From a virus, in IMG/VR virus record IMGVR_UViG_3300035070_001292, positions 1 through 38,416 of that record: 38,416 nt of DNA; one strand, given 5' to 3'. Shown here one piece after another: positions 1-38,416 of the stretch. Below the pieces are notes generated by a model, which had not been told where the DNA came from, did no database searches, and saw only the letters and a program-made list of their open reading frames with translations. The position numbers were made by a program, and so were the translations under genes. Every line of letters starts with the position of its first letter. Position 1 is the stretch's first letter.

Positions 1-90
1 AGCGTAGACCTTAGATGTTCCGTTTTGTAGTGTTTCAAACTTAACATTAAGTTTTAAACCACCTTCTTTTCTATGAGTACCCCATGAGTG
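1..90 (-). other. Minus-strand coding-like fragment at left edge
   Basis: All three plus frames hit a stop within the first 30 bases. One minus frame is open from about position 147 to the edge and reads, near the edge, HSWGTHRKEGGLKLNVKF, which has protein-like composition. It is loosely reminiscent of DDE transposase cores of the W-x-x-(R/K)-K-x-G-x-(I/L)-K-L type, but this is too short to assign. The same minus frame between 91 and 147 runs antisense to real amidotransferase codons, so only the part left of about 90 is likely genuine. Joining the two window ends as a circle does not extend it: the frame meets TAA after three codons. Confidence 0.3.
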
Positions 91-91
91 G

Positions 92-1135
92 TTGCGCAGT
101 GAAGATTGGAGTAGCTTCAAGAAACCTAAGATGCGACTGTTGCTAGGTCATAATCGGTACGCGACTCAGGGGATGGTCAACCTTAAGAATGCCCACCCAT
201 TTGTACACAATAAGATTGTTGGTGTGCATAACGGCACACTTAACGACCGAAAACAGTTGCTAGATAGCAGGAAATTTGAGGTAGATAGTGATAATATCTA
301 TCACCACATTAGTAAGAAAGGTTTGAAAGATTTTGTAGATAATAGTTCAAACGGTAGTTATTGCCTAGCTTGGGTTGATGGTCACACGAAGACCTTCAAC
401 ATGCTAAGAAACTACCAAAGACCAATGTATATGGCTAGAGGTCTTGGTAAGTCTTGTACATTCTTTGCCTCTGAAGAATGGATGCTTGAGGTTGCCTTCG
501 CTAAGAATTCGTACATTGGCGATGCACCTGCTGAGTTAGAAACTAATAAGTTATACCAAATCAAACTCGATGGAGTTGGTTTGGTCAATGGTGATTCACA
601 TGGGCAAGAGTTTAAGTACACTTACAATTACACAAAACCACGAGCTGTAACCTTTAACACAACAACTATTGTAGGGAAGCTTAGGAGTTTTTTCTACGCT
701 GGCGAGGTGAAGAGTCAGCGTGGTGATTTTCTCTTCACCAATGGTAGTTGTAATGGTGCAACTGTTCGTGTAGTTTTTAAGGGCGAACACTCATTAAAGC
801 GTAAGCTATTGAGTAGCAGCGCTACAACCGAATTTACTGGGTCTGTACTCTACATTATGAGGGTGAATGGTGTTAGTGTACCAGTTATTGATGGAGAAAG
901 TATTGAAGCTAAACCGAAAGTTAGTGTGACTAAAATGGTCAGTGGTTTACTAATGACAGAGCTGGAGTTCAACAGAGCTACCAGTGGTGGTTGTGCTTGG
1001 TGTACAGGCTATTGTGACTTTAACAAGCACAGCCACTTAGTTTTGTTTGACCAAGACAGGAAAGACTTCTTGTGTCATACCTGTAATACAAAAGAAAACC
1101 GTAAATTTTTTATTGCTAATGAGGAATGGGTATGA
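92..1135 (+). CDS. Class II glutamine amidotransferase domain protein, 5'-truncated
   Basis: Ntn-type glutaminase domain that would release ammonia from glutamine for the neighbouring ligases. Visible motifs, numbered from the TTG at 92, are GHNRYATQG (19-27, equivalent to the GlmS RWATHG motif), AHPFVHN and GVHNGTL (about 34-49) and SDNIYHHI (about 66-73). Homologues have some 60-70 residues before the first motif, beginning with the catalytic N-terminal Cys. Here an in-frame TGA lies at 74-76, and upstream DNA is not coding on this strand, so the nucleophile is absent. The TTG start is nominal. The C-terminus carries two Cys pairs (CAWC and CHTC, about residues 300-330) that could form a zinc ribbon. 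The gene overlaps the following ligase. The family is clear, but as read it should lack glutaminase activity. It is either a remnant or cut by a wrong assembly join. Confidence 0.85.
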   Translation: MRSEDWSSFKKPKMRLLLGHNRYATQGMVNLKNAHPFVHNKIVGVHNGTLNDRKQLLDSRKFEVDSDNIYHHISKKGLKDFVDNSSNGSYCLAWVDGHTKTFNMLRNYQRPMYMARGLGKSCTFFASEEWMLEVAFAKNSYIGDAPAELETNKLYQIKLDGVGLVNGDSHGQEFKYTYNYTKPRAVTFNTTTIVGKLRSFFYAGEVKSQRGDFLFTNGSCNGATVRVVFKGEHSLKRKLLSSSATTEFTGSVLYIMRVNGVSVPVIDGESIEAKPKVSVTKMVSGLLMTELEFNRATSGGCAWCTGYCDFNKHSHLVLFDQDRKDFLCHTCNTKENRKFFIANEEWV

Positions 1136-1962
1136 AAACTAGATTGAAACTTGGTTGTGACCCTGAAGTTTTCCTTCGTAAGAATGGTCGTAAGACTTTC
1201 ACCAGCGCTGTGGGGTTTAGTACAGGGACTAAGGAATCACCTCAAAAACTTAAAAAAGGCGGTTTACAAGTAGATGGAATGGCTTTGGAATTTAATATAA
1301 AGCCAGCGACGACTAAAGACGCTTGGGTTGGTAATATAAAATCTGTAATGGATGAGATGAAAGAGTGGACAGGTTCTTACGATGTGGTAGCAACACCAAC
1401 TGCACACTTCACCAAGAAGCATCTGGAGGCACAACCAGAGTGTGCAACTGAGCTTGGGTGTAACCCAGACTTTAATGCCTGGCGTGATTCAAGGGCGAAC
1501 CCAACCCCTAATGCAACTAATGTGAACTTCCGTACTGGTGCAGGTCATATACACTTTGGTTGGTGTGAGGGTGTAGACCCACACCACCCAGCACACTTAG
1601 CCACTTGCGAACTCTTAGTTAAGAGTTTAGATGTAACACTAGGCTTTCTATGTACTAAGTTTGACAAAGATGTTTTGCGCTCAAGTTTATATGGGAAGCC
1701 AGGAGCCTACCGACCAAAGCCATACGGTTGTGAGTATAGAGTGCCAAGTAATGCTTGGCTTCGTGACGAGGCAACTATAGCTTGGGTTTATGATGTATGC
1801 AAAAGAGTGTTTCAGTTACTTTGTAGAGGTTATATAATCAGTGACCTCTTCAATGAATCCGAGGTTTACTATGTGTTTTCAAACAGAAACATATATAGTT
1901 ATAGTCACAGAAAGATGGAATCTCTTGTAAGAAGACTTAATATACCACAACCACCACTGTAG
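1132..1962 (+). CDS. Phage COOH-NH2 ligase (phiEco32 type 2, glutamine-synthetase fold)
   Basis: Predicted ATP-dependent carboxylate-amine ligase of about 276 residues. It has the family pattern: an N-terminal GCDPEVFL strand with the metal-binding Glu, GLQVDGMALEFN (second acidic strand), GAGHIHFGW (His-rich metal/ATP strand), and a late basic stretch ending CEYRVPSNAWL. These match the COOH-NH2 ligase type 2 family described for phage phiEco32. The substrate is unknown; by analogy it would join an amino group, or ammonia from the adjacent amidotransferase, to a carboxylate. ATG at 1126 is possible, but GAGG at 1121-1124 is better spaced for ATG 1132. The start overlaps the amidotransferase stop, indicating translational coupling. 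No ATP-grasp gene is in the window. Confidence 0.85.
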   Translation: MKTRLKLGCDPEVFLRKNGRKTFTSAVGFSTGTKESPQKLKKGGLQVDGMALEFNIKPATTKDAWVGNIKSVMDEMKEWTGSYDVVATPTAHFTKKHLEAQPECATELGCNPDFNAWRDSRANPTPNATNVNFRTGAGHIHFGWCEGVDPHHPAHLATCELLVKSLDVTLGFLCTKFDKDVLRSSLYGKPGAYRPKPYGCEYRVPSNAWLRDEATIAWVYDVCKRVFQLLCRGYIISDLFNESEVYYVFSNRNIYSYSHRKMESLVRRLNIPQPPL

Positions 1963-1970
1963 AGGTTTTT

Positions 1971-2489
1971 ATGTACGATTGTGTGGATTATGCACACAGG
2001 GATTTGTGCAACTCATTCATGTGGGTTAACAACTCTGTGTTGTATATATTTCAAGTTTGGGGGGAATTCATGGCGACTGGTGTTAACAAGGATGGGGAGT
2101 TTGTTGATTTTAATGTTAACAATGTTTTACTAAGGACACCCACTGTTGGTTATGCCATAAATCGTTATGGGTGTTATGAGTATTTAGTAAGGTTGAATAG
2201 AGTGCGTGGATGTTATAAGCGTGGTGTTTGCGCACACAACACTCCTGGGCTACACGAATCAAACCGAGCATTGGTGTGTGAATCCTTAGAAAATACACCT
2301 ATAACTAAGGACTACTTGGTTGAAGCACTACAAACTAGGGATTGTGTGGTTGGTGGTGTGTTCTTAGTTAAGATGGACGGCACAGTACACTACAAAGGGT
2401 GCGCTGTTGGTGTGTTTATAGAAGGTTCTTTCAAAATGAAGCGTGGTAAGAAATACCTGAAAGATTTAATTGAGGGTTTGTTGCTATGA
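1971..2489 (+). CDS. Unrecognised protein between two amidoligase genes
   Basis: A 172-residue protein I do not recognise. It starts at ATG 1971 behind AGAGG (1961-1965), eight bases after the ligase stop, and its stop overlaps the next start as ATGA. It is rich in Cys, Tyr and Val, with a central segment containing GCYEYLVRLNRVRGCYKRG and a basic C-terminal tail (KMKRGKKYLKDL). No signal peptide or convincing membrane helix is seen. Its position inside the cluster suggests a role in the same pathway, such as an accessory subunit, acceptor protein or substrate, but this is inference only. Confidence 0.75.
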   Translation: MYDCVDYAHRDLCNSFMWVNNSVLYIFQVWGEFMATGVNKDGEFVDFNVNNVLLRTPTVGYAINRYGCYEYLVRLNRVRGCYKRGVCAHNTPGLHESNRALVCESLENTPITKDYLVEALQTRDCVVGGVFLVKMDGTVHYKGCAVGVFIEGSFKMKRGKKYLKDLIEGLLL

Positions 2490-3262
2490 GTGGTTTAGTT
2501 TGTAGAAAGACAACTTGTAAAAAACAAACATTTGGTGTTGAGGTGGAGGTGGAGGGTCGTAACATAGACAGTGTATATTGCTCTTTCTGGGATAAGGTTG
2601 TTGACCACTCACTAAGGGGTGAAAGTTGTGAGTTTGTACTCAAAGAAGCTAGTAGTATGTCTTACGCTAGTCGGGCTATACAGGCATTGAAAGAGCATTT
2701 AGTTAATGGCACTGTCTCACCATCCATAAGAACATCAGTCCACATTCATTTGAATGTCCAGCACATGACTTACTTGCAGATTATGAACATCATTACAGTG
2801 TACTTTGCACTTGAAAATGTGTTTATGAGCTGGTGTGGTGTAAAGAGGGAGGGTAATCCGTTTTGCCTACGCAACCAAGATTCCGAGGAGCAGTTACTAA
2901 CACTTATCAGTGGTGCTAAGTCTAGTAACTTTAATAGATTGGAAAATGGCTTTAATCGTTATGCAAGTTTGAATTTGCAAGCCATCTTCTCTAAAGGTTC
3001 CTTAGAGTTTAGGGGTATGCCATTACCTACAGATTTAGATGACATACTAATTGGTATGGATGTCGTTCGTCGTATCAAAAAGTTTGCTAGGAAGTTTAAG
3101 AACCCAAAGGAGGTTGCTAAACAGTTAGCTAAAGGTCATGTACAATTTGCTAAGGATGCGTTTGGTGTGCATTACGACACATTTGATAACGGTCAGGTTG
3201 AACAGAATATGGCTACATGTAGTGTGTTTGTTAACGACTTAGCTTATTGTAGGGTGTGGTAG
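2486..3262 (+). CDS. Amidoligase (Amidoligase_2-like)
   Basis: A second glutamine-synthetase-fold ligase of 258 residues. Diagnostic strands are FGVEVEVEG near residue 16 (paired Glu residues for Mg-ATP), a Glu-containing CEFVLKEA strand near 50, TSVHIHLNV near 82 (His-x-His-x-Asn strand), and RYASLNLQ followed by GSLEFRGMP near 160-180, where Arg binds phosphate and Glu closes the metal site. This arrangement matches the Amidoligase_2 family. It should form an amide bond with ATP; the substrate is unknown. Translation is coupled to the previous gene by ATGA. Two different ligases beside an amidotransferase and a cyclotransferase-like enzyme strongly suggest one pathway. Confidence 0.82.
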   Translation: MSGLVCRKTTCKKQTFGVEVEVEGRNIDSVYCSFWDKVVDHSLRGESCEFVLKEASSMSYASRAIQALKEHLVNGTVSPSIRTSVHIHLNVQHMTYLQIMNIITVYFALENVFMSWCGVKREGNPFCLRNQDSEEQLLTLISGAKSSNFNRLENGFNRYASLNLQAIFSKGSLEFRGMPLPTDLDDILIGMDVVRRIKKFARKFKNPKEVAKQLAKGHVQFAKDAFGVHYDTFDNGQVEQNMATCSVFVNDLAYCRVW

Positions 3263-3329
3263 CCCAATGTGATGCTAGAGCCGGTAATTTTTGCTAGAAA
3301 AATTTTCAACCAATTAGAGGTTTTGTTAT
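3263..3329 (+). promoter_or_regulatory. Intergenic gap with AT-only hairpin and GCTAGA repeat
   Basis: A 67-bp gap, large for this operon. It holds a perfect 7-bp hairpin, AATTTTT (3286-3292) with AAAAATT (3298-3304), around a GCTAG loop. The hexamer GCTAGA occurs twice (from 3274 and 3293). The stem is too AT-rich and lacks a U-run for a standard terminator, so it may be an operator or promoter site. AGAGG (3316-3320) is the ribosome binding site of the next gene. Confidence 0.3.
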
Positions 3330-3674
3330 ATGAATAGTTGTTTTTTCTATGGCACACTTAAACGAGGTCATTACAATAACGATAGGTTTGCAGATAAATT
3401 AAAGTTTGTTTGCACTGGCACTGTTATTGACCACTCACTTGTTAGTGAGAATAAATACTACCCACACGCTATCGAACAGGATGGTGGGTCAATCAATGGT
3501 GAGGTGTTTCAATTAGATGATGAAGCACTAGCGAGAATTAGCTTGATGGAGCTTGGGGCTGGTTATAAGATTAAGAAGGTTCCTGTACGGACTGAGCATG
3601 GCTTTTTGGAGTGCTTAATGTACTACTCAGACGACCAAGAGTTGAAAAACTTACCAACATATAGTACGTTTTGA
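3330..3674 (+). CDS. Gamma-glutamylcyclotransferase (AIG2)-like protein
   Basis: A 114-residue protein of the GGCT/AIG2 fold. It opens with FFYGTLKRGHYNN, the YGTL(K/R)xG substrate-loop motif, has the INGEVFQLDDEALARI strand-helix, and carries an acidic residue in the MELGAGYKIKKVPV segment where the catalytic Glu is expected. GGCT enzymes cyclise gamma-glutamyl groups to 5-oxoproline and release the amine. In amidoligase clusters such a protein is predicted to reverse or trim gamma-glutamyl amide products. ATG 3330 follows AGAGG at suitable spacing. The exact substrate is unknown. Confidence 0.85.
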   Translation: MNSCFFYGTLKRGHYNNDRFADKLKFVCTGTVIDHSLVSENKYYPHAIEQDGGSINGEVFQLDDEALARISLMELGAGYKIKKVPVRTEHGFLECLMYYSDDQELKNLPTYSTF

Positions 3675-3681
3675 GGTGACT

Positions 3682-4119
3682 ATGCTTAAAGTTAAAAAAT
3701 TAGTTGACAAAGCTGTTGTTCCAGAGTATGCTACTCCAGGTGCAGCAGGTATGGACTTAGTTGCTACCAGCGTTGATTATAAAGTTAGTGGTACTTACGA
3801 TGTGATACAGTATGTAGAGTATGGAACAGGACTAGCTTTTGAAATACCAGAAGGTTATGTTGGGTTACTGTTTCCACGGTCAAGTGTAAGCAACACTGAT
3901 TTAATGCTAGCTAATAGTGTTGGCGTTATAGACTCTGACTATCGTGGTGAGGTAAAGCTTCGCTTTCGTGAGGTTGGTGTTTTAGGTTCAATTTATAAGG
4001 TTGGTGACCGTGTAGGTCAAATTGTGTTTGTACCATCCATAAACTTACCTGTAACTGTTGTGGGTACACTGAGTGACAGTGATCGTGGTGAAGGTGGGTT
4101 TGGTAGCACAGGGGCTTGA
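3682..4119 (+). CDS. dut: dUTP diphosphatase (trimeric dUTPase)
   Basis: Hydrolyses dUTP to dUMP and pyrophosphate, limiting uracil in DNA and supplying the thymidylate synthase encoded next. All five family motifs are present in order: PGAAGMDL, PRSSVS, GVIDSDYRGEV (uracil-binding hairpin and catalytic Asp), GDRVGQIVF, and the C-terminal P-loop-like RGEGGFGSTG. The length of 145 residues is normal. GTG at 3676 is possible, but GAGGTG (3673-3678) spaces better to ATG 3682. The stop overlaps the ribosome-binding region of the next gene. Confidence 0.95.
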   Translation: MLKVKKLVDKAVVPEYATPGAAGMDLVATSVDYKVSGTYDVIQYVEYGTGLAFEIPEGYVGLLFPRSSVSNTDLMLANSVGVIDSDYRGEVKLRFREVGVLGSIYKVGDRVGQIVFVPSINLPVTVVGTLSDSDRGEGGFGSTGA

Positions 4120-4121
4120 CG

Positions 4122-4964
4122 ATGCAAACATACTTAGATTTGCTACAAGATGTAATGGATAATGGTGAGTATTTACAGAACAGGACTGGTGTTGCCACTA
4201 AGTCAGTGTTTGGCAGGCAACTTAGGTTTGACTTGTCGGAAGGCTTTCCTGCTGTAACGACTAAGAAGCTTGCTTTTCATGCTGTTAAAAGTGAGTTGCT
4301 GTGGATGCTGAGTGGTTCTTCTTGTGTAGATGATTTACGAGCTATACAATATGGCGAAGATAATCGCTATAACCCTGACAAACGAACTGTGTGGGACGAT
4401 AACTACGAAGTGCAAGGTAGGGCATTAGGTTATACTGACGGGCAGCTAGGGCCTGTATACGGCGCACAATGGCGTGGTAGAGCAAACCACTTCACTGACC
4501 AGATTAGTGCAGCTATTGAACAAATCAAGTCTGGGTCAAACTCTCGTAGAATTATAGTGAGTAGTTGGGATGTTGCTAGTATTGACAGAATGGCACTGCC
4601 ACCATGCCACTTAATGTTCCAATTTAAAGTGGTAAGGAATAAGCTATGTTGCCTAGTATATTTACGCTCCAATGATTTGTTCTTAGGTGCTCCTTTTAAC
4701 ATTGCGTCATACGCACTACTCACTCACATGGTTGCTCAAGTGTGTGAGTTAGAGGTTGGTGAGCTTATTTACACAATAGGGGATGCCCACATTTATGAAA
4801 ACCATTTTGAAGTGGTTGAGAGGCAACTTAGTCGCACTCCATTAAACAAGCCTAAGTTAATGTTAAATGGTGTGGTTGATTGTATTGATGATTTCGTGGT
4901 GGAAGATATTAATTTAGTCCACTATGATTCTTATGGTGTGTTAAGTGCTAGTATGGTGGTGTAG
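4122..4964 (+). CDS. thyA: Thymidylate synthase (T4 Td-like ThyA)
   Basis: Methylates dUMP to dTMP with methylenetetrahydrofolate. Key motifs are RTGVATKSVFG (phosphate-binding Arg), FPAVTTKKL, TVWDDNYEVQ then GQLGPVYGAQWR, SRRIIVSSW, LPPCHLMFQF (catalytic Cys about residue 162), and RSNDLFLGAPFNIASY. The Asn in PFN corresponds to the dUMP-selecting Asn of ThyA, whereas dCMP hydroxymethylases have Asp there, so a dUMP enzyme is favoured. The WDDNYE segment is close to T4 Td. The coding region is uninterrupted, unlike intron-bearing T4 td. TTG at 4116 is in frame, but ATG 4122 behind AGGGG is preferred. Confidence 0.95.
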   Translation: MQTYLDLLQDVMDNGEYLQNRTGVATKSVFGRQLRFDLSEGFPAVTTKKLAFHAVKSELLWMLSGSSCVDDLRAIQYGEDNRYNPDKRTVWDDNYEVQGRALGYTDGQLGPVYGAQWRGRANHFTDQISAAIEQIKSGSNSRRIIVSSWDVASIDRMALPPCHLMFQFKVVRNKLCCLVYLRSNDLFLGAPFNIASYALLTHMVAQVCELEVGELIYTIGDAHIYENHFEVVERQLSRTPLNKPKLMLNGVVDCIDDFVVEDINLVHYDSYGVLSASMVV

Positions 4965-4978
4965 CTGAGTGGCGAGAG

Positions 4979-5083
4979 ATGAGCGTGTTAGTAGTCATGT
5001 TGATGATATTGGCAGGTCTTGTTCCTTATGACGAATACAGGCTTGCAACAGAAGATGAAATTGAACAGTGGCTGACACGCTGA
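4979..5083 (+). CDS. Small ORF, 34 residues, hydrophobic N-terminus
   Basis: ATG 4979 lies 15 bases after the thyA stop behind GGCGAGAG. The product begins MSVLVVMLMILAGL, a short hydrophobic stretch that could be a membrane segment or signal anchor, then turns acidic (TEDEIEQWLTR). I do not recognise it. A perfect 12-bp inverted repeat begins seven bases into the ORF and ends nine bases after it, which is unusual for a coding region. Confidence 0.45.
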   Translation: MSVLVVMLMILAGLVPYDEYRLATEDEIEQWLTR

Positions 5084-5092
5084 CTACTAACA
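4986..5092. repeat. 12-bp perfect inverted repeat bracketing the small ORF
   Basis: TGTTAGTAGTCA at 4986-4997 is the exact reverse complement of TGACTACTAACA at 5081-5092, separated by 83 bases. The outward halves contain GTTAG and CTAAC cores like those of the attC sites downstream, but in the opposite arrangement, as at the two edges of a cassette. It could be a long-range mRNA stem that hides the small ORF, or a scar or boundary of the inserted region. Only the symmetry itself is certain. Confidence 0.6.
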
Positions 5093-5111
5093 TGAGGCAG
5101 TGGATTATATT

Positions 5112-5507
5112 ATGGAAACGCAAATCTTCGAAAACTTCAAAGAATTCAAGAAAAGAGAAGACAAATCCATTAATGGGGTATCGCCAGAGTTCGCTGAACG
5201 ATTCCCTAACTATAAAGTGGATAACGAAACGAACTCAGGTTGTTGGGAGTGCAATCACTGCGATCATTGTGTGAACTGCGATTTTTGTAATGACTGCAAG
5301 AGATGCAATTACTGCCGACACTGCAAGAACTGCAAGAACTGTAGATTGTGCGAGAGCTGCAATTACTGCGAGAACTGTGTGGACTGCGATTACTGCAAGA
5401 ACTGCATAGACTGCGAAAGCTGCGATCACTGCGAGTTATGCACATCATATAAATTTATTTGGAAAAGATGTAACGCACTGGGCCGCAATAACAGACCCGA
5501 TAGTTAG
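5112..5507 (+). CDS. Cys-triplet repeat protein (23 Cys at exact three-residue period)
   Basis: A 131-residue protein. Residues 1-40 are ordinary and charged. From about residue 44 (GCWECNHCDHCVNC) to about residue 110 (CESCDHCELC), Cys recurs every third residue 23 times without a break, and the two residues between are mostly Asn, Asp, Lys, Glu, Tyr and His. The triplets hint at a 15-residue higher-order unit. Such a chain could bind many metal ions, form disulfides, or wind as a solenoid. No signal peptide is seen, so cytoplasmic metal binding is more plausible than disulfides (inference). ATG 5112 is preferred, with GTG 5100 as an alternative. Its 3' end lies within the first attC-like site, as in a gene cassette. 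Confidence 0.8.
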   Translation: METQIFENFKEFKKREDKSINGVSPEFAERFPNYKVDNETNSGCWECNHCDHCVNCDFCNDCKRCNYCRHCKNCKNCRLCESCNYCENCVDCDYCKNCIDCESCDHCELCTSYKFIWKRCNALGRNNRPDS

Positions 5508-5553
5508 TAAAGTTAAGCCGCGCCCCAGTGTCCGCTCGAATGAGTTGTTAGTT
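5471..5553 (+). repeat. attC-like site 1
   Basis: Outer cores are TAAC (5471-5474) and GTTAGTT (5547-5553). CACTGGG (5476-5482) pairs perfectly with CCCAGTG (5524-5530), and after one mismatch CGC (5484-5486) pairs with GCG (5520-5522). The right arm contains TCCGCTCGAATGAGTT just before the core. The left arm is shorter than usual for attC and lies inside the end of the Cys-repeat gene, so this unit is atypical. Confidence 0.5.
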
Positions 5554-5568
5554 TTCAGGAGTTAATTT

Positions 5569-5877
5569 ATGATAATACTGAGATTACCAAAACCAACCTA
5601 CCCATTAATTGACAAGTTAAAGGCGCGTATAGAAGCAGCCTACAGTTTGGCAGACAAAGTTCCGGACCACTATGATGGTGACGATCTGCGAGTTCTGTTA
5701 AGAAGTATAGCCCATGAGCTGTTGGGAGAGGCGGACGCACTTGAGGATATTCGCTCTGCAAACGCTCAACTTCGAGATTGTGCCGAGGGATATATGGCGA
5801 GATGCGACGAGCTTGAGGCGCAGCTTGAAACTGCCGTAGCCGATGCAGGCAGAGCACGAAATTTCTGGTGGCAGTGA
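5569..5877 (+). CDS. Cassette gene: small protein with C-terminal coiled coil
   Basis: A 102-residue protein starting at ATG 5569 behind AGGAG (5557-5561). The N-terminus reads LPKPTYPLIDKLKARIEAAY. The C-terminal half (IRSANAQLRDCAEGYMARCD and onward) has heptad-like spacing suggesting a coiled coil. This resembles small phage and cassette proteins with C-terminal coiled coils, but I cannot name a family. The stop at 5875-5877 directly precedes the next attC-like site. Confidence 0.75.
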   Translation: MIILRLPKPTYPLIDKLKARIEAAYSLADKVPDHYDGDDLRVLLRSIAHELLGEADALEDIRSANAQLRDCAEGYMARCDELEAQLETAVADAGRARNFWWQ

Positions 5878-5955
5878 ATATAACGCAGAGCTATGGGGCG
5901 AGCCGTTAGGCGAGTCCAGTGAGTGAAACGAACGGCTTTCAGCGAGTAGTTAGAG
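5878..5955 (+). repeat. attC-like site 2
   Basis: TAAC (5881-5884) and GTTAGAG (5949-5955) form the outer cores. AGCCGTT (5901-5907) pairs exactly with AACGGCT (5931-5937), giving an inner 7-bp stem. The right arm CTTTCAGCGAGTA precedes the core. It starts immediately after the preceding stop codon and ends nine bases before the next ATG, the normal layout of a cassette boundary. Confidence 0.5.
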
Positions 5956-5963
5956 GGCATTTT

Positions 5964-6191
5964 ATGGTAGCGGCACGATGGATAGGTAATACAGAAGATG
6001 AAACTGGCGAGGCGATTTTCATGATTGAGGGTGTTGAATACAGGCTCGCCCTAGACAGCTTTGCTAAGTTCCGGACGATAGAAACGATGCTGGAAGTAAC
6101 TTTTAAGCAGGGCAAACAGTTTGCGGCGCAGGCTATACGCAGCCACCTTGACCGCGCGATGAGACAGGAGGAGCTGCAACATGCCCTCTAA
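5964..6191 (+). CDS. Cassette gene: 75-residue hypothetical protein
   Basis: ATG 5964 sits behind AGAGGG (5952-5957). The longer reading from GTG 5919 would start inside attC-like site 2 and is rejected. The protein has an N-terminal MVAARWIGNTEDETGEAIF stretch, then a helical, basic C-terminus (FAAQAIRSHLDRAMRQEELQ). No family is recognised. Its stop codon TAA (6189-6191) forms part of the left core of the next site, typical of integron cassettes. Confidence 0.7.
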   Translation: MVAARWIGNTEDETGEAIFMIEGVEYRLALDSFAKFRTIETMLEVTFKQGKQFAAQAIRSHLDRAMRQEELQHAL

Positions 6192-6237
6192 CCTTGTGGT
6201 AAGCGGCGGGACGTCCGACTTGAGCGACAAGTTAGGT
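6186..6237 (+). repeat. attC-like site 3 (best paired outer arms)
   Basis: CTCTAAC (6186-6192) and GTTAGGT (6231-6237) are the outer cores. CTAAC plus TTGT (6194-6197) pair with ACAA (6227-6230) plus GTTAG, nine pairs interrupted by one unpaired C at 6193. An extrahelical base next to this position is a known feature of folded attC sites. The right arm CTTGAGCGACAA and a TCCG just before it match the other sites. Total length is 52 bp. Confidence 0.65.
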
Positions 6238-6249
6238 GCCAAGCTGAAT

Positions 6250-6417
6250 GTGACGGCTGAGATAAAGGAAATATTTGATGAGGCTCTTGCATACCAGAAT
6301 TGCAGAGACGCATGTATTAAAGGTGTTTTCTCAAACCGGAGAGCCGTATACCACGCGAAGCGATACATACAAACATCACGAAAATTAAATTACACACAAA
6401 ACAATAACAGAGGCTGA
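6250..6417 (+). CDS. Cassette gene: 55-residue hypothetical protein
   Basis: A short basic protein containing EIKEIFDEALAYQNCRDAC and HAKRYIQTSRKLNY. The open frame extends back to 6181, but that part lies in attC-like site 3, so a start after 6237 is needed. GTG 6250 is the first reasonable choice (CTG 6244 is possible), though its ribosome binding site is weak (AGGTG 6233-6237). The stop is one base before the next ATG, so both ORFs probably share a cassette and are co-translated. No function is recognised. Confidence 0.5.
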   Translation: MTAEIKEIFDEALAYQNCRDACIKGVFSNRRAVYHAKRYIQTSRKLNYTQNNNRG

Positions 6418-6418
6418 T

Positions 6419-6664
6419 ATGGGCGACATGGGCGAATTGTTCAATGACATGAAGGAAAACACGAAAGCGCACCGAGCTGAAATGCTCAGGAAGGCGAACA
6501 CCGAAGGCTGGAAGCGCCACACCGAGTGGCATTACTCGCGAACGTTCAACGGCAAGCGCATGGACTGGTGGCCGAGTGGCGGAAAGGCTCAATACGATGG
6601 CCGGATGATCTACGGACACCACAAGGTAAACGCCAAGATCGCCGCGCTGCTCAATGCAACCTAA
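6419..6664 (+). CDS. Cassette gene: small phage-type protein with HYSRTFNGKRMDWWPSGGK motif
   Basis: An 81-residue protein with ATG 6419 behind AGAGG. The central stretch TEWHYSRTFNGKRMDWWPS followed by GGKAQYDGRM matches a small protein type I recall from phages and prophages; its function is unknown. It is basic and aromatic, so nucleic-acid binding is possible. The stop TAA (6662-6664) is inside the left core of attC-like site 4. Confidence 0.8.
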   Translation: MGDMGELFNDMKENTKAHRAEMLRKANTEGWKRHTEWHYSRTFNGKRMDWWPSGGKAQYDGRMIYGHHKVNAKIAALLNAT

Positions 6665-6715
6665 CGCAAAAATCACGGGCGGCGGTAGCCGTCCGAGTTG
6701 CGCGACTTGTTATAC
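6659..6715 (+). repeat. attC-like site 4
   Basis: ACCTAAC (6659-6665) fits the RYYYAAC consensus and GTTATAC (6709-6715) is close to GTTRRRY. A central hairpin, CGGGCGGC (6676-6683) with GCCGTCCG (6688-6695), has eight pairs (one G-T) around a GGTA loop. GCAA (6666-6669) can pair with TTGC (6698-6701). At 57 bp it has the length of a classic 59-base element, and it begins at the stop of the preceding ORF. Confidence 0.65.
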
Positions 6716-6738
6716 GGCTACAAACTACGGAGCTACTT

Positions 6739-6930
6739 ATGTACGACCATTTTAAAAAGCGGCCATACCCTGACAATGACGGGAATACGCACGATATTGA
6801 GTTTTTGCCATGCCCGTTTTGTGGTGACGACCCGCACGTAATGCCGAAGGGTAACAGCCATACGAAAAAAAAACGATCAGTTACGGTTAAGTGCAATACA
6901 TGCCGCATTGAACGAAGTGAGTCGGCTTGA
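6739..6930 (+). CDS. Cassette gene: Lar-like zinc-ribbon protein
   Basis: A 63-residue protein, ATG 6739 behind ACGGAG. The core LPCPFCGDDPHV, then VTVKCNTCRIE, is the CPxC...CxxC zinc-ribbon layout of Lar-type (restriction alleviation) proteins common in phages and prophages. Lar of Rac modulates type I restriction-modification, but most relatives are uncharacterised, so anti-restriction is only a hypothesis. A longer reading from 6526 would cross attC-like site 4 and is rejected. Confidence 0.8.
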   Translation: MYDHFKKRPYPDNDGNTHDIEFLPCPFCGDDPHVMPKGNSHTKKKRSVTVKCNTCRIERSESA

Positions 6931-6944
6931 ACGACTTGTTATGC
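6905..6944 (+). repeat. attC-like site 5 (degenerate left arm)
   Basis: The right arm CTTGAACGACTTGTTATGC (6926-6944) matches attC consensus well. The left side, within the end of the preceding gene, has GCAT (6905-6908), which pairs only with ATGC, and no clear TAAC core. It may be a truncated or recombined site. Confidence 0.45.
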
Positions 6945-6972
6945 ACCATTTGCGTGACGCCACGAAAATGGT
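6945..6972. repeat. Strong hairpin directly after attC-like site 5
   Basis: ACCATTT (6945-6951) pairs with AAATGGT (6966-6972), and CGTG (6953-6956) with CACG (6961-6964), giving eleven pairs with one internal G-A mismatch and an ACGC loop. No T-run follows on either strand, so it is not a standard terminator. It could be an attC-like fold in its own right or an mRNA stabiliser. Confidence 0.55.
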
Positions 6973-7009
6973 TTAGGTAAAAAAGATTAACCTTAGAGGT
7001 AAACCAAAA

Positions 7010-7189
7010 ATGGATATACGTGACGAGATTGCAGTGGCGGTACTGCCAGCAATATACAAAGAGTATTTTGATGAGTTCCGCAATAGCGGCGGAAAGATTG
7101 ACGAAAAATGGCGCGAAGGATTGGCGCTAGATGCCTACATGCTGGCTGATGCGATGATTGCAATGCGCGGAGCCAAGATTGGTGCATAA
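7010..7189 (+). CDS. Cassette gene: 59-residue phage-type hypothetical protein
   Basis: ATG 7010 follows AGAGG at about 10 bases. The protein begins MDIRDEIAVAVLPAIYKEYF and ends DAYMLADAMIAMRGAKIGA. Small proteins with an N-terminal IRDEIA stretch and a C-terminal AYxxADAMI(A/K)xR stretch are familiar in tailed-phage genomes, with no known function. It is wholly alpha-helical in character. Its stop TAA (7187-7189) overlaps the left core of the next attC-like site. Confidence 0.8.
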   Translation: MDIRDEIAVAVLPAIYKEYFDEFRNSGGKIDEKWREGLALDAYMLADAMIAMRGAKIGA

Positions 7190-7263
7190 CCATTGAGTTA
7201 AAGGGCGCAAGCCGAAGGCGCAGCGTCCAGCCCGTAAGGGCGACTTTGAACGAATTGTTATAC
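7184..7263 (+). repeat. attC-like site 6
   Basis: GCATAAC (7184-7190) and GTTATAC (7257-7263) are the cores. The right arm CTTTGAACGAATT is close to textbook attC, and the left arm CATTGAGTTAAAG is its imperfect complement. The centre contains GCCC-GTAA-GGGC (7230-7241) and other GC-rich short stems. At 80 bp it is the longest well-formed unit after site 1. The next ORF starts 15 bases after the core with its own GAGG. Confidence 0.65.
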
Positions 7264-7277
7264 ACCGAGGATATGTT

Positions 7278-7475
7278 ATGAAAAGTTGTAGCACATGCGT
7301 ATTTTTTGACGCACCAAAAGCTGGTGATGCTTGTGGAACTTGCCAGTACCCTGTACCTGAATATCTGCGAATTGGTGGATGCCCGTACATAAGCATGCCT
7401 GATTACAGCGGGGGAAACTGTGCAGTACACAAGAGCAGAGCTGAGTTAATTGAGGCTGCGAAAGAAGGTGTATAA
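7278..7475 (+). CDS. Cassette gene: Cys-rich 65-residue protein
   Basis: ATG 7278 with GAGG upstream (7267-7270). The N-terminal part has CSTCVFF, then GDACGTCQYPVP, then GGCPY and NCAVH: about seven Cys in two CxxC pairs plus singles, suggesting a small metal-binding domain. A charged helix follows (RAELIEAAKEG). I do not know the family, although small proteins beginning CxxCxFF are common in phages. Its stop codon is followed by TAAC/GTTA remnants of a further site. Confidence 0.75.
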   Translation: MKSCSTCVFFDAPKAGDACGTCQYPVPEYLRIGGCPYISMPDYSGGNCAVHKSRAELIEAAKEGV

Positions 7476-7491
7476 CATGATTTATACGTTA
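7470..7491 (+). repeat. Possible collapsed attC remnant at array end
   Basis: GTATAAC (7470-7476) overlaps the stop of the last cassette ORF, exactly as in the complete sites. GTTA follows at 7488-7491 with only 11 bases between. The normal right arm is missing. This may be the cut end of the array, marking the return to phage sequence before the primase-helicase start at 7515. Confidence 0.35.
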
Positions 7492-7514
7492 AATGTTTTG
7501 ACTGGGGTTTAAAT

Positions 7515-9179
7515 ATGGGTAAGTGTGTATTAAAGATTAATCACGATGATTGTGGGTCTAGCGATGGCTTACAAGTGTTTGCACAAGATGACGGCTCGCT
7601 AGATGGCTTCTGTTACGCTTGTAGTACGTTTGTATCCAACCCACTTGGTGATGGTAAAAGGTTGTCTGATATACCACCTGAGCAACGTCTGTGTAAGTCT
7701 GACGAAGAGGTTCGAGAGGAGTTAGATGACATAGCTTCCTGTACAACTGTTGACTTACCTACGCGAAGGTTAAGAGCTAATGTACTTGAACAGTTTGGTG
7801 TTAAGGTTGGTGTATCTAGCAGGGATGGTAAGACTCCAACTGTAGTGTTCTTCCCTTACTATAAGGACGGAGTGCTTACAGGTTATAAAGCTCGTTCACT
7901 AGAGGCTAAAAGGTTTTGGGCTGTTGGTAGTATTAAAGATGCTGACTTGTTTGGTTGGGAACAAGCTAAACAGTCAGGAGCTTCGCGCCTAATCATTACT
8001 GAGGGCGAGTTTGATGCTTGTGCCTTAACCAAAGTGTTTGAGTTGTACGAAGAGGAGAAGTATAAACATACAATACCTGCTGTAGTAAGCTTACCATCAG
8101 GTGTGAGTAGTGTTGAGAAGGTGTTAGGTAAGCACTTGCAAGATATTAACAGATTGTTTAGAGATGTTAGCTTCGCTTTTGACGATGATGAGCCAGGCCG
8201 TGAGGCTCTTGTAAAGGCTTGTGCCTTGCTACCACTAGCCACAACTATTAATCTGCCACTTAAAGATGCTAACGAGTGTTTGATTAAAGGTAAAGGTAAA
8301 GAGGCTTATCAAGCAGCTAAGTGGAAAGCTGTTGTACCTAAGAACTCCCGCCTAATATCACTAGACTCTGTTTGGGAGTCAGCTAAAGAGCCAGCTAAAT
8401 TTGGTGTTAGTTGGCCTTGGAAGCACATTACAGAGGTTACGAGAGGCATTAGGACTGGTGAGACAATTTACATAGGTGCTGCTCAGAAGATGGGTAAGTC
8501 TGAGGTTGTTAACTCGCTAGCTGACCACTTGGTTCGTGAACATAACTGGAAGATTCTGTTAGCTAAACCAGAGGAGTCTAACGCTAAGACAGCTAAACTA
8601 CTTGCAGGCAAGGCTGTACAAGCTAGGTTCCATGACCCTCGTGTGGAGTTTGACCTAGAGAAGTTTGAAAAAGCTGGTGAGATGTTGCTTGGTGATAAGA
8701 TTTATATGCTTAACTTATATCAGCATTTAGGTTGGTCATCACTTAAGACAGATATTATAGTAGCTTCTCAGTTAGGTGTTAAGGCTGTGTTCATTGACCC
8801 AATCACTAACCTAACGAATGGTATGAACTCTGCTGAAGCTAACACTAAGTTGCAAGAGATTGCACAAGACTTAGCAGCTATGGCTAAAGATTTAGATATT
8901 GTAATCTTCATCTTCTGCCACCTCCGTAACCCAGAGAGTGGACTAGATCATACAAGAGGTGGTAAGGTTTTAACCTCTCAGTTTGCTGGTAGTAGGGCTA
9001 TGGGGAGGTCTTGTAATTATATGTTTGGTATTGAAGGTAACAAAGATCCAGAGCTTCCAGAAGACCAACGTAACATTCGACACTTAGTTCTACTAGATGA
9101 TCGTGAGTATGGTGAGTCTGGTAGTTTTAGTTTATATTGGGATAAGGATACAACAATGTTTAATGAGGTTGTGGTATGA
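7515..9179 (+). CDS. Primase-helicase (T7 gp4-like, DnaB-type)
   Basis: A 554-residue bifunctional replication protein. The N-terminus has a zinc-ribbon pattern (C4, H10, C13, C33, C36). The TOPRIM primase core shows ITEGEFDACAL (catalytic Glu) and FAFDDDEPGREA. The RecA-like helicase has Walker A GAAQKMGKS (321-329), Walker B VFIDP (Asp 428) and a sensor stretch IFIFCHLRNP. It should unwind DNA at the fork and make primers. The start has a modest GGGG ribosome binding site. The stop overlaps the sigma gene as ATGA, so the two are co-translated. Confidence 0.95.
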   Translation: MGKCVLKINHDDCGSSDGLQVFAQDDGSLDGFCYACSTFVSNPLGDGKRLSDIPPEQRLCKSDEEVREELDDIASCTTVDLPTRRLRANVLEQFGVKVGVSSRDGKTPTVVFFPYYKDGVLTGYKARSLEAKRFWAVGSIKDADLFGWEQAKQSGASRLIITEGEFDACALTKVFELYEEEKYKHTIPAVVSLPSGVSSVEKVLGKHLQDINRLFRDVSFAFDDDEPGREALVKACALLPLATTINLPLKDANECLIKGKGKEAYQAAKWKAVVPKNSRLISLDSVWESAKEPAKFGVSWPWKHITEVTRGIRTGETIYIGAAQKMGKSEVVNSLADHLVREHNWKILLAKPEESNAKTAKLLAGKAVQARFHDPRVEFDLEKFEKAGEMLLGDKIYMLNLYQHLGWSSLKTDIIVASQLGVKAVFIDPITNLTNGMNSAEANTKLQEIAQDLAAMAKDLDIVIFIFCHLRNPESGLDHTRGGKVLTSQFAGSRAMGRSCNYMFGIEGNKDPELPEDQRNIRHLVLLDDREYGESGSFSLYWDKDTTMFNEVVV

Positions 9180-9667
9180 CACGAGATGAGTTGATTAGTG
9201 AGCATTACCAAATGCACTATGGTAGTTTGATTAAGTTCTTCTCTTACAGGCATTACGGTAATGAGCAGGATGCTGAGGATATTGTACACGAAGCTTACGC
9301 TCGCGCCTTAAAGTATTTTGATTCTTACGATGCAGAAAGAACGAAGTTCACCACTTGGTTTGGTAAGATTATTGTCAACTGTGAACGTGACTTATTGAGA
9401 GCTAGGTTGCGTAATGGTTCAACTGAAGAGTTCGACGAAGAGTTGTATGACCCAGTGTTTGAAGACCACGCATTGCGACAGGATTTTATGAATCTTCGTG
9501 GTCATATTGACAGATGCAAACAAGAGGTCAGAGAAGTCTTAACTCTATACTACATTTATCAATATAGCCTAAGCGATATTGCCTCTTTACTTCCAATGTT
9601 TAAGTATAAGCAGATTGATAATATGGTTAAGGACTTTCGTAATAGAGTGATTAAGAAACTTAGTTGA
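9176..9667 (+). CDS. ECF-type RNA polymerase sigma factor
   Basis: A 163-residue protein with two sigma domains. Region 2 (about residues 15-80) includes NEQDAEDIVHEAYARALKYF and FTTWFGKIIVNCERDLLRAR, typical of sigma-70/ECF region 2. Region 4 (about 115-160) has REVLTLYYIYQYSLSDIASL followed by a recognition-helix-like segment. Phage phiEco32 gp36 is a known ECF-like phage sigma factor that directs host RNA polymerase to viral promoters; this gene probably does the same for the structural operon (inference). Translational coupling to the helicase makes it an early/middle product. Confidence 0.88.
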   Translation: MTRDELISEHYQMHYGSLIKFFSYRHYGNEQDAEDIVHEAYARALKYFDSYDAERTKFTTWFGKIIVNCERDLLRARLRNGSTEEFDEELYDPVFEDHALRQDFMNLRGHIDRCKQEVREVLTLYYIYQYSLSDIASLLPMFKYKQIDNMVKDFRNRVIKKLS

Positions 9668-9674
9668 GGTTGGT

Positions 9675-9920
9675 ATGCGTAAACCATATAAAAACGGGTC
9701 AAGCTATATTGTACTTATTGTTGACTGTGGTATATTAGGGAGTCAGGAATTAACAGTTCACTATGACTGGGAGACAGGCTCTCCTGGCGGTTTTGATGAA
9801 CCACCTACACACCCAGACCTAAGTGTTACGTCAGTAACTATCTACGGCTCCGAGGTTAACTTGTGCGACAGTGCTTTAGACGAGATTACAGATTATGTTA
9901 AAGAGGAGGTTAACTTTTGA
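9675..9920 (+). CDS. Conserved phage hypothetical protein
   Basis: An 81-residue acidic protein, ATG 9675 behind GAGG. The layout (beta strand LTVHYDWETGSPGGFDEPP, then VTSVTIYGSEVNL, then an acidic helix LDEITDYVKEEV) matches a small protein often seen in phage replication regions. Its function is unknown. It lies between the sigma and polymerase genes in the same direction, with a short gap on each side. Confidence 0.8.
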   Translation: MRKPYKNGSSYIVLIVDCGILGSQELTVHYDWETGSPGGFDEPPTHPDLSVTSVTIYGSEVNLCDSALDEITDYVKEEVNF

Positions 9921-9947
9921 AGGTGTTAATTGGTTGTGAGTGTGTTT

Positions 9948-10115
9948 ATGAGTTTTAATTGTAGCTCTTATAATGTGGAGTCAAACCCTAAACCTTGTCC
10001 ACACCACTTAGTAGTTGACTTGTGTGGGCAGTGTATTAGGGAGCAGCGTGAATGCAGTGGAGGGGTCAACAGTGCGCATGTGTGTAAGGAGCTGAAGAGT
10101 GGTATTGGACGGTAA
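9948..10115 (+). CDS. Small Cys-rich ORF, hypothetical
   Basis: A 55-residue reading frame from ATG 9948 (TTG 9930 is an alternative). It contains KPCPHHLVVDLCGQCIREQR, a CPHH-CxxC arrangement that could bind zinc. The ribosome binding site is weak. Just upstream, a 13-codon frame (TTG 9917) encodes KVLIGCECVYEF, resembling the start of a phage methyltransferase-like protein family, so the gap may contain gene debris. Function unknown; gene status moderate. Confidence 0.45.
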   Translation: MSFNCSSYNVESNPKPCPHHLVVDLCGQCIREQRECSGGVNSAHVCKELKSGIGR

Positions 10116-10182
10116 GCATTATCCGTATGTTCGACATCGCTTGATACAGTAACCAGCACTCAGTTTTTGGTTAGAGGTTATT

Positions 10183-12033
10183 ATGAAGATTAGTGTGTTT
10201 GACTTAGAGTGTGACGGGTTTAACCCAACTAAAATACATGTGCTAAGTCACTATACTGATGGTGTTATGGAAAGCACAGATGACTATAATAAAATGCGTT
10301 CTTGGATGAATGAGACGCAGGTAATGGTCGCACATAATTGTGTAAGGTTTGATCTACCTGTCCTGAGACGCTTATTGGGTGTTGATACAAAATGCAAAGT
10401 TGTTGACACACTTGCCTTGTCGTGGTACTTATTCCCTCAACGAGTAAAGCATGGTCTTGAAAGTTGGGGCGAAGATTTTGGTATTAAGAAACCTATTGTA
10501 GAGGATTGGGCTACACTATCTTACGAAGAGTATAAGCATCGTTGTGAAGAAGATGTTAAGATTAACGTAAGGTTGTGGAAGAGGTGTTGGGAATATCTAC
10601 TGAAGTTATACGGCTCTGACGTAGAGGTTTGGAAGTTTATAGATTATGTAATGTTTAAGATGGAGTGTGCAGCTAAACAAGAGTTAGTTAAGTGGAAGCT
10701 TGATGTAGATAGGGCTACAAGACTGCTTGAAACACTAGAGCTTGTTAAGGAGGAGCGTACAATTGGTTTAGCAAATGTAATGCCTAAGCTACCTGTTTAC
10801 AAGGTTGTAAACAAACCTAAGAAGTTGTATAAAGTTAATGGTCAGTTAACTAGCTTAGGTGCTAGCTGGTTTAAATTGCTAGCAGAGTTAGGGTTTCCTG
10901 AGTCACACGAAGAGGTTGTACGAATAGTTAGTGGTTATGAAGAACCAAACCCAGGCTCCGTTAAGCAGGTTAAGGATTGGTTATATAGCTTAGGTTGGGT
11001 TCCTGAAACTTTTAGTTTCAATCGTGACAAAGTTACTGGTGAGGTGTCAAAAATACCACAGGTTAATGTTAAAGGCTCTGGTGTTTGTGAGAGCGTTAAG
11101 AAGTTATATGACAAAGAGCCTAGCCTAGAGTTGTTAGATGGTTTAGCAATCGTGTCACATAGAGTTGGTGTTGTTAAGGGCTTCTTGTCAAACGTAGATG
11201 AGCAAGGTTTTTTGCAAGCAAGGGTTGAAGGTTTAACAAACACACTACGGTTTAAACACTCTGTAATTGTTAACTTGCCTGGTGTTGACAAACCCTATGG
11301 TGAAGATATAAGAGGGTGCCTCATTACGCCAGATGGTTATGAGTTGGTTGGCTCTGATATGTCTTCGTTAGAAGATAGGACTAAGCAACATTATATGTGG
11401 GACTATGACCCAGAGTATGTAAGGGAGATGATGACTCCTGACTTTGACCCACACATTGACTTGGCGTTGTTTGCTAATGCACTAACAAAAGAGCAAGCTG
11501 ATGATTTTAAATCTGGTAATCACACTAAGGAGGTTAAGTCTGTTCGACATGTATACAAGCAAGTGAACTATGCCTGCGTGTACGGGGCTGGAGGGGCCAC
11601 TGTAGGCAGGGCCGCTGGCGTAGGTAAGGATGCTGGAGAACGTCTCGTAGAGGCTTACTGGAAGCGTAATTGGTCGGTTAAATCTGTAGCTGAGGCTCAA
11701 CGAGTTAAGACAGTGTTTGGGCAGATGTGGTTGTACAACCCAGTGTCTAAGTTCTGGTATAGCTTACGAGCTGAGAAGGATAGGTTTTCAACACTTAATC
11801 AAGGTACTGGTGTCTATTGCTTTGACACATGGTTGAAGCATGTTTATAATGGTGGTATGCCTATTTGTGGGCAGTTCCATGACGAGTTTATTGGTATTAT
11901 CAAGCTCGGCCTTCGTGAGAGGGCCGTTAATCACATTAACGAAGCCATGAGGTTAACTAATGAAGAGTTGAAGTTAAACAGAGAGTTAGGTTGTTCTATA
12001 CAGTTTGGTTGCAATTATTCGGAGATACATTAA
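10183..12033 (+). CDS. Family A DNA polymerase with 3'-5' exonuclease (T7 gp5-like)
   Basis: The replicative polymerase, 616 residues. The N-terminal DnaQ-like proofreading domain shows FDLECDG (D7, E9), AHNCVRFDLPVL (D57) and a late RCEEDVKIN (D124). Polymerase motif A is GSDMSSLED (D392), motif B RHVYKQVNYACVYG (R455, K459, Y463), and motif C FHDEF (H566-D567-E568). Tyr463 aligns with E. coli Phe762 and T7 Tyr526; Phe or Tyr there is generally found in lytic phages. ATG 10183 follows TTAGAGG. No intein is present. Confidence 0.95.
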   Translation: MKISVFDLECDGFNPTKIHVLSHYTDGVMESTDDYNKMRSWMNETQVMVAHNCVRFDLPVLRRLLGVDTKCKVVDTLALSWYLFPQRVKHGLESWGEDFGIKKPIVEDWATLSYEEYKHRCEEDVKINVRLWKRCWEYLLKLYGSDVEVWKFIDYVMFKMECAAKQELVKWKLDVDRATRLLETLELVKEERTIGLANVMPKLPVYKVVNKPKKLYKVNGQLTSLGASWFKLLAELGFPESHEEVVRIVSGYEEPNPGSVKQVKDWLYSLGWVPETFSFNRDKVTGEVSKIPQVNVKGSGVCESVKKLYDKEPSLELLDGLAIVSHRVGVVKGFLSNVDEQGFLQARVEGLTNTLRFKHSVIVNLPGVDKPYGEDIRGCLITPDGYELVGSDMSSLEDRTKQHYMWDYDPEYVREMMTPDFDPHIDLALFANALTKEQADDFKSGNHTKEVKSVRHVYKQVNYACVYGAGGATVGRAAGVGKDAGERLVEAYWKRNWSVKSVAEAQRVKTVFGQMWLYNPVSKFWYSLRAEKDRFSTLNQGTGVYCFDTWLKHVYNGGMPICGQFHDEFIGIIKLGLRERAVNHINEAMRLTNEELKLNRELGCSIQFGCNYSEIH

Positions 12034-12034
12034 T

Positions 12035-12718
12035 ATGTCACTCAATATTAAAGAAATGAAAAGTAGTGGTGGAAGCTCTAATCGTGCTGAGCCACTAGAG
12101 CCTGGTTCATATCCAGCTCGTGTTGTACAAATCATTGACCTTGGTGTGCAAGCAAGTCCACCAAACAGTGCCTACCCTAAACCACCACAACACATGATTA
12201 GTGTAACCTATGAGTTGTGTGATGAGTTCTTGAAGGATGAAGCTGGTGAGGATTTGAAAGATAAACCTCGTTGGGTTAGTGAAGACTTTAACCTAATGCC
12301 TCTTGACAAGGACTTGGCTACCTCCACTAAGCGTTATAAAGCATTAGACCCTAATGACACTTGTGACGGAGACATTACTCGGTTAATTGGTTGCTGTGGT
12401 ATGGTTAGTATTGTGCAACGCAAGTCTCGTGACGGTTTGAAAGTGTATAACAATGTAGCTGGTGTTGCACCAGTACGAGCTAAGGCCGCAGCAACAATGC
12501 CTGAGTTGGTTAATGTCGGTAAGGTGTTTGTTTTGTCTGAGCCAGACTTGGATGTGTTTAACTCCCTACCAGACTTCTTGAAAGAGAAGATTAAAGGTAA
12601 TTTGAAGTATCAGGGCAGTCCATTGCAGCGTTTGTTAGAAGGTGGGCAAGCTCCTATTAAAGAGTCAGCAACCAATGTTGTTGCTGAAACACAAGACGAT
12701 GATGATAGTTGGGGTTAA
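12035..12718 (+). CDS. Single-stranded DNA-binding protein
   Basis: A 227-residue protein translated one base after the polymerase stop (GGAG upstream of ATG 12035; the longer GTG-started frame overlaps the polymerase and is not needed). The core EPGSYPARVVQIIDLGVQ, then HMISVTYELCDEF, resembles the OB-fold of phage SSB-like proteins encoded beside T7-like polymerases. The C-terminus ends in the acidic aromatic tail DDDDSWG, typical for SSBs that recruit polymerase and helicase. The assignment rests on tail, context and pattern rather than a catalytic signature. Confidence 0.75.
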   Translation: MSLNIKEMKSSGGSSNRAEPLEPGSYPARVVQIIDLGVQASPPNSAYPKPPQHMISVTYELCDEFLKDEAGEDLKDKPRWVSEDFNLMPLDKDLATSTKRYKALDPNDTCDGDITRLIGCCGMVSIVQRKSRDGLKVYNNVAGVAPVRAKAAATMPELVNVGKVFVLSEPDLDVFNSLPDFLKEKIKGNLKYQGSPLQRLLEGGQAPIKESATNVVAETQDDDDSWG

Positions 12719-12721
12719 TAG

Positions 12722-13024
12722 ATGAGTAAATTAGTAGAGGTTGGCCAGTTTTACAAAGTTGCTAAGGATGACTTCAAGGAGGAGTTTGGCATTGGTAAGG
12801 GTGTTGTAGTGCTTGCTGTTGGTGAGGGTCTCTTCCCCATTAGTGAGACAGACCCATACCTGCGACGAGTGTACTTTGCCATTACACCTTTCGACAATGG
12901 CACTTTAGACCTTAACGAGAAGCCCATTGTAGTAGCTGCTGAAAGTTTAGAGTTCTTGTCTGACAAAGAGCAAGAAGACTTACAAGCTATGCTTAAGGTG
13001 TTCGAGGATAGCTTACCTCAATGA
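12722..13024 (+). CDS. Hypothetical replication-operon protein
   Basis: A 100-residue acidic protein, ATG 12722 three bases after the SSB stop. It begins MSKLVEVGQFYKVAKDDF with a beta-rich centre and an acidic helical C-terminus (DKEQEDLQAMLKVFEDSL). No family is recognised. The stop overlaps the exonuclease start (ATGA), implying coordinated production with SSB and exonuclease. Confidence 0.75.
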   Translation: MSKLVEVGQFYKVAKDDFKEEFGIGKGVVVLAVGEGLFPISETDPYLRRVYFAITPFDNGTLDLNEKPIVVAAESLEFLSDKEQEDLQAMLKVFEDSLPQ

Positions 13025-13890
13025 AATGCTTAATCGACGCTGACATACTGGCTTACGAGGTTAGCAGCTCTGGGACTTATAAAGACCAAGACACAGGGGA
13101 GACTGTTGTTAAAGACTTTGAGCGAGTTGCAGAGTTGTTCGATCAACGTATTAAAGAGATTGAAGGGGAGTGTTGGGCTACTGAGCCTAGCACCCTCTAC
13201 TTAACAGGAGATAATACGCTTGGTAAATCAATTAATCGGAGGTTAAAGTACAGTGGTGAGGAGGAGGTCGTGTTTAAGAAGAACTTCCGTGAATCTGTGG
13301 CGTGGTCGAAACCGTATAAGGGTCAACGCAAGGAGGAGAAACCTTTCCACTTCCACAACTTACGAGAGTACATGCTTGACAATTACCACGTCATCATATC
13401 CAACGGAGTTGAAGCTGACGACCTAATTGCTGCGGAGTTAGTTAAAGCTGGTGACAAGCTTGATGTGATTTGTTGCTCTCGTGATAAAGACTTGCGTACT
13501 ATTGGTGGTATGCACTTCGGCTGGCCTTGTGGCCTACAACCGCAGTTTGGTCCTGAGCGCATTACAGAGTTTGGTTATTTGGAGTTAGACTTAGAGGGTA
13601 AGAAGTTGAAAGGTGGTGGTCAAGCTTTCTTGTATGCACAAATGTTAACTGGTGATAGGGTGGATAACATACCTGGGCTAAAGAACTATGGCAAGAAGAA
13701 GGCTTACAACGCACTTAAAAACTGTGTGTCCTTAGAAGATTTGGAAGTCTCAGTGAAGAATCTGTACATCGAAGCTTATGGCGATAAGTATAAGTTCTAC
13801 TATGATGAACAGTTGACATTACTAAGTTTATTAAAAGAGTTACCAGAGGGTAGTTATTATGAAGTTCAACCCGACTTTATACAAAGCTAA
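13021..13890 (+). CDS. 5'-3' exonuclease / flap endonuclease (T7 gp6-like)
   Basis: A 289-residue nuclease of the FEN/PIN superfamily. Metal-binding motifs are in order: MKCLIDADILAYE (Asp pair), YKGQRKEEKP (basic arch), GVEADDLIAAE, CSRDKDLRTI, and LTGDRVDNIPGL (helix-two-turn-helix Asp residues). It would remove RNA primers and degrade DNA for recycling. The start is fused to the previous stop. The 3' end overlaps the next gene by 32 bases. Confidence 0.92.
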   Translation: MKCLIDADILAYEVSSSGTYKDQDTGETVVKDFERVAELFDQRIKEIEGECWATEPSTLYLTGDNTLGKSINRRLKYSGEEEVVFKKNFRESVAWSKPYKGQRKEEKPFHFHNLREYMLDNYHVIISNGVEADDLIAAELVKAGDKLDVICCSRDKDLRTIGGMHFGWPCGLQPQFGPERITEFGYLELDLEGKKLKGGGQAFLYAQMLTGDRVDNIPGLKNYGKKKAYNALKNCVSLEDLEVSVKNLYIEAYGDKYKFYYDEQLTLLSLLKELPEGSYYEVQPDFIQS

Positions 13891-14062
13891 TTGTTGTGGA
13901 GATATTTTCTACAGCCGTTACCCAGGTGAGTTTAGGCATTGTGATTGTAAGCAATCTGCTGTTGACGAGACGGAGTTTTATGCTAGGCTCTTTGGAAGTT
14001 TAACCCCTGTTGGACGATTATATGAGGTGAGTGACGATGAGAGGGGAGTTAGTAAAGAATGA
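13859..14062 (+). CDS. Small Cys-rich phage protein (DUF7695-like)
   Basis: A 67-residue protein with ATG 13859 behind GAGGG inside the end of the exonuclease gene. The core CCGDIFYSRYPGEFRHCDC followed by a VDE/F-Y-x-R stretch resembles a widespread phage small protein with C-GD-x-I-x-S, H-x-F-x-x-C-x-C and VDGG-x-x-Y-x-R spacing. Possible zinc-binding fold; function unknown. The following HNH gene begins within its 3' end. Confidence 0.7.
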   Translation: MKFNPTLYKANCCGDIFYSRYPGEFRHCDCKQSAVDETEFYARLFGSLTPVGRLYEVSDDERGVSKE

Positions 14063-14453
14063 TGGGACATGGACACAGGCGAAGTTTAACAGTTTTATTA
14101 AGAACAATCTTCGTGCAGCAACTAGGAAGTGGGGGCCAATACAAAACTGTGTGAAGAAGGCTAGGCGTAGTAGAGGTTTATATGAATGCGCCTCTTGTAA
14201 CGATCTTGTACCAGCATCAATACTTTGTCAGGAGACACGTAAACGTAAGAAGAATATTATTGCTGACCACATTGACCCTATAGTAGACCCTGCTGTTGGT
14301 TTTACAACTTGGGATTCTGTGATTGAACGGATGTTCTGTGACTCTAGTAACTTGCAAGCATTGTGCGGCAAGTGCCATAAAGAGAAGTCACAGGAAGAAA
14401 TTAACATTGCAAAAGAACGTAGACTTAATCAAAAACTAGGAGCTTTAGAATGA
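14037..14453 (+). CDS. HNH endonuclease
   Basis: A 138-residue nuclease. Zinc-binding YECASCNDL and LCGKCHKEK flank the core ADHIDPIVDP (catalytic His) and NLQALCGKCH (HNH Asn and His). It could be a recombination/debranching nuclease comparable in role to T7 gp3, or a free-standing homing-type enzyme. Its embedding in the operon with overlaps at both ends favours a conserved phage function. GTG 14031 is possible, but GAGGTGA is best spaced to ATG 14037. Confidence 0.88.
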   Translation: MRGELVKNDGTWTQAKFNSFIKNNLRAATRKWGPIQNCVKKARRSRGLYECASCNDLVPASILCQETRKRKKNIIADHIDPIVDPAVGFTTWDSVIERMFCDSSNLQALCGKCHKEKSQEEINIAKERRLNQKLGALE

Positions 14454-14686
14454 TGGCATTGACAACTTTTAATGATGTAGAAGATCGTACATTGCGTGCT
14501 TGGAACCGCTTTATGGTCTTCTTTAATACAATTAACAACGTGAATAACGATGCTGCTAAGAATTACCTCAAGCAGTTTTCTAATGAAGATAAGCTTGACC
14601 TTCAGCAAGTTTTGAAAGCTATGAAGCAACATGGCTTTGAAGGTTTGAAGGCAATGATTAGTCGAGGTGCTTATGAAGTTAAGTGA
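14450..14686 (+). CDS. Hypothetical helical protein
   Basis: A 78-residue protein beginning at tandem ATGs (14450 and 14453) behind AGGAG; overlaps the HNH stop by four bases. It is wholly helical in character: a stretch starting DRTLRAWNRFMVFFNTINNV, then FSNEDKLDLQQVLKAMKQHG. No family or membrane segment is recognised. It overlaps the next gene by 14 bases, so it belongs to the same translational chain. Confidence 0.75.
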   Translation: MMALTTFNDVEDRTLRAWNRFMVFFNTINNVNNDAAKNYLKQFSNEDKLDLQQVLKAMKQHGFEGLKAMISRGAYEVK

Positions 14687-15086
14687 AGCTGACCGTTTTA
14701 ACGAAGGTAAGCCACAGTTGTCTTACATCCTTGGTGGCTCTAACGCTCTAGCTGGTATGGCTAGGGTGTTGGAGTTTGGTGGCAATAAGTATGGACGTAA
14801 TAATTGGAAGAAGGGTTTGACATATAACACTTGTGTAGATAGTTTGTTACGACACTTAACAGCTTTTATTAATGGAGAGGATTGTGACGCTGAGAGTGGG
14901 TTACCGCATGTAGACCACATCCAATGCAATGCCCTGTTCTTATCTGAGATGTTTCATACAAGACCTGACATGGATGACAGAGAGCAATTTGCTTGCGATG
15001 ATTGTGATTGTGAACCAGGGGATTTTCCAGTGGTACCTTTACAACTCTGGTTTACGTTTGAAGACGAGGAGGGTGTTGATGATTGA
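14673..15086 (+). CDS. dATP/dGTP diphosphohydrolase-like protein (DUF5664)
   Basis: A 137-residue MazG-like helical protein of the DUF5664 type. It has RFNEGKPQLSYIL at the N-terminus, GGNKYGRNNWKKGL (the KYG-x-x-NW signature), then SLLRHLTAFINGED and HVDHIQCNALFL, whose acidic and His residues form the expected metal site. Family members cleave dNTPs to dNMPs, sometimes linked to altered phage dNTP pools. An acidic Cys-rich tail (CDDCDCEPG) is appended, which is unusual. ATG 14673 behind GAGGTG is chosen over GTG 14667. Confidence 0.85.
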   Translation: MKLSEADRFNEGKPQLSYILGGSNALAGMARVLEFGGNKYGRNNWKKGLTYNTCVDSLLRHLTAFINGEDCDAESGLPHVDHIQCNALFLSEMFHTRPDMDDREQFACDDCDCEPGDFPVVPLQLWFTFEDEEGVDD

Positions 15087-15864
15087 CCAACCCAAGGTTC
15101 TTTTCCTAGATATCGAGACAGCTCCCAAAGTTGCTTATGTTTGGGAGTTCTTTAAGCAGAATGTTTCACCCTCACAGGTGGTCAGTCATGGCCACCTCCT
15201 TTGTGCAGCGTGGAAGTGGTTGGGTGATGAGGAGGTTAGCTTTGAACGAACAAATCTTTCTAACATAGAAGATGACCGCAAGTTAGTCTTATGTCTACGA
15301 AACTTACTTGATGAGTGTCACTTAGTTGTAGCACACAATGCACGTAAGTTTGATCTTCCAATGATTAATGCACGTTGTTTGGTATATGGTATTGCCCCAC
15401 CATCTCCGTATAAAGTTGTAGATACACTAGCTGTTGCCAAGAAAAACTTTCGCTTCCCTTCAAATAAGCTTGAGTATTTAGCAACTGTGTTAGGGTGTGG
15501 TGAAAAGTTGTTGCACAATAACTATCCAGGCTTCTCCTTGTGGAAGGCGTGTATGGATGGTAACTTGTTTGCATGGAATGATATGCGCAAGTATAACATG
15601 AACGATGTTATTGTGCTTGAAGCTTTATATAACAAAATGCGTGGTTGGGTTGACGTACACCCCAACATTCCAGCAACTACTGGTGATAAGGGGTTGGCTT
15701 GTCCTAAATGTGGTAGTCACCACATACAGAGGCGAGGGTTTACTACGACATTACTTGGCTCGTACCAACGATATGTTTGTAACGACTGTCGTGGTTGGAG
15801 TCGCAGTCGTAAGAAAGAGCCAGCCAGCACGAGTGTTTTATTAACTAATGAGAAGAGTGGTTAA
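15079..15864 (+). CDS. DnaQ/RNase H-like 3'-5' exonuclease with C-terminal zinc ribbon
   Basis: A 261-residue protein. The exonuclease fold shows LFLDIETAP (D and E of Exo I), VVAHNARKFDLPMI (Exo II Asp), and YNMNDVIVLEALY (Exo III Asp), as in YprB-type RNase_H_2 nucleases. The C-terminus has CPKCGSHH, then CNDCRGWSRSRKK, a zinc ribbon with a basic tail for nucleic-acid binding. It is separate from the polymerase proofreading domain and may act in recombination, repair or host DNA breakdown. ATG 15079 lies behind GAGGAGG and overlaps the previous stop. Confidence 0.88.
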   Translation: MIDQPKVLFLDIETAPKVAYVWEFFKQNVSPSQVVSHGHLLCAAWKWLGDEEVSFERTNLSNIEDDRKLVLCLRNLLDECHLVVAHNARKFDLPMINARCLVYGIAPPSPYKVVDTLAVAKKNFRFPSNKLEYLATVLGCGEKLLHNNYPGFSLWKACMDGNLFAWNDMRKYNMNDVIVLEALYNKMRGWVDVHPNIPATTGDKGLACPKCGSHHIQRRGFTTTLLGSYQRYVCNDCRGWSRSRKKEPASTSVLLTNEKSG

Positions 15865-15869
15865 GTTCT

Positions 15870-17549
15870 ATGCAGTTTAGAAATAACTTAGGTGAGACAA
15901 TCTTTAAGCAGAAGTATGCTAACTTTACTGACCAAACTTGGTCTGATAAAGCTAGACAACTGTCTGAAATTACACGAGTAGCAGAGGACTTCAAGCTTGA
16001 GGGGGATGTCCTCTCTGCTATTAATGATATGAAGTTTATTCCAGGTGGGAGGTATTTATATTATGCGGGCCGAGGAGCTAAGTTTTATAATAATTGTTTT
16101 ATATTTAAGAGTCAAGAAGATAGTCGGGAGAGTTGGGCAGAGCTTATGTCTGATATTACCTCTTGCCTTATGGCTGGTGGTGGGATTGGGAATGATTATT
16201 CTATTTTCCGTCCTCATGGCTCCATACTTGGTCGAACTGGTGGTGAAGCATCTGGCCCAATACCGTTAATGGAGATGGTTAACGAAGCTGGTCGTAATGT
16301 TATGCAAGGTGGCTCACGCCGCAGTGCCATGTACGCTAGTTTAAATTGGAGTCATGGTGACATTGAGCGCTTCTTACACATTAAAGATTGGGAAGATCAG
16401 TTTATTACTGGTGCTTTTGATAAGGATGGCAAGCCACTGACAGTTAAGGCTGCTAAAGAAGCTGACTTCAACTATCGCGCTCCGCTAGATATGACAAACA
16501 TCTCTGTTAACTATGACGATAATTGGTTAGAGTATACTTGGGGTGTTAGGGAGAAGGTTAAGTGTGGTGTGGGTAAACCTAAGCTTCACCCAACATTCTT
16601 GCACAATGTTAGGCAAGCTATGAAGAATGGTGAACCTGGTTTTAGTTTCAATTTCAATGAGCAAGAGTGTGAAACTGGTCGTAATGCTTGTACAGAGGTT
16701 ACAAGCAGTGACGATGGTGACGTGTGTAACCTTGGCTCGGTTAATATGAGTCGCATTGACACTATTGAAGAGTTTGCAAAGGTTGTCGCTTTAGGTACTA
16801 AGTTCTTGTTGTGTGGTACTATCGAGGGTGAGCTACCTACAGAGAAGATTCACGCAATACGTACAAAGAATCGTCGCTTAGGTTTAGGCTTGATGGGTGT
16901 ACACGAATGGTTGTTGCAACGTGGTTATCGCTACGAAGTTGTACCAGAGTTGCATGAATGGCTTGCTGTATATCGTGATGTATCAAATAAAGTTGCAAGA
17001 GAGTTTGCAGACAAGCTAGGGGTTAGTCGTCCAATAGCTGTACGAAGTATTGCACCAACAGGTACTATCGGCATTTTGGCTGGAACAACGACTGGCATCG
17101 AGCCTGTGTTTGCTGTTGCATATAAACGCCGTTACTTACAAGGTGGTTCAACATGGCTCTATCAGCTCTGTATCGACTCTACAGCGAAGGCAGTGATTGA
17201 GGCGACTGGTTGTGACCCTGACAAAATAGAGACGGCCTACGACCTTTCTAAAGACCCTGAGAGACGTATCAAGTTTCAAGCTGAGGTTCAGGACTATGTG
17301 GATATGGCTATAAGTTCTACGTTAAACTTACCACCTTGGGGTTCAGAGGTGAACTGTGAAGAGCGTGTAGTTGACTTCGCTAACATTGTAGCTAAGTATG
17401 CACATAAGCTTCGTGGCTTAACCTTCTACCCAGATGGTAGTCGTGGAGGTCAACCAATAACTTCTATACCTTATAATGAAGCTGTTGGTATGGAAGGTGT
17501 GGTATTCGAGGAGAACGATGGTTGTAAGGGTGGTGTGTGTGGGTTGTAG
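15870..17549 (+). CDS. nrdJ: Adenosylcobalamin-dependent (class II) ribonucleotide reductase
   Basis: A 559-residue enzyme making deoxyribonucleotides for phage DNA. It has the single-subunit class II pattern: KFYNNCFIF (C76), GGGIGNDYSIFRPHG, NACTEV (C274 thiyl-radical Cys and E276) followed by DVCNLGSVN (C286, redox partner of C76), SIAPTGTIGILAGTTTGIEP, and a C-terminal CKGGVC pair (C552, C557) for thioredoxin-type reduction. No small radical subunit (NrdB) or activase is nearby, which supports the B12-dependent class. The host or environment must provide B12. It is the last large gene before the terminator; full length, no intein. Confidence 0.93.
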   Translation: MQFRNNLGETIFKQKYANFTDQTWSDKARQLSEITRVAEDFKLEGDVLSAINDMKFIPGGRYLYYAGRGAKFYNNCFIFKSQEDSRESWAELMSDITSCLMAGGGIGNDYSIFRPHGSILGRTGGEASGPIPLMEMVNEAGRNVMQGGSRRSAMYASLNWSHGDIERFLHIKDWEDQFITGAFDKDGKPLTVKAAKEADFNYRAPLDMTNISVNYDDNWLEYTWGVREKVKCGVGKPKLHPTFLHNVRQAMKNGEPGFSFNFNEQECETGRNACTEVTSSDDGDVCNLGSVNMSRIDTIEEFAKVVALGTKFLLCGTIEGELPTEKIHAIRTKNRRLGLGLMGVHEWLLQRGYRYEVVPELHEWLAVYRDVSNKVAREFADKLGVSRPIAVRSIAPTGTIGILAGTTTGIEPVFAVAYKRRYLQGGSTWLYQLCIDSTAKAVIEATGCDPDKIETAYDLSKDPERRIKFQAEVQDYVDMAISSTLNLPPWGSEVNCEERVVDFANIVAKYAHKLRGLTFYPDGSRGGQPITSIPYNEAVGMEGVVFEENDGCKGGVCGL

Positions 17550-17652
17550 GGGTGTAGTAACTTACTTATCCTGCCTTATGCTTTTAGCAGCATCACCTGC
17601 TGTTGTATTGCCTTGGCTACTTATATCAACTTTATATATAGTGTTTAAATAA
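17518..17652 (+). CDS. Possible small membrane protein overlapping the reductase end
   Basis: A 44-residue ORF in another frame. ATG 17518 follows GAGGAG (17508-17513) at four bases, and it runs 103 bases beyond the reductase stop to just before the terminator hairpin. The product is strongly hydrophobic, with LSCLMLLAASPAVVLPWLLI forming one likely membrane helix. Fit to the ribosome binding site and termination exactly before the terminator support a real gene. A regulatory or lysis role would be speculation. Confidence 0.4.
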   Translation: MVVRVVCVGCRGVVTYLSCLMLLAASPAVVLPWLLISTLYIVFK

Positions 17653-17687
17653 AAAAAAGCCCCTACAACTGGCAACTGTAGGGGCTT
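17651..17687. terminator. Bidirectional rho-independent terminator between converging operons
   Basis: AAGCCCCTACA (17657-17667) pairs perfectly with TGTAGGGGCTT (17677-17687) around a nine-base loop. The A-run at 17651-17658 becomes a U-run for minus-strand transcripts, giving a strong terminator for the structural operon. For plus-strand transcripts the hairpin is followed by a weaker TTAATTTATTTAT tract. It sits between the two converging blocks, where a shared terminator is expected. Confidence 0.9.
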
Positions 17688-17701
17688 AATTTATTTATAG
17701 C

Positions 17702-19978
17702 TTATTGTAAATCTTTCATACGACCTTTTTTATAAGGTCTAACCTCCATAGAGCCAGTCCTATTAAAGTTGTCAACAAAGTCTTGTTGGTAACGAATGGC
17801 ATCCTCCTCAATCATTTCTTGAGAAGCTCCCTTCCTCTTCATAATAGTAGCTCGTTCTTCAAGCTCACTCTCTAAGTCCGGTCTCAGTAGCCTCAAATCA
17901 CCTACACTAATTTGACTTAGTTGCCCTTCTTGTGAAGGTGTAACACCCTCCACCTCAGGTTGGTTAGCTTCCTCATTAAGCAACTCTACATCTAAGTTGT
18001 CTTTAGCTTGACCTTTTCGTTGTTCAGACTCAAAGTTGTTAGCTCTCTTAATCCACTCTGGTGAAGCGTTGTTATTCTTATCAAACAAGGCCACTGCTTG
18101 CTCTGGGTTTTTAGAAGTAGCAGCAACCTGTCTTCGCTCTCTGACGTAAGTTGTTAGAGGGTCTGTTCCACGGTAGTCAATGTGTGGATTATGGTTTGCA
18201 TTACTTGCACCATATAGCTGCTCTTGGAAGGTAGCAGTTGTTCCAGCGAAGTCATTACTATTGTTTAATGTGGCTTGCGCCCTGATAAGTTGTGTAAGCT
18301 TAGCAGCTTTATCACGGTTGAGGTCAGTGAGGTACTTGTTAACCTCTGTATAACGCTCAGGTGACAAGCTTGACTTAGGTGTAAACTTAACACCACCATC
18401 TTGCCATAAGAAGTTAATCTGCTCAGCCAGTGGCTTACCACCTAAATCCTTTGTTAAGGTCTCCCTCAACCCATTGAAGATTGGGGTTGAGTAAGATTTA
18501 CGTATGACGTAGTTGGCACGCTGTCTTGACTCTTCAGAGAATTTAGGTTGATTCTTAACCATCCAATTGCCAACATCCTCTCTCGAAAAGAATTTGAGTG
18601 ATTCTTGAATTGCTACGGGGTCTGTTGGAGTTCCATCTTCAGGTGGCTTAAGGCCTGTAAGAATTGTACCTAGTGTCTGGTATATATCCCTATTGGCTTG
18701 CTCTGAACTTTGTGGGTCATAAGCTTTGGCATCCCTAATCATTTTCAATGTGTTTGAATAGATTGGTGAAGCATTCTTACGAGCATCTATGGTAAACAAG
18801 CTCTTCATATTCTTGGTGCCATCTTGATTAAAAGAGTTGTCACCAGTGAGTAGGTTTAGTGTACTTTCAAATGAGGCAGCGTGTGTGGCAGCATTATCGC
18901 CCAACATCTTACGGGCAACAGCTAGGTTAGTTAACTCCTCACCTTTTGGCCCTCTATAAATATTGTAAGTCTTACGTGCATTAGCTTCATTTACAGCATT
19001 CTCCATGTAAGATATACCATCTTTGTTTAAGATGGAGGCTCTAGCTGCGTCAATAGATGATGTGAGGCGTGCTAGTTGTGTTGTCCTGTCATCAGCAGGT
19101 AATAGCGCCACTCCACCTAAGCCATTCAACGTATCATTGTACCTGTTAGTGACATCCACTTTCATTCTCTCTAACTGGGGCAGTAAGTCCATTAGATACT
19201 GTTCTTTATTAGTGGCGTTTTTAGCGCCAGCTATTAGGCCTTCAACTTGACTATCTATGGATGGAGCTAAGTCAAGAACAAGTGCGTTTGAAGAGGATTT
19301 CATTTCATACTGCTGAACCTGTTGGGCACGTTGCAATTTCTTGACGTTCACATCAGCTTCAAAGTCCTCAAACTCCATCTGACTTTTAGCCGCACTGATT
19401 TGAGCGTTAGTGTACGCCAGCTTATCAGAAGCAGTTTTAAGCATCTGTGCATTACCATTTATAGACCTGACTTGTTGTACAGCAATATCAATTACATTAG
19501 GGTCTTGCTCATCCTGGCTTAGTAAATTGGAGCCAAGAGCTGCTTGATAATCTTTATTATACTGATCACGCGCAGCTTTGACACCTTCATCCTCATCACC
19601 AAAGCCATAGGTGTTGTTCACGCCAGTAACAAGTTTGTCAAAATCCTCAGCCATACTAGGGTTCTCAGCAATGTATCGGTTGATTACATCATGCTGCGAT
19701 AGGCGAAGCTGCCTCTTATCAATACCCCCCTTCATACGAGAGGACTTCTCAAGCTTTATTAAGTCTTGCCTAGCCCTGAATAAATTAGTATTCTTAATGT
19801 CATCCTGACCACTCGTAGCCATCTTCTCTACAACTTTAGCTACAAGCGGTTCAGCATATTGCAAACCAGCTATGGCGGTTGATTTAGAGTTGTTCTCTAC
19901 ACCCTCAAAAGAGGTGGCCGCAGATTCCTGCAAGCCAATCTCTTGATTATCAAATATATCTCTACGCTGTTCAGCCAT
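17702..19978 (-). CDS. Large ejection (internal virion) protein, 758 residues
   Basis: Last gene of the structural operon. It is predominantly helical and charged, rich in Gln, Asp, Asn and Ala (for example LRLSQHDVINRYIAENPSM), with no signal peptide and no enzymatic motif that I can see. Its length is close to T7 gp15 (747 residues), and it neighbours gp14- and gp16-sized proteins, so an internal-core protein ejected into the host envelope is likely. The stop lies just beyond the terminator stem. Order relative to the larger protein is reversed compared with T7. Confidence 0.75.
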   Translation of the reverse strand: MAEQRRDIFDNQEIGLQESAATSFEGVENNSKSTAIAGLQYAEPLVAKVVEKMATSGQDDIKNTNLFRARQDLIKLEKSSRMKGGIDKRQLRLSQHDVINRYIAENPSMAEDFDKLVTGVNNTYGFGDEDEGVKAARDQYNKDYQAALGSNLLSQDEQDPNVIDIAVQQVRSINGNAQMLKTASDKLAYTNAQISAAKSQMEFEDFEADVNVKKLQRAQQVQQYEMKSSSNALVLDLAPSIDSQVEGLIAGAKNATNKEQYLMDLLPQLERMKVDVTNRYNDTLNGLGGVALLPADDRTTQLARLTSSIDAARASILNKDGISYMENAVNEANARKTYNIYRGPKGEELTNLAVARKMLGDNAATHAASFESTLNLLTGDNSFNQDGTKNMKSLFTIDARKNASPIYSNTLKMIRDAKAYDPQSSEQANRDIYQTLGTILTGLKPPEDGTPTDPVAIQESLKFFSREDVGNWMVKNQPKFSEESRQRANYVIRKSYSTPIFNGLRETLTKDLGGKPLAEQINFLWQDGGVKFTPKSSLSPERYTEVNKYLTDLNRDKAAKLTQLIRAQATLNNSNDFAGTTATFQEQLYGASNANHNPHIDYRGTDPLTTYVRERRQVAATSKNPEQAVALFDKNNNASPEWIKRANNFESEQRKGQAKDNLDVELLNEEANQPEVEGVTPSQEGQLSQISVGDLRLLRPDLESELEERATIMKRKGASQEMIEEDAIRYQQDFVDNFNRTGSMEVRPYKKGRMKDLQ

Positions 19979-19992
19979 TTACAAAGCCCCAA

Positions 19993-22900
19993 TTACTGTT
20001 CATCTTGTTGTTTACCTTCATTGTATTGTTTCCAACGCTCAAGAGCTTTAATAACATTGTCATAATCTCTTGGTCGTTGCTCTTCTGGAAGTAAGTGCAT
20101 ACGAGAAATAACCTCGTCAATACCAACAGTGTTTATCTTTCCATACAAATCTACTAAAGGTGAGAGTTTGTTTTGAGAAGCAGCCCTGTCTGACAACTTA
20201 TTCCACTCCTCAAGAAACTCTGGCGTACCCCCAAAGACTGAATAACCAATAGCAAACCCTTGTTTAATAGATTCTGAATCACCAGCATTCTGTCCGTGTA
20301 AAGCTAGCTGACGTAGAAAGTTATCATGCAAATGCTTAATGTCCTTCTTATAGCTAGAATCTTTGTAGTCAAGAGTATTTAATGCAGCTAACTTAACTTC
20401 ATCCATTGAACGAATGCCAAGTACTTGTCCAGCAACTGAGTACCAATCAGCAACGTAATCCTTAGTAGCACCTTTAGCTGACATACTCTGTCCTACTTTA
20501 TACATGTAAGCAGCTTTGTAAGCATTAGAGAAGCCAGAGGACATTAAGTTACCAAAGGCTAAACCAACAGTCTTCAGTGAAGCTGGTTGTAACTCCTCAG
20601 AAGGTACAATCCACTGCTTAACTTCTCTTAAGAAAGTAATGGCTTTTGGGTTACCACCAAAGAACAGACTACCAGATGGACTCTCTGCCATCATAGTTAA
20701 GAAGTCATCCTTAACTAGAGAGGTTACAAACTCACCTAATGAGTTGTTAAATGGTGAAATGTTACCACTAATATCTAAACGAGTGTTAGTATCAAAGGCT
20801 GCGTGTATAGCATTGTTAATGGCATACGACATAAAACCCTCAGTCACCAAATTACGCAACTCTTCATTTTCTGGTAAGTATGGCTCAACGCCACTCTCAT
20901 ACATTGATTGGGCTGGAAAACCAAACAAAGCTGCGTTAACCAATGCCAGCCTAGCTTTTTGACCCTTAGTTAAGTGTTGATTAAACGTCATGTTAGAGAG
21001 CATCTTATGCCCAATCTGTAAGAACTGAGCTGGAAGCGAGAAGATATTCTGGTTGTATGGTAAGTCACCAGCAGCATTCATATTACCTGACAAGTTACGA
21101 GCATTACCAGAAATCTCAGACAACACTCTAGCATCGCTTAAATCTTTTCCAGCTCGTTTAGCTGAATCTGCAAATGCTAAGTAGTGCATGAGCATGTTCA
21201 TACGCTCCCCAGCATCCATACCTATTGTGCGAGAGTAGTGAGGTATTGCAGATATAGCCTTCTTAACTGTACCTAGAGCTCTGAACTCCTCAGCATCGTA
21301 CATAACACCACGAACTAAGTTGTTCTTATCAACTGCTGCAAGTAAGCCAGACTGCTCTAGCCCGTTAAACACTTTGTCAAACTCCTCCTGCGTCCAGCCA
21401 CTAGCTTTTAGCTCTGCCTTAGTAGGGGTACCACCAGCAAACTTCTTGATCATTGTGAGTGCTTGTGGAGCTGATCTAACTATAGTCCACCCAGGGTTGG
21501 CTATAGCAGCTAGTTGGACAGATTGTATAGTCTGTACCAAAGCTTGACGTAACGGGTTCATAAACAACATTGTTGTTGCTGTCAGCGTTCTTAAAGCCGC
21601 TAACGGCCCCCTCATGTCACCAATGCCACGGAACACCTTCTCACCAAAAGAGGTTGTCGGTGCAATTACATCAGCTATAACATTCATCAAACCTTTGAAG
21701 CCAGCGTCTAAGTGGTTAATGTAACCATCCTCGATTGAACGGATGTAATTAAAAGCTGATCTAGCAGCAGCCACCTCTTTAACATTAGTCAACTCTGGTG
21801 TACGCTGTCTAATATCAGAACCCTTGCTTGGGTACATAGGCTGGTGAGTGATTGGGTGTTTCTCTAAGAAGGCACCATAGTTTCGGATAAACCTTTCTTT
21901 AGAAGTTTCAATCCAATCCTTTACATTTACATGCTGAGAGATTGATCGTATACTTGTCAGCATAGATTGCATTGGATTAGTCGTACTTGACATTTCAAAC
22001 TGAAGGTCACCACCTAGCGTCTCAAGAGGTTTCTCTCCACGCATACGTTGAGCTGAACGACCAGTAAGCATGTCAAGCTCTGCTAAAGCCCTCTCATGTC
22101 CAGGAGTACCTTTTAAATCCCTACCAACAACATACTCTACATTTGAAAACTTCTTGTTAAACTGCTCCATTAGTGCATTGGCACTCTTCAAAGAATCAGC
22201 AGAACCAACAGCTCTCCAATGTACATGATCACCTCTGTCATCCTTAACAGACTGTCTAATGATATACTCATCATTATATCTCCTGCTATAGTAACCCTCT
22301 AAATAGTTCAATACTTTGTCATCATCACGTAGACGACGAATGAAGGGGTTCCCAGGTGTGTTGTCAACGAGGATGTGTGTTACAAACTTCCCATTTTCAA
22401 GGGCTGTTGGCACATCAAGTTCAACAACTTCACCACCTTCTTTAAACAATTTCTCCACATCAGCACGAGTCTTGTCAACTATTTGACCTAACTTGTGGTC
22501 ATAAAGTTTAATAGTGCCATTACCAAGTTCTTTAGTTACTTGACCAAGCTTCATTGGTCTAACTAGCTTAGACTCGTCAGTGCCAGGTACAACCCACATT
22601 TGTAAACCACGACCCCTAGCATTTTGTATCCTAGACGTATTCTCTAGCACATACAAACGATCTTGTACAAGACGGAAATCAGTGATCGTACTTAGCATAG
22701 CTTCTGACCAACCTTCTGTACGAAGCTTAGCTGCATTAAACTTAGTTTGATTTAAGTTGGCTTGTACAATGTAGTCTGCAACCGTTTGCTTGCTAGCTCC
22801 ATCAAGTTTCTTAAACTTATTGTTAAAAGAGTCAGCTGCTTTCACCAGAATCTTTGTAAATTGTGACGATCTATCCTCAGCATTTGAAATAGCTAAGTGC

Positions 22901-25047
22901 ATGAAGCGGTCTTTAAACATACTAGCAACGCTAGATATGTGTTGTTGCAGAGAGCCAAAGTTAAAGTCAGAGGACATTAAGTTGCCATTATACCTAGCAA
23001 ACATACGGTCAACGAAGTTGTTACGAACGTCAATCTTAGCTACTTCATCTGCATTTGACAACATAGCTTTAGAGCTGTGCTTGAGGGCAATCATGTACTC
23101 AGCAGGCTGCCCATTACCACCACGCCTAACAAACTCTAAATCAACTAAACCTTCTAAATCTTCTTGTTCAATAACATCCTTACCAACAGCTTGTCGTTGC
23201 TTGTTAACCTCTTTAAGTTTGTCGATTACAACCTTGTTAACACCTTGAGGTGAGCCGATCTCAGCTTTAGGTAATTTCTTACCACCAACTTTAGGCTCTA
23301 ATGCTAGGTTAATCAAACTTTCAACATCTGTGTCTACAGTTTTCCAAGTTGTGCCTGTACGTTTAAGTACAACCATATTGTCTTTGGATACACCGTGGCT
23401 TCTAAAAGCCCACTCAGCGTAATCTAAGAGTTTTGACACGTTAGTCTGTGCTACCTCACCACCTAAGCTATAAGCGGCTGTCACGGTGTTTATATCGCCA
23501 TCTGAGGCTATCCTTACACCAGAGCTAAGTTCAACTGAACCACCTTCAACATTGTCAATGGTTGTCATCTCATTGCGAACTGTAAACCCTGTGCTTGGGT
23601 TTGTGAAAGAAGCAGCAAGTTTGTTCCTAATGCTAATCATCTCAGACTCATCTAAGCGGTCAACACCAGCTTTAAGTAAATCACGTAAAGGGTCTTCACT
23701 GTGTAAAGCTACTTTGTTAGCTATTGAACCATCTGCTGCTCGAATCTGAGGGGCAAACCCATCAATAGCTACATCAGCTTTATTAGCTGTACCAAACAAA
23801 GCTATAGTGGCTTGTTCATCACCTTGTAAAGCAATTTGGTAAAAACCTCTAGCTTTCTTAGGGTCGTAATCAGCAACAACCTTACCAGCAGAGTTAGCTC
23901 CAACTGAGTTTAATGTAGCGTTTTGCTTGGCACGTATTGCACGAATGTTAGCAGCTCGCTCTCTGACTTTAGCAAAGTGTTCAGGTGAGTCACCCTTCAA
24001 GAAAACTCTGTGCAGTGTCTTACCAGTTTCACCAGCTTCAAACTTCAAGTAAGCTTTTAGGGATTTAATAGGTGTTTTTACTTTCCTAATAAAACCACCT
24101 GCACCGAGAAAATCTGCAACAACTGCTGTGTTATCTACATACTTATCAAATGTTGTATACTCACCACCATCAACACCAAGAAGCTCTTTCAAACGGTTAT
24201 AAGCAGAGAAGTCATCTTTGAGGATGATGTCAGTGTTACTTCTAAAATTACTGATTAACTCACCAGCCACACGTTCAGCTTCTTGTGGATTCCTTTTATA
24301 CATCTCATCTAAAGCTTTTACAAGCTCCATCTTTACTGAGCCAGTCATTAAATAGGACTTAAGCGTTTTACCACCATCTTGCCCACTAGACTCAAGCAGT
24401 GTTGACGTGTGTCTACGAATTTGTTCACTTTCAATGAACGGTAAGAATGAGACAGCAACACCTTTGAAGAAAGCTGAAGATTCTCCAGACATAGTTTCTG
24501 CTGCCATACGGTTAGCAGAGCTTTGTACACGCTCACGTGCTAATTGCTCTTCAACAATGTTGTCCCAGTTAGGGTTCCATGTACCAGAGGTTGAATTGCT
24601 AGCAACTTGCATTGCAAAGTTTTGGTCAGCAGTTGTCTCGTCAATCTGTTTAAAAGTCTCCCTGAACGCCTCTGGAGCGTTTAGGAAGTTACCAAAACTA
24701 CCGTCAGCTAGCATACTTACACCAGCTAGTTTGGCAATCTCTTGTGAGCGCTGTCTCTGCCTACTTCTAATCTCATTTAAAGTGCCTGAGATTCCTGTGT
24801 CAGACAACTCTTGGTTGATAGCTCTAAACTTATTAAGCATATTTTCTGGAGAGTCTACATCACTAAGAGCAGCTTTGGCTGCAATGGCACTATCTGTAGC
24901 AACTGTTGTAGCTCGTTCACGACGAATGGTGTCATAATCGTTAGATGATAAAAGGTCTAAGGCAAGTGATGTATCTTGCTCTAAACTAGACTCAGCATCC
25001 AAGATTGACAGGTCAAGAGACTCTTGTGTTGTAGCTTCTTCTTCCAT
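19993..25047 (-). CDS. Giant ejection (internal virion) protein, 1684 residues
   Basis: The largest gene in the window, corresponding in position and type to T7 gp16 (1318 residues) but longer. It is mostly helical. A C-proximal stretch (about residues 1150-1350) has hydrophobic segments such as AALRTLTATTMLFMNPLRQA and NMTFNQHLTKGQKARLALV; this type of region is shared by many podovirus and phage-like giant internal proteins. I see no transglycosylase motif at the N-terminus where T7 gp16 carries one. It probably forms the conduit across the envelope during DNA entry. ATG 25047 follows AGGTAA. Confidence 0.78.
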   Translation of the reverse strand: MEEEATTQESLDLSILDAESSLEQDTSLALDLLSSNDYDTIRRERATTVATDSAIAAKAALSDVDSPENMLNKFRAINQELSDTGISGTLNEIRSRQRQRSQEIAKLAGVSMLADGSFGNFLNAPEAFRETFKQIDETTADQNFAMQVASNSTSGTWNPNWDNIVEEQLARERVQSSANRMAAETMSGESSAFFKGVAVSFLPFIESEQIRRHTSTLLESSGQDGGKTLKSYLMTGSVKMELVKALDEMYKRNPQEAERVAGELISNFRSNTDIILKDDFSAYNRLKELLGVDGGEYTTFDKYVDNTAVVADFLGAGGFIRKVKTPIKSLKAYLKFEAGETGKTLHRVFLKGDSPEHFAKVRERAANIRAIRAKQNATLNSVGANSAGKVVADYDPKKARGFYQIALQGDEQATIALFGTANKADVAIDGFAPQIRAADGSIANKVALHSEDPLRDLLKAGVDRLDESEMISIRNKLAASFTNPSTGFTVRNEMTTIDNVEGGSVELSSGVRIASDGDINTVTAAYSLGGEVAQTNVSKLLDYAEWAFRSHGVSKDNMVVLKRTGTTWKTVDTDVESLINLALEPKVGGKKLPKAEIGSPQGVNKVVIDKLKEVNKQRQAVGKDVIEQEDLEGLVDLEFVRRGGNGQPAEYMIALKHSSKAMLSNADEVAKIDVRNNFVDRMFARYNGNLMSSDFNFGSLQQHISSVASMFKDRFMHLAISNAEDRSSQFTKILVKAADSFNNKFKKLDGASKQTVADYIVQANLNQTKFNAAKLRTEGWSEAMLSTITDFRLVQDRLYVLENTSRIQNARGRGLQMWVVPGTDESKLVRPMKLGQVTKELGNGTIKLYDHKLGQIVDKTRADVEKLFKEGGEVVELDVPTALENGKFVTHILVDNTPGNPFIRRLRDDDKVLNYLEGYYSRRYNDEYIIRQSVKDDRGDHVHWRAVGSADSLKSANALMEQFNKKFSNVEYVVGRDLKGTPGHERALAELDMLTGRSAQRMRGEKPLETLGGDLQFEMSSTTNPMQSMLTSIRSISQHVNVKDWIETSKERFIRNYGAFLEKHPITHQPMYPSKGSDIRQRTPELTNVKEVAAARSAFNYIRSIEDGYINHLDAGFKGLMNVIADVIAPTTSFGEKVFRGIGDMRGPLAALRTLTATTMLFMNPLRQALVQTIQSVQLAAIANPGWTIVRSAPQALTMIKKFAGGTPTKAELKASGWTQEEFDKVFNGLEQSGLLAAVDKNNLVRGVMYDAEEFRALGTVKKAISAIPHYSRTIGMDAGERMNMLMHYLAFADSAKRAGKDLSDARVLSEISGNARNLSGNMNAAGDLPYNQNIFSLPAQFLQIGHKMLSNMTFNQHLTKGQKARLALVNAALFGFPAQSMYESGVEPYLPENEELRNLVTEGFMSYAINNAIHAAFDTNTRLDISGNISPFNNSLGEFVTSLVKDDFLTMMAESPSGSLFFGGNPKAITFLREVKQWIVPSEELQPASLKTVGLAFGNLMSSGFSNAYKAAYMYKVGQSMSAKGATKDYVADWYSVAGQVLGIRSMDEVKLAALNTLDYKDSSYKKDIKHLHDNFLRQLALHGQNAGDSESIKQGFAIGYSVFGGTPEFLEEWNKLSDRAASQNKLSPLVDLYGKINTVGIDEVISRMHLLPEEQRPRDYDNVIKALERWKQYNEGKQQDEQ

Positions 25048-25060
25048 ACATTACCTATTA

Positions 25061-25564
25061 TTAAAGCTTCTGTTCACTTTCATTAAGCTTGACTTTTGGG
25101 GTGCCATCTGGGTTAGTAGTTGCTTTAGCGTAAGCACTAGCTCCAGCATCAATTAAGCCAGTTAAAGTTCTACCCATTGTCAATGAAGCTTGTGCATTAT
25201 CTAAGTTACCTTGAATTTTATTATTCAAAGCTGTGACTTGATCGGCTGTCTGTGAGCCGAAACTAATATTTGACAAGCTTGCCCCAACCTTACCTGAAAG
25301 GTTCGATATAGCATTAGCTGAGCCAGAGCTACCTGCTGCACCAGAGTTAGCAGCATTCTGTAAGATTTGTGCCCGCCTAATACGCTCTTCTCTAATTGCA
25401 GCTCTACGCTGTATAGCATCTTGTGCTGATTGTTGATTACGTTGAATTGCTTGTGCATCTTTAGCATCCCTAGCAGCAGCCTTCTGCTTGTTAGAGGCAT
25501 CAATGCTAGTGGCAACACCTACGGCTGTTGAGACAGCAGTTAGCCAAAACGCCTCAGTTCCCAT
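25061..25564 (-). CDS. Internal virion protein (T7 gp14-like)
   Basis: A 167-residue protein beginning MGTEAFWLTAVSTAVGVATS, a hydrophobic helix, followed by a long Ala/Gln/Arg-rich helix (KQKAAARDAKDAQAIQRNQQ) and a Gly/Ser/Ala-rich region. This is the usual layout of gp14-type proteins that enter the outer membrane during ejection. Its place directly upstream of the giant ejection gene matches T7 order. AGGAG precedes the ATG, and the start overlaps the upstream gene by 11 bases. Confidence 0.75.
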   Translation of the reverse strand: MGTEAFWLTAVSTAVGVATSIDASNKQKAAARDAKDAQAIQRNQQSAQDAIQRRAAIREERIRRAQILQNAANSGAAGSSGSANAISNLSGKVGASLSNISFGSQTADQVTALNNKIQGNLDNAQASLTMGRTLTGLIDAGASAYAKATTNPDGTPKVKLNESEQKL

Positions 25565-25856
25565 ATAAAAACTCCTGAATATCCCATGATAAAAGCGGAC
25601 GACCTTGAAAAGATTCGTGTTGTGTTAAACCACGTTTGAAGAAACGGCTACCAAACGCAGGGTTCGGTGTCAATGCAAATAATGTGACTACACCCATAGC
25701 ATCTAAGAACTGACAAGTTTCTTTAAAAACCTCTTGCATTAGTTTCAACCTACCTGGTGTTAATTTTTCATATAAATCTATGTGTATAAAGGGTAAACCA
25801 TCTTCAACAGTCACCACGGTTTTAAACGAGTCGCATTCATAAAGCTCGTGTTCCAT
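25554..25856 (-). CDS. Small virion-region protein (possible gp13-like, GNAT-like)
   Basis: A 100-residue protein. The stretch RLKLMQEVFKETCQFLDAMG, followed by VVTLFALTPNPAFGSRFFKR, resembles the C-terminal half of an acetyltransferase fold, as in T7 gp13-type proteins encoded before gp14. Acetyl-CoA-binding residues are not evident, so the fold is probably structural. It lies two bases downstream of the preceding gene with GCAGGAG before its ATG. Confidence 0.5.
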   Translation of the reverse strand: MEHELYECDSFKTVVTVEDGLPFIHIDLYEKLTPGRLKLMQEVFKETCQFLDAMGVVTLFALTPNPAFGSRFFKRGLTQHESFQGRPLLSWDIQEFLYGN

Positions 25857-25857
25857 G

Positions 25858-26538
25858 TTAAACTCCTGCCCGCATATTTAAAGCCATACTCCAGCCAATA
25901 ATATTCATGTGTTTTCCAGGCTCACTCTTAAATTGTAATGACAACACTCTGCCAGAACCTCTTAGCTTGTTGCGTGTCTCCACTGTGTAGAAGCCGTTAT
26001 CAAAATTGTCAGATACATTCTCTGGTGCCCAGAACCTACTAAATCTATAAGCTTGGAACGGTGTTCCCCACTTACCAGAATTAACATGGTTAGACCACCC
26101 CCACTGTGATTGTACAAAACACGAGGATTGGTTTTTAGCAATAAAATCTGTACCATCATCTATGAAGCCATCTTCTGTTTTATAGAAGTGCATCATCAAA
26201 AATGGAACTTCTTTGTTACGAATAAAATCTCCACCACCAACCCAACCTGTCAATAGAATAGATTCAGCATCAACTGGTGTTTCACCAGTGCTTTCCCAAT
26301 CATAGTGATCTGGGTCTTGGTAGTGTGAAAATGTAAACCAAGCATCTCCACTCTCGTTGGACACTATAGTTAAATACTTAGTCTCAGTTACAAGCGCTGT
26401 CTTCGTGTAGACAGATGTCTCAACCACCTCTGCACCAACAAGCACTAAGTCAAAGCCAGCAAAGACTGAATCAGTATCTTTAAATGATGTAAAGGCTGGC
26501 GTCAATAAGCTAGCAACTGGTAATGGTTGTATAATCAT
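25858..26538 (-). CDS. Structural protein, probably tail-associated
   Basis: A 226-residue beta-rich protein with many aromatic residues, including FRFSRFW-like stretches, and a C-terminal SGRVLSLQFKSEPGKHMNII. The C-terminal strand pattern (GR-x-L-x-L-x-F-x-S-EPGK) resembles the end of tail-tube/nozzle proteins. It may complete the nozzle together with the upstream gene, to which it is translationally coupled by ATGA. Exact role unknown. Confidence 0.6.
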   Translation of the reverse strand: MIIQPLPVASLLTPAFTSFKDTDSVFAGFDLVLVGAEVVETSVYTKTALVTETKYLTIVSNESGDAWFTFSHYQDPDHYDWESTGETPVDAESILLTGWVGGGDFIRNKEVPFLMMHFYKTEDGFIDDGTDFIAKNQSSCFVQSQWGWSNHVNSGKWGTPFQAYRFSRFWAPENVSDNFDNGFYTVETRNKLRGSGRVLSLQFKSEPGKHMNIIGWSMALNMRAGV

Positions 26539-28202
26539 CCAGGGACACCCCCTTCATAAGTAACTCTGTTAATGATATTGTGCGTGAAAGCACCAAAGTC
26601 TAGGTTATAAACAAGTTCAGTAGCTATTGACTCAGAAGTAAACTTAGTGTTATACAACCACTTAATCTTACGTTCATACCTATCTAACACGCCATAGCAC
26701 AACTTTTTAGAGTCTTTATCAATCTTATCGTAAAATGTTTGGATTACACCCCTAGTAATATTTGTCACCTCTAGGTCACCGAACTGGTTTGCAGAGCATT
26801 TATAAATACCATCATTAGCCCAGAAGAAGAAACCCTCCCCAGTGGAGACAATACTGCTTGGTGAGTCACACCCATTCTGTGATAGCTTTGAGGTGGTAAA
26901 TGAAGTGGCCTTAAACTGCCCCTTATCCTCACCACTTATTAACCAAATACCATTACGGGCAATAACAACAAGTCCAGAGGCCATTGGAACCATGCCAAAT
27001 ATGTCATAAGCCCCATCAACTTTAATAAACCCGCCATCAGTTGCTAGTAAGTCGCCAAAGTTTTTAGAAGTTGGGTCACCAATCTGGTAACAAGCCTTTA
27101 AGTCTTCTTGTGTTTGTACAAGCTGTGAAAATAATACATAAGAACCCATGCGTGGTGAATGGGAATCTCCATCAATAACCTCGCTGGAGAATCCAGCATA
27201 GAACATGCGACCTGCAAATTGAGCTAAACAAGTTGCTCCATTTGGCGTAGAGTCTTGTGGCAACTTTTTAGGTTTATACTTTGCAACAAGGACACCACTT
27301 TCATAGATAGTGTTAATACCCTCCATGCGGGATTTTCCCCTATCTAACGCATCAATTATAAAATAACCTACTGGAGCTGGTATTGTACCGGCAGCATTTG
27401 CCTGTAATTCCTGTACATGAAATCTATTAGTTAAAGGGTCTACTTCACTAGCGCTGTCTGGATAAAGAGCATCAAGCACTGAATCTGCATTAGAGGGGAA
27501 CTTCGTAACTGGAAATTCACGCCAAGTTTTTAGTGGGTCTTCAATCACACCCATCTGCCCACTATACTGAAACTTACTCCCAGACATTCTTGGTTTAGCA
27601 AAAGTTTGGTTACGAAGGTTATAAGCGTGTGCATCAGTAAGCGTTAGTGGTCTAGTTTGTATATTTAAACCTTCATATAAATTCTTGCCGTTATAAATAT
27701 CTTCTACACTAAAAGTATCTCTTACAAGCAATCTAAAACTCTTGTTTGTAAAACTACTAGAGTTTTTGTCAAACTCTATTGATAGTAAATCTTTACCACC
27801 AAAAGCAACAACCAATATACCGTCTACGCTAGACATAGATACTTGGCTTGGATTGATACCAAGGTCGCAGGTATAAATGTAACCACTGGCAGAAAGGCTT
27901 TCGTCGTTGGTTGGGAAGATAAATAACATACGACCTATTGTAACTACAATAAATGTTAAGTCAGGTACACCACTTACACCCTCCCATCTAAAAGTTTTAT
28001 ATACAGTGTCGCTTGTAACTGCCACCCCAGAGTTAATGAATTGATAGCCATATTCAAAGTCAAAACCCAATCGCCTACTCCTAGTACCGTCTTGGTTTAT
28101 AAGCATGTTCTGCTCATACAAAGAGGCATTATCAGGGAATGACATGGGGTTAGAGTCTGTTACAAGCCCGCCTACAAAATTAGTTATCTCCGCTGTGTTC
28201 AT
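26535..28202 (-). CDS. Tail tubular protein B-like (nozzle)
   Basis: A 555-residue protein starting MNTAEITNFVGGLVTDSNPM, then ASLYEQNMLINQDGTRSRRL. The N-terminal pattern (GG-x-x-T... P-x-x-AS... N-x-x-x-NQDG-x-x-x-RRLG) is typical for gp12-type nozzle proteins of T7-like and related podoviruses. It is beta-rich, with propeller-like repeats such as GRMLFIFPTND and GIWLISGED. The longer frame from 28250 overlaps the previous gene; ATG 28202 behind GGTGG is chosen. Confidence 0.8.
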   Translation of the reverse strand: MNTAEITNFVGGLVTDSNPMSFPDNASLYEQNMLINQDGTRSRRLGFDFEYGYQFINSGVAVTSDTVYKTFRWEGVSGVPDLTFIVVTIGRMLFIFPTNDESLSASGYIYTCDLGINPSQVSMSSVDGILVVAFGGKDLLSIEFDKNSSSFTNKSFRLLVRDTFSVEDIYNGKNLYEGLNIQTRPLTLTDAHAYNLRNQTFAKPRMSGSKFQYSGQMGVIEDPLKTWREFPVTKFPSNADSVLDALYPDSASEVDPLTNRFHVQELQANAAGTIPAPVGYFIIDALDRGKSRMEGINTIYESGVLVAKYKPKKLPQDSTPNGATCLAQFAGRMFYAGFSSEVIDGDSHSPRMGSYVLFSQLVQTQEDLKACYQIGDPTSKNFGDLLATDGGFIKVDGAYDIFGMVPMASGLVVIARNGIWLISGEDKGQFKATSFTTSKLSQNGCDSPSSIVSTGEGFFFWANDGIYKCSANQFGDLEVTNITRGVIQTFYDKIDKDSKKLCYGVLDRYERKIKWLYNTKFTSESIATELVYNLDFGAFTHNIINRVTYEGGVPG

Positions 28203-28386
28203 TCTTATCCACCTTATTAGCAGACTTCTTAATAGAAGAGATAATGTCAATCTGCTTCATGGCTTCTTTTTGAGTTGTAAATAAACCACGAAGCTCAATA
28301 GCTGTTGGGCCAGTCTCGTTAATCTTCTTAATCTCATAAAGAGTGTAATTCTTTACAATTTGAATGTTATAACCTTTGTATTCCAT
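28180..28386 (-). CDS. Small hypothetical protein in tail module
   Basis: A 68-residue protein, MEYKGYNIQIVKNYTLYEIK at the N-terminus, then a Lys-rich helix (EAMKQIDIISSIKKSANKVD). Its start overlaps the stop of the adaptor gene (TAATG) and its end overlaps the nozzle gene by 23 bases. The N-terminal YKGYNIQ beta hairpin resembles many small phage proteins. No function assigned. Confidence 0.65.
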   Translation of the reverse strand: MEYKGYNIQIVKNYTLYEIKKINETGPTAIELRGLFTTQKEAMKQIDIISSIKKSANKVDKNEHSGDN

Positions 28387-29177
28387 TATTGATAGTCTCT
28401 ATTAAATGTAGGGTCAACATTAGTTCGACCACGATTACGCCCGTAGTTTGGGTATTGCACACCACCACCAGCTCGTCTAACTTTACGAGATAACCAAGCC
28501 TGCTGTCTCTTAGACTCCATAACACTAAGCTGGTCAGCTCGTTGTGCTACACGAATAAAGCTTGTAGCCTTAGCTGCCTCAAGTAAAGCTGAGAAAGCTG
28601 TAATAGGTATGTCTGGAGAGGCATCATCACTATGAACCCACACTGGCATTACATACGCAAGTGTTTGTACTTTATCTTCTTTTAATGTGTCATCAACAAC
28701 AGAGTCATAAGAGTCAAACACCATATTAACATCGTCAAATGATGTAAAGTAAGTTGGTGCTATGTCATTACGAATGAATAACTCAGAACCAGACATGTCT
28801 GTAACTGCAATGATGTTTGGTTGTGACGTATTACGACCATAGGTGTAACGTAAAAAATCCTCTGGTTGCAAGAACTTTACATCTTGGTAGTCTTTTCTTG
28901 TTGAGCCAGGCTTAGAGCAATCATATTTAACGCTTATTAACTCTTTAACCTCGTCCTTAAGACTCATGTGAGTTGGTCTGCTTAAGTCTCCAGAAGCATT
29001 AAGCTTAACCATCTTACGTTGGTGAGGCCAGTTACGGTTAGTCATCATTGCTAAGTAAGTGGTCTTTACAATCTCAGCAACTTGAGAGGACTCGAAAGTG
29101 TCGTTAATCGAGTTAACCTCATCACCACCCATATCTGATAATATATCTTGTACAATATCTAATAGTGTCATCCTCAT
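28386..29177 (-). CDS. Head-tail adaptor / tail tubular protein A-like
   Basis: A 263-residue protein. The N-terminus TLLDIVQDILSDMGGDEVNSI followed by DTFESSQVAEIVKTTYLAMM is the helical start of gp11-type adaptors that ring the portal; a C-terminal helix (QLSVMESKRQQAWLSRKVRR) precedes a Gly/Arg/Asn-rich tail. Position between capsid and nozzle genes agrees with this. ATG 29177 follows GGTGA; ATG 29171 is the alternative. Confidence 0.78.
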   Translation of the reverse strand: MRMTLLDIVQDILSDMGGDEVNSINDTFESSQVAEIVKTTYLAMMTNRNWPHQRKMVKLNASGDLSRPTHMSLKDEVKELISVKYDCSKPGSTRKDYQDVKFLQPEDFLRYTYGRNTSQPNIIAVTDMSGSELFIRNDIAPTYFTSFDDVNMVFDSYDSVVDDTLKEDKVQTLAYVMPVWVHSDDASPDIPITAFSALLEAAKATSFIRVAQRADQLSVMESKRQQAWLSRKVRRAGGGVQYPNYGRNRGRTNVDPTFNRDYQ

Positions 29178-29179
29178 AA

Positions 29180-29818
29180 TCAGTCACCAGTAAATGACAA
29201 GATTCTTAAGGAGGCTGATGGTACATCAGTGGGCCAACCACTTACCACTGGCATAGTCCCTGCTATTAAACCAACACCATTATTATTACTTTTAACTAAG
29301 TTTACAGTGTAGACATCATTTGCTGCTACGTTTACTGTGGTAGTTATCGTAACTGGCCTAGAGTTGTTGGTAGTCTCAGTACTGCTAATACGCAACCTCT
29401 TAAGTTGTCCAACTATTTGGGCACCATTTAATTTCTCAATTATGTACAGGAAAGCACTGGAGCTTCCGCTATACCTACCGCAATTTAAAATTACCTCGAT
29501 TATATAAGTACCTGGGCTTAAGAAGGTTATATCTCCAGTCGCACTTAAGTCAACTAAATCTGTTGTAGAAGCAGCACCAAAAGTTACTATATAATCTGTG
29601 TCCGCTGCTGTAGGTGTTTGGTCAACTAATGAAACAGCCTCAATAGCAACGCCTGTACCTACTGTCAACGAAGGAGCGCCGTCTAAATCTGCATAAGTAA
29701 TTTTACGAAAGGTTGTACTACCAGACCCAGTTGCAAATAAAGCAGCTTGTGGGTCTGTGGCACCAGCAGCTCCTTTTACTTCATGTAGTTCACTATCTAC
29801 AATATCTTTATGTTGCAT
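29180..29818 (-). CDS. Minor virion protein, beta-rich
   Basis: A 212-residue protein from ATG 29818, which follows TAGAGG; the longer reading from 29884 would include the terminator hairpin and is rejected. It is Thr/Ser/Ala-rich with beta sandwich-like strands (SPGTYIIEVILNCGRYSGSS, VNVAANDVYTVNLV), typical of jelly-roll decoration, fibre or TNF-like head proteins. It begins just after the terminator behind the capsid genes, so it may be made at lower level than capsid. Specific role unknown. Confidence 0.65.
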   Translation of the reverse strand: MQHKDIVDSELHEVKGAAGATDPQAALFATGSGSTTFRKITYADLDGAPSLTVGTGVAIEAVSLVDQTPTAADTDYIVTFGAASTTDLVDLSATGDITFLSPGTYIIEVILNCGRYSGSSSAFLYIIEKLNGAQIVGQLKRLRISSTETTNNSRPVTITTTVNVAANDVYTVNLVKSNNNGVGLIAGTMPVVSGWPTDVPSASLRILSFTGD

Positions 29819-29828
29819 ACAAACCTCT

Positions 29829-29867
29829 AAAAAAAAAGGTCGATTACCCACGATAGATAACCGACCT
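29829..29867 (-). terminator. Internal terminator downstream of the capsid genes
   Basis: Read on the minus strand, AGGTCGGTTA (29867-29858) pairs with TAATCGACCT (29846-29837), ten pairs including one G-U, around an 11-base loop, and is followed by nine T residues (29837-29829). This is a textbook rho-independent terminator. Its place just after the capsid and small head gene parallels the T7 terminator behind gene 10 and would let capsid messages exceed tail messages. Confidence 0.85.
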
Positions 29868-29896
29868 AAAGTACGGCATTGCACCGCTTGTTTTAG

Positions 29897-30247
29897 TTAT
29901 TGTTTGTAATAGACAATAACTTTACCAACACCTGTTCCTGTTACATCAATGACACCAGTGTTAGCGTTAGGGATGTTGACTTCTGAACCCTCGGCAGCGG
30001 CTACTACATCTACACCACCAATGGTGAGTGCAGTGACAGTACCGCTTGACAGAAACTTGTCAACCCTAGACACATAAGCTCCGCCATCGGTGACAGGGAA
30101 CTTACTACCAAGTGAGTCGGTCAATGGCAGGTCAATTTCAATGGACTTGACATAACTATCACCAGGATGGTCACCAATGTAACCACCAGCTTTGCGAGCG
30201 CCGTATTGGTTTTTTACACCCAAGCCAGTATTAGCTTCATAACCCAT
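29897..30247 (-). CDS. Small head protein (possible decoration protein)
   Basis: A 116-residue protein 12 bases after the capsid gene, with AGGAG before its ATG. A Gly-rich N-terminus (GYEANTGLGVKNQYGARKAG) is followed by beta strands ending TGTGVGKVIVYYKQ. Placement between the capsid gene and the terminator suggests abundant expression together with capsid, consistent with a decoration or head-completion protein. No family recognised. Confidence 0.6.
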   Translation of the reverse strand: MGYEANTGLGVKNQYGARKAGGYIGDHPGDSYVKSIEIDLPLTDSLGSKFPVTDGGAYVSRVDKFLSSGTVTALTIGGVDVVAAAEGSEVNIPNANTGVIDVTGTGVGKVIVYYKQ

Positions 30248-30259
30248 AAATAACTCCTA

Positions 30260-31228
30260 TTAATAAGCTGTAGAAGAGGTGATGAGAGCAGCCAAGGTAT
30301 CAACACGTTGAATACCGAAGCCGTAACGACAACGAACTACATGCTCGTCACGAGCCAAGTCTTTGTTACGCTCACCTTCTGATTTAGGCATACGCCGCCA
30401 TGCACCCATAATAGGCTTGCAGTTGTCATCAGATACACACATGAACAAGTTAGCTACGTCACCGATTTGACCTGTTGATGTAGTGTTACCAGTTACGGCA
30501 GATACACCAGCGAGTGTGGCAGTTAATTTAGGTAGTCGGTTACTTACAACAATGTCCCAACCATACAACTTATGGATGAAACGCATACCACGAGCCATAC
30601 CATTAGTTACAATGTCAACTGCGTAAGGTGTTACGTCAGAAGTAACTGTTACCAAGCCATTAAAAGTTGCTTCTACAACTGGGTCACAGAAGAACACACG
30701 ACCTTCAGCAGGTGCATTAGCTTTATCGAAAGCAAGGCGCATACCAATCATGTGTGCCAAAGTGAATTTAAATGGTGTTGGTACAACAACCAAGTGGTTA
30801 AAGCCATTAACAGAGTTAGCACCAGGGTTAGCTACATAGTAGTCCAGAGCAGTCTGGAAGAAGCTAGTTTCAAAAGTCTCTTGGATTGCACGAGTGCTTT
30901 CAGCAGCACGAGCAGCCAACAGTGCATCAACTTGGTTACCATCTTCACGCAAGTCATCAGTAACATACCAAGCGTCACCTTTATATTCAGTGATGCGGAA
31001 AGTCACTTGACCTGTTTCAATAGGTGAGTAGACCAAAGGTACGTTTTCTTGGGCTTCTTGGATAGCCACAGTACCAATGGTTTTAATGTTCAACTGATCG
31101 CCATTAGCGAAGTCAGAGACATTACGATAGAACTGTTCACCGAGCAAACCATCATGCAGGTTTGTCAGGATGAAGTCAGAGATAACTTCAGACTCGATGA
31201 AAGCACGAGTATTAGTTGTTAGTTGCAT
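30260..31228 (-). CDS. Major capsid protein (HK97 fold)
   Basis: A 322-residue shell protein. N-terminus NTRAFIESEVISDFILTNLH, then RITEYKGDAWYVTDDLREDG and AARAAESTRAIQETFETSFF, corresponds to the N-arm/E-loop and spine helix regions of HK97-type capsids of related podoviruses. The C-terminal part has the P-domain/A-domain beta pattern and ends near CRYGFGIQRVDTLAALI. It directly follows a scaffold-like gene, with AGGAAT before its ATG, and a terminator lies downstream of its small partner. Confidence 0.88.
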   Translation of the reverse strand: MQLTTNTRAFIESEVISDFILTNLHDGLLGEQFYRNVSDFANGDQLNIKTIGTVAIQEAQENVPLVYSPIETGQVTFRITEYKGDAWYVTDDLREDGNQVDALLAARAAESTRAIQETFETSFFQTALDYYVANPGANSVNGFNHLVVVPTPFKFTLAHMIGMRLAFDKANAPAEGRVFFCDPVVEATFNGLVTVTSDVTPYAVDIVTNGMARGMRFIHKLYGWDIVVSNRLPKLTATLAGVSAVTGNTTSTGQIGDVANLFMCVSDDNCKPIMGAWRRMPKSEGERNKDLARDEHVVRCRYGFGIQRVDTLAALITSSTAY

Positions 31229-31240
31229 AACCTATTCCTA

Positions 31241-31984
31241 TTATTGAATGTTGTATCTTTCATGTACAACCTTGCTGATGTCCTTAAAGTGTTGTGTAAC
31301 ATCTTTAGAGGATGCACCAACCAACACTGACTTAGCTGGCTTTTGAATCTCAGCAGGTTTAGGTTCTGTGAAAGTTGTTGTCACAGAGGATTTAGATACA
31401 TTGATATTGTTTGTGGCTTGACCTCCAAACAAGGTCAAGACTAATTGTGGTGATTTAGATGAGAGTTCCTTGAGTAGTTCAGGTGTAGTTCCTAACTCTG
31501 CTGCTTTTGCTTTCACTACATCAGCCGTTTTATCTCCAAACCGACTAATCAAACTCTCTTGTACAAGGTTCACATTGGCATTAGAAGTCTTTTGTGTCTC
31601 AATGTCTTTCAATGATTGCTGTACAATTTCAATCACATTAGCCTTATCCAAGCTTTCAGAAGTAGGTTGTTGCCCACCTTGAACCACCTGTTGATGACTC
31701 GTGATTTTGTTTACAATATCATCAATCTTAGATGAACGCTCTAACTCACTACGAAGGTTAGCAATCTCACTAGCTTGTTCTTCCAAGCGTGTGTTTAGAT
31801 TGGGGATGTGTTCTTGTGAGTGCCTAAGGGCTTTAAGAGCTTCACTAATATTATGATATTTACGTTCACCTTGGTCGTTTTTAATTTCGTCTAGTAGGTG
31901 ACTAAACTCATCAACCGAAGTGTTTGCAGTTGTAGTAGTTGCTGGTACAGCTACTTGTTCGCTGCTAAAGATATTATCAGTCAT
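31241..31984 (-). CDS. Scaffolding (capsid assembly) protein
   Basis: A 247-residue acidic, Gln/Ser/Thr-rich, largely disordered protein with a coiled coil around residues 50-85 (NTRLEEQASEIANLRSELER). It ends in a basic C-terminal helix (HFKDISKVVHERYNIQ) of the kind that binds capsid subunits. Its location immediately upstream of the capsid gene is canonical. The gap upstream of it contains promoter-like sequence. Confidence 0.82.
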   Translation of the reverse strand: MTDNIFSSEQVAVPATTTTANTSVDEFSHLLDEIKNDQGERKYHNISEALKALRHSQEHIPNLNTRLEEQASEIANLRSELERSSKIDDIVNKITSHQQVVQGGQQPTSESLDKANVIEIVQQSLKDIETQKTSNANVNLVQESLISRFGDKTADVVKAKAAELGTTPELLKELSSKSPQLVLTLFGGQATNNINVSKSSVTTTFTEPKPAEIQKPAKSVLVGASSKDVTQHFKDISKVVHERYNIQ

Positions 31985-32049
31985 AGTTTACCTATTGGTA
32001 TAAGTTACTGTTTACTTACTGAATACTTCGTATTATACTAAGTATTATA
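31985..32049 (-). promoter_or_regulatory. AT-rich gap with palindrome and two TATAAT boxes upstream of scaffold/capsid
   Basis: On the minus strand TATAAT occurs at 32049-32044 and again at 32037-32032. The second lies in the centre of a palindrome, AATACTT (32022-32028) with AAGTATT (32040-32046). No TTGACA-like -35 box is visible at 17 bases, so a phage sigma-dependent or activator-dependent promoter is more likely than a plain sigma-70 one. This is the longest noncoding gap between portal and capsid genes. AGGT at the gene-proximal end is the scaffold ribosome binding site. Confidence 0.4.
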
Positions 32050-32307
32050 TTATTTTTCCTTATCATTGTCAGTTATAAGATTTATAACTTCCTGTAAGGC
32101 CCTTTCGTAACCACGAACATCGGCTTGAAGATAAGCCCAGTTAGGGTTGTCATAACCAATCTTAGAACGACTTATTGTGCAAGCTTCGTCCAATTTGTCT
32201 TGCAGCATCTTGGCAAGGCGTTTACGCATAATGGTAGAGCCAACATAGTTGGCCCGTACATCGGAAGCTTGTTGTGTCTCTAAGCTTTGAACCCAAGATT
32301 TCTTCAT
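32050..32307 (-). CDS. Small hypothetical protein between portal and scaffold
   Basis: An 85-residue helical, charged protein translationally coupled to the portal (ATGA). Segments include NYVGSTIMRKRLAKMLQDKL and YLQADVRGYERALQEVINLI. Small genes in this place are frequent in T7-like and SIO1/VpV262-like phages. The function is unknown; a portal- or head-assembly role is possible from position only. Confidence 0.7.
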   Translation of the reverse strand: MKKSWVQSLETQQASDVRANYVGSTIMRKRLAKMLQDKLDEACTISRSKIGYDNPNWAYLQADVRGYERALQEVINLITDNDKEK

Positions 32308-34100
32308 GCAACACCTTGCTCAGTTTGTGGTTGACCTTGAGGTAGTAGTGAACTACCAAGTACAGGCGCACGTTGTTCAATCTCAGCTTCTTCTTGTAGA
32401 CGCTCTTGTACACGTGCAAGCTCAGCTTGTTCATACAACTGGGCATAAGGTTTAAATACGTTGTAGGACTTCATGTTAGACAGAGACTCAACCATCTTAG
32501 ACGCAGCCTCACCTTGTATGTGTGGCATGATAATCTGGTTCAGAGGGCTGTTTAGCAAACCTAGTAGTGTTTGCACATCCTTAGCTTGCTGTGCGTAGTG
32601 CCTAGCCCCTACTGGTCGCAAAAGTCCAGAGGCAGTTAGGTCATCCTTAGTAATCTCCTCAAACAACTCTACACCTAACGAGTGGTCAATAACCTTAACA
32701 ACATCAACTCTGTCCATGTTTCGTATAGAAGTCTCTAACATGGCATTAAGTTGCATCTCCATAAACTCAATTTCAAAGTGTATAGCTTTGTCAGTGAACA
32801 TACGACTAGACGCATTATCTAGTGTAGAGACTTCTAGTGCGGTTTTCTCACCAGGGGAGCGTATACCCATAGCCTCTCTAGGGGCACCGGCATACAACTC
32901 CATCTTGGCCTCAATCATGCCAATCTCATTGTTGGCTGTGATTAACCCAGACAAGTCCCTAGAGAGTGGCCTAACATCACCATTCTCATCCACACTAATC
33001 TCAACACCAGGCCCCCACTCAAACTCTTCAACCTCACCAACTACAACCAGTGGTGGGTGAACTACTAAGTCCATAGCATCAGCTTTCAAGTTCTCTAGGT
33101 GGTCAATCCTGTATTGCATACCAACCAAATTGTCAAGAGGCCCCATTGCCCACAGGTTATCTTGACGATAGCGCCAACCAACATGGAAGATTGGTGCTGT
33201 ATTAAACCAAGATGGTATTGGCTCTTTACGAACAACAGTGTTTCTATCAGCAATTGTAATTACATAGTTGTTTAACAACTCACCTGTTTGTGGGTTGTAG
33301 AAATCTCCAAAGAACTCTAAAACCTCTACAACCTCACCTGTGAAGTAATCAAACATGTTACCAAAACCATCAGCCTGGTAACCTATAGCTTTACTAAAAT
33401 CTTCAGACTTCATACCGTATACACAAGCGCTATTCTTCATTCGCTTGTCTAAGAATTTTTTCCAACTAAACTGGTCAGAAACAACTTCACTAAGCTTCTT
33501 AATCTCGCCAATAGTTTTTAGTGAGCGTATAATCTTTGGCGTACTTGCGAAGTCTTCAGCCATTGGATTAAACACAATGTCAAGAGGACTAATACGCACA
33601 GCTCGTGGCCCAATATAGATTGGAGTTTGCCTACCATCTGCTTCGGTCTTATACTCCGCTACAAACTCAACAGTACCAAAAGCATTGCCGAAATCAATAT
33701 AGTCATAGACACTGCGAGAGATAGCTGTACGATAGTGGTTTGATCGGCACTTATTTGCCATGTATTTTTCGATGACTTCAGCTTTTTCTCTTGTACTACT
33801 TTCATCAGTGTAACCCTCCCAACTTAACCAATTATCATCTGGGAACAAAGTGTTCATATAATTAGAGTGTAAGTTATCTCTAATTTGACATAACTTAGGT
33901 GTGGTTGTGGTGTTCTTCCAAGGTAGTGAGTTGTTAGAGGTTGTGGTTGTGTCAGTAGCAAAGATGTAGTTGCGAATCTCTTCCCACTCTCGTAGCTTAG
34001 GCTGCCTTAGCTGATTATACTTATCCCACAAGAATGACACCCACTTAGCATCATCCTCCTGTAAAAAACTATCTGGTATATCTACAACTTTCGTTGCCAT
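32304..34100 (-). CDS. Portal protein (head-tail connector)
   Basis: A 598-residue protein. The N-terminus has WDKYNQLRQPKLREWEEIRN, then PKLCQIRDNLHSNYMNTLFP; the middle has SRSVYDYIDFGNAFGTVEFV and RISPLDIVFNPMAEDF; later GAPREAMGIRSPGEKTALEV precedes the long helix. These are typical for the T7-like/SIO1-like portal family, which forms the dodecameric DNA channel and terminase docking site. AGGAG precedes the ATG, nine bases from the terminase gene. Confidence 0.92.
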   Translation of the reverse strand: MATKVVDIPDSFLQEDDAKWVSFLWDKYNQLRQPKLREWEEIRNYIFATDTTTTSNNSLPWKNTTTTPKLCQIRDNLHSNYMNTLFPDDNWLSWEGYTDESSTREKAEVIEKYMANKCRSNHYRTAISRSVYDYIDFGNAFGTVEFVAEYKTEADGRQTPIYIGPRAVRISPLDIVFNPMAEDFASTPKIIRSLKTIGEIKKLSEVVSDQFSWKKFLDKRMKNSACVYGMKSEDFSKAIGYQADGFGNMFDYFTGEVVEVLEFFGDFYNPQTGELLNNYVITIADRNTVVRKEPIPSWFNTAPIFHVGWRYRQDNLWAMGPLDNLVGMQYRIDHLENLKADAMDLVVHPPLVVVGEVEEFEWGPGVEISVDENGDVRPLSRDLSGLITANNEIGMIEAKMELYAGAPREAMGIRSPGEKTALEVSTLDNASSRMFTDKAIHFEIEFMEMQLNAMLETSIRNMDRVDVVKVIDHSLGVELFEEITKDDLTASGLLRPVGARHYAQQAKDVQTLLGLLNSPLNQIIMPHIQGEAASKMVESLSNMKSYNVFKPYAQLYEQAELARVQERLQEEAEIEQRAPVLGSSLLPQGQPQTEQGVA

Positions 34101-34108
34101 ACATTCTC

Positions 34109-35722
34109 CTAGCGAACACCACCAAACCTATTTCTAGTTGTAGTGCCTGGTTTAATTGATAATAAGTCTTTGACAGCCCCACCAACACCCTTACTTGGTG
34201 GTGTTGCTATTGCTATAGCTGAGGCTAGTGCATCTTTAAGGTCATCATGTTGTGGCCTAGCAAGTACAAGCTCTTCTTCAAGTGCTGAAGTCCACCCACC
34301 TTCACAATGATAAATCTCCATATTGTCATAACGGTGTTCAAGGGTTGCAGCAATACGCTCTTCTTTAGAACCTTCTTTGCGTGAGGGTCTATAATCTTCA
34401 ATCTTAATTGTCATCCCGTCTTTGTTAATAAAATCCCTAATACCATTGACGATAATTTGTTGAGCAACTGTAACCTCAGCCCTTAACTTACTGAACCGCC
34501 ATTTAGCATGTAACTGCTTAATGTGCTGGAAATACTCAGAAGTTCTGTCTGACTTAAACCTGTCAATGTCGAGTACATAAATATTGCTATCGCAATCAAT
34601 ACCAACAACAACTATAGCTGTGTAGTCAGAGCCCTTCTTAAGTGAGAAGGCAAAGTCAATAGAAGCGTATATGTTTAGCTTTCTACCTTTGTACCACCAC
34701 CTACCACTCTCTTTGTTTAACAAACGCGGGTTAAAATATTGAAACTTATCCCGACTAATCCTGTCACTCTGCGGGTCATTTGGGTTGTTATAATACTGAG
34801 CGTAGAATTGCACCTTATCTGCATACTCAGCTCTAATCCTAGCTAGTATCTGTTGGTTATAACCAAATGCCTTACCGTCTTCTCTGACAGTTCTTGGCCA
34901 AATGTATATACCATCAGTTTCGACTTCCCTCTCAAAAATCTCCCAAACTGGTTGCTCATCCACTTTAAACCCATCGTCATCATACACTTCATAGACCTGC
35001 TCCTTCCAAGTGTTATAAACATCTCGTGGGTGATAGCGAGTACCACAAGCTAATGTAAACCCACCTGCATTGCGGATTGATGTGAACTGTGAGGATTTAC
35101 GAGAGACACTCTCACGACCATCCTCTGTATAAGCATTCTCAGGCACTACTAAGTCATCTGAGACAATAACATCAGCGTGCCAACCAGTTGTGTTTGTAGT
35201 TAAACCTGCTGTGTTTATTGTGCAGTCACGAATCCCCTCTGACTTACGACGAACGTGATCAATACTAAGTGAAGTAGCTGACCACTTCTCTCTCTTACCT
35301 TCCTGTGGGTGTACATACTCAGGGAAGTATCTGCGGTATGTCGAACTGCCTAGCATGTTTTTTATTGCATACAGTTGTGTTTCAGCTAAACTAGCTGTAG
35401 CAGATACATACAATATTGTAACCTCTGGGTGACGTGTAATAATCCATGCACACCAAGTAGCAACTATGTGACTCTTCAAATGACCACGAGGAAGCATTAA
35501 CAACTTGTTAGCTGTTAAGGACTTCTCGTAACCAAAGAGTGTGTAGTCTTGCAACCAGTTAAACACTTCCATGTGTACACGTCCGTAAACATAACTTGGG
35601 TTAACGAGTCGAGCAAAGAAGGCTAGGTCTGACAAAGCTCGTTCACGTAACTCGGAAGCCTGTGCTGGCAGCTTTTTTAACTTGTTAGAGGCTTCATATA
35701 ACCAATCTTCTTCTTGAGACAT
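34109..35722 (-). CDS. terL: Terminase large subunit
   Basis: A 537-residue DNA-packaging motor. Walker A-like MLPRGHLKSH (about 76-85), Walker B VIVSDD (about 185-190), and a C-terminal RNase H-like nuclease with YASIDFAFS (Asp about 356), a second acidic strand VLDIDRFKSD (385-387), and HDDLKDALA near the end. The Arg-Gly-His Walker A variant is usual for T7-type terminases. It would cut concatemers and pump DNA into the head. No separate, clearly recognisable small terminase was found. Confidence 0.94.
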   Translation of the reverse strand: MSQEEDWLYEASNKLKKLPAQASELRERALSDLAFFARLVNPSYVYGRVHMEVFNWLQDYTLFGYEKSLTANKLLMLPRGHLKSHIVATWCAWIITRHPEVTILYVSATASLAETQLYAIKNMLGSSTYRRYFPEYVHPQEGKREKWSATSLSIDHVRRKSEGIRDCTINTAGLTTNTTGWHADVIVSDDLVVPENAYTEDGRESVSRKSSQFTSIRNAGGFTLACGTRYHPRDVYNTWKEQVYEVYDDDGFKVDEQPVWEIFEREVETDGIYIWPRTVREDGKAFGYNQQILARIRAEYADKVQFYAQYYNNPNDPQSDRISRDKFQYFNPRLLNKESGRWWYKGRKLNIYASIDFAFSLKKGSDYTAIVVVGIDCDSNIYVLDIDRFKSDRTSEYFQHIKQLHAKWRFSKLRAEVTVAQQIIVNGIRDFINKDGMTIKIEDYRPSRKEGSKEERIAATLEHRYDNMEIYHCEGGWTSALEEELVLARPQHDDLKDALASAIAIATPPSKGVGGAVKDLLSIKPGTTTRNRFGGVR

Positions 35723-35724
35723 AC

Positions 35725-35991
35725 TTAGATACCAGCAGCCTTAGTTCGTCGTTTCAAACCAGTGATAAACTCACGCAGTTTTAAGTCTCGTTTACCAAGT
35801 ATGCTAGTATCACCCTCACCTTGGTTTGGTTTTGCATACTGCTCAGTTTCAGAGACATCTGCTTGTGCAGGTTTATCAGGTTTACTTACTGACGTATTTT
35901 TACCTTTTTGTTTTGGTTTACCAGTCTTAATGTCAGTGTTAGTAATATCAAAACTTTGTTTCTTCTTCTTTTTATCGTCTTTACCAGCCAT
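35725..35991 (-). CDS. Small Lys-rich disordered protein upstream of terL
   Basis: An 88-residue basic protein starting MAGKDDKKKKKQSFDITNTD, with Pro/Lys/Gln-rich low-complexity sequence and a short C-terminal helix (KLREFITGLKRRTKAAGI). GAGGAG precedes the ATG, and it ends two bases before terL. Size and place are similar to small terminase genes (T7 gp18 is 89 residues), but no helix-turn-helix is evident, so that role is only a possibility. Confidence 0.7.
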   Translation of the reverse strand: MAGKDDKKKKKQSFDITNTDIKTGKPKQKGKNTSVSKPDKPAQADVSETEQYAKPNQGEGDTSILGKRDLKLREFITGLKRRTKAAGI

Positions 35992-36028
35992 TGTTAGGCT
36001 CCTCTATTAAGTTCTAATTAAGTTTGAG

Positions 36029-36481
36029 TTACAGTTTATAAGTTTTTAAATCTAATCCATTATACTTAAGTGTCCACTTCAAAGAGTCTAGGTAGTTTCT
36101 ATCAGTCAGTGTATGTTCCCAACTTGACTTACCAAACATTCTTACAGCAGTGGCTACAAGGTTAGCACGAACTGAAAAACCACTAGACTGTATGAAATCT
36201 TGTAGAGAGTCGTCAGCTGTTTGTCTATCCATTACATGGCTAATGTAGGCCCAGTCATGCAACAGAAAGCCATCAATAATATCTGGGTCAAATGGTGTAA
36301 ATGTTGCTTGCCAAAAAAGTTTTGGTATTGAACCCCCGTTAAACCAGAAACCTTTTGGCACAACGTAGTCAACACCATCGTTAGCTGTTACATGCCAATC
36401 TTGTAGTAGTGCATACCCCTTATCCTTTGGATAGTATCTGCAACGCTCTGGTACTAAGTTAGGACGACTTGTTACTAGCAT
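36029..36481 (-). CDS. DUF1353 family protein
   Basis: A 150-residue protein with the DUF1353 signature: VVPKGFWFNGGSIPKLFWQ (F-x-x-GGSIP-x-x-x-W) and DGFLLHDWAYI (LHD catalytic-like motif). The family is widespread in phage lysis/tail regions and its biochemical role is not established. ATG 36481 is chosen over GTG 36490. It overlaps the small gene upstream by 23 bases. Confidence 0.85.
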   Translation of the reverse strand: MLVTSRPNLVPERCRYYPKDKGYALLQDWHVTANDGVDYVVPKGFWFNGGSIPKLFWQATFTPFDPDIIDGFLLHDWAYISHVMDRQTADDSLQDFIQSSGFSVRANLVATAVRMFGKSSWEHTLTDRNYLDSLKWTLKYNGLDLKTYKL

Positions 36482-36608
36482 CCCTATCACTCTCTAGCTT
36501 TTCCAAAAACTCTTTTGCAGCAATTAGTTTTGCTGCTGTCTTGGTATTCGTAGATACTGTTGCTGATACAAAGACAAGTTTCTTTAGCCAATCAACTATC
36601 TTTTTCAC
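36459..36608 (-). CDS. Small ORF downstream of endolysin, 49 residues
   Basis: GTG 36608 lies one base after the endolysin stop, with GAGG (36618-36615) six bases upstream. An in-frame ATG at 36620 would instead overlap the endolysin end. The product is basic then acidic, with KKIVDWLKKLVFVSATVSTN at the N-terminus and a helix KLIAAKEFLEKLES. The position in the lysis module invites comparison with spanins, but there is no clear signal or lipobox, so it is left unnamed. Confidence 0.55.
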   Translation of the reverse strand: MKKIVDWLKKLVFVSATVSTNTKTAAKLIAAKEFLEKLESDRDASNKSS

Positions 36609-36609
36609 A

Positions 36610-37119
36610 TCAAACCTCATTAGTAGAAATCACACCTGTTGGTGATAGAAAGATACGGCGAACATTCTTAGGCTTGCCTATTGCATACAGGTTACGAGAG
36701 GCAAGCAACCTACCTTTCTTAATACGTGTTACACAAACCTTATCTCCTTGGTTGCCACCTAAGACATGGTAACACTCTAAGTCTTCGCCAACATACAAAC
36801 CAACATGCCCACCTGAACCACGTTCAAACACTAATACACAACCAAGCTCAGGCTCGCAAGGATTCCCCCACTTCGCCCAATCACGTGCCCAAAGCGGCGA
36901 TTTAGGGAGTGATTTGCCAGCTCGTTTGGCGATCACCGCCATAAACAAACCGCACCAAGGAATCTCATCTTGTGTGTACTGTTTCAGGCCCGTCTCTTTT
37001 GCCCACGAAAGTATTTCAGGGTTGTTGCCTGAACCGGCTTTCTCTGTCACACCATATAGTTTCAATGCTTCTAGCAACATCCGTGGAGCAGACTCTTTTT
37101 TTAACCAGTTGTATGTCAC
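36610..37119 (-). CDS. Endolysin, CHAP/NlpC-P60-like (TIGR02594 type)
   Basis: A 169-residue peptidoglycan hydrolase. Catalytic Cys in EIPWCGLFMAVIAKRAG (C56) and His in GSGGHVGLYVG (H105) are followed by YHVLGGNQGDKVCVTRI, the pattern of TIGR02594 cysteine peptidases/amidases often used as phage endolysins. No signal peptide is present, so release depends on the adjacent holin. Start is GTG 37119, overlapping the holin stop as GTGA. Confidence 0.88.
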   Translation of the reverse strand: MTYNWLKKESAPRMLLEALKLYGVTEKAGSGNNPEILSWAKETGLKQYTQDEIPWCGLFMAVIAKRAGKSLPKSPLWARDWAKWGNPCEPELGCVLVFERGSGGHVGLYVGEDLECYHVLGGNQGDKVCVTRIKKGRLLASRNLYAIGKPKNVRRIFLSPTGVISTNEV

Positions 37120-37439
37120 AGCGCACCTGCTTTATTTTTGATAATTTTCTCAATAGCCCTCTCAAAAACAAACAGCGCACGTGTTCCCATGTGACCAGAA
37201 ATTGCGACAAGTGCAGCAGTTAGGATTTGCGGAAAGTTAGACAACTCACATAGATAGAATGTCACAACCCCAACAAATGCCGAAATTACAACTTCACCAA
37301 TTAACTCAACAATATTATGTGCTTTTGCCTCGCCACGCTTAAGGCGCTGGATGAAGTTCACCACACCGCCCCATATAGCTAATAATAAAACCCATACATA
37401 GGTCACAACAGAATACCCAAACGGGTCTTTATCAATCAT
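37116..37439 (-). CDS. Holin (phage holin 3_3 / LydA-like)
   Basis: A 107-residue membrane protein with three likely helices: about residues 10-27 (VVTYVWVLLLAIWGGVV), 45-62 (VVISAFVGVVTFYL) and 68-85 (ILTAALVAISGHMG). A short basic loop follows the first helix, and the C-terminal charged tail (RAIEKIIKNKAGAL) is typical of holins. The SGHMGTRAL segment resembles LydA-type family members. ATG 37439 behind GGAGG is chosen; GTG 37448 is possible. Coupled to the endolysin. Confidence 0.85.
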   Translation of the reverse strand: MIDKDPFGYSVVTYVWVLLLAIWGGVVNFIQRLKRGEAKAHNIVELIGEVVISAFVGVVTFYLCELSNFPQILTAALVAISGHMGTRALFVFERAIEKIIKNKAGAL

Positions 37440-37465
37440 CTCAACCACTCCTCCGCTTTCGCGTT

Positions 37466-37825
37466 TTATAGTTTTTCAGCCGCCGCAAACAGTGCATCGA
37501 GTTGCTGCTCAGTAATGCCAAGCTGCGCCGACATCGAAATAACAATCGGGTTTTTACGCTCAACATCCAGTGCGTATTCCCACCAATCTTTTGTTGCCTG
37601 ATCACTAGCCGCCACCACCTGCTCAACTGTTTCGCGCAACCCTGTGTTATTCAGAGCCAGTCGAATCTGTCGCGGCGTTACTACAGCAGGCACATTGCTT
37701 TGCGATTGCGGCAGCTCTGGCACCGCATCCCCGCGCACATACACCGCGTAACCGTTCTCCACTTTTCGTGTACGGATTTTATTTTGTATTTCGTTTGCCT
37801 CAGCCAAAGTCTGCACAATAATCAT
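37466..37825 (-). CDS. Tail-fibre-region small protein with PRQIRLAL motif
   Basis: A 119-residue protein that starts within the stop codon of the tail-fibre-like gene (TAATG). The N-terminal half is a small beta domain (RTRKVENGYAVYVRG). The C-terminal half has TPRQIRLALNNTGLRETVEQ, then DWWEYALDVERKNPIVISM, then QLDALFAAA. This helical segment is common in phage proteins encoded right after tail fibres, likely virion-associated or fibre-assembly factors. The exact function is unknown. Confidence 0.75.
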   Translation of the reverse strand: MIIVQTLAEANEIQNKIRTRKVENGYAVYVRGDAVPELPQSQSNVPAVVTPRQIRLALNNTGLRETVEQVVAASDQATKDWWEYALDVERKNPIVISMSAQLGITEQQLDALFAAAEKL

Positions 37826-38416
37826 TAGCCTAATCCTCGCTGGATGGTATAGAAACTATGGCATGTAACCGTGTCCGTTGTGCCGCTCAACTCAACGGAT
37901 AGAGACAGCGTAAGCTCGTTGGAAATGTCGGGGATGGTTACATCAGCAAGCCACGCATTGTTTGATGCGTTATCTGTTGCGAGTTCAGGCTGACAGTTTA
38001 TCGTTGTTGATGATGTTATTTGCGCAGATGGTGTTAATCGCAATTTTCGCTGGGCGGCACTCATTGAAAATGTAGCAATCACAGGGTCGGTTAAATCACC
38101 AGCAGTACCCATGCGCAATTTGATTGTTGCGCTGTCTGTTGTGCCGGACTTAGAAATTAAAATATCGAAATCAAGTGGCACCATATTAAACAAATACGTA
38201 GCAGGTATGTTAACTAGGTGTAATACTTGGTCTATACCTGATGTGTCCGAATCGGATGGTGAGTAGATTGCGGAAATCAGCCAGTTGCCAGTTTGCGGAT
38301 AGTAAGCATCAAGCCCAGGATTTGCATACCACACAGACCCAAAAAAAGCCGGAATGTCAGTGACAAAAATCGCATCGCCATATCCCAGCGTTTCGGCTGA
38401 TGGCTTACCTGCCCAG
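37825..38416 (-). CDS. Tail fibre or receptor-binding protein, C-terminal part (cut by window edge)
   Basis: The frame is open to the right edge, so the N-terminus lies outside. An internal GTG at 38334 is not likely the true start because coding continues upstream (GYGDAIFVTDIPAFFGSVWY). The visible 196 codons are beta-rich with many Thr/Ser/Asp residues, typical of distal fibre or tailspike domains, and contain repeated strand-turn patterns such as IKLRMGTAGDLTDPVIATFS. Its position upstream of a fibre-associated protein and the lysis genes supports a host-recognition role. Local sequence looks richer in GC than the structural genes to its left. Confidence 0.65.
   Translation of the reverse strand, partial: WAGKPSAETLGYGDAIFVTDIPAFFGSVWYANPGLDAYYPQTGNWLISAIYSPSDSDTSGIDQVLHLVNIPATYLFNMVPLDFDILISKSGTTDSATIKLRMGTAGDLTDPVIATFSMSAAQRKLRLTPSAQITSSTTINCQPELATDNASNNAWLADVTIPDISNELTLSLSVELSGTTDTVTCHSFYTIQRGLG

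Follow-up and report, generated by a model that had tools for sequence, protein, structure and literature searches.

Introduction

The closest described counterparts of the locus reported here are the attC clusters without an integrase (CALINs) that Qi et al. published in 2023 from virulent phages, including PH101, TJE1, P12002L and ctTUS972 (PMC9892861). These arrays hold small genes of no assigned function together with cargo of an anti-restriction type (methyltransferases), and attCs of virulent phages, those of PH101 and TJE1 included, recombine with attI1 through IntI1; for the PH101 sites the bottom strand recombines better than the top (PMC9892861). The TJE1 and PH101 arrays were called typical of bacterial arrays, and polarity goes unmentioned (PMC9892861). 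Bacterial CALINs and sedentary chromosomal integrons share attC architecture, cassette size and end complementarity with the block described below; unlike them, the phage block has neither intI nor a classical attI, and its genes run antisense rather than sense to the attCs. Class 1 mobile integron arrays possess attCs from which a model recognizing the phage sites can be built, but they differ from the block in having intI1, the promoter Pc, resistance genes and the opposite polarity.

Here we describe an attC cluster in the interval between the thymidylate synthase (thyA) and primase-helicase genes of a podovirus. It is very probably a CALIN in which a host-supplied integron integrase exchanges cassettes at the attCs, and in which the genes lie antisense to those sites. 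Like the arrays of Qi et al. it is an attC cluster without integrase, with small genes of no assigned function and anti-restriction-type (here Lar-like) cargo; unlike them, it resides in another phage lineage, and its array has been replaced in a near-identical sister. An earlier note, made from the letters of this DNA, had mentioned that attCs were reported in phages before. Since such CALINs were published in 2023 (PMC9892861), the presence of an array alone is not new and ours is a further example of a published kind. What is new is its replacement in a sister phage and the predominance of an inverted gene/attC polarity, of which we found no description in the literature examined.

The phage and its genomic setting

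The window, that is the whole of the DNA analysed, is an IMG/VR virus contig of 38,416 bases on which no end repeats were found. It encodes a portal-type connector, terminase, major head protein, DNA polymerase, primase-helicase, sigma factor and thymidylate synthase. The nearest primase-helicases belong to Vibrio phages of the 1.235.O type (ca. 60% identity; classed in the Zobellviridae) and to Pseudomonas PA11-like phages. Judged by its primase-helicase, sigma factor, polymerase, terminase and portal sequences the phage can be regarded as a Zobellviridae-type podovirus, its nearest named relatives being members of that family. A scan with the primase-helicase yielded one near-identical contig, L002 (42,181 bases), hereafter the sister phage. 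The array sits between thyA (4116-4964, + strand, 99.4% nucleotide identity with L002) and the DNA primase-helicase gene (7515-9179, + strand, 98.0%).

attC sites and cassettes

Positions 4986-7476 are a CALIN, in which small + strand ORFs are interleaved with imperfect palindromes whose ends are GTTRRRY-like cores. A home-made scan for R and L boxes was useless (106 hits in the window against ca. 92 in shuffles) and gave way to covariance models. Model R1 was derived from 17 class 1 integron attCs of plasmids, and model R2, in gene-strand orientation, from the attCs of L002 and three other phages; neither includes a window site. All R1 matches in the window are on the minus strand. Outside the array neither R1 (up to E = 10) nor R2 gave a match anywhere in the 38 kb; the two models likewise detected no attC in 12 distant relatives of the phage, and Rfam gave no match.

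From left to right, the block opens with an attC remnant (CTGAGTGGCGAGAGATGAGCG..TGTTAGTA; 4964-4990, no strand assigned) fused to the thyA stop codon. The first cassette (4987-5091, + strand) encodes 28 amino acids (4997-5083) and has ends complementary at 8/9 positions. A 131-amino acid, Cys-rich ORF with CxxC repeats (5112-5507, +) extends into a degenerate attC (5469-5552, -), which R2 matches only in part (5511-5546, 12.9 bits). An ORF of 102 amino acids and no assigned function (5569-5877, +) is followed by an attC at 5878-5957 (R2 24.2 bits at 5878-5955), its minus polarity being assigned by homology with the other sites. The next ORF (75 amino acids; 5964-6191, +) has a stop codon overlapping the TAAC core of the attC at 6184-6240 (-; R2 24.6 bits at 6186-6237), and the ends of its cassette are complementary at 9/9 positions. 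An 81-amino acid product of no assigned function (6419-6664, +) precedes an attC at 6659-6715 (-; R1 20.1 bits), and a 63-amino acid Lar-like product (6739-6930, +) overlaps a weak, partly degenerate attC (6868-6944, -; R1 18.3 bits). The best site (7184-7263, -; R1 27.6 bits, E 4e-4 in a 135-kb search; R2 53.4 bits) follows a phage-type ORF of 59 amino acids (7010-7189, +; phrog_2201, E 1e-7). The last ORF, of 65 amino acids and no assigned function (7278-7475, +), leads to the right boundary (7470-7494, -), where the R'' core of the last cassette, GTATAAC (7470-7476), is joined to the conserved backbone ATGATTTATACGTTAAATG. This boundary (ca. 7475; minus strand ..AATCATG|TT) is a candidate attI/attG-like insertion point.

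A CALIN comprises at least two nearby attCs detected by covariance model; here four firm and two weak sites occur in 2 kb. The R''-L''-loop-L'-R' architecture with RYYYAAC/GTTRRRY ends is present at 7184, 6659, 6186 and 5878, and degenerate at ca. 5469-5552 and 6868-6944. With two of six attCs degenerate, a truncated first one and a last one reduced to its R'' core, part of the array may have lost mobility. As DNA, the window sites fold with only a modest advantage over shuffles (z -0.4 to -2.2). The array has 47.5% GC, against 39.0-43.7% across all other windows of the same size in the record.

The earlier note had proposed, at 5471-7491, an array of small, uniformly directed ORFs with attC-like palindromes and a composition unlike that of the flanks. 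The observation is confirmed and the reading supported as largely right: model matches are confined to the array, the cassette ORFs are all on the + strand and the GC content is distinct. Of its six sites four stand firmly and two (ca. 5469-5552 and 6868-6944) are weak or degenerate, and its limits were too narrow, the variable block delimited by the sister phage being 4986-7472.

In a real cassette both ends derive from its own circular attC, so that the bases following the left G|TTRRRY pair with those preceding the right RYYYAAC of that cassette. Among 13 units from the window and L002, own ends paired at a mean of 6.3/9 positions, compared with 3.8/9 for other pairings. None of 100,000 permutations of the end pairing reached the observed value (p ~1e-5), and the result was the same when ends were shuffled within each phage. 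Judged by this own-end complementarity and by the replacement of the array in the sister phage, the units act as discrete, exchangeable cassettes.

A sister phage with different cassettes

Window and L002 are 96.3%, 98.1% and 97.0% identical over 75-4985, 7473-9944 and 10080-19316, respectively. Between the first two of these segments, 4986-7472 of the window is exchanged for 8072-9958 of L002, with no detectable similarity between the blocks. The L002 array includes six unrelated cassette ORFs and five attCs (R1 42.5, 39.4, 32.8, 28.2 and 17.1 bits, two of them with E 1e-7 and 6e-7) as well as a partial first attC, and its GC content is 50.6%, against 39.1-44.4% in the other L002 windows of that size. 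The earlier note had suggested searching for relatives with other cassettes at the locus, and had named two outcomes that would tell against it: no covariance match on any site, or a block conserved like its flanks. Matches exist, and wholly different cassettes lie between flanks 96-98% identical. The array has clearly been replaced, and the presence of unlike arrays at a single locus in sister phages gives direct comparative evidence of cassette swapping in a lytic phage lineage.

The right breakpoint falls at the TAAC core: the window reads ..GTGTA|TAACATGATTTATACG and L002 reads ..AAACC|TAACATGATTTATACG. At the left junction there is no clean recombination point. In both phages the start of one attC, CTGAGKGGCGAGAGATGAGCG, lies directly 3' of the thyA stop; L002 retains more of this first attC, while the window is without its centre. 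Because both share this attC beginning, the array was already present in their common ancestor and has since had its contents replaced. An array-free sister would be expected to read thyA ..GTGTAACATGATTTATACG.. directly before the primase gene; no such empty site was found in this phage lineage. Complete copies of the first L002 attC, 87-95% identical, occur in three unrelated phage contigs (G002, G003 and G004). G002 and G004 are podoviruses with other tail genes, and G003 is a phage whose primase differs and which encodes a photolyase and a Dda-type helicase. An exact-match search for the 26-base core of this attC among 84,980 bacterial and archaeal genomes found none.

The exchange history was compared in two genomes, the window phage and L002, and a single homologous exchange with a third phage through the flanks could account for the difference in their arrays, in place of many integrase events. 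Taken further, the array might be a relic of a single entry with decaying sites, with phages trading a hypervariable locus by homologous exchange, and not integrase action within the lineage, as the source of the L002 difference. The truncated first attC, the R''-only last site and the two degenerate sites are in keeping with decay, and flanks as similar as these would allow homologous exchange; but the right breakpoint falls on a TAAC core, the five sites of L002 are strong (R1 17-42 bits) and the cassettes retain own-end complementarity, so that we judge a relic rather unlikely.

Polarity of genes and attCs

The canonical arrangement, with each gene sense to its own attC, is not what we observed: genes are antisense in the window and in L002, and the R1 minus-strand calls reverse the polarity assumed in the earlier note. 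Read on the gene strand, the phage sites resemble the bottom strand of class 1 attCs, and GCATAACCATTGAGTTAAAGG...CTTTGAACGAATTGTTATAC of the window is an aadA-type site in reverse. R1 calls are on the minus strand in the window, L002 and G004, in which the genes are +, and on the plus strand in G002 and G003, in which the genes are -.

Polarity was counted from the coverage by stop-adjacent ORFs between neighbouring attCs. This and a coding-potential score, which concurs with antisense polarity for the phages, superseded a longest-ORF call that was ambiguous in GC-rich contigs. The IMG/VR contig G005, which has tyrosine recombinases and ambiguous GC-rich ORFs, was excluded; the five extra contigs counted are phages by gene content. 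Phage intervals were antisense in 25 cases, sense in 5 and undecided in 9, compared with 17, 96 and 18 for bacterial intervals, mostly of Xanthomonadales (odds ratio 28 and Fisher p 3e-12; intervals from the same array are not independent of one another). Per contig, 9/10 phage arrays were mainly antisense and 15/16 bacterial arrays mainly sense (p 3e-5), the window and L002 entering as two although they are one lineage. A second bacterial sample, from 274 genomes of one class (Gammaproteobacteria) plus the MAG G014, gave 30 sense and 6 antisense intervals, the latter all (6/6) in G014; without it the ratio is 23:0. Among published phage CALINs, the inversion seen in the window recurs in PH101 (attCs +, annotated genes -) and in ctTUS972 (attCs -, genes +), TJE1 is canonical, and P12002L gave no match in the covariance searches. 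Inversion is thus frequent in phages, not universal.

The orientation of gene and attC is fixed inside a cassette, and for this reason the inversion cannot come from bacterial cassettes inserted in reverse. The inversion suggests that simple borrowing from bacterial integrons does not account for phage cassettes. A phage origin for the antisense cassettes of bacteria was unsupported (PHROG matches 0/8).

Polarity was inferred from a class 1 model, the L-box asymmetry of which might not report the recombinogenic strand, or a host clade might have inverted bacterial cassettes of its own, as MAG G014 does on two contigs. We consider such an artefact improbable: the same model calls bacterial arrays sense by 96:17, the Gammaproteobacteria sample agrees once G014 is set aside, and the PH101 bottom strands are the better ones by experiment (PMC9892861). 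Minus-strand polarity, moreover, leads one to expect the insertion end at the right, beside the primase gene, and the window array has its clean junction there. As to an ordinary hypervariable phage locus in which REP-like or terminator hairpins mimic attCs, small genes of no assigned function are common between phage core genes and the fold z-scores are modest, but this is very improbable given that class 1-trained R1 matches the window in the array only and L002 at E 1e-7 and 6e-7, that R1 finds the attCs of two published phages and phage-trained R2 a third, and that terminators would not be expected to show own-end complementarity.

Integrase and proposed mechanism

As the earlier note had stated, no integron integrase is present: a profile search of the window and L002, both possibly incomplete records, revealed no PF00589 tyrosine recombinase. 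The same held for G002, G003, G004, G008, PH101 and ctTUS972, and the search was positive in 14/14 control genomes. Nor is there a complete integron with intI beside attI, the candidate attI/attG-like end at 7475 being all that resembles one. Because no tyrosine recombinase was found in the phage, we infer that a host IntI acts in trans on the phage attCs.

Under exchange by such a host enzyme, a cassette would most likely at some time have used an attI- or attG-like site close to the thyA stop for its entry. Cassette insertion at attG genomic sites, attributed to Loot et al. (2024) in PMC12901181, would explain entry into a genome without attI, AATCATG|TT at 7475 being the candidate junction. 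Host IntI would then add and remove cassettes during infections, with the insertion end (G|TT) at ca. 7475 beside the primase gene and attC polarity on the minus strand, and phage transcription, from left to right, would presumably read the cassette genes. The recombinogenic attC strand would in this polarity be the non-template strand. Because bottom-strand recombination is ~1000 times more efficient than that of the top strand (PMC8946536), transcription or lagging-strand replication exposing the recombinogenic strand could favour exchange. The phage would in this way ferry cassettes, as the earlier note proposed.

More tentatively, phages may hold a cassette pool of their own, with genes antisense to attC, traded among unrelated phages by way of integrases in the hosts they share. 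In a host integron these cassettes would stay silent; they would be read in the phage, where transcription and replication would expose the recombinogenic non-template strand; we regard this as possible, at somewhat under even chances.

Cassette products

Most cassette products have no family match, and PADLOC gave no defence match. Annotated phages yielded no homologs of the ORFs at 7010 and 6739, and scans of viral contigs with two cassette proteins returned the sister's own copy or nothing. Two cassettes weakly resemble Lar restriction-alleviation proteins. The product of 6739-6930 scores 25.2 bits with PF14354 (E 2e-5; curated cut-off 28.6) and 28.7 with TIGR03655 (E 1e-6; cut-off 39.6), which is similarity below the scores for Lar membership. 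That of L002 8065-8370 matches phrog_599 (E 4e-5) and TIGR03655 (E 9e-4), again under the curated cut-offs. An anti-restriction role for some of the cargo may be taken as a lead only. Such arrays bear on where cassettes are made and on the means by which phages renew small accessory genes, possibly of an anti-restriction kind. Further cassette products match uncharacterised phage families.

Other genes of the window

The left end of the window carries a gene cluster (92-3674) which encodes proteins of the glutamine amidotransferase, COOH-NH2 ligase, amidoligase and gamma-glutamyl cyclotransferase types; relatives keep genes for the first three types 5' of the primase gene. Within the array, an ORF at 5112-5504, flanked by the first cassette and the degenerate attC, specifies a protein consisting mostly of short CxxC repeats, with a weak match to an uncharacterised family (phrog_15341). 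Between the early and late regions lies the gene for a 758-amino acid protein (17705-19978), for which a search revealed no PHROG match, and this is adjoined by a 1684-amino acid ORF (19993-25047).

attC sites in other genomes

The IMG/VR contig G005 contains three tyrosine recombinases, and in its locus L058 (1-2400) three class 1-type attCs with very strong scores (45-72 bits) come after a Xer-like tyrosine recombinase. The 94 kb phage contig G012 possesses two separate attC clusters (16951-18647 and 90377-92613), one of which includes a DNA methyltransferase-like cassette (phrog_799). Among the bacteria of the second sample, antisense arrays were found only in G014, the Proteobacteria MAG SZAS-112. 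One cassette array of this genome is sense (L170), and its two antisense ones (L079/L172 and L171) are located at the starts of contigs.
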